Below are positions 1 through 64,000 of a stretch of DNA of 64,000 nucleotides, piece after piece. The notes under the pieces are model-generated. The model was not told the DNA's origin, ran no database searches, and was given only the letters and a program-made list of their open reading frames with translations. A program made the position numbers and the translations under genes. The stretch's first letter is position 1. The number at the start of each line of letters is the position of its first letter. Location: contig JACPDI010000022.1 in the NCBI GenBank assembly GCA_016184105.1, positions 62,001 to 126,000 on the forward strand. The letters are read 5' to 3'. This DNA comes from Acidobacteriota bacterium. Its GTDB lineage: Bacteria > Acidobacteriota > Vicinamibacteria > Vicinamibacterales > 2-12-FULL-66-21.

Positions 1-399
1 AAGCGGAAGGACCTGTTCCAGGAATACGGCCGGGCCGGCGCGCCGCTCGCGCTGGTGAGCTGGGGCAGCGTCGCCGGCATCGCGCAGGAAGCGCTGACGC
101 TTGCCGAGCGTGAGGGGCTGCGCGTGAAGCTGCTCGTACCCAGGCTGCTCTACCCGGTGGCCGAGGAGATCTACCGCGCCTTCTTCAAGTCGGTGCAGGG
201 CGGCCTCATCGTCGAGCAGTCGTACCAGGGACAGCTCTGGCGGCTGCTGCGGATGTTCGTCAACGTGCCGGACGGTGTCGAGCCGTTTGCCCGGCCGAGC
301 GCCGTGCCCATCAGCCCCGAGGAGCTCGTCACGCGGCTGAAGCACATTGCGGTGGAACTGCAGCGCGGGAGAATGCCCGAAGCCGCGCCGGTGGAATAG
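1..399 (+). CDS. korA: 2-oxoacid:ferredoxin oxidoreductase alpha subunit, C-terminal part
   Basis: The frame is open from the first base, so the gene starts upstream of the window and only about 132 C-terminal residues are visible. These resemble the C-terminal domain of KorA-type alpha subunits (LVSWGSVAG, then a stretch that specifies interaction with the beta subunit). The enzyme oxidatively decarboxylates a 2-oxoacid such as 2-oxoglutarate to an acyl-CoA and reduces ferredoxin in the cytoplasm. The beta subunit follows 32 bases downstream, which supports the call. The substrate cannot be told from this fragment. Confidence 0.8.
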   Translation, partial: KRKDLFQEYGRAGAPLALVSWGSVAGIAQEALTLAEREGLRVKLLVPRLLYPVAEEIYRAFFKSVQGGLIVEQSYQGQLWRLLRMFVNVPDGVEPFARPSAVPISPEELVTRLKHIAVELQRGRMPEAAPVE

Positions 400-431
400 C
401 GACGCGTTACGTTCGACACGTGGAGTCATCG

Positions 432-1301
432 ATGCAAGCGACCCTGCAAGCCAAGGACTTCAAGAGCGACCTCAAGCCGATCTGGTGCCCCGGGTGCGGC
501 GACTTCGGCGTGCTGTCCGCCATCCAGCGCGCCCTGGCGGCGATCGGGCGGCCGCCGCACGAGATCGCCTTCGTGTCCGGCATCGGCTGTTCGAGCCGCA
601 TTCCCGGCTACACCACGGCGTACGGCTTCAACACCATCCACGGCCGGCCGCTCCCGATCGCGCAGGGGATCAAGCTGGCGAAGCCGGAGCTGCTCGTCCT
701 TGCGGCCGGTGGCGACGGCGACGGGTTCTCGATCGGCGGCGGCCACGTCGCCCACGTCGTGCGCCGCAACATCGACATCACGTACATCGTGATGGACAAC
801 CAGATCTACGGGCTCACCAAGGGGCAGCTCTCGCCCACCTCGCCGCGCGGATTGAAGTCGGTGACCTCGCCGTACGGATCGCTCGAGGGGCCGATCAACC
901 CGCTGCTCTCGGTGCTCGCGTACGGCGCGGGCTACGTCGCGCAGGGGACGCCCGCCGACATGGCGGCGCTCGCCAAGCTGATCGAGGACGGCATCAGGTA
1001 TCCGGGATTCGCGTTCATCAACGTGCAGTCCCCCTGCATCACCTACGGCAGCGTCGACGCGCAGCTGAAGCAGCAGAAGGCCGCGATGCAGGACCTGAGG
1101 GCGCTCGGGCACGACTCGTCGAACAAGCTGGGCGCGTACGCGCTCGCCGAAGAGTACGGCACCAAGCTGTATACCGGCGTGTTCTACCGCAAGCCGGTCG
1201 CCGAGCCGACGATGGAGGGCCTGGCCGCCGAACGGCACGCCATGCTCCGGGAGAAGGCGCTCCCCAAGAGCGACATCCTCAAGCTGTTCGCCCCGGCGTA
1301 A
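432..1301 (+). CDS. korB: 2-oxoacid:ferredoxin oxidoreductase beta subunit
   Basis: This is the thiamine-diphosphate-binding subunit partnering the gene before it. An N-terminal WCPGCGDFG motif carries cysteines typical of KorB, and GGDGDGFSIGGG followed about 25 residues later by MDNQIYGLTKGQ is the TPP-binding signature. The length, 289 residues, is normal for KorB. The ATG at 432 is preferred over an in-frame GTG at 420 because GGAG lies six bases upstream of it. The pair probably acts on 2-oxoglutarate, in an oxidative or reductive TCA role, but pyruvate or another 2-oxoacid is possible. Confidence 0.9.
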   Translation: MQATLQAKDFKSDLKPIWCPGCGDFGVLSAIQRALAAIGRPPHEIAFVSGIGCSSRIPGYTTAYGFNTIHGRPLPIAQGIKLAKPELLVLAAGGDGDGFSIGGGHVAHVVRRNIDITYIVMDNQIYGLTKGQLSPTSPRGLKSVTSPYGSLEGPINPLLSVLAYGAGYVAQGTPADMAALAKLIEDGIRYPGFAFINVQSPCITYGSVDAQLKQQKAAMQDLRALGHDSSNKLGAYALAEEYGTKLYTGVFYRKPVAEPTMEGLAAERHAMLREKALPKSDILKLFAPA

Positions 1302-1380
1302 CCGGCGGCGCCCGTGTGGCCTCGCCCGCCGCTGAATCCTTTTGGGTCCCGGCGGACTCTATCGCGATGGAGGTCACACT

Positions 1381-1587
1381 ATGGGCGTTTTCTTCTCTCG
1401 GAACGAGCATTCGCTCGACCGGATGATTCGCGTGATTATCGGCACCGCGCTGCTCTCGCTCGCGTTCGTGGGGCCCCGGACGCCGTTCGGGTACCTGGGA
1501 ATCATTCCCCTCGCCACGGGCCTCACCGGCAACTGTCCGCTGTACTCCCTGTTCGGCTTCTCGACCTGTCCGACGAAGGTGCGTTGA
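1381..1587 (+). CDS. DUF2892 (YgaP-like) small inner-membrane protein
   Basis: A 68-residue protein with an N-terminal RxxSLDRMIRVIIGTALL segment and a second hydrophobic segment ending in GNCPLYSLFGFSTCP. This is the DUF2892 pattern of two membrane helices closed by a conserved CPLY and Cys-Pro end. Family members often sit beside rhodanese or sulfur and metal genes; the molecular role is unknown. GGAGG lies just upstream of the ATG. The stop overlaps the TTG start of the sigma factor that follows, so the two are translationally coupled. A second DUF2892 gene occurs at 5556-5759. Confidence 0.8.
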   Translation: MGVFFSRNEHSLDRMIRVIIGTALLSLAFVGPRTPFGYLGIIPLATGLTGNCPLYSLFGFSTCPTKVR

Positions 1588-2162
1588 GCGATCCCGCGGA
1601 TGCCGGCCTGCTCGTGCGAGCCAGCCGAGGCGATCACGCCGCCTTCGAGGAACTGGTGCGCCGCCACGAGGCGGCCGTCTACCGCTTTGCCCTGGCGATC
1701 GCCCGCAGCCAGGCCGACGCCGAAGATGCGATGCAGGAGGCGTTCGTTGCCGCGTACCAGCACGCCTCCACGTACCGCGCCGAGGCGTCCGTGCGCACCT
1801 GGCTGCTGACGATGGCGCGCAATGCCGTCTGGCGCCAGCGGCGGCGCCTGGCCTGCGACGTGGTCGACGAGGCGCTCGACGATGTCGACGAGTGGCGGAT
1901 CGCCGAGGCGGCGGGGTGGGGACAGATCAGCCCCGAGCAGGCGGCGATTTCGGCGGCGGAACGCGAGCGCCTCCATGCGGCGTTGAATGCGCTGCCCACG
2001 GCGGAACGCGAGGTGCTCGTACTGCGCGAGCTCGAGGAACTGAGCGGCGAGGACACCGCGCGCGTGCTCGGGTTGAGTCTCGCCGCGATGAAGAGCCGCC
2101 TCCACAGGGCGCGGCTCCGGCTCGCGGCCGCGCTGCGGGCGGAAGGACCGATCACGACATGA
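1584..2162 (+). CDS. RNA polymerase sigma factor, sigma-70/ECF family
   Basis: A 192-residue protein with region 2 (ARSQADAEDAMQEAFVAAY, then RTWLLTMARNAVWRQRR) and region 4 (LNALPTAEREVLVLRELEEL, then a helix-turn-helix ending KSRLHRARLRL). There are no regions 1.1 or 3, as expected for an ECF factor. The start is taken as TTG 1584: it overlaps the preceding stop (TTGA), has GAAGG upstream, and an earlier start would run through the DUF2892 gene. An anti-sigma candidate overlaps its end at ATGA, giving a classic regulator pair. The signal is unknown. Confidence 0.85.
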   Translation: MSDPADAGLLVRASRGDHAAFEELVRRHEAAVYRFALAIARSQADAEDAMQEAFVAAYQHASTYRAEASVRTWLLTMARNAVWRQRRRLACDVVDEALDDVDEWRIAEAAGWGQISPEQAAISAAERERLHAALNALPTAEREVLVLRELEELSGEDTARVLGLSLAAMKSRLHRARLRLAAALRAEGPITT

Positions 2163-2416
2163 TGCCCGAAGAATGCAACGTCGCCGGCCTGTACTGCTCG
2201 GACGTGCTCGCCCGCCTGAGCCGGTACGTGGACGGAGAGCTCGCACGCGACGAAACGGCGCAGGTCAACGCGCACCTGGCGGGATGCGAGTGGTGTGAGC
2301 GGTTCGGCGGGCGCTTCAGCGCGACGGTCGTCGAGCTGCGGCGCAGGCTGCACGAGCCGGCGCCGCTGCCGCGCGATGTCGCGTCCAGACTTCGAGATCG
2401 CCTGAAGCCCCGGTAA
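2159..2416 (+). CDS. Zinc-finger anti-sigma factor (ZAS type)
   Basis: An 85-residue soluble protein whose start overlaps the sigma-factor stop by four bases. The segment from ARLSRYVDGELA to NAHLAGCEWCERF contains the HxxxCxxC zinc motif of ZAS anti-sigma proteins, which bind the cognate ECF factor and often release it on thiol oxidation. No membrane segment is visible, so sensing would be cytoplasmic. The identification rests on the motif, the length and its position directly after the sigma gene. Confidence 0.8.
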   Translation: MMPEECNVAGLYCSDVLARLSRYVDGELARDETAQVNAHLAGCEWCERFGGRFSATVVELRRRLHEPAPLPRDVASRLRDRLKPR

Positions 2417-2422
2417 CTCGTG

Positions 2423-2848
2423 CTACGGCGTGTTCGCCGAGGCGAGGACCTGGTCCCATCTTACCGCTGGACTCCCCTCCTTCTTCGCCACCTCGCCTGC
2501 GTCTTCCGCGCGCCCGAACGCCATGTAGTCTTTTTCCGGCGACGCGGTGCTCAACGTCACCCGCACAAACGTGGCGCCGTCAGCGGGAATGAGTTTGCCC
2601 GTGTGGTGATTGGTGACGAAGAGTCCCTTGTAGTGCTCGCCGGGATGCTCGGCGAGGTATTTCGCCATGCACCCGGCCGTGCGGAACTTGTAGGCGTGCC
2701 CCCCCTCGTCGACCATCTCGCCCGCGAGCTTCACGTCATCGATCGGGCGGCCGCACCGGAAACACCGTTCGCCCGAGGTGATGGGAAGAGGCTTGACCGC
2801 GCTGCATCCGACGGCCAGTATCGCTGCCGCCACTGTCAGCCACCGCAT
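2423..2848 (-). CDS. NosL-like lipoprotein
   Basis: A 141-residue lipoprotein: signal peptide MRWLTVAAAILAVGC with a lipobox cysteine, then a CFRCGRPID motif and a C-terminal part (FGRAEDAGEVAKKEGSPAVRWDQV) resembling NosL and related copper chaperones. NosL proteins deliver copper to nitrous-oxide reductase, but no nos genes are seen here, so this may be a general metal-handling relative. The start at 2848 has GGGGAGG upstream. It lies downstream of feoBA on the same strand, separated by a palindrome. Confidence 0.6.
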   Translation of the reverse strand: MRWLTVAAAILAVGCSAVKPLPITSGERCFRCGRPIDDVKLAGEMVDEGGHAYKFRTAGCMAKYLAEHPGEHYKGLFVTNHHTGKLIPADGATFVRVTLSTASPEKDYMAFGRAEDAGEVAKKEGSPAVRWDQVLASANTP

Positions 2849-2928
2849 AGAACCTCCCCGCCGGAAGTCCGGCAAGTTTAGCTGGAGCCGGATTGTTGAA
2901 TGGCAAGAGAGGTGCCGGAGAAAAGGGG

Positions 2929-2951
2929 AAAAGGGGGACAGTCCCCCTTTT
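2929..2951. repeat. Perfect odd-centred palindrome; probable terminator after feoA
   Basis: An 11-base arm AAAAGGGGGAC, a single central A, and the exact complement GTCCCCCTTTT. It begins a few bases after the feoA stop on the minus strand and is followed there by CCCCTTTT, so it could end the feoBA transcript. Its core GGGACAGTC is shared with the larger palindromes at 5115, 46281 and 50863, which suggests a common repeat family. Confidence 0.65.
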
Positions 2952-2954
2952 TTG

Positions 2955-3245
2955 TCAGGCGCAGCTGACGTCGGTCCGGAAGGTCAACCTCGTCCCGACG
3001 GTCTGGGGGGGCGCAACCATGATGACCCGGGCCACCGCACGTTCGACGGCCAGCTCCGTTTCATCGCACTCGAAGACGATGCCGGGGAACGTCTGGAGGA
3101 CCCGGACGCGCGCGCCGGGGGTCACGCCCAGGGCGCAGAGCCGGTCCGATCGTCCATTTGGATCCGGCAACACCTGCACGATGACGCCGCTCTCCCCGGC
3201 GCGCATGGAGGCCAGCGGCCTCCAGTCCTTGCTAGAAGGCGACAT
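2955..3245 (-). CDS. feoA: FeoA-domain protein of the ferrous iron transporter
   Basis: A 96-residue SH3-like FeoA protein: the N-terminal SMRAGESGVIVQVLPD segment, then RLCALGVTPGARVRVLQTFP and a final strand, matching the usual FeoA pattern. FeoA is a small cytoplasmic partner of FeoB needed for Fe(II) uptake. It starts inside the 3' end of feoB (14-base overlap), so the order is feoB-feoA, the reverse of the common feoA-feoB arrangement. The overlap implies translational coupling. Confidence 0.85.
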   Translation of the reverse strand: MSPSSKDWRPLASMRAGESGVIVQVLPDPNGRSDRLCALGVTPGARVRVLQTFPGIVFECDETELAVERAVARVIMVAPPQTVGTRLTFRTDVSCA

Positions 3246-4977
3246 GCAGGGCCCCCAGAACGTAATTGAGCACGGCGCCCGTGCTGACGGCCACCACGGT
3301 CACGAACGTGAGGATGGCGAGCGCGACTCGTGGCCCGCGTTCCTTGACGATCATCAGCAGGTTCGCGACGCAGGGCACGAAGAGCGTCATCACCGTCAGG
3401 GCGACGACAGACTGCGTGGCGGTGAGCGCGCCGTCGCTCACCATCGCGAACAATCCCGCGGCGCCGTAGTCTCGCCGCAGGAACCCCATGATGAACACCT
3501 CGGCGGCGCGCGCCGGCAGGCCCAGCCATCCGGTGACGACGGGCTCGGCGGCCCGCGCGAGGGCGACGAGCGCGTGCGCGCGATCGAGGACAAACAGCAG
3601 CACGGTCCCTATCAGGAACAGCGGCACCGCTTCGCCGAGATACCACCGGATGCGGAGGACGGTCTTCGTCAGCAGGTTGCGCGCCCGCGGGAGGCGGATC
3701 GGCGGCAGCTCGAGGATGAACTCCGAGCGATCGCCGGGCAACACGCGCGCGGCAAGCCATCCCACGACGACCATCTGCAGCAGGACGATCCCGAACAGCG
3801 TGCCCAGCGCGAAGAACGAAATGCCGCCGAGGATCCCCAGGATCGTGGCCAGCTGCGCCGAGCACGGGACGCCGAGCGCCAGCAGCAGGATCGCGATGAG
3901 GCGCTCCTTCGGCGTTCCCAGAATCCGCGTCGTCATGGTCGCCATCGTGTCGCAGCCGAGACCCAGCACCATCGGCAGCACGGCCTTGCCGTTCAGGCCC
4001 ATGGCGCGGAAGATTCGGTCGCAGAAGATCGCCAGGCGCGGGATGTAGCCGCTGTCTTCGAGGAATCCGAAAATCAGGAAGAAGGTGGTGACCACCGGCA
4101 GCACGATCCCGAAGGCGTAGGTCAGGCCCATCGTGATCAGGCCGTAGTCGCCGACGAAGAAATCGCGCACGGGCGCCCAGGGAAGGTACTGCGCGAGGTT
4201 GACGGCGGCGGGATTAATCCACGCGCCGAAGACCTGTTCCTCGAGCAGTTCCACGAGAGTTTGGGCGCCGAACACGCCGACAAACAGGTAGGTGACGTAC
4301 AGCACGGCGATCAGGATCGGGATCCCCGTGAGCGGCTGGCGGACCGCGCGCGCGAACGCCTCCTGCCACCGCCCGACCGTGTGTCGCCGCGTTTGGCGGT
4401 GGCGCTCCGCCATGTCGTGCGCCCAGGTGGTGTGCGTGGTTGCGGCGGGGATTGCGGGAACCTGGGCCTGTGCGAGGGCGGCGCGCAGCTCGTCGAAACC
4501 GCGCCCCTCGACGGCGACGGTCTCCACGACCGGAATGCCCAGCTCGCGCGACAGGGCGTCGGCCTGCACGTCGATGCCGCGGGCGCGCGCCTCGTCCACG
4601 AGGTTCAGCACGAGGACCATCGGCTTGTCGAGGCGCGCGAGCTGCCAGGTGAGCATCAGCGCGCGGCGCAGGTTGCGCGCGTCGGCGATCTGCACGAGCA
4701 GATCCGCCTCGCCGTTTTCGACGATGCGGCGCGTGATCAGCTCGTCTTCGCTGATGTCCCCCTCGAGGGCATTCACGCCCGGCGTGTCGATGAGATCGCA
4801 GACTTCCGCCCCGACCATGGCGCGCCCGCGCATGACCGACACGGTGGTTCCTGGATAGTTCGAGACGGTGGCGTAGCGCCCGGTCAGGCGCCCGAACACG
4901 ACGCTCTTGCCGACGTTCGGGTTGCCGACCAGGGCGATGCGCAGTGGCCTGGCGCGCAGCGTAATCAAGGGCTGCAC
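3232..4977 (-). CDS. feoB: Ferrous iron transporter FeoB
   Basis: An inner-membrane Fe(II) transporter with an N-terminal G domain: G1 GNPNVGKS, G3 DTPG within LIDTPGVNALEG, and G4 NLVDEA. Two gate-type repeats follow (GLGCDTMATMTTRILGT and PCSAQLATI) within a multi-helix membrane region. It is about 581 residues, compact beside E. coli FeoB. The start is uncertain: GTG 4977 or TTG 4968 both sit just before the G domain. The frame stays open to 5133, but that extension runs into a palindromic repeat and has no FeoB-like sequence, so I did not use it. Confidence 0.9.
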   Translation of the reverse strand: MQPLITLRARPLRIALVGNPNVGKSVVFGRLTGRYATVSNYPGTTVSVMRGRAMVGAEVCDLIDTPGVNALEGDISEDELITRRIVENGEADLLVQIADARNLRRALMLTWQLARLDKPMVLVLNLVDEARARGIDVQADALSRELGIPVVETVAVEGRGFDELRAALAQAQVPAIPAATTHTTWAHDMAERHRQTRRHTVGRWQEAFARAVRQPLTGIPILIAVLYVTYLFVGVFGAQTLVELLEEQVFGAWINPAAVNLAQYLPWAPVRDFFVGDYGLITMGLTYAFGIVLPVVTTFFLIFGFLEDSGYIPRLAIFCDRIFRAMGLNGKAVLPMVLGLGCDTMATMTTRILGTPKERLIAILLLALGVPCSAQLATILGILGGISFFALGTLFGIVLLQMVVVGWLAARVLPGDRSEFILELPPIRLPRARNLLTKTVLRIRWYLGEAVPLFLIGTVLLFVLDRAHALVALARAAEPVVTGWLGLPARAAEVFIMGFLRRDYGAAGLFAMVSDGALTATQSVVALTVMTLFVPCVANLLMIVKERGPRVALAILTFVTVVAVSTGAVLNYVLGALHVAF

Positions 4978-5114
4978 ACGGGTGGCGCTATTTATGGCAT
5001 GAGGACACGGCACAATGAATGTCCAGTCGCAAGGTGGATACCCGACCAGAATAGGCCGGAATTGGGGTAAACTGCGAACGGATCTCAGAAAGTGCCGGAT
5101 TCCCGGCAGGACGG

Positions 5115-5179
5115 CGATAAGTGGGACAGTCACACTTTCCTGGCGGCTGTCTTGGAAAGTGTGACTGTCCCACTTATCG
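5115..5179. repeat. Palindromic repeat element, copy A
   Basis: A perfect 26-bp inverted repeat (arms 5115-5140 and 5154-5179) around a 13-base loop. The arm contains GATAAGTGGGACAGTCACAC. It starts two bases beyond the stop codon of the DUF302 gene on the minus strand and lies upstream of feoB. Copies B (46281-46342) and C (50863-50927) share the arms but have different loops. It could form a transcript-ending or stabilising hairpin. Confidence 0.9.
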
Positions 5180-5181
5180 GT

Positions 5182-5589
5182 TCAGAGCGCCCCAAGCGCG
5201 GCCCGCAGCCGGCGATCGGCCTCTGCGGCCACCGTCTCGAGGCCGCTGTTGTCCGGCGCGACTCGAACCATGATCGCCGGCGCCATCGCGGCCACCACGC
5301 TCCGGTCGGGCGCAACCTCGTAGACCGCCACGTTGCACGGCAGCAGCAGGCCGACGTCGAGATCCGCGTCGAACGCACGGCTGGCCAGCGGCGGGTTGCA
5401 GGCGCCGAGGATCGTGTACTTGCGGAAGTCGCGATCGAGCTTCGCCTTGAGCGTCGCCTTCACATCGATGGTCGTCAGGACGCCGAAGCCCTGATCTTTC
5501 AGCACGGCGGTCGCCCGTTCGACCGCCTGCTCGTACGGCAGGGGGACTTCGACTTTCAGGCCGTAACTGGTTTCGTCGATTTTGCGCAT
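5182..5589 (-). CDS. DUF302-domain protein
   Basis: A 135-residue protein matching the DUF302 fold: YGLKVEVPLPYEQAVERATAVL, then GFGVLTTIDVKATLKAKL, YTILGACNPPLASRAF and LLLPCNVAVYE. The ILGACNPPLA and LPCNV cysteine segments are typical of the family. The biochemical role is unknown; members often neighbour sulfur, redox or metal genes. The start at 5589 has GAGGAAAG upstream and lies 34 bases inside the preceding DUF2892 gene, so the two are coupled. Confidence 0.85.
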   Translation of the reverse strand: MRKIDETSYGLKVEVPLPYEQAVERATAVLKDQGFGVLTTIDVKATLKAKLDRDFRKYTILGACNPPLASRAFDADLDVGLLLPCNVAVYEVAPDRSVVAAMAPAIMVRVAPDNSGLETVAAEADRRLRAALGAL

Positions 5590-5759
5590 GCTTTCCTCAG
5601 GATCACCATCATCGGGCACCAGTCGGTCAGCCCCGACTGGAACAGGTTGAGCCCGACAAACACCGTAAACCAATAGAACCCGGGATGCACGTACATCCCG
5701 AGGAGCACGCTCGCCGTGACGAACAGGCCGGCGATGAGTCTCAGATAACGCTCCACCAT
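5556..5759 (-). CDS. DUF2892 small membrane protein
   Basis: A 67-residue protein with two hydrophobic helices (YLRLIAGLFVTASVLLGMYV and a second around FTVFVGLNLFQSG) and the C-terminal LTDWCPMMVILRK of DUF2892 proteins. The ATG shares its A with the stop of the universal stress gene (TGATG), with GGAGGAG upstream; a GTG one codon earlier is also possible. It sits between a stress protein and DUF302 in one operon, suggesting a shared redox or sulfur stress role, but that is inference. Confidence 0.8.
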   Translation of the reverse strand: MVERYLRLIAGLFVTASVLLGMYVHPGFYWFTVFVGLNLFQSGLTDWCPMMVILRKACAKSTKPVTA

Positions 5760-6277
5760 CACTCCTCCTCCCGTTTGTTGACGCGTAACGCCGCTTCGTG
5801 ACGCAGCCAGGCCACGTGCTCCGCCGCGGAGCGGGATTCCGACGCGCGGACGATCAGCACGGGCACCGCCGCCTGCCGATGGACCCGCTCGGCGACGGAC
5901 CCCATCCAGAGCCGCGCGGCGATGCTCTTGTCGTTCGTGCCCATCACGATCAGGTCGGCGTCGGACGCGCGCTGCAGGATCACCTCCGCAGGCGAGCCGT
6001 CCGCAACGGTGACACGCGCCCCGTGCGCGCCGTGCTTCTGGAGGAAAGCCGCCAGGTATCGCTCCGCCGCCGCTCGCGCGTTGGTGCGTTGCGCTTCGAG
6101 CATCTTCACCTGGTCCATGGTGAAGTACGGCGGCGCGGTGAGCGCCTCCACATGAACGGCCTCGAGCTGGGCGCCGAACTCGCGCGCCAGCGCGTCGGCC
6201 ACCGCGACGGCGCGCGCCGACGCTTCGCCGAAATCAACCGGCACCAGGATTCGTTTCGGGGGATACGCCGGCGTCAT
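5759..6277 (-). CDS. Universal stress protein, UspA family
   Basis: A 172-residue single Usp domain. It starts PPKRILVPVDFGEASARAVA and carries the ATP-binding loop DLIVMGTNDKSIAARLWMGSVAERVHRQAAVPVLIV, close to the Gx2Gx9G(S/T) pattern of ATP-binding Usp proteins. It is cytoplasmic and probably involved in stress or starvation survival. The start at 6277 is one base after the RND pump stop, so it belongs to the same transcript as the efflux operon upstream and DUF2892-DUF302 downstream. Confidence 0.9.
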   Translation of the reverse strand: MTPAYPPKRILVPVDFGEASARAVAVADALAREFGAQLEAVHVEALTAPPYFTMDQVKMLEAQRTNARAAAERYLAAFLQKHGAHGARVTVADGSPAEVILQRASDADLIVMGTNDKSIAARLWMGSVAERVHRQAAVPVLIVRASESRSAAEHVAWLRHEAALRVNKREEE

Positions 6278-6278
6278 G

Positions 6279-9416
<3,138 letters not shown>

Positions 9417-9420
<4 letters not shown>

Positions 9421-10571
9421 TGGCGCCCCTCCGTCGTCACGGGCGTACCGTCGACGAGCGAAGGGGGCGCGCCGCGGACCACCCGCTCTCCGGCACCGAG
9501 GCCCGACCGGACTTCGACGAACCCGCCGGCCTCGCGGCCGATTTCGACGATGCGGTAGCGGACCTGGCCGTCTGACACGACGAACACCGCGTCCAACTGG
9601 CCGCGCTGGACGAGCGCGTCGGCCGGGACCGCCAGCGTCCTGCGCGCGCTCCCGCTGAACTGGACGCGGGCGAACATGCCCGTGCGCAGCGACTCGCCCG
9701 CGGGAAGCGCAACCTTGACGACAATCGTGTGAGCGTTGTCCAGCGCCGCCGCCCGCTCGACGACTCTGCCCTCCACGGTCACGTCATCGCCGTTTGGCGC
9801 CGAATACACGATGCGCGGGTTCGCGGACCAGTTCACGCGCGCTGCGCGACCCTCGTCCATGCTCGCCTCCACCTGGTGCCCGCCGTCTTGTTCAACCGTC
9901 ACGACCGGCGTTCCGGGCATGGTCATCGCGCCCGCCTCGACGTGGCGCTGGGTGACGATTCCCGTAAACGGCGCGACGATGCGGCCATAGCTGGCCGAGA
10001 TGCGCGCGGCCTCGGCCGCGGCACGGGCGCCTGTGAGATTCGCGCCGGCGGCTGATACGGCCGCCGCTGCCGCCGCGGCGCGCGCCCCGGCGGCGCTGAG
10101 CGCCGCCTGCGCCTCGTCAAGTTCCTGGGCCGTCGCTGACCTCCGCTCCCGCAGGCGTGCGATGCGCGCGTGGGTCGCCGCGGCAAGCGTCAGGGCCGCC
10201 TCCGCGGCGGCCTTGTCGGCCTCGGCGGCGGTGCGTCCCTGCGCCGCAGCCGTGAGGAGCGCGTCGGCGCGGTCGCGGTTCGCCTCCATCTCGCGCCCGT
10301 CGAGCACGGCGAGCAGCGCGCCGGCGCGGACGCGGGCGCCCGGCCGGGCGCTGATCTCGCGCACCTGCCCGACGATCCGGCTCGTGAGCACGGCGACCGT
10401 GCGCGCGCGCACCGTGCCCCCCACGTCGATTCGCTCGGCGAGATCCCTCGCCTCGGCGGCGCCGATGCGCACCGTCACCGCCGCCCGCCTGGCCGGCTCG
10501 CGCGCCCCGCCCCCGCCGCCACACGCCGCGCTCAGGACGGCCACGACTGCAATCAGGGTTGCCTGTTTCAT
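9417..10571 (-). CDS. RND efflux periplasmic adaptor (membrane fusion protein)
   Basis: A 384-residue lipoprotein: signal with the Cys of LSAACGGGG, then the HlyD/AcrA plan of a barrel-sandwich lipoyl half ([22 protein letters not shown]), an Ala-rich helical hairpin (about residues 95-190), the second lipoyl half ([20 protein letters not shown]), and beta-barrel and membrane-proximal parts. It would link the inner-membrane pump to the TolC channel. It starts two bases after the TolC gene and overlaps the pump start by four bases, so the three genes form one efflux system. The substrate is unknown. Confidence 0.9.
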
Positions 10572-10572
10572 C

Positions 10573-11892
10573 TCACCGTCCCACTGCCCACTCGAGCGTC
10601 CGCTCGCTCAGAAAAAGATCGACCGTGGCCGCGCGTTGTTGGAGCTCCGCGTCGAGCAGCGCGTTGGCCGCACGCAGGAGATCGCTCACGCCGGCCATGC
10701 CTGCCTCGTACCGTTCGCGGATGATGCGCTGGGCTTCGCGCGCCTGCTCGACCGCCGAGCGCCCGGTCTCCTCGCGCGCGCGCGCCGCGGTCAATCGCGC
10801 CACGGCTGACCGCACGTCCAGGCGAATGGCATCTTCGAGACGTTCCCGCTCCGCTTCGGCCCGGACCGCGCCGGCCTGGGCTGCCGCCAGCCGAGCGCGG
10901 TCACCAAACCCGTTGAAGAGATTCCAGCGGACCTCGAGGCCGGCCATCCACCACCGCTGCCGTCCGGTAAACCCCTCACCGTCGAACTCGAGACCGGCCT
11001 GCAGGCCGACGGTGGGAAGAAACGCGGCGCGTGCAATGTCGCGGGTGGCCGCGGCGGCGCGCACCTGCAGGCCGGCCTGCTTCACCTGTTCACGGTTGGC
11101 AAGGGCTTCGCGCTCGAGGTCCGCGATCGCTGCGGATGCGGGAGGGACGGTTGGCGACGCGAGTTCCTCGAGCGCGAATGTCGTGTCGAGCGGCGCCCCG
11201 ATCAAATCGTTCAGCGCGGCGCGGGCGACGCTCTCCTCGCCGGACGCCTGCGCGAGCCGCGCCTTCATCGCGGCGGCGTGCACCTGGAACACGAGCACGT
11301 CGGCATCGGTCGCCAGCCCCGCGTCGCGCCTCCGTTCGGCGCGAGCGCGGTCTTCGCCGGCCGCCGTCACCGCGGATTCGGCGGCGCGGCGGGCCGCTTC
11401 GGCGACCAGCATGCCGCCGTAGGCGCGTGCGGTCGCGAGCGCCAGGTCGCGGCGCAGCGAGGCGGTGGCCAGCGCCGCCGTCTCCTGCCCCGCTTTGGCG
11501 GCGCTCATGCGCGCAGGGCGCGCCGGATCAAGGAGGTTGTGCTGCGCGGTCACCGTGCCGCGCACGTTGCTGACCGCATCGGGGTGGTTCAGCGCGTCGA
11601 TGGCGAAGTTGCCGGGCCCGAAACGGGACTGCGCGAGCAGCGAGCCGAACACGAAGACCGGCTGGTCGCTGCGCTGCCAGCTTTCGACGTAATCGACGCG
11701 TGGGAACCAGCCCGCGCGGGCCTCGTCCACGGCCGCCCCTGCCGCGCGCTCCCCCGCCTGGGCTCCCCTGAGCGCCGGGTGCTGGTCGACGGTCCGAGCC
11801 ACCGCGTCCGCCAGGGTCAGGCGCTCCTGGCCCCGCACGTCGGCGCTGAACAGTGTCAGAATGATGAGAATGCCAACAGTCCGAAAACGCAT
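10573..11892 (-). CDS. TolC-family outer-membrane efflux channel
   Basis: A 439-residue OEP/TolC protein with a signal peptide ending near ADVRGQE, the LTLADAVARTVDQHPALRGAQ start typical of the family, and two repeats of long coiled-coil helices with Gln, Ala and Arg-rich heptads. It forms the outer-membrane duct of the tripartite pump encoded immediately downstream. It is the first gene of the minus-strand operon TolC-adaptor-pump-Usp-DUF2892-DUF302; only about 50 bases separate it from the divergent sigma factor gene, so both promoters must lie there. Confidence 0.9.
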   Translation of the reverse strand: MRFRTVGILIILTLFSADVRGQERLTLADAVARTVDQHPALRGAQAGERAAGAAVDEARAGWFPRVDYVESWQRSDQPVFVFGSLLAQSRFGPGNFAIDALNHPDAVSNVRGTVTAQHNLLDPARPARMSAAKAGQETAALATASLRRDLALATARAYGGMLVAEAARRAAESAVTAAGEDRARAERRRDAGLATDADVLVFQVHAAAMKARLAQASGEESVARAALNDLIGAPLDTTFALEELASPTVPPASAAIADLEREALANREQVKQAGLQVRAAAATRDIARAAFLPTVGLQAGLEFDGEGFTGRQRWWMAGLEVRWNLFNGFGDRARLAAAQAGAVRAEAERERLEDAIRLDVRSAVARLTAARAREETGRSAVEQAREAQRIIRERYEAGMAGVSDLLRAANALLDAELQQRAATVDLFLSERTLEWAVGR

Positions 11893-11943
11893 CCGGGGAG
11901 AAAGATGCGCCCTGGTGCCAAAAGGTGACAGGCTGAGCCGGCC

Positions 11944-12537
11944 GTGACGCTTTCAAGGAACCTGCATCTTGATCCAGCGACCGACGACGCGGCGCTGGTC
12001 GCGGCGGTGCGGAAGGGAGATCAGGCCGCCCTCGAGGCGCTGCTGGTGCGCGCGCAGGAGATCGCCTATCGCTTCAGCCGGGTGATCTGCGGCGCGGGCG
12101 CGGCCGACGCGGAGGACGCCATGCAGGACGCCCTCGTGAACGTGTACCGGCGCGCGAGCGAAATCAGGGAACCGAAAGCGTTCCGCGCGTGGCTGTATCG
12201 CACCGTCAAGAACGCGTGCCTGATCGGGCGCCGGCGGAAGGTGCACGAGCCTGGGCGGTTGTTGTCGCTCGACGAGTTGACGCCGGGCGGCGAGTTCCCG
12301 GTCCCCTCCGGCGATCGATCGCCCGAGCAGCTCGCGATGGACGGCCGGACGCGCCTGCGGCTGCGGCGCGCGCTGGCGTCGCTCCCGCCCTCGTTCCGCA
12401 CGATCGTGTTCCTGCGGGACATCGAAGGGCTATCGACCCGCGAAGTCGCGCAGGTCATGGACATCTCGGAAGATAACGTCAAGACGCGGCTGCATCGCGC
12501 GCGGCTGCAACTGAGGAAAGTGCTCGAGGATCGCTGA
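11944..12537 (+). CDS. RNA polymerase sigma factor, sigma-70/ECF family
   Basis: A 197-residue ECF-type sigma factor: region 2 (GAADAEDAMQDALVNVYRRA, RAWLYRTVKNACLIGRRRK) and region 4 (ALASLPPSFRTIVFLRDIEG, STREVAQVMDISEDNVKTRL). The start is GTG 11944, without an obvious ribosome site, so the exact N-terminus is tentative. It is divergent from the TolC efflux operon and followed directly by an anti-sigma candidate. Control of the adjacent efflux operon is a reasonable guess from position only. Confidence 0.85.
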   Translation: MTLSRNLHLDPATDDAALVAAVRKGDQAALEALLVRAQEIAYRFSRVICGAGAADAEDAMQDALVNVYRRASEIREPKAFRAWLYRTVKNACLIGRRRKVHEPGRLLSLDELTPGGEFPVPSGDRSPEQLAMDGRTRLRLRRALASLPPSFRTIVFLRDIEGLSTREVAQVMDISEDNVKTRLHRARLQLRKVLEDR

Positions 12538-12538
12538 C

Positions 12539-12805
12539 GTGGCGCCAGACCGACATGCCGAGGACGACTGCCGCGCCTTGCTCCTGCGAATGGCACGGGG
12601 GATCGAGGGAGATTTGTCTCCGGCGGAACGGCGGGCGCTCGCGAAGCACCTCGCCGGCTGCAGGCGGTGCGGCGAGTTCTCGAAGAGCCTTCAGCGAACC
12701 ATCGCGCTCTGCCGCGAGGCGGGCGCGCCGGCGATGAGCGCGCGGGCACGCGCGCGAGCGCGCGCGGCCGCGCGAGGGGTGATCAAGGTAAGAGGCAAAA
12801 GGTAA
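12539..12805 (+). CDS. Putative zinc-finger anti-sigma factor
   Basis: An 88-residue protein beginning one base after the sigma gene's stop, at a GTG. ALAKHLAGCRRCGEFSKSL contains HxxxCxxC, the zinc-binding anti-sigma motif. The C-terminus is an Arg/Ala-rich tail with no clear domain. The last codons and the stop lie in a 12-bp purine-rich direct repeat (AAGGTAAGAGGC at 12785 and AAGGTAAGAGGG at 12799), so the end of the protein may vary between strains. Confidence 0.7.
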   Translation: MAPDRHAEDDCRALLLRMARGIEGDLSPAERRALAKHLAGCRRCGEFSKSLQRTIALCREAGAPAMSARARARARAAARGVIKVRGKR

Positions 12806-12824
12806 GAGGGCACAGGCGAAACAC

Positions 12825-12863
12825 AAACGGCCTTCCGACGGCGACGCCATCGGAAGGCCGTTT
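12825..12863. terminator. Bidirectional hairpin terminator
   Basis: A perfect 14-bp stem (AAACGGCCTTCCGA, 12825-12838, with its complement at 12850-12863) and an 11-base loop, ending in TTT on one side and AAA on the other. It lies between the converging anti-sigma gene and the hydrolase gene, so it probably ends both transcripts. Confidence 0.8.
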
Positions 12864-12875
12864 CGGTGGGCTCGG

Positions 12876-15143
12876 TTACCGTTGGCTCGTCATCACCGGT
12901 TTCGCCGGGATCACGGGCAGCTGCAAGTACGACGCACGCTGCGGGCCCATGTGGATCGTGTTCGACGCGCCGTCATGGTACGACGTGTCGTACACGAACG
13001 GCGTTCCCCAGCCGCAGCCGCCGATCGGCTGCAGGTCGAGCCGGACGCGATGCCCGGCCCGGACGAGCGCGGTCGTCGGCTCGATCTCGACCTCCACCCG
13101 GACGATGTCGTTCTTCCCCTTCAGCGGCGCATAGTCGGCCTTCGAGTGGGTGTGGAACGGCAGAAACGGCGTCGATTTCTTCGGATCGAGCGCGCGGTGT
13201 GACACCTTGAGCCCGCCCTTGCCGACCGGATAGTCGCGCCGTTCCGGCGCGAGCGCGTACTGGACCTCCTTGCCGTTCTCGTCCAGCACGCGGACGGACG
13301 CAAACAGATCCATGTCCGGGGAGGTCGATGACACCCACGCCACCAGCTTCGCGTAGCCGGCCAGCGTGACGTCTTCGGTCATCGGCTCCGAGATGAACGA
13401 GATGCCGTGAGCCGAGCAGGCCACGGTCTGCCGGTCCACGTCGGCGGCATACGACTTCGATGCCGCCTGTTTCGGTTCGCTGCGCCCGAGCGTCAGGAAG
13501 TCGGTCCGGTTGGCGCCGGCAACCGACGCCGGGGTGCCGTGCAGGTAGAACTTCCGGTAGTCCGTGCGCGCGACGGGGAATTCATTCTCGTACTGCCAGA
13601 ACCAGCCGCGATCGCCGCTGCGGATCATCATCCGCACGGCCGGCTTCATCACGTCGGTGCTCTGCGGCTTCCCCTTGAGGAAGCGGTCATAGAACTTGAG
13701 GTGATGCTCCAGCGCGGGCGGCGTGTACATCCAGCCGGAGATGAAGTCGCCGGTGATGAAACTGAGCTGCTTCTCCTTGGACGCCGCGTCCATGTAGGTG
13801 ACCGTCGAGCCGCGGATGTGCTGGTGCCCGGTGTGCGAGAGCGGCACCTCGACGAGCATCGGCACCGTCACCTTGCTCATATCCGCGTCGATCTCTCCCG
13901 GCGGCTTCGGGTTGTTGTAGTACGTGCCCCACGCGGGCGGATCCGCGAACGGGTTGGCATTCTGGTGCGCGACCCTGTCGAAGGTCGGCTGGCCGAGGCA
14001 GCGATTCACCTTGACGCTCTTCTCCCACCACCCCTCGCGGCCGATGACGTTCGAGATTCCGCCGGTGAACAAGACCTGGCGGAAGCGCTCCGAGTCGCCG
14101 GCCGAGACGACCATCGCCTTCAGGCTGGGCGGCTGCAGCGAGGCGACGATCGGCTGGTTGATGCCGAAGTAGGAGGCGCCCCACGTGCCCACGTTGCCAT
14201 TCGCCCAGTCGCGCGAAGCGATCCACTCGATCGAATCGTAGAAGTCCTCCGCTTCCTGCGCGCTGTACGGGTTCATCAGGCCCGGCGTGTTGCAGACACC
14301 GCGGCCATCGATCCTGACCACGGCGTAGCCTCGCGGAACCCAGTACCTCGCGTCGGCGGTCTCGTGGTTCTCGTAGGGATGGCGCTCGGGGTTGCCCATG
14401 AAAAAGCGATCCTGCGCGATGGCTTTCTCCTGCACCTCCTGGTCGTTGCAGGTGCACCCGCGGTAGAACGCCTTGCCGTACGAGCCGATCCCCACGATCG
14501 CGGGATACTTGCCGGGCGCGATTGGACGGAAGACGTCGCCCAGCACGTACGCGCCGTCACGCGTCGGGATCTTGACGTCGGTGAACTTCTGGATCCCCCA
14601 GAGCGCGTAACGCAGATGGTTCCTCGCTTCGGCCGGCGTGCGCAGCCGCGTCCCGAGGGCGGTGATGATCGCCTTCACGCCCGGCTGCGCGGCGAATTCC
14701 TCTTCGCTGTTGCCGAACTCGATGTCGTGCTCGTACGTGCTCGCCAGTTCCCGCGCCTTGTCACTGATCGCGACGCCGTTCTCGACGTTACCGTCGGCGT
14801 CAAGGCTCTGAAGAAACCGCGCCGCGTTGGTGGCCTGCGGGAAGTGAATCTTCTCGACGTCTCCGTTGACGCCGAGAATCAGGTGGGCCACCGTCATCAG
14901 CTCCTTGCCGCCGGCAGCGGAGCCGAGCGGCAACTCTCCGACCGAAAAGGTGACGGTCTCGCCGGGACGGTACTTGTACTCGCCCTGCGCGTTGGTCGTC
15001 CCGGAAAGCGTCGGCGTTCGAAAATTCAATCCTTCGACGCCGAAGAAGACTCCGGTCTGTACGCCGTCCTGCGCGGTCACAGAACCCGCCGACAGCAGCA
15101 CTGCCGCAATGAGGGCTGCGCTTCGGTGTAACCATTGATGCAT
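12876..15143 (-). CDS. Secreted CocE/NonD-type acyl hydrolase (alpha/beta hydrolase, X-Pro peptidase-like)
   Basis: A 755-residue protein. A signal peptide (MHQWLHRSAALIAAVLLSAG) and a novel-looking region of about 180 residues precede the CocE-like core: IPTRDGAYVLGDVFRPIAPG, the GRGVCNTPG segment, GTWGASYFG with the nucleophile Ser, and a C-terminal jelly-roll (VRAGHRVRLDLQPIGGCGWG). Relatives hydrolyse esters, amides or X-Pro peptides; the substrate is unknown. ATG 15143 has GGAGGGG upstream. It appears monocistronic. Confidence 0.85.
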   Translation of the reverse strand: MHQWLHRSAALIAAVLLSAGSVTAQDGVQTGVFFGVEGLNFRTPTLSGTTNAQGEYKYRPGETVTFSVGELPLGSAAGGKELMTVAHLILGVNGDVEKIHFPQATNAARFLQSLDADGNVENGVAISDKARELASTYEHDIEFGNSEEEFAAQPGVKAIITALGTRLRTPAEARNHLRYALWGIQKFTDVKIPTRDGAYVLGDVFRPIAPGKYPAIVGIGSYGKAFYRGCTCNDQEVQEKAIAQDRFFMGNPERHPYENHETADARYWVPRGYAVVRIDGRGVCNTPGLMNPYSAQEAEDFYDSIEWIASRDWANGNVGTWGASYFGINQPIVASLQPPSLKAMVVSAGDSERFRQVLFTGGISNVIGREGWWEKSVKVNRCLGQPTFDRVAHQNANPFADPPAWGTYYNNPKPPGEIDADMSKVTVPMLVEVPLSHTGHQHIRGSTVTYMDAASKEKQLSFITGDFISGWMYTPPALEHHLKFYDRFLKGKPQSTDVMKPAVRMMIRSGDRGWFWQYENEFPVARTDYRKFYLHGTPASVAGANRTDFLTLGRSEPKQAASKSYAADVDRQTVACSAHGISFISEPMTEDVTLAGYAKLVAWVSSTSPDMDLFASVRVLDENGKEVQYALAPERRDYPVGKGGLKVSHRALDPKKSTPFLPFHTHSKADYAPLKGKNDIVRVEVEIEPTTALVRAGHRVRLDLQPIGGCGWGTPFVYDTSYHDGASNTIHMGPQRASYLQLPVIPAKPVMTSQR

Positions 15144-15269
15144 GGAAGACCCCTCCGACTTGGGTGGTCGGATTATCGCTTGGCCGCCGGACGTGTCAAG
15201 CACGCCACACGCGAATTGACGTACGGTGACACGCCGGAGACAAACTGGATACAGTTGCTGCGGCCCCCG

Positions 15270-18200
15270 TCACGCGCCGCCGGCCCGCGCAAGCAGGCGC
15301 GCGGCTCGCGCGTGGTGTCCCTGCCGCGACAAGGCTTCGGCCAGACCGCGCAGTGCGCCGGTGGAGTGCTGGTCAATCGCGAGCGCCTCGGCAAAGTACC
15401 CGGCGGCCGCCGCCGGATTCGATGCGCCCAGCTCGAACACGCCGAGATTGACGTACGCAGCCGGGTCGCGCGGGTTGCTCGCGATTGACGCCTCGAAAGC
15501 CCGGCGCGCGTCATCGGAGCGCCCGATGCTCGCGTAGGACGCCCCGAGCAGGTTGTGCACCCGCGCGTCGCGCGGCGTGAGACCAACCAGCCGCGCGGCG
15601 ACCGCAGCCGCGCTGGCGTGTTGCCCGGTGAGGAACAGCAGCGTCCCCCGCGCGTACAGTGTCGCGGGCGCGTCCGGCCAGCGCGCGTCCATTCGCCCGA
15701 CGACCGACGCAAGCCTTGGCGTGTCGCCCGCATCGGCCGCGAGCGAGGCGAGCTGCTCGTGCACGCCGGGGTCCTCCGGCGCGAGCCGCAATGCCTCATC
15801 CGCGGCAGCCAACGCCTCGTTCATCAGGCCCTGCCCGGCCAGGATCCTCGAGAAGTGACGCCGAGCGGCCAGGTTCGTCGGACGGCGCCCGGCGAGTTCT
15901 GCGAGAAGCGCCGTCGCGGCGGGGATACGGTCGCAGCCCGCGGCGGCGCGAGGCAGCGCTTCGAGCGCCTGCTCGTCCGACGGGTCTTCGCGAAGCGCGC
16001 GAGCCAGGTCGTCGTAGGCCGCGGCGTGGGCCGCCGCGCCGAGCTGCATCAGCCCCCGGTTCCGGTAGTGCGCCGCGGTGGCGGCCGCGTACGCCTCTGC
16101 CACCGCCCGAGGCCGCGCGCCGTCGGCGGCGAGCCGCCGCAGCCTGGAAGTGTTGTCGTCGGTGCTCCGGCCGTAGATCCCCATCGGCGCGGAGAACTCC
16201 AGTCCCGTACGGTCGTCGGTCTGCGCTGGTGCGTCGCCGGCGTATCGCGCCATGAACGCGCCGCCGCCCAGGTACAGAGAGAGCACGCTGAACGGCTCAC
16301 GCGCGTCCACCGTCCCGAGATCGGCCGCGACGGCAGCGCGGCGCCACGAGGCGGCGACGGCCTCGAGCCGTGGTTCACGATCGCCCGCACCCCCCACGAG
16401 CAGCAAATCCCCCTGCCCCACCAGCCACACGGTGCCCTCGGGGAACACGGATCGGAACGTGGCGACAATCGACCGCAGGTCGGCATCGCCGATGTCGTAG
16501 GTGTGCGCCCACTGGCAGAACAGGCCATCGGCGGCGAGCCGCGCGCGCGCCGCGCCGAAGAATTCCCGCGTGAACAACGCGGACACGCCCGCCATCCAGG
16601 GGTTCGACGGCTCCGAGATGATCACGTCGTACCGGCGCGAGGAGAGGAGGAAGTGCGAGCGCCCATCGCCAATCAGCAGGTTCGTGCGCCGATCATCGAG
16701 CGCGTGGCGGCTCTCGGCGGCAAAGAACCGCGACGCCTCCACCACCTGCGGCGAGATCTCGATCATGTCCACGCGTTGCACGGGGTGGGCCAGCGCGGCT
16801 CCCAGGGTCACGCCGCTGCCGAGCCCGATGATCGCCACCTCACGGGCGTCAGGGTGCAGCAGCAGGGGCAGATGGCCCAGCAGCTTTTGCGTCAGCATGT
16901 CGCTGCCATTCGACGCGTCCACCTTGCCGTCGATCGCGAGCATCAGCGTCCCCGCCGCTCGCCGGACCGACACCGTGCCGCCGGAGCCCTCGTCGTAGTA
17001 GAGCATCGTGCCGACGCCGAGGCTTGCCCGCAGATCCAGGTCGGCCAGGTACGGCGCGTACTTGTACGCGCCGCTCGACAGCATCTCGCGGTCCCATGAC
17101 GGCGACGCCGCACAGGCGGCGAGCGCCAGAACGGACGCGAGGATGGCCGCGAGGCGGCCATGCCCGGTCGCACCGCCGGCGATCACGATGAGCGCGCCGG
17201 CGATCGCTGCGGCGGCGCTCGCGGCGAGCACCACGTTCTGGAGGCCGAGCGAAGGAACGAGCAGGAATCCTCCCGCCAGCGCGCCGGCGATCGCGCCGAT
17301 CGTGTTCGCCACATAGACGGCGGACACGCCGCGGGAGAGCGTCGCGTCTGTCCCGCCTCCGACCGCGACCGCAATCGGGAACGCGGCGCCGAGCGGTACG
17401 GTCATCGGCAGCAGCATGATGACGACGGCGGCCGACTGCAGAACCATGATGCTGGTGAACGTCGCGTCGGGCCGCGCCACCATCCAGGCGACCGCATACG
17501 GCAGTCGATTGACGAGATACGCCAGCGACAGCGCACCGATGGCACCGGCGACGAGCGTGAGTCCCAGCAGCAGCACGGGCCTGGCGCGCCTCTTCAGCGC
17601 CACGCTCGCGCTGCCGGAGCCCATCGCCAGGCCGATGATGAACGCGGCCAGCATGGCGCTGAAGGCGAACGTCGTTGGCCCGAGGGTCGCCGCGAGAATC
17701 CGTGTCCAGGCGACTTGAAACACCATGGCGACGGCACCTGACGCGAACACGGCCGCCGCTGCCACACGTGGTCGCGCCGTTTCGAGGGCCACCGCGGGGG
17801 CCGCGCGCCGCCGATCGCGCCGCGGCGTGAGCGGCAACCGTGGAACTGGTTCCGCATGCGCGTCCTTCCGCGACGCCAGCCAGATGGACATGCCGCCCGC
17901 CAGAAGGTTCATCGCAACCGCAATCAGCGTCGTCCCGTGCAGCCCGAGCGAGGGGATCAGCAGGAAGCCGGCGGCGAACGCGCCGACCGCCGCGCCCAGC
18001 GTGTTGCCCGCATACAGGAGGCCCACCTGGTGCCCCGGCGGCGTCGAGCCACGAACGAACCAGCGGACCGCGATCGGCAGGGTGGCGCCCATGGCGACCG
18101 CGGGAATCGCGACGAGCACGAGCGCCGTTCCCAACCGCACGAGCGGGAAGAGCAATCCGCTGTGGCCGTCGGCGTACGCCCATGCCAGCAAGGGGCGAAG

Positions 18201-18485
18201 CGACGCGAGGGCGATCGGCAGCACCAGGGCCGTGGCCGCGATGGCTGCCTCCAGGGCCGCGTAGGCCACCAGCGCCCGGACGCGTGAAAGCCGTGGCGCA
18301 TAGACGCCACCCAGCGCCGCGCCGATCGCGAGCCCCCCCATGAACGCGCCGAGCACCGTGCTCACCGCGGCGACCGTATGGCCCATATGAAGGCCGAGCA
18401 GCCGGGACCACACGACCTCGTACACGAGAGCCGCGAAGCCTGACAGGAGGTAGACCCCGAGAAAGAGTGCGCGCGCCCCCTGCAT
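15270..18485 (-). CDS. Spermidine-synthase-like fusion: membrane domain, SpeE-like domain, TPR repeats
   Basis: A 1071-residue protein in three parts. The N-terminal half is a long membrane domain with two related blocks (LLSGFAALVYEVVWSRLLGL and AVAMVFQVAWTRILAATLG). The middle is a spermidine-synthase/methyltransferase Rossmann domain (AIIGLGSGVTLGAALA, VDMIEISPQVVEASRFF, DVIISEPSNPWMAGV). The C-terminus is TPR repeats (about residues 830-1065). No polyamine-specific residues can be asserted and such fusions are common in Acidobacteria-type genomes without known function. GTG 18512, overlapping the upstream stop, is an alternative start. Confidence 0.8.
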   Translation of the reverse strand: MQGARALFLGVYLLSGFAALVYEVVWSRLLGLHMGHTVAAVSTVLGAFMGGLAIGAALGGVYAPRLSRVRALVAYAALEAAIAATALVLPIALASLRPLLAWAYADGHSGLLFPLVRLGTALVLVAIPAVAMGATLPIAVRWFVRGSTPPGHQVGLLYAGNTLGAAVGAFAAGFLLIPSLGLHGTTLIAVAMNLLAGGMSIWLASRKDAHAEPVPRLPLTPRRDRRRAAPAVALETARPRVAAAAVFASGAVAMVFQVAWTRILAATLGPTTFAFSAMLAAFIIGLAMGSGSASVALKRRARPVLLLGLTLVAGAIGALSLAYLVNRLPYAVAWMVARPDATFTSIMVLQSAAVVIMLLPMTVPLGAAFPIAVAVGGGTDATLSRGVSAVYVANTIGAIAGALAGGFLLVPSLGLQNVVLAASAAAAIAGALIVIAGGATGHGRLAAILASVLALAACAASPSWDREMLSSGAYKYAPYLADLDLRASLGVGTMLYYDEGSGGTVSVRRAAGTLMLAIDGKVDASNGSDMLTQKLLGHLPLLLHPDAREVAIIGLGSGVTLGAALAHPVQRVDMIEISPQVVEASRFFAAESRHALDDRRTNLLIGDGRSHFLLSSRRYDVIISEPSNPWMAGVSALFTREFFGAARARLAADGLFCQWAHTYDIGDADLRSIVATFRSVFPEGTVWLVGQGDLLLVGGAGDREPRLEAVAASWRRAAVAADLGTVDAREPFSVLSLYLGGGAFMARYAGDAPAQTDDRTGLEFSAPMGIYGRSTDDNTSRLRRLAADGARPRAVAEAYAAATAAHYRNRGLMQLGAAAHAAAYDDLARALREDPSDEQALEALPRAAAGCDRIPAATALLAELAGRRPTNLAARRHFSRILAGQGLMNEALAAADEALRLAPEDPGVHEQLASLAADAGDTPRLASVVGRMDARWPDAPATLYARGTLLFLTGQHASAAAVAARLVGLTPRDARVHNLLGASYASIGRSDDARRAFEASIASNPRDPAAYVNLGVFELGASNPAAAAGYFAEALAIDQHSTGALRGLAEALSRQGHHARAARLLARAGGA

Positions 18486-18508
18486 GGGTCTCGAGATCTG
18501 TTCTGATG

Positions 18509-20674
18509 TCACAGGCGCAGCAGGTACGTCAGCTTCACAACAAAGCTGCGGTCCATGACCAACGGGGCGGCGGTGCCGATCAGGCGGTTCTCGTTGTACA
18601 CGACGTACAGATCGCTGCCGGGTTTGTAGATGTAGTGCAGACGCAGGTTGACGCCGCCGAGTTCGGCCTCGCTGTTCCACTGCAGAAATCCCGCGGTGAA
18701 CAGCCGCGTCGTCACGGCATAGTCGATGCGGGTGCCGACCAGGTGGCTTCGGAAGCCGCCAGACGGGAGACGCACGTCATTCACCTCGTAGTTGAGCGAG
18801 TACGCGAGGTGACTGGTGGGCTTCATGATCGTGTTCATCATCACGCTGCGGCGGCTTCCAGCGTAGAACGACCCGAACGAGTAGTCCACGAAGCCCGCGA
18901 GCCTGCGGCTCGGCCCGGAGGTCAGCCGGATCGCGGCATCCGTGAAGCGGTAGCCTCCCAGGGGGATCGTCACGTCCCGATAAATCGTGAAGGGCGCATC
19001 GAGCCGCTCGAGGTTTCGCGAGATCGTCACGCTCAGCGCGTCCGAACGGCTCGATTCCACCGAGGACCCGAACGCCGCGCTCCTGGACTGCAGGCCGCGA
19101 TCCGCACCGGTCGTATAGTCGATGTCTGCCGTGAAGAACACCTGGCGGATCCGCCTCCGGTTCACGCGCGGGCTATACCGGAACCCGCCGTAGTTCGCGC
19201 GGATGTCGCGACGGCGGACGAACCCGACGGCGGGGTTGAAATTCGGGCCGACGTTCAGGTGATCGACTTCCAGCCCCCATGTATCCCCTTCGTAGGCGAA
19301 CTGCGCGCGCCCCGACATGTCGCCAGTCGACACTCCCGGCGCCTGGCTCCTCGCGAGAAATCCGCTCGCGCGAACGCTGCGGCCGAAGGAGACGTTCGCG
19401 TCCGCGCCGAACGCCCGGTGCGCGTCGGCATCCGGCGAATCGCGCGCCGTGAACATCGCGCCGACGTTGGATCGCTGGAGAATGTCGCGCTTCACCCGGG
19501 CGACGGTGAAGTTCGTGGTGGGGACCGATCCGTTCTCGCCCGTCGTGATGTTCAACAGGCCGACGCTGTACGGCCCGGCCCTGCCGGTGAGACGCGCGCC
19601 GCCGTGCAAGGGGACCGCCCTGTTCCGATCGAGACCGATCCGCCGGCTGAAGAACAGCAGCGTCGTATTCGGATTACGCGTCGCCACCCCCCTCGGCACG
19701 CCGAACGTGTAAATGTCGCGCCCCTCGAGGAAGAAATCGCGCTTTTCGGGAAAGAACAGGTTGAAGCGCGTCAGATTGAGCTGCTGGGTGTCGGCTTCCA
19801 CCTGGGCGAAATCCGTGTTGTACGTCAGATCCAGGTTGAGCCCCTGCGTCACGCCGTACTTGACGTCGAGGCCCCGATCGAAGAACCGGTCGGCATCGGG
19901 GCGGCCGCCGGCCGGGTCCTGGCTCGAGCCGACGACGCCAAACGGTTTCAATTCGAGGTGCCGGCTCCGCGCCAGGTCCGTGAGGCCCGTGAGATCCGCT
20001 GCCGCAGACAGCCGGCCGATCGCCTGAACGCCAAGCTCGCGCGGCAGCCTCGTGAGGAATGTGTGCTCTCCCTTCCGAAGGACGCTGCGGCGGACGTTGA
20101 CGCCCCACACCGGCGCCAGGCCGAGGTCGTAGCGGAGGCTCGCCAGCGGCACCACCATCTCGACGGTCCAGCCCTGTTCATCGACGGTGGTCCGGGCGTC
20201 CCAGACGGTGCTCCAGTCCCAGTTGAATTGCCGCTCATCGGTCACGAACAGGTCGTGCATCGAGCCTTTCGGCGTGACGATGAACATCGGACCGTTGCGA
20301 AAGTCGCGGAAGGTGTCGAACACGATCGCGAACGAGTCATCTTTCGTGCTGATGGACGCCACGTCGCGCTTCATCTCGTTCGCGATGATCCGGTCCGGCT
20401 CGCTGTCGTAGCACCGGGCGCCGATGTAGAGGTGCTCCTCGTCGTACAGGATGCGGACCTCCGTCCGCTCGGTGGCGGGCGCCCCCTCGTTCGGGAGCTG
20501 CTGGATGAATCCGCTGAGGACCGGCGCACGGTCCCACGCCGGGTCATCGAGCACGCCGTCGATTCGCGGGGGCACCTCGACGCGCGTGGCCGCGATTTGT
20601 GGCCGCGGGGGAGGGGACTGAGCGGCCGTCGACAGCGGCAGCCCGGCGAGGAGCAGCGTCAGCACCAGGCGCAC
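18509..20674 (-). CDS. DUF5916 outer-membrane protein with CBM9-like N-terminal domain
   Basis: A 721-residue protein: signal peptide, a CBM9-like beta-sandwich (PPRIDGVLDDPAWDRAPVLS, VRILYDEEHLYIGARCYD) and a long C-terminal region of alternating amphipathic strands typical of DUF5916 outer-membrane barrels (GLNLDLTYNTDFAQVEADTQ). The family is abundant in Bacteroidetes and Acidobacteria; its function is unsettled. It starts seven bases after the response regulator stop, so it is in the same operon as the two-component system. Confidence 0.85.
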   Translation of the reverse strand: MRLVLTLLLAGLPLSTAAQSPPPRPQIAATRVEVPPRIDGVLDDPAWDRAPVLSGFIQQLPNEGAPATERTEVRILYDEEHLYIGARCYDSEPDRIIANEMKRDVASISTKDDSFAIVFDTFRDFRNGPMFIVTPKGSMHDLFVTDERQFNWDWSTVWDARTTVDEQGWTVEMVVPLASLRYDLGLAPVWGVNVRRSVLRKGEHTFLTRLPRELGVQAIGRLSAAADLTGLTDLARSRHLELKPFGVVGSSQDPAGGRPDADRFFDRGLDVKYGVTQGLNLDLTYNTDFAQVEADTQQLNLTRFNLFFPEKRDFFLEGRDIYTFGVPRGVATRNPNTTLLFFSRRIGLDRNRAVPLHGGARLTGRAGPYSVGLLNITTGENGSVPTTNFTVARVKRDILQRSNVGAMFTARDSPDADAHRAFGADANVSFGRSVRASGFLARSQAPGVSTGDMSGRAQFAYEGDTWGLEVDHLNVGPNFNPAVGFVRRRDIRANYGGFRYSPRVNRRRIRQVFFTADIDYTTGADRGLQSRSAAFGSSVESSRSDALSVTISRNLERLDAPFTIYRDVTIPLGGYRFTDAAIRLTSGPSRRLAGFVDYSFGSFYAGSRRSVMMNTIMKPTSHLAYSLNYEVNDVRLPSGGFRSHLVGTRIDYAVTTRLFTAGFLQWNSEAELGGVNLRLHYIYKPGSDLYVVYNENRLIGTAAPLVMDRSFVVKLTYLLRL

Positions 20675-20681
20675 GGACAGC

Positions 20682-21365
20682 CTAGACGGAAAACCGGTAC
20701 CCCGCCCCGTGCACGGTCACGATGTACAGCGGATGCTGCGGGTTCGGCTCGATCTTACGCCGGAGTTTGGCGACGAAGTTGTCGACGGTGCGCGTGAGCG
20801 GGAGGTTGTGGTACCCCCACACGTCGCTCAGCAGCTGCTGCCGCGTGACCAGCTCTTCGCGATGCGCGATGAAATAGCGCAGCAGGTCGAACTCCCGTGA
20901 CGACAGATCGAGGCATTCGCCGGCGCGCCGCGCCTGGCGCTGCGCGAGATTCACGACAATGTCGCCGAACGTGAACTCGACCGGCTCGCGGCCGTCGGCG
21001 GAGAGGCGGCGGAGCTGAACGCGCACGCGCGCGAGCAGCTCAGGGATGCTGAACGGCTTTCCGATGTAATCATCGGCGCCGAATTCGAGCCCGGTGACGC
21101 GGTCGATCTCGGCGTTTCTGGCCGTCAGCATGATGATGGCCATCTTGATCCCGGACGACCGAAGCCGGCGGCAGACGTCGTACCCGCTCATTTTCGGCAA
21201 CATCACGTCGAGCAGCATCAGATCGGGCCGCTCGCGGGAGGCGACCTCCAGAGCTTCCTCTCCCGTACCGGTGGCCAGCACCTCGTACCCCTCGAACTCG
21301 AGGTTGTCACGAAGGATGACTTTCATCTCCGGCTCGTCTTCAACCAGCAGTATGCGCTGCGCCAT
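20682..21365 (-). CDS. OmpR-family response regulator
   Basis: A 227-residue regulator: receiver domain (ILLVEDEPEMKVIL, phosphoacceptor Asp in LMLLDVMLPK, conserved Lys in DDYIGKPF) and a winged-helix DNA-binding domain (LTRTVDNFVAKLRRKIEP, ending HGAGYRFSV). It overlaps the sensor kinase gene by 26 bases, so they are a pair. It presumably controls its own operon, including the DUF5916 and spermidine-synthase-like genes. Confidence 0.95.
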   Translation of the reverse strand: MAQRILLVEDEPEMKVILRDNLEFEGYEVLATGTGEEALEVASRERPDLMLLDVMLPKMSGYDVCRRLRSSGIKMAIIMLTARNAEIDRVTGLEFGADDYIGKPFSIPELLARVRVQLRRLSADGREPVEFTFGDIVVNLAQRQARRAGECLDLSSREFDLLRYFIAHREELVTRQQLLSDVWGYHNLPLTRTVDNFVAKLRRKIEPNPQHPLYIVTVHGAGYRFSV

Positions 21366-23046
21366 GGCTCGTTTCGCTCGCGAGGGGAAGGAGCACGCGG
21401 AACTCGCTGCCTCTTCCGGGCTCGCTCTCCACGGAGACCTTGCCGCCGTGCGCCCGCACGATGGCGCGGACGATTGCGAGCCCTAATCCAAAACCGCCCC
21501 GCGCGCCGGTGTTCCGCCCGCGGTAGAACTTGTCAAAGACCCGCGGCAGGTCGTTCCGCGGGATGCCGATGCCCTGATCGCGTACCGCAAGACGGCCGTA
21601 CCGGCCGTTGGCATCGACACTGATGACGACCTCTTGCGATCCGGGCGTGTACTTGAGCGCGTTCTCCACGAGGTTCACGATCACCTGCTCGAGCGCGGTC
21701 CGGTCCCCCTTCACGAACGGCGCACTCGGCGGGCACTCGAAGCGGATGGCCGCGTGGCCGTTCACACCCATCCGCTTCACGGCATCGCGAGCCAGCTCCC
21801 CCAGGTCGAGTTCCTGCGGGTCGTGCAGGTCCGCGGCGCACTCGATCCGCGAGAAGTGCAGGACCTCCTCCACCAGAATCGACAGGCGCGCGGTCTGAAG
21901 CCGCACGATGTCCACATATTCCCGGATCTTCTCCGGGGAGCGAACCCGCCCCAACCCGAGGGTCTCGGACGCGCCCGAGAGCAGCGCCAGCGGCGTCTTG
22001 AGCTGGTGGGACACGTTGGCGACAAAGTCGGCCTGCATCTGCGCGAGGTGTATCGCCTGGCGATCGACCATGACGGCGAAGAGCAGGCCGACGATGATCA
22101 GGGACAGGACCGCGCCGAACAGCCCGTAATTCCCGAGGCCCGCGGTCGCCGGCGGCACGCCCGCGGCGCTGACGGCCACCCGCCACTGCGGCGATTCGGG
22201 ATGCGCCGCGAGCCACGTGCGCAGCGCCGTCGTCGGAAAGAAGAGCATCTGGATCTGCGCGGATGCCGACGGGGAATCCGCCTGCACGGGGGAACCGTAG
22301 GTAATCTGCCCGCGTTCGTCCCAGACGGTCAGCGCGAGCCGCGGAGCCGGCGGCACCGACGACAGAATCTTCGAGAGATGCTCCGTCTCGAGACGTTCGA
22401 ACAGGCTGTCGCGGATGCGCTGCAGGTTGACCGTGTACCCGATGATCCCGAAGAGGTGCTCGCGTGCGGCGTCATCCCAGAGCAGGTGGATGACGAACTG
22501 GTACGGGACGCCGTCCAGCGTGCGCTCGTACACCGCAAAGCTGCGGCGGCTGGCCAAGGCCAGCTGCGCCAGCCTGCCGATTTCGTCGCTCGGGCGCGTG
22601 TCGCGGAAGAACGCGCCGACGGGCCGCCCGCCGGGTGCCTCGACCGAAAGCTCACGGACGCCGGGTTCGAGATAAGGCCGGTAGAACAACACCTGCCGCT
22701 CAAATCTCGCCGGCATGCGTTCGCTCCACAGGAAGAAGCGGTCGACGTATGGGTAGCGCGCCATCCCGTCGGTGAAGAACGCGGCCATGCGCGGGAGGTC
22801 GTATGCCTTGATTTCGGGGTGGCCGATCCCCTCGAGGGTATCCAGGACGGCACCATCGAACAGCACCCGCACCTCGCTGGCGAGCACCGTGACGGTACGT
22901 TCGCAGACCTGCTGAATGATGAGCGCGGTCTGCTGGCGCTGCTGGTCGGCTGACCGCCGCTGCAGGTACACCACCAGCATCGCGGCCACGACCAGCGCGC
23001 CGACGGCACCGAGCAACAGTGGCCGGAAGGGGAAACGGCGGCGCAT
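21340..23046 (-). CDS. Membrane sensor histidine kinase
   Basis: A 568-residue kinase with an N-terminal membrane helix (LLLGAVGALVVAAMLVVYL), a long periplasmic sensing region of about 270 residues, a second helix near residue 305 (YGLFGAVLSLIIVGLLFAVM), then HisKA (NVSHQLKTPLALLSG, phosphoacceptor His) and an HATPase with N box (NLVENALKYT), G1 (DQGIGIP) and G2 (GFGLGLAIVRA). The ligand is unknown. It is the first gene of the operon, followed by its response regulator. Confidence 0.95.
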   Translation of the reverse strand: MRRRFPFRPLLLGAVGALVVAAMLVVYLQRRSADQQRQQTALIIQQVCERTVTVLASEVRVLFDGAVLDTLEGIGHPEIKAYDLPRMAAFFTDGMARYPYVDRFFLWSERMPARFERQVLFYRPYLEPGVRELSVEAPGGRPVGAFFRDTRPSDEIGRLAQLALASRRSFAVYERTLDGVPYQFVIHLLWDDAAREHLFGIIGYTVNLQRIRDSLFERLETEHLSKILSSVPPAPRLALTVWDERGQITYGSPVQADSPSASAQIQMLFFPTTALRTWLAAHPESPQWRVAVSAAGVPPATAGLGNYGLFGAVLSLIIVGLLFAVMVDRQAIHLAQMQADFVANVSHQLKTPLALLSGASETLGLGRVRSPEKIREYVDIVRLQTARLSILVEEVLHFSRIECAADLHDPQELDLGELARDAVKRMGVNGHAAIRFECPPSAPFVKGDRTALEQVIVNLVENALKYTPGSQEVVISVDANGRYGRLAVRDQGIGIPRNDLPRVFDKFYRGRNTGARGGFGLGLAIVRAIVRAHGGKVSVESEPGRGSEFRVLLPLASETSHGAAHTAG

Positions 23047-23159
23047 CTCAGCACCTCCGCGCGCGGCGCGCGGGAACGGAACTGTTCGAGTGTTCCGATA
23101 CGCTACAGAAGAACCGCCCCACGGTCAAGCCGCATGTCTGTAATAGCAGGCGGCAAGGC

Positions 23160-23728
23160 TCACGAGAACCCCAGCAGGGGGCATAGCAGCCGCAGCCCGA
23201 TGAAAAGGATCCCCGCGCCGACAAGGTCGACGAGGAGGCCAAACCGCATCATCTGCGTGACCGGGACGATACCGGTGCTGTAGACGATCGCGTTCGGCGG
23301 CGTCGAGATGGGCAGCATGAACGCCATGCTCGCGCCGAGGGCGACATGGCCTTGCCGATCATGAAGCTGCCGATGAAGAGGAAGATGATGGGATTGGCGA
23401 ACGGCGCGAACGCCTCGGCCGCCGGCGCGATGCCGGCGAGCGCGGCCAGCGTGACGCCGACAAGCGCGGTGGCTGGCAGCGGGATCGGCTCGGTCACCCA
23501 CCAGCACACAACCAGGGTCACGACGGCGGCCAGGCGGTGCGCCTCGGATGACAATCCGCCTAGGGGCAGCAGCCACACGAGCAGGAACGCGATCGGCCCG
23601 GCGAACAGACCGACGGTGCGCCGCCAGTGCTCGAAGCGGGCTTCGGCAATCGAGACAACGCCTTCAAATGCCTCATCGTTGATCTCGTTGGTGAGCGTGG
23701 AGCCGGGCTGCATGCGCATCCTCTGCAC
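23160..23728 (-). pseudogene. DASS/SLC13 anion transporter with a large internal deletion
   Basis: The first 130 or so residues match the N-terminus of DASS (SLC13) sodium:anion symporters, including VVCWWVTEPIPLPATALVG and NPIIFLFIGSFMIGKAM. The frame then fails near 23345, and a second frame carries only the C-terminal end (VALGASMAFMLPISTPPNAI, then GLLVDLVGAGILFIGLRLLC). About 300 central residues, including the transport core, are absent. It lies two bases after the deacylase stop in the TonB operon. A real deletion or a collapsed assembly could explain it; the product cannot be a working transporter. Confidence 0.8.
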
Positions 23729-23730
23729 GA

Positions 23731-25422
23731 TTACGATGTCTTCCGGCGTACGCCGGGTCCGGAGAGCACTTTACCGGGAGTCGCGCCGGTATGCCGTCCC
23801 TGGTCGATCACAACGGTGCCGTTGACGAGCACGTAATCAATGCCGACGGGGAACTGCTCGGGGTCCTCGAACGTCGCCCGCTCCGCCACGCTCTCCGGTT
23901 TGAACAGCACGAGGTCGGCGAAGAAGCCCGGCCGGATCTGGCCGCGGTCGCGGTGGCCGAGGCGCTGTGCCGGGAGAGACGTCATCTTGCGGATCGCGTC
24001 CTCGAGTGGCAGCACCCGGTCCTCGCGCACGTATTTCCGGAGGACTCGCGGGAAGGTCCCGTAGTAGCGGGGGTGCGCCCTGCCACCGGGCCCGGCGGGG
24101 GACCCGTCGGAGCAGATGCTGCACCACGGTTGCTTCATCGCGTACGCGATGTCCTCCTCGGACATGGCAAACCACATCGCGGACACGTCGCCGTCCTGGA
24201 GCAGGAGAAAGTCGAGGATGGCGTCGCGAGGATCGGTCGCCCCGATCATCTTCGCGATCTCGTCCATGTTCCGGCCGACGAACTGCTCGGGCCTGTTCGG
24301 AACGCGCGTGATGACGATCCCCGACAGGCCATCGACCGACTTGGAGATGTTCCACCACGACGGATCTCCGCCGTCCTGCATCTCCTTCTTGATCCTCGCG
24401 CGATCTTCCGGGCTTCGCAGCCGTGCCAGCATCTTCTCCCGGCCGCCGTCGTGCGCCCAGTTCGGCACCGCGTTGACCATGCTGTGGTGCATGGCCGGCC
24501 ACGGATAGATGTCGGCGGTGATGTCCACACCCTGGGCACGCGCCTCGAGGATCACGTCAACTGACTCCCGCATCAACCCCCAGTTCGGGCGTCCAGCGGC
24601 CTTGATGTGCACGACTTCCACGGGCAGTCGAGCGGCCCGTCCGATCTGGATGGCCTCGCGGAACGCGTCCACGACCGTTTCGTTCTCGCCGCGCACGTGT
24701 GTGGAGTAGATTCCCCCGTAGCGGGCGGCGACCCGCGCCAGTGCCGTGATCTCCCCGGTGGCGGCAAAGCTGCCTGGCGGATTGACCAGGGCCCCCATCA
24801 GGCCCGCGGCCCCATCTTCCATGGCCTGCGCGAGCAGTTCCTCCATCCGGCGCAGCTCTGCGGCCGTCGGCGGTCGCTTCTCATGGCCGAGCACGTTCAT
24901 GCGCAACGTGCCGGCGCCAACAAGGGTCGCCACGTTCGTGGAGATGCCCTGGCGCTTCAACCGGTCGTAGTAACCATGAACCGTCGTCCAATCCACCCTG
25001 ATGCCCTGCCGCAAGAGTCCCCTGCTGCGGTCTTCGAGGTAGCGGCCCGTCAAGGGCGCCATCGATTCAGTTTCGGCAAGCAGCTCGAAGGTCACCCCCT
25101 GGCGCACCTTCGGCTCGTTTCGGCCGTCAGCGAGCAGGGCCACGTCCGAGTGACAGTGCATGTCATAGAATCCGGGGGAAATCACGTAGCCGTGCGCGTC
25201 AATCGTCCGCGTCGCCAGCGCGTCGGCGAGCGACCCGATCTGCGCAATCCTCTCGCCGACGATGCCGACATCCCCGCTGAACCACGGATTGCCGGTGCCA
25301 TCGACGATGCGGCCGTTTCGGATGACGAGATCGAATCTCGTCGTCGGCGCGGCGGACGAGAACAGCGCCCATCCGCCGGCGGCCCCGGCAATCAGCACCG
25401 TGATGATCGCTACCTTGCGCAT
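23731..25422 (-). CDS. N-acyl-D-amino-acid deacylase (amidohydrolase family)
   Basis: A 563-residue exported or membrane-anchored amidohydrolase: hydrophobic N-terminus, FDLVIRNGRIVDGTGNPWF and the metal motif DMHCHSDVALL, GGIYSTHVRGE, VEVVHIKAAG and SDGSPAGPGGRAHPRYYGTF, matching D-aminoacylase-type enzymes that cleave N-acyl-D-amino acids. It follows the TonB receptor by 69 bases and precedes the transporter remnant, suggesting uptake and cleavage of D-amino-acid-containing compounds such as peptidoglycan-derived material. The specific substrate is inferred only. Confidence 0.85.
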   Translation of the reverse strand: MRKVAIITVLIAGAAGGWALFSSAAPTTRFDLVIRNGRIVDGTGNPWFSGDVGIVGERIAQIGSLADALATRTIDAHGYVISPGFYDMHCHSDVALLADGRNEPKVRQGVTFELLAETESMAPLTGRYLEDRSRGLLRQGIRVDWTTVHGYYDRLKRQGISTNVATLVGAGTLRMNVLGHEKRPPTAAELRRMEELLAQAMEDGAAGLMGALVNPPGSFAATGEITALARVAARYGGIYSTHVRGENETVVDAFREAIQIGRAARLPVEVVHIKAAGRPNWGLMRESVDVILEARAQGVDITADIYPWPAMHHSMVNAVPNWAHDGGREKMLARLRSPEDRARIKKEMQDGGDPSWWNISKSVDGLSGIVITRVPNRPEQFVGRNMDEIAKMIGATDPRDAILDFLLLQDGDVSAMWFAMSEEDIAYAMKQPWCSICSDGSPAGPGGRAHPRYYGTFPRVLRKYVREDRVLPLEDAIRKMTSLPAQRLGHRDRGQIRPGFFADLVLFKPESVAERATFEDPEQFPVGIDYVLVNGTVVIDQGRHTGATPGKVLSGPGVRRKTS

Positions 25423-25491
25423 GGTTCACGGCTCCTCGGTCGGCGTGGGACAGGGGAGCGCGTGTGACGCGCTCCCCCGCCCGCCCGGCAG

Positions 25492-28344
25492 CTAGAAGTC
25501 CAGCCGCATCCCGACGCGGAATACGCGCGGAGGGATGATCTGCAGAGGCCGCAGGTACGACGCTCCCGAGTTCCAGCTGATGCGCTCTTCGGCGTTCGAG
25601 TTCGCCATGTTGAACCCGTCGAGCAGCGCAGCCAGCCGGAGGGACCCGCCCAGGCGGAAGCCTTTCTCGAGGCGCAGGTCGAAGATGGTGACGTTGCGCT
25701 GGCGGTGCGTCTCCATCGGCTCGGCGAGCACCCGGATGCTGCTGCTGTAATTCAGCGATGTCGTGAACGTCCGGCCGTAGGAGGGTCCAGCCTGGTGCCG
25801 CATCGTGCCGGACACCTTCACGTCCCACGGGAACTGGTAGCTGCCCTTCACGTTCGCCGTCCACATCGTGAACCTGTAACGCCCCTCGTCGGTGTTGATG
25901 AGGTCGTTGGGGGTCAGCGGCAGCGCGTTGGAGCGGACGCTGTTTGGCGCCTGCCCTTCGGGGAACTCGTTGCCGTTGTGCGCGTTCTTCATCAGCGAGA
26001 ACGCCGCGGCCGCCGACCAGCCATGGCTCGGGCGCTTGGTGACAGTGAACTCGTAGGTGAGATAGTTGCTGTCGCCGTGCGGAATGTTGCTCGTCTGGTT
26101 CAGCGAGGGCTTCCCGAGGTACTCCGGCGCGACCTGGAATCCAGGTATGCCGGGGCCATCGTCCGCGTTGCCGCGGGTGCCGTCCGGACCCGGATCGTTG
26201 ATGATCACCGGGACCGTGAAGGCCTCGAACGGCATGTTCAGGTTCACCCTGGCGTACTGCTGCCGTACTCCGCGCCAGACCAGCCCTCCGCGGAAGCCGA
26301 GATCGGTCATCAGCTCGCGCTCGAACCAGGCCGCCATCTCGCTGGCGTACGTGTTCTGCAGATCCGGATCGAGCTGTGTGCTCGCCGCTCCGCCCGTCGT
26401 CTGGATCAACCGTCCCTCTTCGCCCGGATCCCAGCGGCCGTTCCTGTTGGGATCGGACCACGCGTAGCGGCGGAACCACAGGGCATCGTTCGGGTTCAAC
26501 GATCCGGCCAGGCCGTTGCCCGGGTCGTACCAGTATTTCGCGTAGTTGAACTTGACGACGTTCTTGCTGTCCTCGGTCAGCGCGTACGTGGCGCCGATGC
26601 GGGGCGCGACGTGGTTCCAGACCTGCCAGTCATCCACCGCAGCAAACACGACTTCGGTGGGGTTGAACCGGCTCGCGGGATGCCGTTGTTCGGGCGTGAA
26701 CGCGCGGAATCGATCGAAGCGGATGCCAAGGTTCAGGGTGAGGCGTTCCGGCAGCTGCCACGAGTCGTTCAGGTACGCCGAGTAGGTGTAGAGGCCGTTG
26801 TAGTTCGCACCCGGCTCAAACAGGTACACCTCGCGCGGCTGACCGTTGTTCATGACGTGCAGGACCTGCTCGGGGAACCCCTCGTTCACCTGGTCCTGCC
26901 ACTCCTTGAGAATGTTTCCGCCCAGCTTGAAGTTGTGCGTGCCGTACCACCCATCCTTCGTGTAGCTGAGCGATCCGAGCACCTGCGGGCGGTAGCGATC
27001 CTGGACCCGGTTCTGGTTGCCTCCGAAGACCTGGCTGTTGCCGACGTCCTCGTAGCGGAGGTTCTCCGTCTTCCGTTCGAACGGGAAATGGAACCAGTAG
27101 CCGCCGACGCGGGTTTCGAAGAACATCGTGTTGCCGATGACGCGGTTGAATTCGACCTTCCACACGCCGCTGTTGTAGTCCTGCTTGACGGTCGAATCCG
27201 GGAGGACGTTGAGGGCGGCCGTGGCGCTCAGCCGGTACGCGTCAAAGCGGTTCTCCTGCAGCTTGCCGGTGTACTGGTAGTAGCCAAACAGCTTGTTGTT
27301 CGTGGAGAGCTGGTACGTCAGCTTGGCGGCATGGTTCCGGCCTCGCGACTCCTGCGGCTCGGGCGGGTAGTTCGTGTACCACTGCTTGAAGTTCATGTCG
27401 CGGAGCGACGCGTACCACCACAACCGGTCCTTGATCAGGTAACCGCCGGCACCGACGTTGAAGTCCCGCCACCCGTCCGTCCGGTTGACTTCGTCCGGCC
27501 CGAGGGAACCGCCGCCCGATACGCCCCTGGCGATCTGGTCGGCATCGATGTTCCGGGTCTGCATCGCCGAGTCCTGGTAGTCGGCGTAGAGCGAGCCATG
27601 GTAGGTGTTGCCGCCCGCCTTGCTGATCAGGTTCGTGAACAGGCCGGGCGAACCGGTCTCGGCATTGTGGCCGGCCGTGCTGATTGACACCTCTTCGAAG
27701 GACCCGTAGTCGCCGTAGAAGGAGAACCCGACGCCGCCGGTCGACGAGTTCGAGATGATTCCCTCGACGAGGGGCCGCTCCTGGCCTGTGATGCCGTACA
27801 CGTTCACCGGCAGCACGGTCATCGCCGCGCTCCCGCCCACGTCGAATTTGGACACGACCACGCTGGGTGTCTGCGCGAGCAGGCCCCAGAAATCGCGCGA
27901 TCCGATCGGCATGTCGGACATCACGGCCTTGTCGAACGTCGTCGTCATCGTCGTGGACTGGCTGTCGACGACCGGCGACTCCCCGGTGACGGTCACCGTC
28001 TCCTCCAGGCTCGCCACGCCCATCTCCGGGTTGACCGTGGCGGTGAAGCCGATGCTGACGCGGATGCCCTCGCGTCGGACGGTCTGGAAGCCGGCGAGCT
28101 CGTACACGATCGTGTACTCGCCGGGCGGGACGGCGGCGAACCGGTACGCCCCCTCTTCGTTGGTCACCGTGTTGCGGGCGCCCATCAGCGCCGGGCTCGA
28201 GATGGTGATCGTCACGCCGGGGAGCGCTCCGCCGGTGTGGTCGACGACCCTTCCGTTGATGCCGCCGGTCGAGCCCGTCTGCGCCGCCGCCGGTGCGGAG
28301 GCGGTCAGGATCAGAAGCGCCACGACGGAACAAATGCGGCCCAT
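25492..28344 (-). CDS. TonB-dependent receptor with carboxypeptidase-regulatory-like N-terminal domain
   Basis: A 950-residue outer-membrane protein: signal peptide, a carboxypeptidase-D-regulatory-like beta sandwich (GGINGRVVDHTGGALPGVTI, EGAYRFAAVPPGEYTIVYEL), a plug-like part (PVVDSQSTTMTTTFDK onward) and a long barrel ending in VGMRLDF with a C-terminal Phe. This is the Oar-like architecture common in Acidobacteria and myxobacteria, usually importing large or complex organic substrates. ATG 28344 has GGAGGAAAGGAG upstream. It lies 28 bases after the DinB-like gene in one operon. Confidence 0.9.
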   Translation of the reverse strand: MGRICSVVALLILTASAPAAAQTGSTGGINGRVVDHTGGALPGVTITISSPALMGARNTVTNEEGAYRFAAVPPGEYTIVYELAGFQTVRREGIRVSIGFTATVNPEMGVASLEETVTVTGESPVVDSQSTTMTTTFDKAVMSDMPIGSRDFWGLLAQTPSVVVSKFDVGGSAAMTVLPVNVYGITGQERPLVEGIISNSSTGGVGFSFYGDYGSFEEVSISTAGHNAETGSPGLFTNLISKAGGNTYHGSLYADYQDSAMQTRNIDADQIARGVSGGGSLGPDEVNRTDGWRDFNVGAGGYLIKDRLWWYASLRDMNFKQWYTNYPPEPQESRGRNHAAKLTYQLSTNNKLFGYYQYTGKLQENRFDAYRLSATAALNVLPDSTVKQDYNSGVWKVEFNRVIGNTMFFETRVGGYWFHFPFERKTENLRYEDVGNSQVFGGNQNRVQDRYRPQVLGSLSYTKDGWYGTHNFKLGGNILKEWQDQVNEGFPEQVLHVMNNGQPREVYLFEPGANYNGLYTYSAYLNDSWQLPERLTLNLGIRFDRFRAFTPEQRHPASRFNPTEVVFAAVDDWQVWNHVAPRIGATYALTEDSKNVVKFNYAKYWYDPGNGLAGSLNPNDALWFRRYAWSDPNRNGRWDPGEEGRLIQTTGGAASTQLDPDLQNTYASEMAAWFERELMTDLGFRGGLVWRGVRQQYARVNLNMPFEAFTVPVIINDPGPDGTRGNADDGPGIPGFQVAPEYLGKPSLNQTSNIPHGDSNYLTYEFTVTKRPSHGWSAAAAFSLMKNAHNGNEFPEGQAPNSVRSNALPLTPNDLINTDEGRYRFTMWTANVKGSYQFPWDVKVSGTMRHQAGPSYGRTFTTSLNYSSSIRVLAEPMETHRQRNVTIFDLRLEKGFRLGGSLRLAALLDGFNMANSNAEERISWNSGASYLRPLQIIPPRVFRVGMRLDF

Positions 28345-28372
28345 ATGCCTTTTTCTCCTTTCCTCCCCGGGT

Positions 28373-29077
28373 TCAACGCCCTCTGCCCTGCCGCTCCTGG
28401 GTCCACGGCGGGACAATCCCGTTCACGCGCGCGTACGCGATCAGTTGACCGAGGTGCTCGCCGAAGTGGCGCAACCAGAAGAACATCACGCCTCGATACG
28501 TGTTGTCGCCAATCCACTTGACGGGCTGGTCGCCCTGCTCGTCACGCACGCGCAGGACCGCGGCGCGGATGTGCGCGAACGACGCCTTGACCGCCGCCAC
28601 CACCGTTGCTTTGTCGCGCGTGTTCGCCTCGACGATGTTCTCGCCCACCAGGCTGCGCGCGTAGCGCTCGGGATCGCTGCGATCGACCGTCTCATGGAGA
28701 TCGAATGGATACCCGCGTCCGCGGAGGTCCGCGGGAGGCTCCGTGCCGATGAGGATCGGCTGCACGAAGCCGCGTTGCGCGACGTGAAGCAGCACCTGGC
28801 TGACGGACCGGACACCCGCGCCCGGAGACCACGTGTACTTTTCCGGGGGGATCGCCTCGGCCAGGCTCACGAAGCGGCGCTCGAAGTACGCGAGTTCCTT
28901 GAGGAACTCGGCGCGGAACCCGGCCGTGGGTGCCGCCTGCGGCGGCACTGGCCGATCGTCAGGCGCCGCGGAGCGTGCTGAACGCGCGGGTGCGGAGAGC
29001 GGGAGCAGAATGGCGACGAGCGCCAGGAGAGGAAAGACATGCCCGCCATGTGTGGGCACGAGATCGCGCGTGTGCAT
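28373..29077 (-). CDS. DinB-family exported protein
   Basis: A 234-residue protein with a signal-like N-terminus (GGHVFPLLALVAILLPLSAP), then a DinB-like four-helix fold: FLKELAYFERRFVSLAEAIP, KYTWSPGAGVRSVSQVLLHV and a C-terminal RHFGEHLGQLIAYAR with metal-ligand-like histidines. DinB-type domains often bind metal and act in thiol transfer or hydrolysis; the function here is unknown. It is the first gene of the operon with the TonB receptor and deacylase. Confidence 0.75.
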   Translation of the reverse strand: MHTRDLVPTHGGHVFPLLALVAILLPLSAPARSARSAAPDDRPVPPQAAPTAGFRAEFLKELAYFERRFVSLAEAIPPEKYTWSPGAGVRSVSQVLLHVAQRGFVQPILIGTEPPADLRGRGYPFDLHETVDRSDPERYARSLVGENIVEANTRDKATVVAAVKASFAHIRAAVLRVRDEQGDQPVKWIGDNTYRGVMFFWLRHFGEHLGQLIAYARVNGIVPPWTQERQGRGR

Positions 29078-29118
29078 GCTGCCGTCCTGTGCTCGGCTGA
29101 TCAGCAAGGGTGGCGCTC

Positions 29119-29146
29119 ATGCTAGCAGGCGTCGAAGGGCTGTCAA
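29119..29146 (-). promoter_or_regulatory. Sigma-70-type promoter of the DinB/TonB operon
   Basis: On the minus strand TTGACA is followed after 16 bases by TAGCAT. The -35 box is perfect and the -10 box matches four of six positions. It lies just upstream of the DinB-like gene, in an otherwise coding-free gap, so it fits as that operon's promoter. Confidence 0.55.
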
Positions 29147-29239
29147 TACGGCAATCTGCAATCTTTTGTATTTGTAACGCGCTGTAATTGATGTCTCGCG
29201 ATTGTGCCGAAACAGAGAAGACGACGACAACACAAACAA

Positions 29240-29298
29240 CAGGAGCCGGAAGGCAGGATCCAGGAATGTTTCTCCTGGTTCCCACCTCCCGGCTCCTG
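29240..29298. terminator. Long imperfect hairpin downstream of the mtrB gene
   Basis: Two 26-base arms (29240-29265 and 29273-29298) pair with four mismatches, some of them G-U, around a 7-base loop. On the minus strand the hairpin lies after the MtrB-type gene and is followed by a T-rich stretch, so it may end that transcript. No gene is seen between 29147 and 29366; the rest of the gap holds a purine-rich low-complexity stretch. Confidence 0.55.
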
Positions 29299-29366
29299 CG
29301 TGTTGCCTTTTTCTTCTTGCCTTTTACTTTTTCACTTTCACGTGACTTTCACGTTCGTGTCGAGCG

Positions 29367-31442
29367 CTACCAGAGCACCGACACCCGCGCCATGCCGGTG
29401 TGCGCCTTGTAGGGCCTGTACACGTAGCCCAGTAGCAAGGACGTCGGCAGGTCAGCCTGCGCGGTGATCGTGTCGGCGCCCAGCGCGAAATCCTCGACCT
29501 GGTACTCGTCGTACCAGTACACGACTCCCAGCGAGAGACGCTTCGACACGAGATACCGCAGGTCGATGGTTCCGCGCAGCAGGTCGTTTGTCACCGCCGG
29601 GAGCGGAACCGGCGTCGGCACGGCACTGCCCGCGATGGTGCTGTAGACGTAGGTCGCTTTCCCCTTGCTCTGATCCCAGCCGAACCGCAGATCCGTTCGC
29701 GGAAGCACCTGGATCAGATCGACGCTGGCCGAGAGCGTCTTGGTCGTGTCGTCCGAGTCGTCGCTCCAGTTGCGCGTCGGATCGGTGAACTGCGGGTTCG
29801 GCAGCGGGCTCGCGGTGCGCGAGAGCTGCAGCGCGGCGTAGTTCTCGTAGGTGTACGTCACGTCCACGGCAACATGGTCGTTCGGGGCCACGTTCGCGCC
29901 GACGCTGTACACCTTGTTCGTGTTGTCCCGCAGCCCGAACTCCGTGTCCTTGTAGTCGTCCTTGCCGGCCGCGACCGATCCGTTGAAGCCGAGGAAGGAG
30001 ACCGGGTGCTCGTAGAGCGCCCGCACGGAGAAGTACTCGTTGCCGGTGACGTCGAACGACGTGCGGAACACGTTGTCCACCGTCTTCTCGAAGATCCGGA
30101 ACGTCCGATCGCCCGTGTAGCGGCCGTAACCGACCTTCAGGGCGCCGAACGGGAACGGCGTGAACGACGCGTCCAGGTCCAGGTAGTCCCGCTTCACGCT
30201 ATGCGGCTCGCTGGTCAGCGGGTCGGTCCGGTGCACGCCGTCGAACAGGATCCACTGCGGTGAGTGGAACTCCTCCGTGCGGTTGTCGAAGTCGTAGTAG
30301 CGGTAGCGGGCGTTCAGCCACACGTACTGGTTCGGCCGCGAGGTGAAGGTGAAGTTCGACGACACGATCCGCACGTCACCGTCGACGTTGGCCCGCGCGA
30401 GCGAAAGCACCGGCGCCGCGGTGTTGGTCGTGTACGGCAGAATCTCCGCGTCGCTCTTGACCGATCCGACGCCGAAGTACCCGGTGATCCGGCTGCGGCC
30501 CGGCAGCTTGTAGGACGCGGCGGTGCTGACCATGTGCCGCGTGCTGTCGGGCGCCGTCGCCAGCCGCGAGACCGACGGTCCGCGGCCGTCAGCGTACGCG
30601 GACGGATACACGCGGTCGGTGACCGCGAGCGGGTTGTCCCACATGATCGACTTGATGTCGTTGGTGAACCACGACCCGTCGTACCCCACGCGAACGAGCG
30701 CCTTCCGGTTGGACCACTCGGCCTTCATGCTGAGATCGTCGGTCCGGTTGTCGATTGGAACCGGCAGTTCGACCGAGTTGCTGAAGCCGAAGGAGGCGAT
30801 GGAGGGCATCGCCCCGTCGCGCGTGAAGCTGTTGAAGCTCACGGTGAGGTCGACTTCCCGCGTGGGGGACGCCGACATCGCGAACGCCAGCGTGTCGCGC
30901 CGGCTTTCCAGGTCGACCGGCCTCAGCAGGGCCGGGGCGGCGACCTTCCGGGTGGTCTTGTTCGTGGCCAGCAACGCGCGCGTCGCCGGGTCCATTCTGA
31001 AGACGCCGGTCGATTCGACCGTGTACGGTGTCCGGGCGTCGTTGCTGTACAGCAGCGGCACCTGGTCGTAGTAGAACGAGGCTCGCAGCTTCCCAACCTT
31101 CAGGAACTCGCCCCAGAAGCGCTGGTCGCTGCGGCCCACGTTGTCCGCGCCAGCCTCGAACAACAGGCTGCCGGAATCGGAGTTGAACCGGAAGCGCTCG
31201 AGCACGCCGCCGTCTCCGAGGTCGCGATACCGCTGGAACCTTGCGGCGTCGCCGGTGATGTCAGTGCCCCGCAGCCCGAAGTCCACCTGCCCGGTCGTGG
31301 CGAACGAGCTGGCGGGTTTCGGGGCGGCGGTCACCTGGGTACTGCTCTCGGTCTTGGCGGACGCGGTCGCGGTCGGCGTCTGTGCCTGGGCGGCGGAGGC
31401 GGCGACCACGAGCGCGGCGAGTGAAACAATCACGTTGCGCAT
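29367..31442 (-). CDS. mtrB: MtrB/PioB-family outer-membrane porin of a porin-cytochrome conduit
   Basis: A 691-residue outer-membrane barrel: signal peptide ending AAQAQ, a short linker, the MtrB/PioB-type start (TGQVDFGLRGTDITGD, RFQRYRDLGDGGVLERFRF), then many alternating-hydrophobic strands and a C-terminal Trp. I see no cysteine, so the N-terminal CxxC of Shewanella MtrB is absent. MtrB sheathes a decaheme cytochrome so that electrons cross the outer membrane. The decaheme gene is 12 bases upstream in the same operon. No surface MtrC-type cytochrome is nearby. Confidence 0.9.
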   Translation of the reverse strand: MRNVIVSLAALVVAASAAQAQTPTATASAKTESSTQVTAAPKPASSFATTGQVDFGLRGTDITGDAARFQRYRDLGDGGVLERFRFNSDSGSLLFEAGADNVGRSDQRFWGEFLKVGKLRASFYYDQVPLLYSNDARTPYTVESTGVFRMDPATRALLATNKTTRKVAAPALLRPVDLESRRDTLAFAMSASPTREVDLTVSFNSFTRDGAMPSIASFGFSNSVELPVPIDNRTDDLSMKAEWSNRKALVRVGYDGSWFTNDIKSIMWDNPLAVTDRVYPSAYADGRGPSVSRLATAPDSTRHMVSTAASYKLPGRSRITGYFGVGSVKSDAEILPYTTNTAAPVLSLARANVDGDVRIVSSNFTFTSRPNQYVWLNARYRYYDFDNRTEEFHSPQWILFDGVHRTDPLTSEPHSVKRDYLDLDASFTPFPFGALKVGYGRYTGDRTFRIFEKTVDNVFRTSFDVTGNEYFSVRALYEHPVSFLGFNGSVAAGKDDYKDTEFGLRDNTNKVYSVGANVAPNDHVAVDVTYTYENYAALQLSRTASPLPNPQFTDPTRNWSDDSDDTTKTLSASVDLIQVLPRTDLRFGWDQSKGKATYVYSTIAGSAVPTPVPLPAVTNDLLRGTIDLRYLVSKRLSLGVVYWYDEYQVEDFALGADTITAQADLPTSLLLGYVYRPYKAHTGMARVSVLW

Positions 31443-31454
31443 GTCAGTCTGCTC

Positions 31455-32435
31455 CTACCGCACGAAGAAGTTGCCGGCCGGATGATTCGAGCCGTGAATC
31501 TGCTGGTGGCAGTTCATGCACGAGCGCCCGAACAGGCGGTTGCTGGTCTTGGTCTGGGTCGCGTCGTAGATCGTCGCCGGGTGCCGCGAGTGCACGTGGC
31601 ACCGCTGGCAGAGCATCGGCAGCTTGGCGACCAGCAGGCGATCGTTGTTCGTCCCGTGCGGGTCGTGGCACGTGACGCAGCTCTCGTTGGTCGGCGCGTG
31701 CTCGTAGAGGTACGGTCCGCGCTTCTCCGTGTGACAGCTGACGCAGCTCTCGTTGATCGAATCGCCAACCTTCAACAGCCGCACGTTGCTCATCGAGCCG
31801 TGCGGGTTGTGGCACGAGGTGCACTCCATCTTGCCCTCGCGCACGGGCATGTGCCCGGTGCGGTTCAGCTTTGCGACCTTGTCCTTGTGGCAGGTGCCGC
31901 ACGTCTCGAGCTGGGTCGTCTTTTTCAGCTGCGACTTCTCGGACTTCGGCTCGTGCACGCTGTGGCAGGTGACGCATGACAGGTTGCGGCCGTCGTGCTG
32001 GCTGCCTTCCCAGGCGGCGCGGTCGCCGCGGCTATGACACGTCAGGCAAATCTGGGTGACATCCTTCGCCGTCATCGAACTCGGGCGCAGGATCTTGGTC
32101 TTGTCCCCGTCGCCCTCGACATGGGCTTTCCCGGGGCCATGACAGGATTCGCATCCAGCGGCGGCGGCGGGCGAGCGCGGATCCAGCGCGCGCGAGTGCG
32201 GGCTGCCGTGATACCCCTTCTTGCGGTCCTCATGGCAGGTCAGGCACGTTTCCTCGCCGACGTACTGGCTGCTGTCCTGCGCGGGGGCCGCCTGGGCCGC
32301 CGCCGCTTTCGCGGGCTCGGCTTTCGACGCCTTGGCCGACACGGGCTTCGCGGGCACGAACACGATCGCGAGCATCAGGATCGCGAGCGCGCCGCCAAGC
32401 CAGAGTGCCGGGGCCGTGCGGTGCAACCGGCTCAT
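31455..32435 (-). CDS. dmsE: DmsE/MtrA-family periplasmic decaheme c-type cytochrome
   Basis: A 326-residue protein with an N-terminal signal or anchor (LGGALAILMLAIVFVPAKP) and exactly ten CxxCH heme motifs, from CLTCHEDRKKGYHGSPHS to CMNCHQQIHGSNHP. This is the size and heme count of MtrA, PioA and DmsE, which sit inside the MtrB barrel and carry electrons from the periplasm to the outside. The start has AGGGGAGGG upstream. A sigma-54-type promoter match lies about 65 bases before the start. Confidence 0.95.
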   Translation of the reverse strand: MSRLHRTAPALWLGGALAILMLAIVFVPAKPVSAKASKAEPAKAAAAQAAPAQDSSQYVGEETCLTCHEDRKKGYHGSPHSRALDPRSPAAAAGCESCHGPGKAHVEGDGDKTKILRPSSMTAKDVTQICLTCHSRGDRAAWEGSQHDGRNLSCVTCHSVHEPKSEKSQLKKTTQLETCGTCHKDKVAKLNRTGHMPVREGKMECTSCHNPHGSMSNVRLLKVGDSINESCVSCHTEKRGPYLYEHAPTNESCVTCHDPHGTNNDRLLVAKLPMLCQRCHVHSRHPATIYDATQTKTSNRLFGRSCMNCHQQIHGSNHPAGNFFVR

Positions 32436-32499
32436 TACAGTCCCTCCCCTTACGAATGGCATCTGACAGTTCAGGTGTAAGAAATTACCGCAGGCCTAT

Positions 32500-32516
32500 G
32501 GGCAACACTCGTGCCC
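32500..32516 (-). promoter_or_regulatory. Sigma-54 (-24/-12) promoter of dmsE-mtrB
   Basis: The minus strand reads GGGCACGAGTGTTGCCC. Against the consensus TGGCACG-N4-TTGCW, only the first and last positions differ, and GG and GC are separated by the required ten bases. The predicted start, near 32488, leaves a leader of about 50 bases containing the ribosome site of dmsE. This is a close match in an intergenic region and in the right orientation. Confidence 0.7.
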
Positions 32517-32673
32517 TTCGTCCTGCTTGGCGTGTTCGTCGAAATGCGGCGGTTCTTGCCGCAAAGTCGGCAATTTTGGGCCTTTCTACCGGCAACCCGC
32601 CGAAAACGTCGACGGAAACCCGTTAGGGTCGAACGGGCAACGATGAAATTTTCCCCAGCCCCTCCGCGAAAAA

Positions 32674-32711
32674 AACCGCAGGGGACGCAGAGGACGACGT
32701 CCCCCGCGGTT
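32674..32711 (-). terminator. Intrinsic terminator of the NrfD operon
   Basis: Arms 32674-32687 and 32698-32711 form a 14-bp stem with one mismatch and a 10-base loop. On the minus strand the hairpin follows the NrfD stop by about 30 bases and is followed by seven T. It would separate the quinol-module transcript from dmsE-mtrB. Confidence 0.8.
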
Positions 32712-32739
32712 GATGCCCTGTGGGCTCTGTGGCTGGCGA

Positions 32740-33948
32740 TCAGAACACGCGGGCGCCGACCGCCGCGCCTCCCGGTTGCGCCGCGTGCGCCGGCTCGCGC
32801 TCTTCCCGCCACGGCGGCAGCAGCCAGAGCAGCACGGCAAGGATCGCCACCGGCAGAATCATGAGCAGGATCGCGGGGAGCATCCCCTCGCGCGTCGCGA
32901 AACCCATCTTGTAGGTCGTGTATCCAAGATAGCTCTTGGAGAAGAGCTGGCCGCCGATCACCACGTTCCAGCGCATGGCGAAGATGCCGATGAGCGTCAG
33001 CACGCCGGCCGACGCGTAGAGCGCACGCCGCGCCGGCGCGCGGAACCTCACGAGCTGGGCCGCGGCGAGCAGCGCCAGCGGCACGATCGTGCCCAGGATG
33101 ATCTGCAACACGATCTGCGAGGTGAACAGGCGGGTCTTCACCATGAAGTCCAGCGTCTTGAACGACTCGTCCGATTCGTAGATGCGGTGCACCAGGTCCA
33201 GCATCTCGAGCGAGAAGTCGATCAGGAACGCGTAGAACAGGTAGCGCGCCACCGTGTCGAGGCACGGCATGTCAATCGGCACCTTCTGCAGCCGCGCGTA
33301 GGCCATGTACACCAGCATCACCGCCGCGATCCCCGACACGATCGCGGAGAACAGGAACACAATCGGCATCATCGGCGTGGACCACCACGGATTCGCCTTG
33401 ATCGACCCGAAGATGAACCCGACGTAGCCGTGCAGCAGGAACGCCGACGGGATCCCGATGACCGTGACGATGTAGCCCACGCGGTGGTCGAGGCGCAATG
33501 ACGCCGGGCTGATGTTGTCCGACCCGAGCGTCACGACGGTGTAGAACCAGCGCCTGAGCCCGGTGCTGGCGCGACGGCGCAGCACCAGGTCTTTCCGGTA
33601 GTCCAGCCAGATCTCCACCACCAGCACCGCCATGAGGTACCAGAGATAGACGAAGCCGAACATCGCCATCGCCGACGTGGTGTGCGGCGTCAGGTACATC
33701 TCGAACGACCGCTCCGGATGGCCCAGGTGCAGCTGCAGCGGGAGCGGCGCCACGAGCAGGAACGCCAGCGCGGTGAGCAGCGCGATCCGGTACGTCGGCT
33801 TGACCGCCTGCACGTTGAACACGCGCTCGAGCGAGGCGAGGATGAACGCGCCGGCCACGAGCCCGGTGATGAACGGGTACAGGACGATCAGCACGCTCCA
33901 CTGCAACTCGATTTCGTTCGGGTACAGAAAGCCTTCAACAGGCGGCAT
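32740..33948 (-). CDS. NrfD/PsrC-family quinol-interacting membrane subunit
   Basis: A 402-residue integral membrane protein of the NrfD (PsrC) family: VLIVLYPFITGLVAGAFILA start, LHLGHPERSFEMYLTPHTTS, and about nine or ten hydrophobic helices. These proteins oxidise or reduce menaquinol and pass electrons to an iron-sulfur partner. That partner, with four clusters, is encoded nine bases upstream and an anchored tetraheme cytochrome before it, forming a quinol:cytochrome module like Geobacter Cbc complexes. It probably feeds the decaheme-porin conduit downstream. Confidence 0.9.
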   Translation of the reverse strand: MPPVEGFLYPNEIELQWSVLIVLYPFITGLVAGAFILASLERVFNVQAVKPTYRIALLTALAFLLVAPLPLQLHLGHPERSFEMYLTPHTTSAMAMFGFVYLWYLMAVLVVEIWLDYRKDLVLRRRASTGLRRWFYTVVTLGSDNISPASLRLDHRVGYIVTVIGIPSAFLLHGYVGFIFGSIKANPWWSTPMMPIVFLFSAIVSGIAAVMLVYMAYARLQKVPIDMPCLDTVARYLFYAFLIDFSLEMLDLVHRIYESDESFKTLDFMVKTRLFTSQIVLQIILGTIVPLALLAAAQLVRFRAPARRALYASAGVLTLIGIFAMRWNVVIGGQLFSKSYLGYTTYKMGFATREGMLPAILLMILPVAILAVLLWLLPPWREEREPAHAAQPGGAAVGARVF

Positions 33949-33957
33949 CGCGTCTCC

Positions 33958-34716
33958 TCAACGGACGGACCCATCCAGGTCGTTGTAGTACACCTTCGGC
34001 CGCGTGGCCATCTGCGGCTTCAGCACCTGTACCTTGTTCGTGCGCAGGAACTCGTGGATGGGATCCGCAGGGTTCTTCAAGTCGGCCAGCCGGCGGGCCG
34101 AGGTCGGGCACGTCTCGCAGCACGCCGTCGTCAGCCCCTTGCTGATGCGGTGGTAGCAGAGCGTGCACTTGTCCGCCGTGTGCGTGCGCGGATCGATGAA
34201 GCGGCAGCCGTACGGGCACGCCTGCACGCAGTAGCGGCAGCCCACGCAGTAGTCCGCGTCCACCAGGACGACGCCGTCAGGGCTGCGGAAGGTGGCGCCC
34301 ACCGGGCACACCTGCTCGCAGGGGGAGTCCACGCAGTGGTTGCACAGTTTGGGAACGAAGAAACTCTTCCACGCGCCCTGCTCGTCCGGCACGGGCGGGA
34401 AGCCGTCGAAGCCGCCGTTCGGCGAGTCGACGATCGGGTGCTCCGGATCCTCCGGGTTGATGCGATAGCGCTCGACCCACGTCCGGAAGAAGTACGGTTC
34501 GTCGGGAACGTCGTTCTCCGCCTTGCACGCCCGCACGCACGACCCGCACCCGATGCACTTCTCGATCTCGACGATCATCGCCCACCAGTGATCGGACGCC
34601 TGGTAGTTCGGGGCCGCCTGCGGCTCGCCCGCCAGCACGTGCTCCCACGCGATTGCCGCCGGGGCGCTCAGCACCAGCAGCTTTCCGCTCTGCAACAGGA
34701 ACGTTCGCCGGTCCAT
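33958..34716 (-). CDS. Four-cluster ferredoxin subunit (PsrB/DmsB/HybA type), Tat-exported
   Basis: A 252-residue protein starting with a Tat-like signal (MDRRTFLLQSGKLLVLSAPA). Four cysteine groups are seen: CIGCGSCVRAC, CNHCVDSPCEQVC, CVGCRYCVQACPYGC, and CTLC with the later CCETCP, consistent with four 4Fe-4S clusters. It would relay electrons between the NrfD protein and the tetraheme cytochrome on the periplasmic face. No molybdopterin catalytic subunit is encoded here, so this is an electron-transfer module and not a complete reductase. Confidence 0.9.
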   Translation of the reverse strand: MDRRTFLLQSGKLLVLSAPAAIAWEHVLAGEPQAAPNYQASDHWWAMIVEIEKCIGCGSCVRACKAENDVPDEPYFFRTWVERYRINPEDPEHPIVDSPNGGFDGFPPVPDEQGAWKSFFVPKLCNHCVDSPCEQVCPVGATFRSPDGVVLVDADYCVGCRYCVQACPYGCRFIDPRTHTADKCTLCYHRISKGLTTACCETCPTSARRLADLKNPADPIHEFLRTNKVQVLKPQMATRPKVYYNDLDGSVR

Positions 34717-34736
34717 CTATCTCTCTCCTCGCGCCC

Positions 34737-35192
34737 CTATGACACGCCCGGGGCGTGCGGCTGGTGACAGGTCGTGCACGTCTCGCCCCCCGCGTGGTCT
34801 GCGCTCTTCACCTGCGGAAACGCCGCCGGCCTGGCGGAAGTCTGCTCGTGGCACCGCACGCAAAGCTTCGCGGGATTCGGCTTGACGCCGGCGGCCTCCC
34901 CCGCCGCGTGTGCCGCGTGAGGCCCATGACAGCTCTCGCAGCGCACGGCCGCGTGCCTCCCGGGGGCGCGAGTGGCGACCACGTCCTCGTGACACTCGAC
35001 GCAGCTCCGCTCGCCGCCGTGGACGACAGGCTTCTTCGCGGCGACCTCGAGCGCACCGGCGCGATAGTGGCCGTACGTGCCGAAGTCGGCCGGAACCAGA
35101 ACAGCCTGCGTGATCAAAAAGAGGAAGATGCCCGCCGCGAACAGGCCGGCAAGGCGCAAGAGGTGCTCGTAGTCCTGGAACTTGAAGCCCAT
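34737..35192 (-). CDS. Membrane-anchored tetraheme cytochrome c
   Basis: A 151-residue protein with one N-terminal membrane helix (LLRLAGLFAAGIFLFLITQA) and four CxxCH motifs: CVECH, CESCH, CVRCH and CTTCH, with extra histidines available as second ligands. It is likely to sit on the periplasmic side and accept electrons from the ferredoxin/NrfD pair, then pass them to the decaheme. It starts one base after the previous gene and ends 20 bases before the ferredoxin gene. Confidence 0.85.
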   Translation of the reverse strand: MGFKFQDYEHLLRLAGLFAAGIFLFLITQAVLVPADFGTYGHYRAGALEVAAKKPVVHGGERSCVECHEDVVATRAPGRHAAVRCESCHGPHAAHAAGEAAGVKPNPAKLCVRCHEQTSARPAAFPQVKSADHAGGETCTTCHQPHAPGVS

Positions 35193-35193
35193 A

Positions 35194-35484
35194 TCAGGTC
35201 CTCACCGTGACATTCCGCGGGACGTCCTCCGGGGTCCCCCGCGGGACCAGCAGCCACAGGCGATATGCGATCCACGCGCTGGCGCTCCCGACAACGATCG
35301 CCGCCGGTACGACGACAAACACAAACGCGCCGGCGTACGGGTTCCACCGATCCCCGCCGATCAGCGTGTTGACCACCAGCAGCACGACGAGAAACAACGC
35401 GTCGACCGCGAGAAACAGGCCCAGCAGGCCCGCGCCTGCCAGCATCACCCGCGCCATCCCGGACCACCACGGAGCAGAGCCCAT
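35194..35484 (-). CDS. Small membrane protein of the quinol-cytochrome module
   Basis: A 96-residue protein with two strongly hydrophobic stretches (VMLAGAGLLGLFLAVDALFL and YAGAFVFVVVPAAIVVGSAS). I do not recognise a family. It opens the operon: GGAGG precedes the ATG, the stop is one base before the tetraheme start, and a sigma-54-like promoter lies about 105 bases upstream. It could be a small accessory or assembly subunit of the quinol-cytochrome complex. Confidence 0.7.
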   Translation of the reverse strand: MGSAPWWSGMARVMLAGAGLLGLFLAVDALFLVVLLVVNTLIGGDRWNPYAGAFVFVVVPAAIVVGSASAWIAYRLWLLVPRGTPEDVPRNVTVRT

Positions 35485-35587
35485 GGCCCCTCCTTCACTT
35501 CGCAGTCGCTACGAAGCCGTGAGCCGTACCCTGAATGAACGAAACGACGGTTATGAAACGGGCGACGGGATGACGTATGACGCGTTG

Positions 35588-35603
35588 TGCAAGTGGACGG
35601 CCA
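35588..35603 (-). promoter_or_regulatory. Sigma-54 (-24/-12) promoter of the NrfD operon
   Basis: The minus strand reads TGGCCGTCCACTTGCA, with TGGC and TTGCA boxes and ten bases between GG and GC. It matches TGGCACG-N4-TTGCW except at the A, C and G of the first box's end. It lies in the gap before the operon, in the right orientation. The gap 35485-35700 otherwise shows no gene. Confidence 0.6.
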
Positions 35604-35700
35604 CCCCGAAAAATGGCCGTAATCAGGCGGGCGCGCCGGGAAACCGGTGAATAGACGGTATTCCGGCGCCGCCGTCGTGCCGAAATGCCGGCGGGGTTGG

Positions 35701-37095
35701 TTACGCCGTCTTCACGGCGGCGATCAAATCCATGATCGCCTTCTTGCCGTCGGCAAAGTACATGAGCGTGTTGTCGGCGGCGAAGAGCGGATTCGGAATA
35801 CCGGCGAATCCCGGGCTCAGGCTCCGCTTCACCACGACCACCGTCCGTGCCTTGTCCACGTCGATGATGGGCATGCCGGCAATCGGGCTGTTCGGATCGG
35901 TCCGCGCGATAGGGTTGACGACGTCGTTCGCGCCGATGACGATGGCGACGTCGACCTGCTGCATGGTGGGGTTGATCTCGTCCATCTCCTTGAGCTTGTC
36001 GTAGTCGATCTCCGCTTCGGCGAGCAGCACGTTCATGTGGCCCGGCATGCGCCCCGCCACCGGGTGAATCGCGAACTCCACCTCCAGGCCCTTGCGCTCC
36101 AGCAGGTCTGTCAAATCCCGCACCGCGTGCTGCGCCTGCGACACGGCGAGGCCGTAGCCGGGGACGATCACCACGCGGCGGGCGCCGTCGAACAGCATCG
36201 CCACCTCTTCCGGCGAGGTCGACTTCACCCGGCCGGCGTACACCTCGTCCGCCTTGGCGACCGGGCCGGTGGCAACGCCGCCGCCCGTGAGCACGTTGCC
36301 CAGCGACCGGTTCATCGCGCGGCACATGATCCGCGTCAGGATGATGCCTGATGCGCCGACGAGCGATCCGGCGACGATGAGGACGCTGTTGTTGAGGACA
36401 AAGCCGGTCGCCGCCCCCGCGATTCCCGAGTAGGAATTCAGGAGCGCGATGGCGACCGGCATGTCAGCGCCGCCGATGGGAATGGTGAGGAGGACGCCCA
36501 GCATGGACGAGACCACGACGACTGCCACATACGCCCAGATGGCAGTCGGATCCACGACGACAATCGCGCCAAAGCCGATCGCGGCGAGGCCGAGGACGAC
36601 GTTCACGGCGCCCTGACCGCGGAACACAATGGGGCGTCCCGGGAGCAGCCACTCCTGCAACTTGTCGAAGGCGACGAGGCTTCCCCAGAACGTGACGGCG
36701 CCAATCACGCCGGAGGCCGCCGTGGCGATGGTGAGCTGCAGCGTGGTCTCGGTTGCGTCGATGAGCGCGGCGCCCGCCACGAGCACGGAGGCCCCCCCGC
36801 CGAAGCCGTTGAGGAGCGCCACCATCTGCGGCATGCCGGTCATCGGCACCTTGATGGCCAGCAGGGCGCCGGCCAGGCTGCCAAGGGCAATGCCCGCGGC
36901 GATGGTGGCCCACGCCGCGGTGCCGGCACCCAGAATCTCGCGGTCCACGAGCGTCGCCACGATGGCGAGCAGCATGCCGAGCGCGCCGTACAGGTTGCCG
37001 CGGACGGCGGACTTGGGGTGCGCCAGCCCGATGAGGCCGAAGATGAAGAGGACGGACGCGGCGAGATACGCGAGATTGATGAGTGAGGTTGGCAT
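35701..37095 (-). CDS. pntB: NAD(P) transhydrogenase subunit beta
   Basis: A 464-residue protein: eight or nine membrane helices (from LINLAYLAASVLFIFGLIGL) and a C-terminal NADP-binding domain with VVIVPGYGLAVSQAQ, HPVAGRMPGHMNVLLAEA, VAIVIGANDVVNP and VDKARTVVVVKRSLSPGFAG, all PntB hallmarks. The enzyme couples proton flow to hydride transfer between NADH and NADP. A PntA C-terminal-type subunit is encoded upstream, but the NAD-binding subunit is missing locally. Confidence 0.95.
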   Translation of the reverse strand: MPTSLINLAYLAASVLFIFGLIGLAHPKSAVRGNLYGALGMLLAIVATLVDREILGAGTAAWATIAAGIALGSLAGALLAIKVPMTGMPQMVALLNGFGGGASVLVAGAALIDATETTLQLTIATAASGVIGAVTFWGSLVAFDKLQEWLLPGRPIVFRGQGAVNVVLGLAAIGFGAIVVVDPTAIWAYVAVVVVSSMLGVLLTIPIGGADMPVAIALLNSYSGIAGAATGFVLNNSVLIVAGSLVGASGIILTRIMCRAMNRSLGNVLTGGGVATGPVAKADEVYAGRVKSTSPEEVAMLFDGARRVVIVPGYGLAVSQAQHAVRDLTDLLERKGLEVEFAIHPVAGRMPGHMNVLLAEAEIDYDKLKEMDEINPTMQQVDVAIVIGANDVVNPIARTDPNSPIAGMPIIDVDKARTVVVVKRSLSPGFAGIPNPLFAADNTLMYFADGKKAIMDLIAAVKTA

Positions 37096-37113
37096 CGGTG
37101 TCGGGCGCGCCGC

Positions 37114-37392
37114 CTAGTCGCGCTTCCGGAACATGTGCAGCATTCGGTGCGTCACGAGAAACCCGCCGACCACGTTGATCGTGGCGAAAACCAGCGCCAC
37201 GAACCCGAGCGCGGTGGTCAGCCGGTTGGGCGTCGCCACGGAGAGCAGCGCGCCGATGATCGTGATCCCGGAGACGGCGTTCGAGCCCGACATCAGCGGC
37301 GTATGCAGGAGGGGTGGCACCTTCGTGATGACGGCGAAACCCAGGAACATCGCCAGCACGAACACCGTGAAGACCCCGACGAACGCATCCAT
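37114..37392 (-). CDS. pntAB: NAD(P) transhydrogenase alpha membrane subunit (PntAb)
   Basis: A 92-residue membrane protein (FVLAMFLGFAVITKVPPLLH, TPLMSGSNAVSGITIIGAL) matching the membrane C-terminal part of PntA, made as a separate polypeptide as in many three-subunit transhydrogenases. It lies 18 bases upstream of pntB. The start at 37392 has GGAGAG upstream. No NAD-binding subunit (PntAa) is present on either side: the next gene upstream is divergent, so it must lie elsewhere if the enzyme works. Confidence 0.9.
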   Translation of the reverse strand: MDAFVGVFTVFVLAMFLGFAVITKVPPLLHTPLMSGSNAVSGITIIGALLSVATPNRLTTALGFVALVFATINVVGGFLVTHRMLHMFRKRD

Positions 37393-37411
37393 CCCGACAC
37401 TCTCCCTGGAA

Positions 37412-37439
37412 TCGACGTGCACCCCGCGCGGACTATAAT
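37412..37439 (+). promoter_or_regulatory. Sigma-70-type promoter of the symporter gene
   Basis: A perfect TATAAT (-10) at 37434-37439 is preceded, 16 bases earlier, by TCGACG, a weak -35 box. It lies just before the symporter start, so the leader would be only a few bases. It is in the short gap shared with the divergent pntAb gene. Confidence 0.5.
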
Positions 37440-37451
37440 ACCCCGCCCGAC

Positions 37452-38735
37452 ATGTCCAATCACACGGCGGCACCGCCGCGCGCACGATTCCCTCTCACGC
37501 TCACGCAGCAGATCTTCGTTGGCCTCGCCCTCGGGATCGTCCTCGGATGGGTGATCAGCGTCACCGACCCGTCGTGGGCCGACGTGGTGCGGCCGTTCGG
37601 CCAGATCTTCATCCGCATGATCAAGATGGTCATCGCGCCGTTGATCTTCGCGACGCTGGTGGCAGGCATCGCGGGGGCCGGGCACGCGAAGGCCGTGGGG
37701 CGCATCGGCCTGCGCTCGATCATCTACTTCGAGATCGTCACGACGATCGCGCTCCTCATCGGGCTGGTCGCCGTGAACTGGTTCGAGCCGGGAGCCGGGC
37801 TCACCCTGCCCACGGCGGCCGGCGCCCCGGCGATCACGGCCCAACCGAAGACGTGGCAGGACATCCTGCTCCACACGGTGCCGGAATCGGTCGTCCGCGC
37901 GATGGCCGAAGGCGAGCTGCTGCAGCTGGTCGTGTTCAGCATGGTGTTCGCGATCGCGCTGGGGATGATCGGCGACAAGGGGCGGCCGATCATCACGTTC
38001 TGCGAGTCGCTTGCCGAGACGATGTTCAAGTTCACGAACCTCGTCATGAAGTATGCGCCGGTCGGCGTCGGCGCCGCGATTGCCTACACGGTCGGGCGCG
38101 GGGGGCTGGGCGTGCTCTTCAGCCTCGCGGCGCTGCTGCTGACGCTGTACGGCGCGCTGATCTTCTTTCTGATCTTCGTGCTCGGCCCCGTCATGCTGTT
38201 GTTCCGCGTGCCGGTCGCGAAGTTCATCAAGGCGGCGCGGGAGCCGGCGCTCATCGCGTTCACGACGACGTCAAGCGAGGCCGCACTGCCGCGCGCCATG
38301 GAAACGATGGAGCGGCTCGGGTGCCCTCGCAAGATCGTCTCCTTCGTGCTGCCGCTCGGCTACACGTTCAACCTCGATGGCAGCACGTTGTACCTCTCGA
38401 TGGCCTCCATCTTCATCGCGCAGGCCGCCGGCGTGGAGCTCACCATCGGCCAGCAGATCATGATGATGCTGACGCTGATGCTGACGAGCAAAGGCGTCGC
38501 CGGCGTGCCGCGCGCGGCGCTGGTGATCCTGGCCGGCACCGTCGCCCAGTTCGGCCTGCCGCTCGAAGGGGTTGCGCTGGTGCTCGGCGTCGATCACCTG
38601 ATGGACATGGGGCGCACGTCGGTCAACGTCATCGGCAACTGCCTGGCCACCGTCGTCATCTCCAAATGGGAGGGGGAGTTCGTGGAGGCGACCGCCGAGC
38701 AGCTCGCGGCGGCAGAGGAAAAAGGCGAACTCTAA
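37452..38735 (+). CDS. Dicarboxylate/amino acid:cation symporter (DAACS family)
   Basis: A 427-residue inner-membrane transporter of the GltP/DctA family. Hallmarks are FTTTSSEAALPRAMETMERL (serine-rich re-entrant loop), LPLGYTFNLDGSTLYLSMAS, and the GVDHLMDMGRTSVNVIGNCL segment with substrate and sodium-site residues. It takes up C4-dicarboxylates or acidic amino acids with Na+ or H+. Substrate cannot be fixed from sequence alone. It is monocistronic and divergent from the transhydrogenase genes. Confidence 0.95.
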   Translation: MSNHTAAPPRARFPLTLTQQIFVGLALGIVLGWVISVTDPSWADVVRPFGQIFIRMIKMVIAPLIFATLVAGIAGAGHAKAVGRIGLRSIIYFEIVTTIALLIGLVAVNWFEPGAGLTLPTAAGAPAITAQPKTWQDILLHTVPESVVRAMAEGELLQLVVFSMVFAIALGMIGDKGRPIITFCESLAETMFKFTNLVMKYAPVGVGAAIAYTVGRGGLGVLFSLAALLLTLYGALIFFLIFVLGPVMLLFRVPVAKFIKAAREPALIAFTTTSSEAALPRAMETMERLGCPRKIVSFVLPLGYTFNLDGSTLYLSMASIFIAQAAGVELTIGQQIMMMLTLMLTSKGVAGVPRAALVILAGTVAQFGLPLEGVALVLGVDHLMDMGRTSVNVIGNCLATVVISKWEGEFVEATAEQLAAAEEKGEL

Positions 38736-38786
38736 AGAACCAGTGCGCCAACCGCGCTGACGAGCTGCCGCGGGCCGCGCTGCCAG

Positions 38787-40211
38787 CTAGAACTGCAGCA
38801 GGTTCTCGATGTAGAAGAAGGTCAGGTTTTGCGCCGCGAAGAGCCGCTGGACCACCCCGGCTCCCCGGATCCATCCCGCATACCCGTTGAGTGACCAGTT
38901 GGGATTGAACGTGTATTCAGCAGCGCCCTCGAGCACGGTCCCGAACGCCTTCTCGTTGGTCGATGCGCGGGTGCCGAAACCGAAACCGGCGCCCGTCCGC
39001 TGGGTGATGCCGCTTCCGAAATACCACCGATCCGCGCGCTGCATGAGATCGAGGCGGTGGAGGTCCGCGCGGATGGAAAGTGCCCCGGAGGGTCGGAGCA
39101 GGGCCTGAAGGAAGAGATCGCGCAGGTTCATCTGCGTGTAGACAGCGGAGAGCGAGTACTTCCTGGCCGTCGGCAGCATCTGGAAGAACGTGCGATGGCC
39201 GGCGTCGCCTGGCGCACCGTCGCCGGAAGAGGCGTTGATCCCGGCGCGCACCCATGGCTTCCAGGTCGCGTCATTCCATTGGTAGCCGGCTTCCGCCGCG
39301 AGGCTCCACGCGCGGTGATCCTGTCCGTACCAGTCGCCCGTCTGTGCGGCAGCCCACAGCAGCGTGTCGAACCCGGATGGCCACGCGGTGACCAGCGTCC
39401 CGCCGGCGGTCGTCACGGCGACGTCAACGGCAGCGGCAGGCATTCCGCTGTTGTCGGGCCGCGCGTGCACGAGCCGATTGTCATCGTAGTGATAGACAAA
39501 CACCTGCGATTCGGTATGCGGCAGCCACCTCCCCGGTTTCGCGGTGAGCGCTGCCACGGCGACGTTCACCTCGCGCACGTGCACGTTCGCATCCTCTTCG
39601 AATCCGCCCTGCGTGGGACGGAACCACGCGCCGGTCAGCTGATAGCGCCCGCGCCTCCAGTCGGTGCGCACCCCGTCGAACGAGCGCTGATAGATCGACC
39701 ACTCGAACTCGCCGATCAGCCGCGAGTCCACGCGTTGCCGCTTGACGGCCTCGATTTTCGGAACCCCCGAGAAGGCCTCGGCCCCGGAGGCATAGCCGAA
39801 CCGGCCCGCCTGGATGTCCAGGCCGGGCGCGAGCCCCTTGATCGTGGCGTTCAGGTACTTGAGATAGAGCTGGCGGCTCGCCGCGTCCCGGCTGGCATCG
39901 TAGTACGCCCCGCCGGTCCCGAGCGGCCCCGGCCCGAAGGCGCGCTGCGGCAGGTGCCCGAACTGCACGTACTGGCCCGCGCCCTGGAAGTGCCAGCGCC
40001 GTCCGGTATGCCGCGCGCCGAACAGGAGCCGGTTGGCGATGAACGCGTAGTGAGGATCGCCGCCGCCGGGCCGCGGCTCGAAGAAGCGCCACGACTCCAC
40101 GCGCGTGGTATTCCGCGCGAAGAACGTCGCGGGCACAGCGGGCGACTGTGCCGCGGGGGGTGTCTGCGGCGGCGTCGCGAAGAGCGCCGCCGCAAGAAGC
40201 GCGGAATACAT
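38787..40211 (-). CDS. Alginate-export-type outer-membrane porin
   Basis: A 474-residue protein with a signal peptide (MYSALLAAALFATPPQTPPA) and a barrel of alternating strands (NRLLFGARHTGRRWHFQGAG, LYLKYLNATIKGLAPGLDIQ, GRFGYASGAEAFSG) resembling the alginate-export porin domain, ending in FFYIENLLQF with a C-terminal Phe. It starts at TGATG, overlapping the nrfA stop by one base, so it is coupled to the nitrite reductase operon. The likely role is an outer-membrane pore for a small anionic substrate; the link to nitrite is inference from position. Confidence 0.75.
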   Translation of the reverse strand: MYSALLAAALFATPPQTPPAAQSPAVPATFFARNTTRVESWRFFEPRPGGGDPHYAFIANRLLFGARHTGRRWHFQGAGQYVQFGHLPQRAFGPGPLGTGGAYYDASRDAASRQLYLKYLNATIKGLAPGLDIQAGRFGYASGAEAFSGVPKIEAVKRQRVDSRLIGEFEWSIYQRSFDGVRTDWRRGRYQLTGAWFRPTQGGFEEDANVHVREVNVAVAALTAKPGRWLPHTESQVFVYHYDDNRLVHARPDNSGMPAAAVDVAVTTAGGTLVTAWPSGFDTLLWAAAQTGDWYGQDHRAWSLAAEAGYQWNDATWKPWVRAGINASSGDGAPGDAGHRTFFQMLPTARKYSLSAVYTQMNLRDLFLQALLRPSGALSIRADLHRLDLMQRADRWYFGSGITQRTGAGFGFGTRASTNEKAFGTVLEGAAEYTFNPNWSLNGYAGWIRGAGVVQRLFAAQNLTFFYIENLLQF

Positions 40212-41644
40212 CAGCGCGCGCCTCCGCCGGCCGCCGGCGCCGCGGTCGCGCGGATGCCGCCGCGCGCGAGCGCCAGCTGTCCCTGCCGGGCGAAGTCGAT
40301 CGCTTCGGCCAGAATGCGCTCCGCCTCCTGCGGCGCGTGGAAGCCGGTGGAGTTCTCCGCTTCGACGAAGTCGAGGCGGAACTGCGCCTCGCGCTGGAAC
40401 TTGCGTGCGACCTGCAGTTCCGCCTCGCCGGCTCCCGCCGTCCTCGCGGCTTTGAGGTCGCCGATGAGCGCGACAAGCGCGTCCATGGCGCGGTTGCGGA
40501 GGCCGAACACGCGTTCCTGGCTCGTCTCGATGCGCGCCTTCAGCTCCTCTTCCGGCCAGCGGTGGCAGGTCTGGCACGCGCGATTGATATTGAGCGCCGG
40601 GCTGCGCACGTGGTGGTCGCTGATCTTCAGCCCGCCGACGCGCATGTACGGCATGTGGCAGTCCGCGCACGACACGCCCGAGCGCGCGTGAATGCCCTGG
40701 TTCCACATCTCGAACTCGGGATGCTGCGCTTTCAGGACGCCGGCGCCGGTCTCGGCGTGCGTCCAGTCGCTGAAGCCCTGCTCCTCGTAGTAGGCGAGGA
40801 TGTTCTCGACCTTCAGCCCGTTGACCCAGGGGTACGTCAGCCGCTTCTCGGGCCCCTTGAAGTAGTACTCGACGTGGCACTGGCCGCAGACAAACGCGCG
40901 CATCTCCTGCCGCGTGGCCATCCTGTTGACGTCGTAGTCCTTCACGCCCTGCACGGCCTTGGCGGCGCGGATGCCTTCCATGAACGCCGGCCGCGTCACC
41001 CGCAGCTGCATCGTCTGCGAGTCGTGGCAGTCGATGCACGCAACCGGGTGCTTCACGTGCTTGCGCGCCTCGAAGTACGGCAGCGTGTTGAGCGCCTCGA
41101 AACCCTTGACGATGTCGCCGTTTCCAGCCTTCTTGTAGGCGACATACATCGACGCATGGCAGTTGAGGCACGTGCCGGGCTGCTTCGTGACCTGCTGCCG
41201 CTCGGTGAACAACTGGTCCTCCAGCATGTAGGCATGGCCGCGTTCTTCGCGGAAGTCTCTCGCGAACGCGTAACCCGCCCACATCGTCTTCAGGCGCGGA
41301 TCTTCCTCCAGCCGCGACTGCGCGACGACCGAGCGCGGATCCACGTCCGTCGGCGTGCGTGGCACCGCCTCGCTGCCACCGTAGCGTGTGCGCCGCTGGT
41401 CCACGGTCCGCTTGTATCCGTCGTACTGCTGCGGGAAGTTCTTGCCCCAGACGTCGGGATCCTCCGTGTCATCGGTCAGCTCGACGACGCGGAAGAACGG
41501 ATTGCGGGCCTCCTGCTTGTGCTCGAAGATGTTCACGAGCAGCGCGGTGAGTGCAATCGTGGCCAGCGCCGCGATCAGCACGGTGAGCGCGATCAGCCGC
41601 GCGGCGCGGATGCGCGGCTTCTCCTCTCGTTTCTCGTCAACCAT
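40211..41644 (-). CDS. nrfA: Ammonia-forming cytochrome c nitrite reductase NrfA
   Basis: A 477-residue protein with an N-terminal anchor helix (LIALTVLIAALATIALTALL) and five heme motifs, CLNCH, CIDCH, CGQCH, CADCH and CQTCH. Motifs of the active site are seen: RMATRQEMRAFVCGQCHVEY with Arg and Tyr, and KISDHHVRSP with the His. The first heme has CxxCH where E. coli NrfA has CxxCK, a known variant type. It reduces nitrite to ammonium in the periplasm, with electrons from the NrfH encoded nine bases upstream. Confidence 0.95.
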   Translation of the reverse strand: MVDEKREEKPRIRAARLIALTVLIAALATIALTALLVNIFEHKQEARNPFFRVVELTDDTEDPDVWGKNFPQQYDGYKRTVDQRRTRYGGSEAVPRTPTDVDPRSVVAQSRLEEDPRLKTMWAGYAFARDFREERGHAYMLEDQLFTERQQVTKQPGTCLNCHASMYVAYKKAGNGDIVKGFEALNTLPYFEARKHVKHPVACIDCHDSQTMQLRVTRPAFMEGIRAAKAVQGVKDYDVNRMATRQEMRAFVCGQCHVEYYFKGPEKRLTYPWVNGLKVENILAYYEEQGFSDWTHAETGAGVLKAQHPEFEMWNQGIHARSGVSCADCHMPYMRVGGLKISDHHVRSPALNINRACQTCHRWPEEELKARIETSQERVFGLRNRAMDALVALIGDLKAARTAGAGEAELQVARKFQREAQFRLDFVEAENSTGFHAPQEAERILAEAIDFARQGQLALARGGIRATAAPAAGGGAR

Positions 41645-41653
41645 GAGGTGGCC

Positions 41654-42115
41654 TCAATGAAGATGCCCCACCGAGCGGTGGCAGCGGACACAGGCGAGTT
41701 CGTCCCTGGGCGTCTTGGCGGCGTGCGGTCCATCGATTTCGAGCGTGATGGACTCGTGGCACTTGCGGCACGCGCGCTCCGTCACGCCGTGGTTGCGCGA
41801 GGTGATCAGGATCTCATCGGGAAACCGCCCGGTCGTGAAGGCGAACGAATGCCAGAAGCCATTTTGAGCCTTGGTGACGTATTTCGCCACGCGCCCGGGC
41901 GGCGTGTGGCAGTCGTTACAGACCGCCACGGACCGGTGGCTCGACTTGACCCATCCATCGTACTGCTCGCGCATGACATGACAATTGACGCAGGCGTTCG
42001 GGTCGTTCGTGAGGTACGAAGCGCCCTGCGCGTAGATAAAGGTGTACGCGCCAACGCCGGCCGCGGCCCCGATCACCAGCCCCAGGGCGACAGCGGATGT
42101 GGCCCGCAGGTTCAT
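41654..42115 (-). CDS. nrfH: NrfH-type tetraheme quinol dehydrogenase
   Basis: A 153-residue NapC/NirT-family protein: one N-terminal helix (AVALGLVIGAAAGVGAYTFI) and four CxxCH motifs. The first, CVNCHVMREQYDGW, shows the CxxCHxM arrangement of NrfH. It takes electrons from menaquinol and hands them to NrfA. The order nrfH-nrfA matches the family. Promoter elements in the 88-base gap upstream are not convincing. Confidence 0.95.
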   Translation of the reverse strand: MNLRATSAVALGLVIGAAAGVGAYTFIYAQGASYLTNDPNACVNCHVMREQYDGWVKSSHRSVAVCNDCHTPPGRVAKYVTKAQNGFWHSFAFTTGRFPDEILITSRNHGVTERACRKCHESITLEIDGPHAAKTPRDELACVRCHRSVGHLH

Positions 42116-42203
42116 GCCGGTCTCCCGGCAGCAGGTACCCCCATCGGCTCAAAACGGGCTGATTTCATGGCAGTCCCCAAAGTTGCATTCTGCAGCATCA
42201 CCC

Positions 42204-42974
42204 ATGCCGTTGCTTCCGTTGCTGGATGAGGTCGTCTACGGACCTGTGCACTCGCGCCGTCTCGGCTGGTCGCTCGGCGTGAACGTCTTCCCGGCGGGCC
42301 GAAAAATCTGTAACTTCAACTGCGCTTACTGTCAATACGGGTGGACGCGCGAAGGGGAATCGGCCGTCGCGCCGGACCACTGGCCCGCGCCTTCAAGAAT
42401 AGCCGACGCGGTAGGCCGCGCGCTGCGCGCCCTCGAGACGGCGGGCGGCCGCGTGGACCGCATCACGCTGGCGGGCAACGGCGAGCCGACGCTGCATCCC
42501 CGGTTCGGTGAGGTCGTCGAGAGACTGCGCGTCATTCGCGACGAGGCGCTGCACGACGCGCGCATCGCGGTGCTGTCGAACGCGGGCACGCTGGATCGCC
42601 CCGCGGTCTTCGACGCGCTGCGTCGGGTCGACGACGCGTACCTGAAGCTCGACACGGCGGACCCGTGGCTGTTCAAACGGCTCAACGGCGCGCGCGCCAG
42701 CCTCGCAGACGTGGTGGACGCGCTGCGCGCGCTGCCGCACGTGACGATCCAGTCGCTGTTTGCACGCAGCCGTGACGGGCGCGTGGACAACACCGCACCC
42801 GAAACCGTGGAACGCTGGGTGGCCGCCCTGCGGGTCATTGCGCCGGTGGCCGTGCACGTGTACTCGGTCGACCGCGTGCCGGCCTGGTCCGCGCTGCAGC
42901 CGGTGCCGACCACGGAGCTGGAGGCGATCGCCGCCAAGGCGCGCGCCACCGGTCTGGCGGTGACGGTCTTCTAG
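42204..42974 (+). CDS. Radical SAM protein (wyosine/MoaA-like COG0731 type)
   Basis: A 256-residue protein with the GPVHSRRLGWSLGVNVFPAG start, the cluster motif CNFNCAYCQYG (CxxxCxxC), and AGNGEPTLHPRFGEVV. This is the pattern of small COG0731-type radical SAM proteins, whose exact reaction is generally unknown. The ATG at 42204 leaves no upstream extension. It is divergent from nrfH and convergent with the GNAT-like gene. Confidence 0.8.
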   Translation: MPLLPLLDEVVYGPVHSRRLGWSLGVNVFPAGRKICNFNCAYCQYGWTREGESAVAPDHWPAPSRIADAVGRALRALETAGGRVDRITLAGNGEPTLHPRFGEVVERLRVIRDEALHDARIAVLSNAGTLDRPAVFDALRRVDDAYLKLDTADPWLFKRLNGARASLADVVDALRALPHVTIQSLFARSRDGRVDNTAPETVERWVAALRVIAPVAVHVYSVDRVPAWSALQPVPTTELEAIAAKARATGLAVTVF

Positions 42975-42980
42975 TTCGAC

Positions 42981-43424
42981 TTAGGTGAGCGTCTTTTCCA
43001 TCCAGCTGCCGGCGCAGCCCTCATGGATGGCGACGAAGCCGGCGCGCACCAGGAGATGCTCGCCCCCCTTCGGGGGCATGACGACGACCCGCCTCGCGCC
43101 CGCCGCGAGGCAGGCGACCTCGAGGCCGTGGACGATGGCGGAGACGACGGCGTCGATGTCGCACGCGCCGGACACGTCAAGGCCGAAGTCCGGCGCCCGC
43201 ACTTCGCCGCCGGCCCCCTGGTAGGTGGCGACCCCCACCGGCGTGGCGCCGCAGATGGCGATGAGCCGCGACCATCGCGCGAGGCGCTCGAGTCGCGCGG
43301 TGCCCAGGGCGCTGGCGCCAAACATGCGCGTCACGTCCTCGGCGGGCAACGGTTCGTGTTCCGGGCCGGCAACGGTCAGCTTCAAGAGCCCGTTCTTGGT
43401 CGTCGTGGCAGTGCTCAGCGCCAT
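42981..43424 (-). CDS. GNAT-like hypothetical protein
   Basis: A 147-residue protein. A GVATYQ strand, a helix with HGLEVACLAAGARRVVVMPP and the terminal LVRAGFVAIHEGCAGSWMEK resemble the core and C-terminus of GNAT acetyltransferases, but the acyl-CoA loop is not clear. It follows the sigma-54 activator by 14 bases and so may be in its operon. The substrate is unknown, and a non-acetyltransferase fold relative is possible. Confidence 0.5.
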   Translation of the reverse strand: MALSTATTTKNGLLKLTVAGPEHEPLPAEDVTRMFGASALGTARLERLARWSRLIAICGATPVGVATYQGAGGEVRAPDFGLDVSGACDIDAVVSAIVHGLEVACLAAGARRVVVMPPKGGEHLLVRAGFVAIHEGCAGSWMEKTLT

Positions 43425-43438
43425 GCGTGGCCGCTCCT

Positions 43439-44443
<1,005 letters not shown>

Positions 44444-44458
44444 TGACGGGCGCCTTCC

Positions 44459-44474
44459 GCAACAGTGATGCCAC
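44459..44474 (-). promoter_or_regulatory. Sigma-54-like promoter before the activator gene
   Basis: The minus strand reads TGGCATCACTGTTGCG, with TGGCA and TTGC boxes and ten bases between GG and GC. The predicted start is only a few bases before GTG 44443, so it would give a nearly leaderless message and bypass the GGAAGG; this lowers my confidence. It could be auto-control by the activator. Confidence 0.4.
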
Positions 44475-44606
44475 GCTGATTCGCCCAACATTTCAGGGCA
44501 CAATCCAGCGGTCTGCCGGAAATCCGTCAGCCCGCGCGGCGCCTGCCGCAAATGCGCGATTCCCTCAAGAAATCGCCGCGGTACGGCCTTTGATGACCGG
44601 GGAAGC

Positions 44607-46001
44607 ATGCAGATGGGGACTGCACTGACAACCGCGCAACTGGTCCGGATTTTCGACCGGCCGGGGCCGCGCTATACCTCGTATCCGACGGCCGTGGAAT
44701 TCACCGGCGAGTTCGGCGAACGGGACTACCTGGGCAGGCTCGACGAGGCGGCCGCGGCAGTCGGCGAGCCGCTTTCGCTCTACGTGCACCTGCCGTTCTG
44801 CCAGGCGCGCTGCTCGTTCTGCGGCTGTTCGGTCATCATCACGGAAAAGCGGGACGTGGCCGCCCGCTACCTCGAGTACCTGCACCGCGAGCTCGAGATG
44901 GTGGCGGCGCGCCTGCGCGGGCGGCGCCGCGTCGTGCAGTACCACTGGGGCGGCGGCACGCCGACCTACCTCGAGCCGGCGCAGATGGAAGCGCTCCAGG
45001 CGCAGGTCGTCCGGCACTTCGATATCGCCGCTGACGCCGAGCAGGCCATTGAAGTCGACCCCCGCGTCACGACGCGCGCGCACCTCGACACGCTGCGCCG
45101 CCTCGGCTTCAACCGGCTGTCGGTGGGCGTGCAGGACTTTTCGCCGATCGTGCAGGACGCGATCAACCGCCACCAGACCGAGGAAGCGACGCGCGAGCTG
45201 TACGCGGCGGCGCGCGCTGCCGGGTTTCAGTCAATCAACTTCGATCTCGTGTACGGGCTGCCGCAGCAGACCGCGGAGAGCTTCACGCGCACGTTGGAGT
45301 CGGTCGCCGAGCTGAGGCCCGATCGTCTCGCGGTGTACTCCTACGCCCACGTGCCCTGGATCAAAGGCAACCAGAAGCGGATCGAGCTGAAAGACCTTCC
45401 GCCCGCCGAGATGAAATTCGAGCTGTTCTCGGCCGCCCTGGAGACGTTCGTCGGGGCGGGGTATCGGCAGGTCGGCATGGATCACTTCGCGGTGCCGGAC
45501 GACGAGCTGGCGCTCGCGGCCGAGGGACGCGTGCTGCATCGCAACTTCATGGGCTACACGACGCGCCCGGCGCCGGATCAAATCGGCGTAGGCGTGACGT
45601 CGATCGGCGACGTGCGCGGCGCCTACGCGCAGAACACGAAGAAGCTCAGCACGTACTACGCGTGCATCGACAATGGCCGGCTGCCCATCGAGAAGGGGCT
45701 GGTCCTCACCGCCGAAGACCGGCTGCGGCGGCATGTCATCACGCAGCTGATGTGCAACTTCCTGGCGGACGCCCGCGAGACCGAGCGGCGGTATGGCATC
45801 CGCTTCGACGAGCACTTCGCGGGTGAGCTTGCGGTGCTGCGGGCCGATGGGGGGCCGGCCACCTACGGCTTCGTGCGGGTCGCGGCGGAGGGGGTCGAAG
45901 TCCTCCCGCCGGGGCGCCGCTTCGTGCGCAACGTCTGCATGGCATTCGACGCCTACCTGGGGCGGCACGCCGCGAAGCCCGTTTTCTCACGCACGGTCTA
46001 G
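44607..46001 (+). CDS. hemN: Oxygen-independent coproporphyrinogen III oxidase
   Basis: A 464-residue HemN: GPRYTSYPTAVEF start, the radical SAM motif CQARCSFCGC (CxxxCxxC), HWGGGTPTYLEPAQM and the SVGVQDFSP region. It converts coproporphyrinogen III to protoporphyrinogen IX without oxygen, fitting an organism that makes many c-type hemes under low oxygen. GGGGAAGC precedes the ATG at 44607; a second ATG two codons later is possible. It heads a continuous plus-strand operon hemN-hemH-hemG-cydA-cydB. Confidence 0.95.
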   Translation: MQMGTALTTAQLVRIFDRPGPRYTSYPTAVEFTGEFGERDYLGRLDEAAAAVGEPLSLYVHLPFCQARCSFCGCSVIITEKRDVAARYLEYLHRELEMVAARLRGRRRVVQYHWGGGTPTYLEPAQMEALQAQVVRHFDIAADAEQAIEVDPRVTTRAHLDTLRRLGFNRLSVGVQDFSPIVQDAINRHQTEEATRELYAAARAAGFQSINFDLVYGLPQQTAESFTRTLESVAELRPDRLAVYSYAHVPWIKGNQKRIELKDLPPAEMKFELFSAALETFVGAGYRQVGMDHFAVPDDELALAAEGRVLHRNFMGYTTRPAPDQIGVGVTSIGDVRGAYAQNTKKLSTYYACIDNGRLPIEKGLVLTAEDRLRRHVITQLMCNFLADARETERRYGIRFDEHFAGELAVLRADGGPATYGFVRVAAEGVEVLPPGRRFVRNVCMAFDAYLGRHAAKPVFSRTV

Positions 46002-46009
46002 GAGCCGCG

Positions 46010-47068
46010 ATGCCGGAGACGATCGGAGTCGTACTGTTCAACATGGGCGGACCGGAAAACCTCGACGCCGTCGAGCCCTTCCTGGTCAACGTCTTTTCGG
46101 ATCGCGCCATTATCGAGCTGCCCCTGGGCGCCGTCGTGCAGCCGATCTTCGCGCGCGTCATCGCCCGGGCGCGCCGCGGATCGGTGCGCCGCAACTACGA
46201 GGGCATCGGCGGCGGGTCGCCGCAGCTGCCGCTGACGCGCGCGCAGGCGGAGGCGCTCGAGGAGCGGCTGAATAGGTCGGATAAGTGGGACAGTCACACT
46301 TATCCTCGTCATGCTGCGGATAAGTGTGACTGTCCCACTTATTCCGTCTTCACGGCGTTTCGCTACACGCGCCCGTCGGCGGCCGACACGCTCGAGGCGA
46401 TGGCCGGCCGCGGCATCCACCGCGTCATCACTGTCCCGCTCTATCCGCACTACTCGCGCGCGACGACCGGCTCGTCGCAGGCGGATTTCGATCGCGCGCT
46501 GACAGACACGCGCTGGCGGCGCCACGGGTTTGACGTCACGCACGTCCACAGCTACCCGGACGACCCGCTGTACCTCGAGGCGTTCGCGTCGCGAATCCGC
46601 GAGGCGTACGACGCCATGACGCCCGAGGGGCGGCGCGACGGCGTCATCCTGTTCAGCGCGCACGGCCTCCCGCAGAAGTTCGTGGACTCGGGCGATCCGT
46701 ACGTGACGCACATCGAGGCGACGCGGCAGGGGCTCCTCGATCGGCTCCGGCTCCCCAACCGGCAGGTGCTCGCCTACCAGTCGCGCACCGGCCCGGTTCG
46801 CTGGATCGGGCCCGGCACCGAGGAAACGATTGAAGAACTGGCGGCGGCCGGCGTGAAGCACCTGCTGGTGGTGCCGCTGTCGTTCGTCTCGGATCACATC
46901 GAGACGCTGTATGAAATCGACCAGCTGTTCGGGGAAGCGGCGCGCAAGGCTGGCATCATCGAGTACCGCCGGCCCGAGGCGCTCAACACGCACCCGCAGT
47001 TCATCGAGTCGCTGGCCCGGCAGGTCGAACGCGTCGCGGCGGCGCAACGGGTGGCGGCCGCGCAGTAG
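46010..47068 (+). CDS. hemH: Ferrochelatase with an in-frame palindromic insertion
   Basis: A 352-residue ferrochelatase: IGVVLFNMGGPENLDAVEPF start, VPLYPHYSRATTGS with the catalytic His, FSAHGLPQKFVDSGDPY, and SDHIETLYEID with the catalytic Glu. Between EALEERL and FTAFRYTRPS, about 22 residues are encoded by a palindromic repeat (46281-46342) in frame, giving a Cys/Asp/His-containing loop (from SDKWDSHT to CDCPTYS). No stop or frame loss results. The insertion lies in a loop of the family's N-terminal domain and may be tolerated, but activity is untested. Confidence 0.9.
   Translation: MPETIGVVLFNMGGPENLDAVEPFLVNVFSDRAIIELPLGAVVQPIFARVIARARRGSVRRNYEGIGGGSPQLPLTRAQAEALEERLNRSDKWDSHTYPRHAADKCDCPTYSVFTAFRYTRPSAADTLEAMAGRGIHRVITVPLYPHYSRATTGSSQADFDRALTDTRWRRHGFDVTHVHSYPDDPLYLEAFASRIREAYDAMTPEGRRDGVILFSAHGLPQKFVDSGDPYVTHIEATRQGLLDRLRLPNRQVLAYQSRTGPVRWIGPGTEETIEELAAAGVKHLLVVPLSFVSDHIETLYEIDQLFGEAARKAGIIEYRRPEALNTHPQFIESLARQVERVAAAQRVAAAQ
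46281..46342. repeat. Palindromic repeat element, copy B, inside hemH
   Basis: A perfect 25-bp inverted repeat (46281-46305 and 46318-46342) around a 12-base loop. Each arm is itself nearly palindromic (ATAAGTGGGAC / GTCACACTTAT). It shares its arms with copies A and C but sits within a coding gene. Its length with edges is a multiple of three, and the hemH frame continues across it. Confidence 0.95.
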
Positions 47069-47083
47069 GCGGGTCCTCAACGC

Positions 47084-48493
47084 ATGAAGAAGGTTGTCAT
47101 CGCGGGCGGCGGCATCGCCGGCCTTTCGCTCGGATTCGCGCTCCAGCAGCGGCACGTGGACGTTGCGGTCCTCGAACGTGCCGACCGCCCGGGCGGGAAC
47201 ATCCGCACGGCGAACATCGACGGATTTCTCTGCGAGTGGGGACCGAACGGGTTCCTCGACAACGCTCCGGAAACCCTCCGCCTCGTTGAAGCGCTCGGCC
47301 TGACTGGCCGGGTGGTCCGCAGCTCCGACGCCGCCAGGCGGCGCTTCATCTACCGCGGGGGAGGGCTCCACGAGGTGCCCATGGGCCCCGGTGCCTTTCT
47401 CACGAGCGGGTTGTTGTCGCTCCGCGGCAAGCTGCGGATCGCGGCCGAACCCTGGGCAAAGCCCGCCCCGGGCGGCGACGAAACGATCTACGCCTTCGCC
47501 GCGCGCCGCATCGGTTCGGAAGCGGCGTCCGTCATGGTGGACCCGATGGTGTCCGGCATCTTTGCCGGCAACGCCCGCGAGCTGTCGCTCGCGGCCTGCT
47601 TCGCGAAGATGGTGGAAATGGAGTCCCAATATGGCGGGCTCTTCAGGGCGCTCCTCGCGAAACGGCGCGAAGCCGCGGGCCGGAAGCGGGAGGGCGGCAT
47701 CGACGTCGGTCCCACGGGCACGCTCACCTCGTTTGTCGGCGGCACGCAGGATCTCATCGACGCGCTGGCGGCGCGCCTCGGCCCGGCGCTCAGCCTCAAT
47801 ACCGAAGTCACCGGCCTCTCGCGCGGCGCCTCTGGCTGGGACGTGGCGACCTCCCGCGGGCCGATCGCGGCGAGCGCCGTCGTGCTGGCCGGCGCGGCCG
47901 GCGTCAGCGCGAATCTGGTCCAGCCGCTCTCATACGGGCTCTCAGCCACGCTCCGGCAGATTCCGAGCGCGCCGCTGGCTGTCGTGTGCCTCGGGTACGA
48001 CGAGGCCGACCTGACCCGCACGCGCGGGCCGCTGGACGGATTCGGGTTCCTCGTGCCCAGGGGCGAAGGGCTCCGCATCCTCGGCGCGCTGTGGGACTCG
48101 AGCGTGTATCCCCACCGCGCGCCCGAGGGGCGCGCGCTGATCCGCGTGATGATTGGCGGCGCCAGCGATCCGCAGATCCTGTCGCTCTCCGACGACGAGC
48201 TGCTGCAGACGGCGCGGGACGACCTGCGGCGCGCGATGAACCTGTCCGTGCAGCCGGTGCTCGCACGGGTGATTCGACACCCGCTCGGTATTCCGCAGTA
48301 CACTGTGGGCCATCTCGATCGCCTGGCCGAGATCGACCGCCGCCTCGCCGCGTGGCCCGGCCTGTTTCTCGGCGGCAACGCCTACCGCGGGCCCTCCATC
48401 AACGCATGCATCGCCGATGCGGACCGGCTCGCCGACGCCGTCACGGCGCGCGTCCATCCGACCGAGACCACGGCTACCGAGGTTGTTTCATGA
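47084..48493 (+). CDS. hemG: Protoporphyrinogen oxidase (HemY/HemG FAD type)
   Basis: A 469-residue flavoprotein of the HemY-type protoporphyrinogen oxidase family: N-terminal FAD motif KVVIAGGGIAGLSLGFAL, ERADRPGGNIRT, and the C-terminal LFLGGNAYRGPSINACIADA. It oxidises protoporphyrinogen IX to protoporphyrin IX, the step before ferrochelatase. It needs an electron acceptor such as oxygen. It overlaps cydA at ATGA, so bd oxidase is translated together with heme synthesis. Confidence 0.9.
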   Translation: MKKVVIAGGGIAGLSLGFALQQRHVDVAVLERADRPGGNIRTANIDGFLCEWGPNGFLDNAPETLRLVEALGLTGRVVRSSDAARRRFIYRGGGLHEVPMGPGAFLTSGLLSLRGKLRIAAEPWAKPAPGGDETIYAFAARRIGSEAASVMVDPMVSGIFAGNARELSLAACFAKMVEMESQYGGLFRALLAKRREAAGRKREGGIDVGPTGTLTSFVGGTQDLIDALAARLGPALSLNTEVTGLSRGASGWDVATSRGPIAASAVVLAGAAGVSANLVQPLSYGLSATLRQIPSAPLAVVCLGYDEADLTRTRGPLDGFGFLVPRGEGLRILGALWDSSVYPHRAPEGRALIRVMIGGASDPQILSLSDDELLQTARDDLRRAMNLSVQPVLARVIRHPLGIPQYTVGHLDRLAEIDRRLAAWPGLFLGGNAYRGPSINACIADADRLADAVTARVHPTETTATEVVS

Positions 48494-49812
48494 CGGATGC
48501 GATATACGCGGCGCGGTTCCAGTTCGCCTTCACGATCATGTTTCACTACCTGTTCCCCGTCCTCACGATGGGGCTGGGCGTGCTGATCGCGGTGCTCAAG
48601 ACGCTGCAGATCGTCAAGGCACGTGACGAGTACGGCGACGCGGCGCGGTTCTGGGCGCGCATCTTCGCCATCACGTTTGCGGCGGGTGTGGTCACCGGCA
48701 TCCCGATGGAATTCCAGTTCGGCACGAACTGGGCGCGTTTCTCCCGGTACGCGGGGCCCGTCGTGGGGCAGACGCTGTTCATGGAGGGCGTGTTCGCGTT
48801 TTTCGCGGAGTCGGCGTTCCTGGGCGTGTTCCTGTTCGGCGAGCGCCGCGTCAACCCCCTTCTGCACTGGCTCGCGGCCGTGATGGTCGGCCTCGGCGCC
48901 GTCGTCTCCGGCTATTTCATCGTCGCGACCAACGCGTGGATGCAGAACCCGGTCGGCTACCAGATCGTCAACGGCCGTGCCGAGCTGACGAGCCTCTGGG
49001 CGCTGCTCGGCAACCCCTACGTGCGGTGGATGTATCCGCACGTGATTTCCGGATCGATGATCACCGGATCGATGGTGATGGCGGGCGTCGGTTCCTACTA
49101 CCTGCTCTCGCGCCGCGAGCCGGAGCTGGGCCGCCTGTCGGTACGCCTCGGCGTCACGACCGGCCTGATCTTCGCGCTCGTGTCGCTCTTCCCCACCGGG
49201 TCGCTGCACGGGGAAAACGTGGCGCGGTATCAGCCCGTGAAGATGGCGGCCATGGAAGGCGTGTTCGAAACGCAGGAAGGGGCGCCGCTCGCCATCATCG
49301 GCATGCCGGACACGGAAAGGCGGGAACTGCTCGATCCGATCTTCGTCCCGAAGATGCTCAGCTACCTGGCCTATGGCGATTTCCGCGCCAAGGTCGTGGG
49401 TCTCAACGACATCCCGGACGATCGCCAGCCGCCGGTGGAGCTCGTGTATTACGCGTACCACATCATGGTGGGGCTCGGCACGATCTTCATCGCCGTGCTT
49501 GGCGTCGCCGCGCTGCTGCTCTGGCGCGGTACGCTCTTCACCAACAGGCTGTGGCTGTGGGTCCTGATGCTGGCAATGCCATTCCCATACGTTGCGAACC
49601 ACGCGGGCTGGATCGTGGGCGAGGTCGGCCGGCAGCCCTGGGTCGTCTACGGGTTGCAGCGGACGGCCGAAGCCACCTCCACGAACGTCAGCGGGGGGAT
49701 GACCGTCTTCACGCTGCTCGGCTTCATGGGGCTGTACCTGCTGCTGGGCCTCTTATACGTGTTCCTGTTCCTCAAGATCGTTCACCAGGGATCACGGCAT
49801 GGGCACGCCTGA
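48490..49812 (+). CDS. cydA: Cytochrome bd ubiquinol/menaquinol oxidase subunit I
   Basis: A 440-residue integral membrane protein with about nine helices. The conserved heme-ligand His19 lies in FTIMFHYLFPVLTMG, another His in NPYVRWMYPHVISGSM, and the GWIVGEVGRQPWVVYG segment is the CydA signature. The quinol loop is short. It carries the hemes of a high-affinity terminal oxidase used at low oxygen. Its start overlaps the hemG stop by four bases. Confidence 0.95.
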   Translation: MTDAIYAARFQFAFTIMFHYLFPVLTMGLGVLIAVLKTLQIVKARDEYGDAARFWARIFAITFAAGVVTGIPMEFQFGTNWARFSRYAGPVVGQTLFMEGVFAFFAESAFLGVFLFGERRVNPLLHWLAAVMVGLGAVVSGYFIVATNAWMQNPVGYQIVNGRAELTSLWALLGNPYVRWMYPHVISGSMITGSMVMAGVGSYYLLSRREPELGRLSVRLGVTTGLIFALVSLFPTGSLHGENVARYQPVKMAAMEGVFETQEGAPLAIIGMPDTERRELLDPIFVPKMLSYLAYGDFRAKVVGLNDIPDDRQPPVELVYYAYHIMVGLGTIFIAVLGVAALLLWRGTLFTNRLWLWVLMLAMPFPYVANHAGWIVGEVGRQPWVVYGLQRTAEATSTNVSGGMTVFTLLGFMGLYLLLGLLYVFLFLKIVHQGSRHGHA

Positions 49813-49813
49813 G

Positions 49814-49837
49814 ATTTGGTAATTTGGTGATTTGGTG
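49814..49837 (+). repeat. Tandem 8-bp repeat ATTTGGTR at the cydA-cydB junction
   Basis: Three units (ATTTGGTA, ATTTGGTG, ATTTGGTG) follow the cydA stop; the third contains the GTG start of cydB. Because units are 8 bp, copy-number change would shift spacing to cydB without touching its frame. A related run (ATTTGAGG ATTTGGA ATTTGGA) follows the cydB stop. Confidence 0.85.
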
Positions 49838-50848
49838 ATTCACGAACTCTGGTTTGTCGTCCTCGCCTTCATGCTTACCGGCTATGCCGTGCTCGACGGC
49901 TTCGACCTTGGCGTCGGCGCGCTGCACCTTTTCGTCGGGCGGAACGCGAGCGAGCGTGGACGCGCGATCGACACGATTGGCCCGGTCTGGAACGGCAACG
50001 AGGTCTGGCTGCTCGCGGCGGGCGGATCCATGGTTGTCGCCTTTCCGGCCGTGTATGCCGCCAGCTTCAGCGGCTTCTACCTGGCGTTGATGGTGGTGCT
50101 CTGGCTGCTGCTCCTGCGCGGGATCAGCATCGAGTTCCGCCACCAGGTGGACAGCCCGCTCTGGCACGAGGTGTGGGACGTGGTGTTCTGCGGCGCGAGC
50201 GCGCTGCTCGCCGTGCTGTTCGGCGTGGCGGTCGGCAACGTGCTGCGCGGCGTGCCGCTCGACGCACGCGGGGAGTTCCAGGGCTCGTTCGCGCTCATGC
50301 TGAACCCGTTCGCCGTGCTCGGCGGCGTGCTGTCGCTCGCCACGTTGTCGCTCCACGGCGCGGCGTGGCTCGCGCACAAGACCGACGGCCAGCTCCAGCC
50401 GCGCGCCCGCCGGCTGGTGGGATGGATGTGGTGGGTCGTCCTCGCGCTGCTCGCCGCGATGGTGGCCGCGTCATTCGTCGTGCGGCCGGATTTCACGACG
50501 AACTTCACGCGATGGCCGGTGCTGCTGGCCTTCCCGCTCATCGGTCTGGGAGGCGCCGCGTACCTGCGCCGCGCCTGGGCGCGCCACGACAACCGCGGGG
50601 CGTTTCTCGGCAGCGCCACGCTCATCGCCGGCACCCTCGCATCGGCGGCCGCCGGCCTGTTTCCGCACCTGCTCCCCGCGTTGCCCGGCTCTTCCCACCC
50701 TGGGCTCGACATCTACAACGCGTCCTCGCCGGCTGGCTCCATGCGCATCGCGCTGGGCATCTACCTGTTCGGCATGACGCTGGTCACTGTCTACCTGGTG
50801 AACATCTACAGGATCTGGAAGGGCAAGAGCCAGCAGTACTACATTTGA
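49835..50848 (+). CDS. cydB: Cytochrome bd oxidase subunit II
   Basis: A 337-residue membrane protein with about eight helices: ELWFVVLAFMLTGYAVLDGF, GPVWNGNEVWLLAAGG and LLLRGISIEFRHQ are CydB hallmarks. It completes the bd oxidase with CydA. The start is GTG 49835 or TTG 49832, both inside the 8-bp repeat, and no clear ribosome site is present. Confidence 0.95.
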   Translation: MIHELWFVVLAFMLTGYAVLDGFDLGVGALHLFVGRNASERGRAIDTIGPVWNGNEVWLLAAGGSMVVAFPAVYAASFSGFYLALMVVLWLLLLRGISIEFRHQVDSPLWHEVWDVVFCGASALLAVLFGVAVGNVLRGVPLDARGEFQGSFALMLNPFAVLGGVLSLATLSLHGAAWLAHKTDGQLQPRARRLVGWMWWVVLALLAAMVAASFVVRPDFTTNFTRWPVLLAFPLIGLGGAAYLRRAWARHDNRGAFLGSATLIAGTLASAAAGLFPHLLPALPGSSHPGLDIYNASSPAGSMRIALGIYLFGMTLVTVYLVNIYRIWKGKSQQYYI

Positions 50849-50862
50849 GGATTTGGAATTTG

Positions 50863-50927
50863 GAATAAGTGGGACAGTCACACTTTCCGCGCCGCTCTGT
50901 CGGAAAGTGTGACTGTCACACTTATTC
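50863..50927. repeat. Palindromic repeat element, copy C
   Basis: Arms 50863-50889 and 50901-50927 (27 bases) with one mismatch and an 11-base loop. It starts 14 bases after the cydB stop and probably forms a hairpin in the cydB 3' end. Confidence 0.9.
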
Positions 50928-50936
50928 ACAAAAAAA

Positions 50937-50969
50937 AGGGCCGGCTGTTCGGGAAGAACAGCCGGCCCT
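50937..50969 (-). terminator. Hairpin with T-tract on the minus strand
   Basis: A perfect 14-bp stem AGGGCCGGCTGTTC (50937-50950) and its complement (50956-50969) with a GGGAA loop. Eight A precede it, so on the minus strand it is followed by eight T. No minus-strand gene is seen upstream, so it may end an unrecognised transcript, or serve cydB bidirectionally with a poor tail. Confidence 0.6.
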
Positions 50970-51288
50970 GCGTTCTGTAGTTCGGCGCCGACGACGGCTG
51001 GATGATACCAGGCAGGCTCGCCGCAGCCGCGTTTGACGGCAAAAGCTGTTCGCCGCCGGCGCCGGTGGGACTAGTGCGACGGAAAACGAATCCAATCGCG
51101 GTGCCAGTACGGCGGATACCCCCGAACTGCGCGGATTTGCGCCTAAAACGCGCCAAACGGCCGGTTCCGGCCGATCGGCAGACCACCTGTACGGGTACGA
51201 TTTGCCGGGATTCCGTCAGCCGCGCGGGTTTCCCGTCGCGGATTCACGTGTGACATCCCCTTTTCCGGCCGAAGAACCGGGTGCGGCC
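50970..51288. other. Gene-free region
   Basis: I see no supported gene here on either strand. Short frames on both strands lack family resemblance. The next gene is a tetraheme cytochrome, preceded by a sigma-54-like promoter at the right edge; the left edge is the minus-strand hairpin. A small RNA cannot be ruled out. Confidence 0.6.
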
Positions 51289-51304
51289 GGGAACTGGAAT
51301 TGCT
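51289..51304 (+). promoter_or_regulatory. Sigma-54-like promoter of the tetraheme gene
   Basis: The plus strand reads GGGAACTGGAATTGCT: GG and GC ten bases apart, a perfect TTGCT -12 box and partial -24 box. The predicted start near 51315 would leave a leader of about 38 bases containing AGAAGGAG. It is weaker than the sites at 32500 and 35588. Confidence 0.45.
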
Positions 51305-51352
51305 GCCTCAAGAGGGCAAACTCGTTTCCAACTTCAGAGAAGGAGCCAGTCG

Positions 51353-51811
51353 ATGTCGCTTGTGATGCTGCTCCTCGCATGGGTAGCCGGCGGCACGTTC
51401 GCGTGGTCGCAGTCGACCGTTCCTGCCGATACGTCCGGCTACGTGTGGGATACGGGCTGCAAGGACTGTCACGAGGAAATTTACGCCGCGTGGGCCAGGA
51501 CGAAACACAAGACCGCGCTCAATCGCCTGAGCCGCGGCGACCAGGAGAAAGAGTGCGCTGGCTGCCATTTCACCGGCAGCGCGAAGGCCGTTTCGGTCGA
51601 TGGGCGAACGGTGAACGGTGGCGTCCAGTGCGAAAGCTGCCACGGGCCAGGACGCGCGCACGCGGAGTCTGCCAAGGGAGGCGGCACGCCGGAGACGTAC
51701 ACCAAGGCGCCTGGCGAGAGCACCTGCACCGAGTGCCATAACAACAAGAGCCCGCACTACCGCGGGTTCTTCTACTCGGCCATGAAAGGGTTCGTGCACA
51801 AGGTCAAGTAA
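51353..51811 (+). CDS. Periplasmic tetraheme cytochrome c (cytochrome c554-like)
   Basis: A 152-residue exported protein: signal peptide (VMLLLAWVAGGTFAWSQ) and four CxxCH motifs: CKDCHEEIYAAW, CAGCH, CESCHGPGRAH and CTECHNNK. The first two motifs with EIYAAWARTKH resemble the cytochrome c554 family. It likely shuttles electrons in the periplasm; a partner is not clear. AGAAGGAG precedes the ATG. Confidence 0.85.
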   Translation: MSLVMLLLAWVAGGTFAWSQSTVPADTSGYVWDTGCKDCHEEIYAAWARTKHKTALNRLSRGDQEKECAGCHFTGSAKAVSVDGRTVNGGVQCESCHGPGRAHAESAKGGGTPETYTKAPGESTCTECHNNKSPHYRGFFYSAMKGFVHKVK

Positions 51812-52137
51812 CGGTGCTGGAATTTCGGCGCGGAGTGGGGAATTTCCCGCGCCGCAGACAGCGCTTTTCATCGCGGAACCCGTCGAATTCGCGGAAATTC
51901 TTGGAGATCCAGCGAGTTCTGCGTGTGCTGCGGTGAGGTCCCTGTCGGCACGCAAGCTGCAGTCTCGTTTTGGCAACACCTGCCCCGCAGCCGTCTCCTC
52001 CGTCGCTCTGCCGGCGAGGGTGCGGTCGCTGCGCTGGCGCGCATACCTGGCCCTACTAGGTCCGAGTCACACGCCACCAGCGAACCCCTGAGTTTTCAGA
52101 GCGTCACGGCTGCGGGCTTCTCTTGTCTCGGAACGTC
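51812..52137. other. Gap without gene
   Basis: No supported gene; an inverted GGCGCGG / CCGCGCC pair lies near the start and could help end the cytochrome transcript. No convincing promoter was found. Confidence 0.5.
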
Positions 52138-52770
52138 ATGCCACAACGCACGGTTTCATCAAGGCCGGCTCGCACCAACCCGATGTCGGCGATGGCGATT
52201 GTCAGCGGCATCGCCGGGGTGCTGTTCGGCGTGATCGCGGGCTACCTCATTGCCACGCAGCAGGGGATCGGCGCGGCCGCATCACCGGCCACCACCACCG
52301 CCACCACCGAGACGACGGCTGCGGCTTCGAGCAACGCGCCTGCAATTAACGAACAGGAACTGCAGACCTATCGGGACATCCTCAAGGCTGACCCGAAGAA
52401 CGTCCGCGCCGCAACGGAGCTTGGAAACCGGCTGTACGACGCCGGGCGATATTCCGAGGCGATCGTGTACTATCGCCAGGCGTTCGCGCTCGAGCCGAAA
52501 AACATCAATGTGAGCACCGATCTGGCCACGGCGATTTGGTACACCGGGGACGCGGATGGCGCCCTCGCGCAGTTCGAGAAGTCGCTGGCCATCGATCCGA
52601 CTCATGGCCAGACGCTCTTCAACATCGGGATCGTGAAGTCTCAGGGAAAAAATGACTACAAGGGGGCCTCTCTGGCCTGGGAGAAGCTCCTGGGGGCCAA
52701 TCCGGGTTATCCTGAAGGGGAGCGCGTCCGGCGGTTGCTGGACGAGGCCAAAGCCAAGGCTGGAGCATGA
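52138..52770 (+). CDS. TPR protein with N-terminal membrane anchor
   Basis: A 210-residue protein: a hydrophobic N-terminal segment (MAIVSGIAGVLFGVIAGYLI), a Thr/Ala-rich linker and about four tetratricopeptide repeats (DPKNVRAATELGNRLYDAGR, YSEAIVYYRQAFALEPKN, DADGALAQFEKSLAIDPTHG). It resembles NrfG/CcmI-type TPR domains used in cytochrome assembly, but that is only by analogy. It overlaps the next gene at ATGA. Confidence 0.75.
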   Translation: MPQRTVSSRPARTNPMSAMAIVSGIAGVLFGVIAGYLIATQQGIGAAASPATTTATTETTAAASSNAPAINEQELQTYRDILKADPKNVRAATELGNRLYDAGRYSEAIVYYRQAFALEPKNINVSTDLATAIWYTGDADGALAQFEKSLAIDPTHGQTLFNIGIVKSQGKNDYKGASLAWEKLLGANPGYPEGERVRRLLDEAKAKAGA

Positions 52771-53159
52771 CACAGGTGACCCGCCGTATCGTGAGCCCCG
52801 CGATCGCGCTGATGCTGGCCGTCAGCCCGGTGCTCGTGTGCGTGCCGGTTGCCGCCGCCGCGACGCAGGAGGGGCACTGCCAGCCGCCCGCCCCGCCCGC
52901 CGGGCATGACTGCGGTCCCGCTGCGCCGCACCGCATGGATTGCTGCGCGGCCCGGGAGGACGGGAGCCCGACGCTTCCCGTGTCGAACGCGGGCCCGACC
53001 TCGCGCGTGGACAGCGGCGCGACCGTCCTCCAGGCGGACGGCGCGCTTTCGACTGTCAGCCACGCACGGCCTGCGCTGCCCGCATTGCTCCGTGCGGCCC
53101 CGCCGCACGGGTACCGATCCATCGATCTTCCCACGCTCAACGCCGCCTTCCTGATCTAG
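52767..53159 (+). CDS. Small Cys/His-containing secreted protein before the Cus operon
   Basis: A 130-residue protein with a signal peptide (ALMLAVSPVLVCVPVAAAAT) and an EGHCQPPAPPAGHDCGPAAP, PHRMDCCAA segment that could bind metal, ending HGYRSIDLPTLNAAFLI. I do not recognise a named family. Overlapping the TPR gene and 57 bases before the copper-efflux genes, it may help with metal sensing or handling. Confidence 0.6.
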   Translation: MTQVTRRIVSPAIALMLAVSPVLVCVPVAAAATQEGHCQPPAPPAGHDCGPAAPHRMDCCAAREDGSPTLPVSNAGPTSRVDSGATVLQADGALSTVSHARPALPALLRAAPPHGYRSIDLPTLNAAFLI

Positions 53160-53216
53160 CGCCACCTCTCTGGCTGCGTGCGCTCGCCGCACGCGTGTGT
53201 TCACAGGAGAGGTGTC

Positions 53217-54473
53217 ATGCGTTTACGTTTCACGTTCGCGATTCTTGCGCTCGCGTACTCGGCGCCTGCCTTCGCGCAGGCGGAGGCGCCGCGCACCACG
53301 CTCGCGCCCCTGATTGACGCGGCGATGGCGGCAAGCCCTGAGATTGCGGCCGCCCGGCTGCGCTACGAGGCGGCGCTCGAGCGTCCTGCACAGGAACGCA
53401 GTTTGCCGGACCCGATGGTCTCGGCGGGCTACGCCGCCAGCGGCAAGCCATTCCCCGGCGCCGGGCTCGGCAAGGAGCCGACGGCGAACATCGGCCTGAT
53501 GGTCACGCAGGAGATCCCCTACCCGGGGAAGCGGGGGCTGCGTGCGTCGATGGCGACAAGAGAGGCGGAGGCAGCGCGCGAGGAGATTGCCGCGGCGCGC
53601 CTGTCGGTGGTCACTCGCGTCAAGCAGGCGTACTACCGCCTCGCGTACACGTACGCCGCGGTCGACGTGCTCGCCCGCAACCGGGAGTTGCTCGAGACGC
53701 TGCTCAAAGTGAGCGAGGCCCGCTACGGCGTCGGCGGCGCCGCCCAGCAGGACGTGTTCAAGGGGCAGGCGGAACTGACGGTCGTGCACCTGCAGGAGCA
53801 GCGGCTGCTGCAGGAACGCCGCACGCGCGAAGCCGAGCTGAACGCGCTGATCAATCGCGAGCAGGGGATGCCGGTCGGACGCCCGGAGGATCTCCAGTTC
53901 GTGCCGTTCGACGTACCGGTCGGCGCCCTGCTCGCCGGCGCGCGCGCGCACGCCCCGATGTTGCTGCGCGATCGCAAGATGATCGAGCGCGCCGAGGTTG
54001 GCGTGGAGTCCGCGCGGCGTGACTACAAGCCCGACTTCGGCGTGTCCGGCGGCTACTACAACATGGGCTCCATGCCCGCGATGTACGAATTCCGGTTCGA
54101 CATCACCGTCCCGCTGCAGCGCGCGCGGCGCGCCGCCGCGGTGAAGGAACAGGCGGCCCTCCGGGATCAGGCCCGGCACGCCCTCGACGCCACCGCGCGG
54201 GGCATCGAGGCGCGCATCCAGGAGGACTACGAGATGGCGTCGACCTCATCGCGCCTCGCCCGCTTGTATCGCGACACGCTGCTGCCGCAGGTGCGGCTCG
54301 CCCTCGAATCGTCGATGGCGAGCTACCAGACGGGGGGCGTGGATTTTCTGTCGGTGCTCACGAACTTCTCCAGCGTCATCGACAACGAGATGCGGTACTT
54401 CGACGAGCTCGCGTCGTTTCACGTCGCGGCAAGCCGCCTCGAAGAGATGACGGGCGCGCCGATCGCGCACTGA
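53217..54473 (+). CDS. cusC: CusC-like outer-membrane efflux channel (TolC family)
   Basis: A 418-residue TolC-family protein: signal peptide (ILALAYSAPAFAQ), LAPLIDAAMAASPEIAAARL, a periplasmic coiled coil and the VTQEIPYPGKRGLRASMATR segment. It forms the outer-membrane duct for the CusBA pump encoded directly downstream. CAGGAGAGG precedes the start. Confidence 0.9.
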   Translation: MRLRFTFAILALAYSAPAFAQAEAPRTTLAPLIDAAMAASPEIAAARLRYEAALERPAQERSLPDPMVSAGYAASGKPFPGAGLGKEPTANIGLMVTQEIPYPGKRGLRASMATREAEAAREEIAAARLSVVTRVKQAYYRLAYTYAAVDVLARNRELLETLLKVSEARYGVGGAAQQDVFKGQAELTVVHLQEQRLLQERRTREAELNALINREQGMPVGRPEDLQFVPFDVPVGALLAGARAHAPMLLRDRKMIERAEVGVESARRDYKPDFGVSGGYYNMGSMPAMYEFRFDITVPLQRARRAAAVKEQAALRDQARHALDATARGIEARIQEDYEMASTSSRLARLYRDTLLPQVRLALESSMASYQTGGVDFLSVLTNFSSVIDNEMRYFDELASFHVAASRLEEMTGAPIAH

Positions 54474-54481
54474 GGTTTGCC

Positions 54482-55891
54482 ATGAAACTGCTCAAAGTCT
54501 TCCTCGTCCTTGCGCTGGTGGCGGCGGCATTCGCCGGTGGCTTCCTGGCGCGCGGCGGGTCCGGCACAACGCCCCCCGGCAGGAGCGCGGCGGCGGGCGC
54601 GCGGCGGATTCTCTACTACGTGGACCCGATGCACCCGGCCTACACGTCGGACAAGCCGGGCACGGCGCCCGACTGCGGCATGGCGCTCGAGCCCGTGTAC
54701 GCCGACGAGGTGGGTGCCGCCGCTCCCCCGTCCGCGGAGCGGAAGGTGCTCTTCTACCGCGACCCGAAGGTCCCGTCATACACGTCCCGCGCCCCGGGCC
54801 TCAATCCCGAAACGGGCAACACGCTCGAGCCGGTGTACGCGCCAGGCGCCGAAGCGGCGCCCCCCGGCACCGTCCACATCTCTCCGGAACGCCAGCAGCT
54901 GATCGGCGTGAAGTACGCCACGGTCACCGCGGAAGGCGGCGGGCGGACCATCCGGACCGTCGGGAAGGTCGCGTTCGACGAGAGGCGCATCGCCCACGTA
55001 CATCCCCGCTTCGAAGGGTGGGTCGAAAAGGTCTACGTGGACTTCACCGGCGAGGTCGTCCGCCGCGGCCAGACGATGCTGACCGTTTACAGCCCCGAGA
55101 TGCTGGCCTCGCAGCAGGAACTGCTGCTCGCGCGCAAGGCGCGCGACCTGATGAGCGCCAATCCCCTTCCGAGCGCGTCCACGCACGGCGATTCGCTGTT
55201 CGCCGCGGCGAAGCAACGGCTGCAGCTCTGGGGCCTGACCGACGCGCAGATCGAACAGGTGCTCCGCACCGGCGAGCCGATCCGCAGCATCGCGCTGCCG
55301 GCGCCGGCGGGCGGCTTCGTCACCACGCGGAATGCCTTTCCGAACCAGAAGGTGACGCCCGACAGCGACCTGTACACCATCGCGGACCTGAGCCGCGTCT
55401 GGATCGTCGCCGACCTCTTCGAGTCGGACGCCGCGTCTGTCCGCGTCGGCGAGACCGCGCGCATCCTCGTCCCCTACTCGGATGCGCCCCCGCTCTCGGC
55501 GAAGGTGAGCTACATCCAGCCCGAAGTGGATCCCGCGACGCGGACGATCAAGGTGCGCCTCGACGTCGGCAACCCCGGCACGCGCCTGAAGCCGGAGATG
55601 TTCGTCAACGCCGAGTTTACCGTCCGCGGCACGCCGCGGCTGACGGTGCCGGCCGACGCCGTGCTGGACACCGGCGAGCGCCAGACCGTGTTCATCGATC
55701 GCGGCAACGGTTACCTCGAGCCGCGGGCCGTGAAGATCGGCGAGCGGCTGGGCGATCGCATCGCGATCGACAGTGGTCTCGCCGCCGGCGAGCGCATCGT
55801 CGCCTCCGGCGCGTTCCTCGTGGACTCGGAGAGCCAGCTGCGCGCCGCGGTCAGCGCGATGGCCGCGCCGAAGGGGCACGAGCATGATTGA
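54482..55891 (+). CDS. cusB: CusB-like periplasmic adaptor with heavy-metal-binding domains
   Basis: A 469-residue adaptor. After an N-terminal helix it has a heavy-metal-binding domain (YYVDPMHPAYTSDKPG, then DCGMALEPVY) and a second copy (FYRDPKVPSYTSRAPG, then GNTLEPVY) in which the Cys and Met positions are lost. The barrel-sandwich and beta-barrel parts follow (VHPRFEGWVEKVYVDFTGEV). It binds Cu(I)/Ag(I) and joins pump to channel. It overlaps cusA by eight bases. Confidence 0.9.
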   Translation: MKLLKVFLVLALVAAAFAGGFLARGGSGTTPPGRSAAAGARRILYYVDPMHPAYTSDKPGTAPDCGMALEPVYADEVGAAAPPSAERKVLFYRDPKVPSYTSRAPGLNPETGNTLEPVYAPGAEAAPPGTVHISPERQQLIGVKYATVTAEGGGRTIRTVGKVAFDERRIAHVHPRFEGWVEKVYVDFTGEVVRRGQTMLTVYSPEMLASQQELLLARKARDLMSANPLPSASTHGDSLFAAAKQRLQLWGLTDAQIEQVLRTGEPIRSIALPAPAGGFVTTRNAFPNQKVTPDSDLYTIADLSRVWIVADLFESDAASVRVGETARILVPYSDAPPLSAKVSYIQPEVDPATRTIKVRLDVGNPGTRLKPEMFVNAEFTVRGTPRLTVPADAVLDTGERQTVFIDRGNGYLEPRAVKIGERLGDRIAIDSGLAAGERIVASGAFLVDSESQLRAAVSAMAAPKGHEHD

Positions 55892-58800
55892 CCGCCTCAT
55901 CGAGTTCTCGGCGCGCAACCGGTTCCTCGTCTTCCTGTTCGTCGCGAGCGCCGTTGCCGCGGGGGCGTGGTCGATGAAGACGGTGCCGCTCGATGCCATC
56001 CCTGACTTGAGCGACACGCAGGTCATCATCTACTCGCGCTGGGACCGCAGCCCCGACATCGTCGAGGACCAGGTCACCTACCCGCTGGTCACGGCGATGC
56101 TCGGCGCGCCCAGGGTGAAAGACGTCCGCGGGTTCTCCGACTTCGGCTTTTCGTACGTCTACGTCATCTTCGAAGAGGGGACGGACATCTACTGGGCGCG
56201 GTCGCGCACGATGGAGTACCTGTCGGGCGTGCTCCCGCGGCTGCCGCAGGGAGTGAGGACCGAGCTCGGGCCCGACGCGTCCGGCGTCGGCTGGGTGTTC
56301 CAGTACGCGCTGGTTGACGAGACGCGTACGCACAGCCTGGACGAGCTGCGTTCGTACCAGGACTGGTATCTCCGCTATTACCTCAAGTCCGTGCCCGGCG
56401 TGGCGGAGGTCGCGCCGATTGGCGGCTTCGTCCGCCAGTACCAGGTGCAGGTCGACCCCAACCGCCTGCGAACGTTCAACATCCCGGTCTCGAAGGTCAT
56501 CGAGGCGGTCCGCGCGGGCAACAACGACGTGGGCGGCCGCCTCGTGGAGTTCTCCGGCGCCGAGTACATGGTGCGCGGCCGCGGCTATGCGAAATCCGCG
56601 GACGACATCGGCAACACCGTGCTGCTGTCGACCGAAGCGGGCGTGCCGGTCCGCGTCCGGGACGTCGGCACGGTGACGCTGGGCCCGGATCTCCGCCGCG
56701 GGGTCGCCGACCTCGACGGCACCGGCGATGTCGTCGCCGGCATCGTCGTGATGCGCCAGGGAGAGAACGCGCTGGATGTCATCGAGCGCGTCAAGGCGAA
56801 GCTGAAGGAGGTCGAGCCCTCGTTGCCGAAAGGGGTCCGGATCGTCACCGCGTACGACCGTTCCGACCTGATCCTGCGCTCGATCGACAACCTGAAGGAC
56901 ACGCTCCTCGAAGAGCTCGTCATCGTCGCGATCGTCATCCTGATCTTCCTCTGGCATATTCCGAGCGCGGTCATTCCGATCATCACCATTCCCGTCGCGG
57001 TGATCATCTCGTTCATCCCGATGCGGCTGTTCGGCATCTCCTCGAACATCATGTCGCTCGGCGGCATCGCCATCGCCGTCGGCGCGATGGTGGACGCCGC
57101 GATCGTCGTCGTCGAGCAGACGCACAAGAAGCTCGAGGAGTGGGAGCGCACCGGCCGGCGAGAGGATTACCACCGCGTCATCGTGAACGCCGTGAAGGAA
57201 GTCGGCGGGCCGAGCTTCTTCGCGCTCCTGGTGATCGCCGTCTCGTTTCTCCCCGTCCTCACCCTCGAGGCGCAGGAAGGGCGGCTGTTCAAGCCGCTCG
57301 CCTACACGAAGACCTTCTCGATGATCGTCGCGGCGGTACTCGCCATCACGCTCGACCCGGCCATGCGCCTGCTCTTCACGCACATGAAGCAGTACTCCTT
57401 CCGGCCGCGATGGCTCGCGCGCGCGGTGAACGCGGTGCTCGTCGGAACGATCCACTCCGAGGAGACGCACCCGATCAGCCGGATCCTGATCAGGGTTTAC
57501 GAGCCGATCTGCGCGTGGTGCCTCCGCTGGAAGTGGGCCGTCATCGGCGGCGCGGTCGCACTCGTCATCGCAACCATCCCGGTCTACCAGCGCCTCGGCT
57601 CGGAGTTCATGCCGCCGCTCGACGAAGGGTCGCTGCTCTACATGCCCTCAACGCTGCCGGGCATTTCCGTCACCGAGGCGCAGCGGCTGCTGCAGGTGCA
57701 GGACCGCATCATCAAGCAGTTCCCTGAAGTGGAGCGCGTGCTCGGCAAGGCGGGGCGCGCGGAGACGTCCACCGATCCGGCGCCGCTCTCGATGATGGAG
57801 ACCGTCATCCTGCTCAAGCCGCACGACCAGTGGCGCCACGTGGACACGTGGTACTCCGACTGGGCGCCGAACTGGCTGAAGCCGGTGCTGCGGCGGGTGA
57901 CGAGCGACCGCCTCTCGACCGAACAGCTCGTCGCCGAGATGAACGCGGCGCTCAAGCTGCCGGGCGTCACCAACGCCTGGACGATGCCGATCAAGGCGCG
58001 CACCGACATGCTGACCACCGGCGTCCGCACGCCGGTGGGCATCAAAATCTACGGCGCCGACATCAAGGAGATCGAGCGCCTCGGCACGGAGATCGAGTCC
58101 GTTCTCCCGTCGGTGCCCGGCACGCGGAGCGTCTTCGCGGAACGGACCTCCGGCGGCTACTTCCTCGACCTCGTCTGGAAGCGGGACGAGCTGGCCCGCT
58201 ACGGCCTGTCCATCGACGATGCGCAGATGGTCGTGATGTCGGCGATCGGCGGGGACACCGTCACGACGACGGTCGAAGGGCGCGAGCGTTACGCGGTCAA
58301 CGTCCGCTACTTCCGCGATTACCGCAGCGACGTGGACAGCGTCCGGCGGGTGGTTGTGCCCGCGATGGACGGCCGGATGCAGGTGCCCGTCAGCCAGCTC
58401 GCCGAGGTCCGGATCGTCAGCGGCCCGTCGATGCTGCGCAACGAGAACGGCATGCTGAACGGGTACGTCTACGTCGACGTCGCCGGCCGGGACATCGGCG
58501 GCTACGTCGCCGACGCCAAGGAGGCGGTGGCCTCGCGCGTGGCGCTGCCCGTCGGCTACTCGCTCGTCTGGAGCGGCCAGTACGAGGCGATGGAGCGCGT
58601 CAGGCAGCGGCTGACGATCATCGTCCCGCTGACGCTGTTCCTCGTCGTCCTGCTGCTCTACATGAACACGAAGTCGTGGGCGAAGACGTCCATCATCCTG
58701 TTCGCTGTGCCGTTCTCGGCGATCGGCGCGATCTGGCTGCTGTATGCGCTCGGCTACAACATGAGCATCGGGGTCTGGGTCGGGCTGATTGCGCTGCTCG

Positions 58801-59156
58801 GCGTGGACGCGGAGACCGGCGTGTTCATGCTGCTGTATCTCGATCTCGCGTACGAAGACGCGCGCCGCGACGGGCGGATGCGCTCGCTCCGCGATCTGCA
58901 GGCGGCCATCCTGCACGGCGCGGTGAAGCGCATCCGGCCGAAGTTCATGACGGTCGCGGTGATGTTCATGGGACTCGTGCCCATCATGTGGTCCGTCGGC
59001 GCCGGGGCCGACGTCATGAAACGGATTGCCGCGCCGATGGTGGGCGGCATTTTCACCTCGTTCGTCCTGGAATTGATGGTCTACCCGGCCGTGTACGAGC
59101 TGTGGAAGTGGCACGCGGAAGTCAAACCCTCACTCAAGGAGCAACTCGCGTCATGA
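55884..59156 (+). CDS. cusA: CusA-like Cu(I)/Ag(I) efflux RND pump
   Basis: A 1090-residue heavy-metal RND pump: IEFSARNRFLVFLFVASAVA start, DAIPDLSDTQVIIYSRW, MPPLDEGSLLYMPSTLPGIS and GGDTVTTTVEGRERYAVNVR are CusA-type hallmarks, with 12 membrane helices and two large periplasmic loops. It exports Cu(I) or Ag(I) using the proton gradient. It overlaps the next small gene at ATGA, so that gene is coupled. Confidence 0.95.
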   Translation: MIDRLIEFSARNRFLVFLFVASAVAAGAWSMKTVPLDAIPDLSDTQVIIYSRWDRSPDIVEDQVTYPLVTAMLGAPRVKDVRGFSDFGFSYVYVIFEEGTDIYWARSRTMEYLSGVLPRLPQGVRTELGPDASGVGWVFQYALVDETRTHSLDELRSYQDWYLRYYLKSVPGVAEVAPIGGFVRQYQVQVDPNRLRTFNIPVSKVIEAVRAGNNDVGGRLVEFSGAEYMVRGRGYAKSADDIGNTVLLSTEAGVPVRVRDVGTVTLGPDLRRGVADLDGTGDVVAGIVVMRQGENALDVIERVKAKLKEVEPSLPKGVRIVTAYDRSDLILRSIDNLKDTLLEELVIVAIVILIFLWHIPSAVIPIITIPVAVIISFIPMRLFGISSNIMSLGGIAIAVGAMVDAAIVVVEQTHKKLEEWERTGRREDYHRVIVNAVKEVGGPSFFALLVIAVSFLPVLTLEAQEGRLFKPLAYTKTFSMIVAAVLAITLDPAMRLLFTHMKQYSFRPRWLARAVNAVLVGTIHSEETHPISRILIRVYEPICAWCLRWKWAVIGGAVALVIATIPVYQRLGSEFMPPLDEGSLLYMPSTLPGISVTEAQRLLQVQDRIIKQFPEVERVLGKAGRAETSTDPAPLSMMETVILLKPHDQWRHVDTWYSDWAPNWLKPVLRRVTSDRLSTEQLVAEMNAALKLPGVTNAWTMPIKARTDMLTTGVRTPVGIKIYGADIKEIERLGTEIESVLPSVPGTRSVFAERTSGGYFLDLVWKRDELARYGLSIDDAQMVVMSAIGGDTVTTTVEGRERYAVNVRYFRDYRSDVDSVRRVVVPAMDGRMQVPVSQLAEVRIVSGPSMLRNENGMLNGYVYVDVAGRDIGGYVADAKEAVASRVALPVGYSLVWSGQYEAMERVRQRLTIIVPLTLFLVVLLLYMNTKSWAKTSIILFAVPFSAIGAIWLLYALGYNMSIGVWVGLIALLGVDAETGVFMLLYLDLAYEDARRDGRMRSLRDLQAAILHGAVKRIRPKFMTVAVMFMGLVPIMWSVGAGADVMKRIAAPMVGGIFTSFVLELMVYPAVYELWKWHAEVKPSLKEQLAS

Positions 59157-59497
59157 AGATTCCTGCATTCGTCCTCTCGGCTCTCCTGCTCTCGGCTCTC
59201 CTGCTCGCGGCGCCGATCGCCGCCTCGGAGTCCCGCACGTTCACCGGTGTGATTGGCGACTCGATGTGCGTCCGCGATCACGCCCCTATGAAGATCGCAC
59301 CCGACGACAAGTGCGTCCGCGACTGCGTCAGCCACAGCAAGGACGTGAAGTACATCCTGTTGACGCAGGACAAGCACTACGTGCTCAGCGATCAGGCGGC
59401 GCCCGAACGACTCGCCGGCCGGAAGGTGGTCGTCAAGGGCGTGCTGTACGAAAAGACCGGTATCATCAAGGTGGAGTCGATCGAGGCTGCCAAGTAG
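59153..59497 (+). CDS. Small secreted metal-handling protein
   Basis: A 114-residue protein: a signal peptide with a 15-bp tandem duplication (59174-59203, encoding LSALL twice), then GVIGDSMCVRDHAPM, CVRDC and VKYILLTQDKHYVLSDQ. It resembles small secreted Cys/Met/His proteins common in Acidobacteria-type genomes. Its place between cusA and the DUF411 gene suggests periplasmic copper binding; this is inference. Confidence 0.6.
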   Translation: MKIPAFVLSALLLSALLLAAPIAASESRTFTGVIGDSMCVRDHAPMKIAPDDKCVRDCVSHSKDVKYILLTQDKHYVLSDQAAPERLAGRKVVVKGVLYEKTGIIKVESIEAAK

Positions 59498-59506
59498 GGG
59501 GGAATC

Positions 59507-59998
59507 GTGAAGAGAGTGACGACGTGTATGGCCGTGGTGGCGCTGCTCGCGGGCCCCGCGGCGGCGCCGGTCGCAGCGGCGCAACAGAAGAGCGTAGCGC
59601 CCGCGACCCAGGTGCGCGTGTTCGAGGGCCCGGGTTGACCGTGCTGCGGCCGGTGGGTGAAGCACCTGCGGGCTGCCGGGTTCTCGGTCGAGACCCAGAT
59701 GGTGAATGACCTCGACGCCGTTCCGGAACGCCGGCGCGTGCCGCAGTCCCTGCGATCGTGCCATACGGCGGTGATCGGCGGTTACCTCGTCGAGGGACAC
59801 ATCCCGGCGGCGGCCGTGCGACGGCTGCTCCGCGAGCGTCCGACGATCGCCGGCATCGCGGTGCCGGGCATGCCCGCCGGATCGCCTGGGATGGAGTCCG
59901 CCACGCCGGAGGCATACGAGGTGATCGCGTTCGACAAGGCCGGCAAGACGTACGTCTTCGCGAAGGTCGCCGCCGACGGAACCGTCAGCCGGCGATGA
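59507..59998 (+). CDS. DUF411/CopG-family copper protein; candidate selenoprotein
   Basis: The reading frame begins at GTG 59507 (AGGGGGGA upstream) with a signal peptide and runs, with one TGA (59636-59638), to 59998. The sequence reads VRVFEGPG-TGA-PCCGRWVKHLRAAGF, then SCHTAVIGGYLVEGHIPAAA and AVPGMPAGSPGME, which is a full DUF411 protein. DUF411 proteins such as CopG carry CxCC near the start and bind a multicopper cluster; here TGA replaces the first Cys, so a UxCC motif with Sec44 would be made. Without Sec insertion the product stops at 43 residues. A TGC-to-TGA mutation or sequencing error is the main alternative. Confidence 0.75.
59636..59673 (+). promoter_or_regulatory. Candidate SECIS-like hairpin after the UGA
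   Basis: After the TGA, GGTG (59652-59655) and CACC (59663-59666) form a stem around the loop GGTGAAG, with two more pairs beyond a C-T mismatch. The loop starts with G and lies 17 bases after the UGA, in the range of bacterial SECIS elements. The stem is short, so folding support is modest. Confidence 0.4.
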
Positions 59999-60173
59999 CA
60001 CCCGTGGCCGGGGGGCCGCCGACAACCCGGCGGGCCCCCTTCGGCCACCCTGCCCGTCCAGCGATTAACCCCCCGGAACGGTGGCACTTGGCGGCGCCGA
60101 GCCGCGCGGAACAATCCGTGCAGGGACCGCAGCACGCGCGCCAGCGTCAACGCGCCAACAGAGGACATGCCCG

Positions 60174-62555
60174 ATGGCCGGTTCCTTCAACAACGTCGGG
60201 CCCGATGGGGCCGACGACGCCGCGGCGTCCAACAGGCGGCTGTCGCTCCACATCGAGAAAACGCCACTGGCGGTGATCGAATGGAACAGCAATTTCGAGG
60301 TTGTCCGGTGGAACCCGGCTGCGGAGCGGATCTTCGGCTACACGCAGGCCGAGGCGCTCGGACGCCACGCGATGGATCTCGTCGTCCCCGAATCCGCCCG
60401 CGGGCACGTCGATCGGGTCTGGCGCGACCTGATTGCGAATCGCGGCGGCGCCACGAGCACGAACGAAAACACCACCAAGGATGGCCGCCGCGTCGTCTGT
60501 GAGTGGCACAACACGCCGCTCGTGACCGATGACGGCCGCGTCGTCGGGGTGGCCTCGTTCGTCCAGGACGTCACGCAACAGAAGCGCACCGAAGAAGCGC
60601 TCCGGCAGAGCGAGGAGCGCTATCGTGTCCTCGTGGACACGACGGCCGACCACATTTACAGCTACGACCGCGACGGGCGGTTCACGGGGGTGAACGAGGC
60701 GCTGCGCGCGTCGCTCGGCCGGGCCGCCGACCAGGTCATCGGCAGGACTGATCTGGAGCTGGGCTTCTCAGGGCCGGCTGCCGATCGCTGGCAGCAGTTG
60801 AAACGACGGGTCCTGGCGACCGGAGAGGTGCAGGACGTCGAGATCGGCAGTCCAATGCCCGACGGGCAGGTCCACACGTACCAGGCCGTGCTACGTCCCG
60901 TGCGCGACGCCGCGGGGCAGATCATCGGCATCCGCGGCATGAGCCGCGACATCACGGAACGCAAGCGCCTCGCGGAAGAGCGGGAGCGCCTGAACGCCCA
61001 GGTCGCGGAACGCGAAGAACTGCTCAACGCCATCGTCAACAGCATTCCGGAAGGCATCGCCCTGCTCCGCGGGCCCGACTTCAGGTTCGAGCTGGTGAAC
61101 AGCGTCCTCCAGAACATCGATCCGGAGACGGTCATGCTGGGGCGTCCGTTTGCGGAAGCCCATCCCGAGCTGGCGTCGCTCGTGCTGCCGGTGCTCGAGG
61201 AGACCGTGGCGGGTGAGAAACCGCGCGGCTTCGTGGATGTTCCCTTCGACGTTCCGGCGGCAGACCCCTCGGGGCCGCGCCAGCGCCGTTTTGTCAGCTT
61301 CTCGTACGCGCCGATCCGGTTTCCCTCCGGACAGCCATCGGGCGTGCTCGTAACCGCGACCGACACGACAGAGCGGGTCCTGCTCGAGGAACAGTTCCGG
61401 CAGGCGCAGAAGATGGAGGCGATCGGGCGGCTGGCCGGCGGCATCGCGCACGACTTCAACAACCTGCTGACGGCGATCCTCGGCTACTGCGAGCTGGTCG
61501 TCGACGAGCTGGGGGAGGACCACCCGGCGCGCGTTGATGTCGAGCAGATCCGCGATGCGGGAAACAGCGCCGCCACGCTCACGCGGCAGCTCCTTGCCTT
61601 CAGCCGGAAGCAGATCCTCCAGCCGGCGCTGCACGACATGAACGAGATCGTTGCCGCCAACCGCCGCCTGCTGCAGCGCGTGCTGGGCGAGGACATCGCC
61701 ATCACCGAGCACCTCGGCGCGAAACAGCCGACCGTCAGGGTAGACCGCGGCCAGATCGAACAGGTGCTGATGAACCTCACCGTCAACGCGCGCGACGCCA
61801 TGCCGCGCGGAGGATCGCTGACCATCGAGACGGCGAACGTGATGCTCGACGAGTCCTATGCGCAGATGCACGTCGCCGTGACGCCTGGCCCGTACGTCAT
61901 GCTCGCGGTGAGCGACACAGGCCACGGCATGACGCCGGAGGTGAAGGCGAGGCTCTTCGAGCCGTTCTTCACCACGAAAGAGCCGGGCAGAGGCACCGGG
62001 CTCGGCCTCGCCACCGTCTACGGCATCGTCAAGCAGAGCGGCGGGAACATCTGGACGTACAGCGAGTCCGGGCACGGCACGACCTTCAAGGTCTACCTGC
62101 CGCAGGTGCAGGAGAGTCCGGAAGCGGCGGTGCCGGCGCCGGCCGCACTCGTGGCTGGCGGCCACGAGATCATTCTTCTCGTCGAAGACGACGAGCGGCT
62201 GCGCGAGCTGGCGCGCAAGGCCCTCGTTCGCGACGGCTATTCCGTGTTGGCCGCGCCCGATCCGGCCACGGCCCTCGAACTCTCCGAGCGGCACGAGAGC
62301 CCGATTGCCCTGCTCTTGACCGACGTCGTGCTGCCGCAGATGAGCGGCCGGATCCTGGCCGAGCGGCTGCTGGCCCTGCGCCCGCACATGCGCGTGCTCT
62401 ACATGTCCGGCTATACCGACAACGCGATCGTTCACCACGGCGTGCTCGATCGCGCGACGGCATTCCTCCAGAAGCCGTTCACGCCGGCCGCGCTGACGAG
62501 GAAGGTGCGGGAGGTGCTTGGCGCGCCAGCACCGCGTCAAGCCGGCCCCGAGTAA
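60174..62555 (+). CDS. Multi-PAS hybrid histidine kinase
   Basis: A 793-residue soluble protein: three PAS domains (about residues 25-140, 150-270 and 285-400, e.g. EWNSNFEVVRWNPAAERIFG), HisKA (LAGGIAHDFNNLLTAILGY), HATPase (NLTVNARDAMP, GRGTGLGLATVYGIVKQ) and a C-terminal receiver domain (ILLVEDDERLRE, Asp in LLLTDVVLPQMSG, Lys in LQKPF). No membrane segment is seen, so sensing is cytoplasmic. The target is unknown. Confidence 0.9.
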   Translation: MAGSFNNVGPDGADDAAASNRRLSLHIEKTPLAVIEWNSNFEVVRWNPAAERIFGYTQAEALGRHAMDLVVPESARGHVDRVWRDLIANRGGATSTNENTTKDGRRVVCEWHNTPLVTDDGRVVGVASFVQDVTQQKRTEEALRQSEERYRVLVDTTADHIYSYDRDGRFTGVNEALRASLGRAADQVIGRTDLELGFSGPAADRWQQLKRRVLATGEVQDVEIGSPMPDGQVHTYQAVLRPVRDAAGQIIGIRGMSRDITERKRLAEERERLNAQVAEREELLNAIVNSIPEGIALLRGPDFRFELVNSVLQNIDPETVMLGRPFAEAHPELASLVLPVLEETVAGEKPRGFVDVPFDVPAADPSGPRQRRFVSFSYAPIRFPSGQPSGVLVTATDTTERVLLEEQFRQAQKMEAIGRLAGGIAHDFNNLLTAILGYCELVVDELGEDHPARVDVEQIRDAGNSAATLTRQLLAFSRKQILQPALHDMNEIVAANRRLLQRVLGEDIAITEHLGAKQPTVRVDRGQIEQVLMNLTVNARDAMPRGGSLTIETANVMLDESYAQMHVAVTPGPYVMLAVSDTGHGMTPEVKARLFEPFFTTKEPGRGTGLGLATVYGIVKQSGGNIWTYSESGHGTTFKVYLPQVQESPEAAVPAPAALVAGGHEIILLVEDDERLRELARKALVRDGYSVLAAPDPATALELSERHESPIALLLTDVVLPQMSGRILAERLLALRPHMRVLYMSGYTDNAIVHHGVLDRATAFLQKPFTPAALTRKVREVLGAPAPRQAGPE

Positions 62556-62569
62556 CACCGGAAGCCTGC

Positions 62570-63019
62570 TCAGTGCTTCATGCCGCCCATGTTCTTCACC
62601 ATGGGGCACTGCATCATGCCCTGCGCACCCGCCTGCATGTGCTCCATCATGTGCTGCATCATGCCGCCCTGCATCTTCTCCATGCCGTCGCGCATGGCTT
62701 TGCGCTGCGTCACGAGCTCATTGACCACAGCGGCGGTGGCATCCACCTTCGCCTGACCCGTCGCGCTGTTCATCGTCTGGGCGAGCGTGTCGAGCCCGGC
62801 GTCCATTTCCTTCATGTGCGCCATCATCTTCTGGCGCGCGGCCATCATGGCCTGGCAGTCGGTCGTCATCTTGCCCTGCATGCCCGACGTTTGCGGTTGC
62901 GGCGGCTCGGCTGGATGCTGGTGCTGCGCGGCCTGGGCGAGACGTGCCGCGTGCGCCACTGGAGCACCCGCAATGCACACCAATGCGGCCATCAGCAGGG
63001 ATCCTTTCAGCATGCGCAT
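62570..63019 (-). CDS. Met/His-rich exported protein
   Basis: A 149-residue protein with a signal peptide (MRMLKGSLLMAALVCIAGAP) and many Met and His residues (MMAARQKMMAHMKEM, GGMMQHMMEHMQ, VKNMGGMKH). This composition fits periplasmic copper or silver binding. GGAGG precedes the ATG. It is convergent with the hybrid kinase gene and 46 bases downstream of lgt. Confidence 0.65.
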   Translation of the reverse strand: MRMLKGSLLMAALVCIAGAPVAHAARLAQAAQHQHPAEPPQPQTSGMQGKMTTDCQAMMAARQKMMAHMKEMDAGLDTLAQTMNSATGQAKVDATAAVVNELVTQRKAMRDGMEKMQGGMMQHMMEHMQAGAQGMMQCPMVKNMGGMKH

Positions 63020-63065
63020 GTGACGTGACCTCCGTGAGAAAAACGTTCTGTTCAGTATGCTCCTG

Positions 63066-63818
63066 TCAGTATCCTCCCGCCGCGCGCCGGGGGCGTGGAA
63101 AATTGCGGCAGAGTTGCACCAGCCCCGCTCCAATGGCCGCGAGGGATGCCCAGTGGGCGACACTCATGCCCAGCGCCACCGGAGGATTCACCCTGATCCA
63201 TTCGATGGCAAACCGGATGGCACCGGCGCCGATGAGATAAGCGCCCAGCACGGCGCGATCGGGGACGCCGTTGCGGCGCAACCGTCCGAGAGCCCAGGCG
63301 AGCGGCAGCAACGCAAGGCATTCGTAAAGCTGCGTGGGATGGACGGGAACATCGGTCGGCGGCAGCCCTTCCGGGAACGCGACGGCCCACGGCACGCCGG
63401 ACGGACGGCCGTAATCGTCGCCGACCAGGAAACAACCAATCCTTCCTATCGCATGGCCGATGGCCAATGCCGGCGTCGCCGCCGCCAGAACCGGAATGAC
63501 GGGCAGGCGTTTCGCGACGATCGTGATCAGTCCTGCGGCGAGCCCGCCGGCGAGCCCGCCGTACCAGCTGAGCCCTCCGCGGGACAACAGCAGGCCGCGC
63601 CACGGCTCCTCGCCAAAATGTTCGGCGAACCACAGGAGCTTTGCTCCCGCAAGCCCTCCAACGACACCCGAGATCGCGGCATCCACGGCCCCTGGTGCAA
63701 GGTTCGAGCGGCCCAATTCCCTGGAGAAGATCCAGAGCCCAATCAGCGCTCCCAGCGCCACCATCACGCCGAAGCTGGTCACGACGAAGTCGCCGAAGCG
63801 CACGAGCTCTGGATACAT
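63066..63818 (-). CDS. lgt: Prolipoprotein diacylglyceryl transferase
   Basis: A 250-residue inner-membrane enzyme with about seven helices and the Lgt signature region (AIGRIGCFLVGDDYGRPS, VHPTQLYE). It adds a diacylglyceryl group to the lipobox cysteine of lipoproteins such as the NosL-like and adaptor proteins here. Confidence 0.9.
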   Translation of the reverse strand: MYPELVRFGDFVVTSFGVMVALGALIGLWIFSRELGRSNLAPGAVDAAISGVVGGLAGAKLLWFAEHFGEEPWRGLLLSRGGLSWYGGLAGGLAAGLITIVAKRLPVIPVLAAATPALAIGHAIGRIGCFLVGDDYGRPSGVPWAVAFPEGLPPTDVPVHPTQLYECLALLPLAWALGRLRRNGVPDRAVLGAYLIGAGAIRFAIEWIRVNPPVALGMSVAHWASLAAIGAGLVQLCRNFPRPRRAAGGY

Positions 63819-63826
63819 CGAACGCG

Positions 63827-64000
63827 TCAGCGCTTCGGCCGATTGGCCAGTCGCACTTCCCTGGCGACCAGGGTTTCCTTACCCGCGGCATCTTTCTCAG
63901 TCATCGCCGTCACGACGACGCGGTCGCCAACCTTGATCTCCGATCGCGTGGCGGTCGTCTTTTCGCGCAGGATCTTCGTCTTTTCGTTCACCACCACCAT
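63827..64000 (-). CDS. C-terminal part of a DUF5666-like secreted protein
   Basis: The minus-strand frame is open to the window end and ends in a TGA at 63827. It reads VNEKTKILREKT, EIKVGDRVVVTAMTE and LVAREVRL, the repeated OB-like pattern of DUF5666-type domains. The window end falls on an ATG that may be internal. The gene is cut off. Confidence 0.5.
   Translation of the reverse strand: MVVVNEKTKILREKTTATRSEIKVGDRVVVTAMTEKDAAGKETLVAREVRLANRPKR

Follow-up and report, generated by a model that had tools for sequence, protein, structure and literature searches.

A tetraheme cytochrome, ferredoxin and NrfD module beside mtrAB in an uncultured Acidobacteriota bacterium: a possible route from menaquinol to the cell exterior

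Six open frames occupy the reverse strand from 35484 to 29367 of the window (the whole 64,000-nucleotide stretch of DNA that was analysed), in the 4.24 Mb, 96% complete genome of an uncultured, soil-type, Vicinamibacterales-like member of the Acidobacteriota. The original prediction had described these six genes, and a frame check together with family and motif matches bore out coordinates, strand and assignments alike (Table 1); their third-position GC of 0.86-0.94 is coding-like. The leading 96-aa protein had no Pfam or NCBIfam match and no tblastn match at 1e-4 in the relatives' loci L071-L177, and a purine-rich stretch resembling a ribosome site precedes its ATG. The decaheme cytochrome, which may instead begin at its second ATG (near 32435), has 6r2q_A as its best solved relative (E 2.5e-69, residues 16-333 of 335). 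The MtrB/PioB gene lies 12 bases behind it; on the stricter model TIGR03509 its product scored 192.9 bits, under the cut-off of 240, and a sequence search of solved structures found nothing for it.

Table 1. Genes and terminator of the locus, in order of transcription (positions in the window).
Feature	Position	Strand	Evidence
Small (96-aa) membrane protein; its gene opens the unit	35194..35484	-	About two transmembrane helices by eye
Tetraheme c-type cytochrome with N-terminal membrane anchor	34737..35192	-	4 CXXCH; Paired_CXXCH_1, 38.4 bits
Twin-arginine four-[4Fe-4S] ferredoxin-like subunit, PsrB/TtrB/DsrO/NrfC type	33958..34716	-	Fer4_11, 88 bits
NrfD-type integral membrane quinol subunit	32740..33948	-	PF03916, 130 bits (cut-off 25.8)
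Intrinsic terminator, soon after the nrfD stop	32674..32711	-	15-bp stem then T run; fold of 32740-32660
Decaheme periplasmic cytochrome, MtrA/DmsE family	31455..32462	-	TIGR03508, 258.8 bits (cut-off 192.2); 10 CXXCH
MtrB/PioB outer-membrane beta-barrel	29367..31442	-	PF11854, 261 bits (cut-off 23)

In the Fe-S protein, whose best solved relative is 2vpw_B (7.9e-41), all 16 of 16 cluster cysteines and the twin-arginine RR were at least 95% conserved across 102 aligned sequences, as were the four CXXCH motifs and four further heme-region histidines of the tetraheme protein across 94 sequences, both counts excluding sequences beyond set length limits. Because they are conserved to this degree across relatives, the Fe-S and heme motifs are not attributable to chance. 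The NrfD protein belongs to PF03916, not to PF14589 (NrfD_2), and against the NrfD equivalog TIGR03148 it reached 53.7 of the 347.6 bits needed. A profile search of solved structures by sequence found nothing for it; an AlphaFold2 model (pLDDT 74, pTM 0.78) had its nearest structural match in alternative complex III, subunit C (E 7e-8, TM 0.73).

Folding of positions 32740-32660 gave -39.6 kcal/mol (z -3.94), with 1 of 200 shuffles equally good, and the terminator, sought as a dispersed repeat, has one copy only within the window. Since this strong terminator separates nrfD from mtrA, the unit carrying the tetraheme, Fe-S and NrfD genes (the trio) and mtrAB are probably two transcription units. 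The earlier claim of one operon directly upstream of mtrAB is supported in gene order and adjacency, but the terminator divides nrfD from mtrA.

Judged from sequence, the trio stands alone as a module across the Acidobacteriota. Of the 92 unique loci whose upstream sequence sufficed, 91 kept its gene order, and mtrAB was found directly downstream in 0 of the 87 other loci with at least 2.5 kb known; the adjacency of trio and mtrAB is almost private to this genome. One locus had been flagged for an MtrA downstream of the trio (L095) and was not counted, the frame having nine hemes and 25.5% identity. The second module of genome G075 (L097), with divergent MtrAB about 5 kb away, was likewise not counted as support, because in our judgement it is a six-heme paralogue, cut by the contig end and possibly foreign DNA.

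The trio nonetheless tracks MtrA at the level of whole genomes. Within the order, MtrA was present in 25 of 26 genomes carrying the trio's NrfD vs 53 of 136 non-carriers, and this overlap of 25 exceeded that obtained by permutation within families (mean 20.0, p 0.0005). In a sample of the phylum, with MtrA presence called at 1e-40, MtrA accompanied 38 of 43 carriers vs 151 of 352 others (odds ratio 10, p 5e-9, in a test that takes no account of kinship), leaving 5 of the 43 carriers without MtrA at that threshold; MtrA is also common in genomes without the trio. NrfA, the single control, showed no association in the same sample (13/43 carriers vs 92/352 others; odds ratio 1.2, p 0.58).

Elsewhere in the genome lie four further mtrAB pairs, five in total. 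The five MtrA proteins share about 38-63% identity and the five MtrB proteins about 22-47%, so that the pairs are old, and recent duplication as the origin of the present mtrAB was rejected. As originally predicted, the frames of the locus include no surface MtrC cytochrome, and a genome-wide search for MtrC or OmcA likewise gave no match over the cut-off (best score 19.7 bits of 209.3 on the OmcA/MtrC model). Neither this model nor genome-wide scans with the paired-CXXCH family and with a double-CXXCH pattern found MtrC in another guise; both CXXCH scans missed an 11-heme protein found later and are not exhaustive, and they could also have passed over a surface cytochrome that belongs to an unknown family. 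The predicted lack of a molybdoenzyme at the locus also held, none being present among its frames by Pfam and NCBIfam. Matches to the molybdopterin family PF00384 occur in nine places, all outside the locus, and include PhsA-like, BisC/TorA-like and NarG-like proteins. The PhsA-like protein has its own Fe-S and NrfD_2 genes, and a QrcB-like protein at another place in the genome (C51) has its own Fe-S and NrfD genes, within a set of QrcA/B/C/D-like genes, NrfD complex included, in line with another mtrAB of this genome. Further quinol-side candidates are several pentaheme cytochromes whose genes adjoin ActB- or QrcB-like ones and, on the contig that carries the locus, a cluster of ImcH-like, cytochrome b and 11-heme genes.

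Several known systems, described here from the available portions of the cited papers, resemble parts of this arrangement. SirCD of Shewanella oneidensis, an Fe-S ferredoxin with an NrfD/PsrC-type protein, hands electrons from quinol on to respiratory pathways, in several of which it can take over the function of CymA (PMC11434368, PMC8524038). By description, the locus shares with it an NrfD and an exported four-cluster Fe-S protein; unlike SirCD, which appears without a tetraheme of its own in those descriptions, the locus has a tetraheme preceding the pair and mtrAB following it. Cbc4 (CbcSTU) of Geobacter sulfurreducens combines a c-type cytochrome, an Fe-S protein and the membrane protein CbcU in one operon with a reported role in extracellular transfer (PMC11434368), which likens it to the trio by description; a position beside mtrAB is not described in the available text of that paper. 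Cytochrome/Fe-S/NrfD complexes of Melioribacter roseus and MBNT15 have been proposed as quinol oxidases feeding periplasmic multihemes in iron reduction (PMC9386147); there too a multiheme cytochrome replaces the molybdenum subunit, but these organisms belong to other phyla and the portion available states no MtrB neighbour.

On the outer-membrane side, the full-length MtrA homologue of 6r2q_A and the MtrB/PioB barrel form the core known from MtrCAB, PioAB, MtoAB and DmsEF. The locus differs from MtrCAB in having no MtrC, with none over the cut-off in the genome, and from DmsEFABGH in having no DmsA or DmsB; of the PioAB and MtoAB partners, general annotation of the neighbouring frames recognised neither PioC nor MtoD. 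Multiheme, Fe-S and NrfD subunits are shared with alternative complex III and QrcABCD, the NrfD fold being nearest to subunit C of the former, whereas the ActB/QrcB molybdopterin-like subunit and a second NrfD (ActF) are absent from the locus. NrfABCD is set apart by an NrfD far under the equivalog cut-off and by the lack of NrfA and NrfB in the operon.

The observed gene content, protein families, cofactor motifs, NrfD fold and co-occurrence with MtrA lead us to favour, at a probability of roughly 0.55, an NrfD-type menaquinol:tetraheme oxidoreductase that feeds cytochromes of the periplasm, including MtrA-MtrB, and so serves extracellular electron transfer. The QrcA/B/C/D-like genes in line with another mtrAB count in its favour as a second linkage within the genome, as do the decaheme and ImcH-like genes beside the trio in two relatives; the terminator, the lack of mtrAB behind the trio in the relatives, the usual DUF2339-like next gene, the carriers lacking MtrA, the frequency of MtrA without the trio and the other quinol-side candidates count against it. 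In this reading the products of the trio would make up a menaquinol:cytochrome oxidoreductase that faces the periplasm and has no molybdenum subunit. NrfD would oxidise menaquinol in the membrane, a substrate specificity that is itself predicted, and electrons would run through the four clusters of the exported Fe-S subunit, reach the anchored tetraheme cytochrome and continue to periplasmic cytochromes. Here a likely acceptor is the neighbouring decaheme MtrA, housed in the MtrB barrel, by a putative protein-to-protein hand-over from the tetraheme, and MtrA-MtrB would carry electrons over the outer membrane to, for example, Fe(III), humics or another cell, with an outer exit working without a dedicated MtrC. 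Outward flow, like the final acceptor, is a prediction. The original proposal of a conduit from menaquinol to the surface gains from the fit of its parts, from the co-occurrence with MtrA and its NrfA control, and from precedents of the SirCD, Cbc4 and Melioribacter type; it is weakened in that the adjacency to mtrAB, the core of its argument, is almost private to this genome, that a terminator intervenes, and that trio and MtrA each occur alone.

It is possible, if rather doubtful, that the trio serves the Acidobacteriota as a general menaquinol oxidase, feeding soluble periplasmic cytochromes and through them oxidases, nitrite reductase and other reductases, mtrAB being its neighbour by an accident of rearrangement and drawing on ImcH-like or Qrc-like complexes. 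The occurrence of the trio across the phylum without an adjoining reductase would fit such a role, as would the terminator between the two units and the other quinol-side clusters of the genome, whereas the co-occurrence is specific to MtrA when set against NrfA, the single control, with which it is absent. Nitrite reductase as the main partner was considered for the NrfHA genes about 5 kb upstream, and was rejected because the TIGR03148 score is far too low, NrfA there has its own NrfH, and the trio does not co-occur with NrfA.

An inward conduit of the PioAB/MtoAB kind, in which an MtrC-less MtrAB would draw electrons from a donor outside the cell, Fe(II) or some other, for the trio to reduce quinone, appears unlikely. 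Some Fe(II) oxidisers do have MtrAB without MtrC (PMC8805035), and QrcABCD, with its NrfD-like subunit, reduces menaquinone (PMC13059093). Against this, general family annotation of the frames beside the unit recognised no PioC or MtoD, and the neighbourhood holds NrfHA and a subunit of bd oxidase, though these are not decisive for direction. We consider it very improbable that the trio's partner is a molybdoenzyme from another part of the genome, in the manner of DmsAB with DmsEF, and that the two reduce DMSO or an oxyanion outside the cell: the decaheme protein is a DmsE-family member over the cut-off and the nine PF00384 places would offer partners, but none of these proteins is at the locus, and the PhsA-like and QrcB-like ones are already supplied with Fe-S and NrfD genes.

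Acidobacteriota are abundant in soils and sediments, and little is known of how they would respire minerals. In one survey just five Acidobacteriia had mtrCAB (PMC8805035); another, devoted to the quinol oxidases of extracellular electron transfer, covered CymA, CbcL and ImcH, the word NrfD being absent from its available text (PMC6295460). The gene set described here could let the cell pass electrons outward by a variant of routes known in other bacteria; its parts and concept are already known, and the combination and the phylum-wide association are new. With a quinol module that tracks MtrA across the phylum, the inner-membrane step has a named candidate that can be tested; the MtrAB pairs, lacking MtrC, prompt one to ask what performs the outside chemistry. 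More tentatively, the trio might be the dedicated inner-membrane entry to MtrAB throughout the Acidobacteriota, an energy-conserving, ActC-like and possibly ion-translocating stand-in for CymA, ImcH or CbcL, with MtrA-MtrB as the sole exit without MtrC and with this genome exposing a link that is scattered elsewhere.

In the relatives, the gene that usually follows the trio (60 of 106 loci) encodes a membrane protein resembling DUF2339, for which a redox role is not evident. At one locus (L125) a divergent decaheme cytochrome gene adjoins the trio, and at another (L132) a 12-heme protein with a NapC/NirT match, which we read as ImcH-like, directly precedes it.

Six genes lie consecutively on the minus strand, from a 96-aa membrane protein to an MtrB/PioB barrel, and form a real and coherent locus in a genome of 4.24 Mb (69 contigs, 96% complete), of which the window covers contig C22 (G000:C22), positions 62001-126000. 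The barrel scores 261 bits against MtrB_PioB (Pfam cut-off 23) and 192.9 against TIGR03509, under the cut-off of 240, and the decaheme protein passes TIGR03508 of the DmsE family (258.8 versus 192.2) and fails the GSU2203 model (268.4 versus 325). By sequence, the best solved relative of the decaheme protein is 6r2q_A (E 2.5e-69, residues 16-333 of 335), from an entry in which a further chain is named OmcA/MtrC family; we take 6r2q to be the MtrCAB entry, with an unfitting molecule name on chain A. The NrfD passes PF03916 (130 versus 25.8) and falls far under every equivalog listed (score/cut-off: NrfD 53.7/347.6; DsrP 39.3/350; TtrC 22.7/314). Its predicted structure (pLDDT 74, pTM 0.78) is closest to alternative complex III subunit C (6btm_C; E 7e-8, TM 0.73), with polysulfide reductase a weaker structural match; the best solved relative of the Fe-S protein is 2vpw_B, of polysulfide reductase. 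Directly upstream of the genes ending in nrfD (the quinol unit) lie NAD(P) transhydrogenase membrane parts (PNTB_4TM, PNTB; 35701-37485, minus strand), with no gene for the NAD-binding alpha subunit seen beside them.

Features of the candidate conduit locus and of other electron-transfer clusters in the same genome (window coordinates unless a locus is named)
Feature	Position	Strand	Remark
96-aa membrane protein	35484-35194	-	first of six genes
Tetraheme cytochrome, N-terminal anchor	35192-34737	-	
Four-cluster Fe-S protein, twin-arginine start	34716-33958	-	
NrfD	33948-32740	-	PF03916
Decaheme cytochrome (DmsE family)	32462-31455	-	TIGR03508
MtrB/PioB barrel	31442-29367	-	MtrB_PioB
NrfH	41654-42115	-	
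NrfA	40211-41644	-	Cytochrom_C552 472 bits
Alginate_exp porin, outer-membrane, other family than MtrB/PioB	38787-40208	-	directly behind NrfA
QrcABCD-like complex + mtrAB cluster	L012 (G000:C51:14001-34000), 3897-13670		
11-heme / b561-type / NapC/NirT cluster	L198 (G000:C22:28001-46000), 9402-12971	-	

Among 162 genomes of the order, 26 carry the same NrfD, counting the window's own (58-81% identity for the best hit in each), and the public records with it number at least 80 (80 retained out of 519 confirmed relatives). Names borne by relatives found with the protein include Acidobacteria, Vicinamibacteria and Vicinamibacterales, and on this kinship we assign the genome to Vicinamibacterales-like Acidobacteriota. 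The titles of the 80 records are acidobacterial except for one that names a Bifidobacterium MAG, whose NrfD matches a member of the order (G019), and in one Acidobacteria record (L098) the NrfD DNA matches G001, a genome of the same family as the window's. We examined 107 loci, of which 102 unique ones, window excluded, remained after removal of one with an NrfD of only 63 residues and four duplicates. Conservation of the cofactor motifs reaches at least 95% for 16 cysteines in four groups and the RR pair of the Fe-S subunit (n=102), and likewise for four CXXCH motifs and H80, H95, H133 and H146 behind the anchor of the tetraheme protein (n=94), histidines that fit the expectation for four bis-histidine hemes and may act as ligands. 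R326, W327 and N328 of NrfD are kept in 30 of 30 aligned sequences; our guess is that R326 is the helix 8 arginine conserved in most NrfD-like subunits, a possible ion gate according to a review (PMC8076601).

The tetraheme-FeS-NrfD order holds in 91 of the 92 unique loci with at least 1.3 kb upstream; in the exception, L146, which also encodes the tetraheme and Fe-S proteins, an additional Fe-S/NrfD pair is inserted. The trio is likewise combined with such a pair in L132 and L108, and in L132 it follows a 12-heme protein that matches NapC/NirT. mtrAB lies downstream in none of the 87 loci with at least 2.5 kb downstream, and its position directly behind the trio is therefore almost private to the window's genome. 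The sole row flagged as a downstream mtrAB (L095) was a 9-heme frame of 25.5% identity and was rejected. The commonest gene after NrfD encodes a DUF2339-like polytopic membrane protein (Pfam 34.4 bits versus a cut-off of 33.6; e.g. L112:11240-12963), in 60 of 106 loci as counted with a home-made gene caller and duplicates retained; no such gene was seen after the window's nrfD. L125 has, upstream of the trio and in divergent orientation, a decaheme gene of 38% identity together with an 883-aa frame without a Pfam match. Another locus, L097 (G075:C85), holds a paralogous 6-heme/Fe-S/NrfD module, a multiheme-cytochrome b fusion and a divergent mtrAB ~5 kb off, and is perhaps foreign DNA in the assembly.

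Within the window, a 15-bp stem followed by a T run (32711-32674) lies ~30 bases past the nrfD stop, in a stretch with a folding energy of -39.6 kcal/mol (z -3.94), and 277 bases separate that stop from the annotated mtrA start, versus 12 bases between mtrA and mtrB. These features imply that the quinol unit probably has a transcript separate from that of mtrAB, with read-through possible; no sigma-70-type site turned up between them in a promoter scan, a result of little weight in this phylum. The original prediction of one continuous menaquinol-to-surface conduit is thus weakened by gene order and transcription, but strengthened by co-occurrence across genomes. In the order, a DmsE/MtrA match (1e-20) is present in 25 of 26 NrfD carriers versus 53 of 136 non-carriers, and when NrfD labels were permuted inside families, one boundary between families being assumed, the overlap averaged 20.0 (p 0.0005). 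In a phylum sample overlapping the order set (395 genomes of at least 90% completeness; NrfD at 1e-100, MtrA at 1e-40), NrfD occurs in 43, MtrA in 189 and both in 38 (odds ratio 10, p 5e-9, uncorrected for kinship), the carriers without MtrA being G091, G185, G207, G291 and G307. NrfA, present in 105 of the 395, is found in 13 of 43 genomes with the trio versus 92 of 352 without (odds ratio 1.2, p 0.58), so that, as far as NrfA shows, the trio-MtrA association is not simply one of anaerobes having both. MtrA often occurs without the trio, and hence does not require it.

For a menaquinol-to-outside route, we observe the parts, their motifs, the fold and the co-occurrence. We infer the use of quinol, the electron transfer to MtrA, the flow outwards and the acceptor: NrfD would oxidise menaquinol, electrons would pass through the four Fe-S clusters and the tetraheme cytochrome to the periplasm, and MtrA within MtrB would take them outside, where the MtrA tip or some unrecognised surface protein would face the acceptor without MtrC. 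A genome-wide scan gave no OmcA/MtrC over cut-off; two other multiheme scans of the genome were incomplete, both missing an 11-heme protein. An exit of this kind, by the MtrA tip or a surface protein in the absence of MtrC, is also proposed for PioAB and MtoAB. Gallionella and Sideroxydans encode MtrAB homologs and lack MtrC, according to PMC8805035. On the quinol side, PMC11434368 describes SirCD, which hands quinol electrons to CymA-dependent pathways, and Cbc4, a c-cytochrome/Fe-S/CbcU complex; PMC9386147 describes Melioribacter and MBNT15 complexes, proposed quinol oxidases in which a multiheme protein replaces the molybdenum subunit. Porin-cytochrome complexes are reported in Acidobacteria (PMC7399161, PMC13264449, PMC8805035); in the accessible, mostly non-subscription literature we found no report joining the trio to mtrAB in Acidobacteriota.

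Each of the genome's five MtrB genes is paired with a 10-heme MtrA, and there are nine molybdopterin places (NarG-like, PhsA-like with its own NrfD_2, BisC/TorA-like, QrcB-like and others). On contig C51, genes for a pentaheme protein, a QrcB-like molybdopterin-fold protein (NF041783 288.5 versus a cut-off of 440), an Fe-S protein, NrfD, a multi-domain cytochrome c, MtrA, MtrB and a monoheme cytochrome stand in line, so that here too an NrfD complex accompanies an mtrAB. Another quinol-side cluster, at ~37-41 kb of the window's contig, combines the 11-heme cytochrome (C-terminal anchor), a b561-type cytochrome and a NapC/NirT protein resembling ImcH. Just before the window, L015 (G000:C22:44001-62000) carries genes that by their sequence resemble a hyp set ([NiFe] hydrogenase maturation) and a pyruvate:ferredoxin oxidoreductase. 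Within the window, NrfH, NrfA and the Alginate_exp porin form a nitrite-ammonifying set in line (38787-42115, minus strand), and a cytochrome c554-like protein with four CXXCH motifs (51281-51811, plus strand) is encoded near cytochrome bd oxidase subunit II (49832-50848).

Follow-up and report, generated by a model that had tools for sequence, protein, structure and literature searches.

Within the window (the whole 64-kb stretch of DNA analysed here), the gene that follows a set of Cus-type efflux genes in all likelihood encodes a selenium-containing version of CopG, a periplasmic copper protein; selenocysteine at residue 44 (Sec44) would lie in its copper motif, and the protein would most likely serve the adjoining CusCBA pump. 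Judged from its sequence and that of its relatives, the gene very probably reads an internal TGA as selenocysteine.

The reading frame starts with the GTG at 59507, immediately 3' of a likely Shine–Dalgarno sequence (AGGGGGGA), ends with the TGA at 59996-59998 and contains a single internal stop, the TGA at 59636-59638 (Table 1). An earlier sequence-only reading of this DNA had placed a lone in-frame TGA at the first cysteine of a CxCC motif and had the domain running on in frame beyond it. Both statements hold: alignment to the solved CopG structure 6wis (E 4e-31) sets the first Cys of its CGCC opposite the TGA, and DUF411 (PF04214) is intact in the read-through protein (residues 82-129, E 2.9e-27, 94.6 bits compared to a cut-off of 27). 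On inspection the N terminus resembles a signal peptide, and the protein is predicted to be periplasmic, as is likely from its sequence. The residue directly after the site is Pro (UPCC), which the window gene alone has among 185 homologues. Downstream of the TGA there is also an open frame with a GTG start at 59657.

The same reading had the gene closing a Cus efflux operon, and it does come last, after the genes for the outer-membrane efflux protein (OEP), CusB, CusA and a DUF5818 protein. The DUF5818 gene overlaps the end of cusA by 4 bases, and the CopG gene begins 9 bases after it. The DUF5818 protein has two Cys-containing stretches, SMCVRDHAP and KCVRDCVSH, and no copy of it was found near other DUF411 genes in the flanks that we fetched. 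Upstream of the operon lie genes for a multihaem cytochrome c554/c7-like protein and a TPR protein (51281-51811, 52123-52770).

Table 1 Features of the putative selenoprotein CopG gene and of the Cus operon, in window coordinates
Feature	Position	Strand	Evidence
CusC-like outer-membrane efflux protein (OEP)	53178-54473	+	PF02321, E 2.3e-42
CusB-like adaptor with heavy-metal-binding domain (HMBD)	54482-55891	+	PF16576, E 1.8e-73; PF19335
CusA-like RND pump	55881-59156	+	PF00873, E 4.3e-212
Small exported DUF5818 protein	59153-59497	+	PF19135, 27.2 compared to 27 bits, just over cut-off
Putative Sec-containing CopG/DUF411 gene	59507-59998	+	163 aa, GTG start, read-through translation, DUF411, CopG fold
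TGA codon, predicted Sec44, at the first Cys of CxCC (UPCC here)	59636-59638	+	6wis alignment, homologues
Cys46 and Cys47, remaining CC of CxCC	59642-59647	+	Invariant in 36-protein alignment
SECIS-like hairpin, 13 pairs and one mismatch	59646-59676	+	Stem-length measure, synonymous recoding p = 0.025
Met122 and Met129, GMPxGSPGM motif, probable Met copper ligands	59870-59893	+	Invariant in 36-protein alignment, CopG analogy

The codon at the site was then compared across relatives. We took 80 relatives from genome contigs, found others in 43 genomes out of 396 for the phylum and 91 out of 162 for the order, and retrieved the remaining homologues by coordinate, which gave 185 sequences with the site. 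The alternation that the sequence-only reading had proposed to look for is there: the codon is TGA in 55 homologues, TGC in 111 and TGT in 19. Across 21,090 in-frame codons (from 8 before to 105 after the site in each of the 185), there are 55 internal stops, every one of them TGA and every one at the site codon, a pattern that exceeds chance. The TGA carriers belong to at least five phyla (Acidobacteria, Deltaproteobacteria/Myxococcota, Desulfuromonadales, Anaerolineae and Burkholderiales).

On a tree of 125 alignment columns, in which many forks, the place of the window gene included, are unresolved, 13 changes of the Sec label are needed, compared to 46 when labels are shuffled, and at least seven Cys/Sec switches are required by branches with good support. 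Recent switches are seen in sister pairs such as L152 (Sec) and L181 (Cys). Close relatives within the order that differ in this way are L147/L179, L152/L181 and L165/L189; in each the Sec form has the longer hairpin, and they provide natural pairs for experiments. In the window gene's own family, all five other homologues fetched have the Cys form. Among 395 genomes searched in the Desulfuromonas phylum there was one true relative, and of 3,452 plasmid records 12 were listed, each with less than 60% identity.

All four of selA, selB, selC and selD, whose presence had been named as a check on the proposal, are found in the source genome: a tRNA-Sec with anticodon TCA, SelB (356 bits, with the first residues alone missing, at a contig end), SelA and SelD. 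The selD gene has an in-frame TGA of its own at the usual Sec position (CAGU-ASK), so that this genome very likely makes use of TGA recoding. In a batch of 80 genomes, SelB turned up in 31 of 36 with the Sec form and in 29 of 44 with the Cys form (Fisher p 0.043); its co-occurrence discriminates only weakly, since SelB is present in most of the order. A tRNA-Sec is present in three Sec-form genomes of the batch where SelB was not found (G455, G492 and G494), and also in G522, the source of locus L076. Neither a SelB match nor a clear tRNA-Sec was found in the TGA-form drafts G456, G487 and G520 (the genome of L043), nor a clear tRNA-Sec in the draft G504; these absences are weak evidence because the genomes are drafts, and the first three may be incomplete assemblies or may hold relics of a Sec use since lost.

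The hairpin downstream of the site lies 8-38 bases 3' of the TGA and has the apex AAG at 59660-59662. Its alternative register, with the 7-base loop GGTGAAG, corresponds to the G-starting loop that had been noticed 17 bases on, and folding the region after the TGA, a further check that had been suggested, gives the full 13-pair hairpin, longer than expected from recoding. The presence of a hairpin alone proves little, as the W-V-x-H-L codons favour one in any member: codons +5 to +10 after the site in all DUF411 genes encode W-V/I-x-H-L (TGG GTN NNN CAY CTN), so that Cys genes, too, form a weak hairpin. This built-in hairpin may ease Cys-to-Sec switches in the DUF411 family. General folding energy, set against that of synonymous shuffles, is a weak discriminator of Sec and Cys genes (p 0.22 within the phylum, 0.023 for all genes together), because the motif itself encodes complementary bases. 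For that reason we used a stem-specific measure with a synonymous control, in which the longest stem close to the expected apex is compared with those obtained when the same peptide is recoded synonymously.

By this measure, in which kinship is ignored, Sec genes have longer stems than their recodings (7.93 compared to 6.58 bp, Wilcoxon p 1.4e-7), whereas Cys genes do not differ from theirs (6.02 compared to 6.19 bp, p 0.12). The window gene has one of the longest hairpins (stem 13 observed compared to 6.4 recoded, p 0.025), whereas two Cys relatives in the same family have stems of 5 and 3 pairs, and in the sister pairs examined the longer stem always belongs to the Sec member. Loops start with GGUC in one Sec clade, which we take to recall the E. 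coli fdhF loop, and another clade uses a different register. Rfam gave no match to the hairpin or to any other part of the window. We regard the hairpin as a candidate bSECIS that would guide SelB.

Modelled by AlphaFold with Cys substituted for Sec (pLDDT 90), the protein has a thioredoxin/glutaredoxin-like fold that Foldseek matches to 6wis (TM 0.89, E 4.5e-14; VIA Z 20.5). The CC pair, both Met residues, His86 and His98 are invariant in an alignment of 36 proteins, the window protein included. CopG is a periplasmic protein with a tetranuclear copper cluster that contributes to anoxic copper resistance, and that of P. aeruginosa, with its tetranuclear cluster, has copper oxidoreductase activity (PMC7558416, PMC8456105). 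Since CopG binds copper through CxCC and two Met (PMC7558416) and the other ligands are kept here, a Sec in the first CxCC position probably contacts copper, and by analogy selenium would sit on copper in the window protein.

As a mechanism, we propose that SelB would bring Sec-tRNA(Sec) to the ribosome at the UGA (59636-59638), guided by the downstream hairpin, and that Sec44 would stand in for the first Cys of CxCC. Once exported, the thioredoxin-like protein would most likely bind copper through Sec44, Cys46, Cys47, Met122 and Met129, and might buffer Cu(I)/Cu(II), or convert one into the other, for the CusCBA pump next to it.

The window is a rare place where the Sec form belongs to a copper-efflux operon. 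Cus or P-type ATPase genes occur in the fetched flanks of 2 of 55 Sec genes compared to 34 of 130 Cys genes (Fisher p 1.9e-4), a comparison of short flanks between sets that differ in taxonomy; within the phylum, the same contrast is 1 of 47 compared to 6 of 58 (p 0.13). The two Sec genes beside copper efflux are the window gene and that of locus L053, a Sec-form CopG from a Burkholderiales MAG with an HMBD-containing heavy-metal P-type ATPase nearby (L053:3397-4350). Sec genes otherwise mostly stand alone with mixed neighbours and, as 2 of 55 adjoin copper efflux genes, the Sec form may not be paired with copper in every case.

Could the family be a true selenoprotein family and the window gene nonetheless a dead one, whose TGA stems from a recent nonsense change to a Cys-form gene or from faulty assembly? 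We consider this quite improbable. Only 1 of the 42 possible single-base nonsense changes hits the site codon, every invariant residue is kept in the downstream domain, the hairpin has 13 bp against the 5 and 3 bp of the two same-family Cys relatives, and the genome holds the complete Sec machinery. On the other side, TGC becomes TGA by one base change, the other fetched members of the gene's own family are Cys forms and the Pro after the site is unique; some doubt about the window gene persists because of this Pro and because there is no congener for comparison. The chance is slighter still, and very small, that the TGA is a true stop between two proteins, a leader and a product restarted at GTG 59657: the open frame is there, but the restarted product would lose both the signal peptide and the CxCC motif, and the alternation with Cys at this exact codon, like the Sec machinery in most carriers, would be left unexplained.

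A different alternative accepts a real Sec protein and gives it mainly thiol/selenol redox work, or mercury or silver handling, without a copper cluster. The thioredoxin/glutaredoxin-like fold, the mostly stand-alone Sec genes with their mixed neighbours and the view that selenoproteins are mostly redox proteins (PMC13188914) lend it appreciable weight, but the whole CxCC and both Met are retained, the window gene ends a Cus operon, the L053 gene lies near a heavy-metal P-type ATPase and CopG relatives bind copper (PMC7558416), and we hold it to be unlikely. A selenoprotein CopG that works on copper is the reading we prefer for the window gene. Its extension to the family, namely a widespread and uncatalogued selenoprotein family in which Sec is a ligand of a periplasmic multinuclear copper cluster (a natural Cu-Se centre), with many gains or Cys reversions and in this genome serving Cus efflux, has in our view even chances of being right.

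A 2026 census of 119 prokaryotic selenoprotein families lists no DUF411 or CopG in its Table 1 (PMC13188914), and no model of NCBIfam release 20 matches the window protein above cut-off. We found no literature pairing DUF411 or COG3019 with selenoproteins in a search outside subscription papers, preprints and supplements, and because it left these out an unlisted mention of Sec-CopG may exist. Sec-CopG is thus very probably a recurrent selenoprotein family, in at least five bacterial phyla, that is absent from the census. If so, a recurrent family from soil-type bacteria, mainly Acidobacteria in our sample, would be added to a catalogue of about 119, and a natural series of Cys/Sec pairs on one copper site would give access to the effect of selenium on copper redox chemistry. 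Standard annotation would truncate such genes at the TGA or drop the metal motif, and copper-resistance genes may therefore be misread in many genomes.

Ties between selenoproteins and copper handling are already on record, as the census lists an SO_0444 family Cu/Zn efflux transporter (UxC) and CopZ-like 2Fe-2S selenoproteins (GxUC, CU) (PMC13188914). These share the tie to copper with the window protein and belong to different families. Replacement of a Cys metal ligand by Sec, as we propose here, is found in [NiFeSe] hydrogenase and Sec formate dehydrogenase, which are large enzymes with a fold unrelated to that of the window protein. Their metals are Ni, or Mo/W, rather than copper (PMC13188914). 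The closest comparison is with CopG/CutG itself (DUF411, PF04214; 6wis, 6wje), with which the window protein shares sequence (E 4e-31), fold (TM 0.89), the CC pair, both Met positions and a place by cusCBA; where CopG/CutG has Cys followed by Gly, the window protein would have Sec, followed by Pro.
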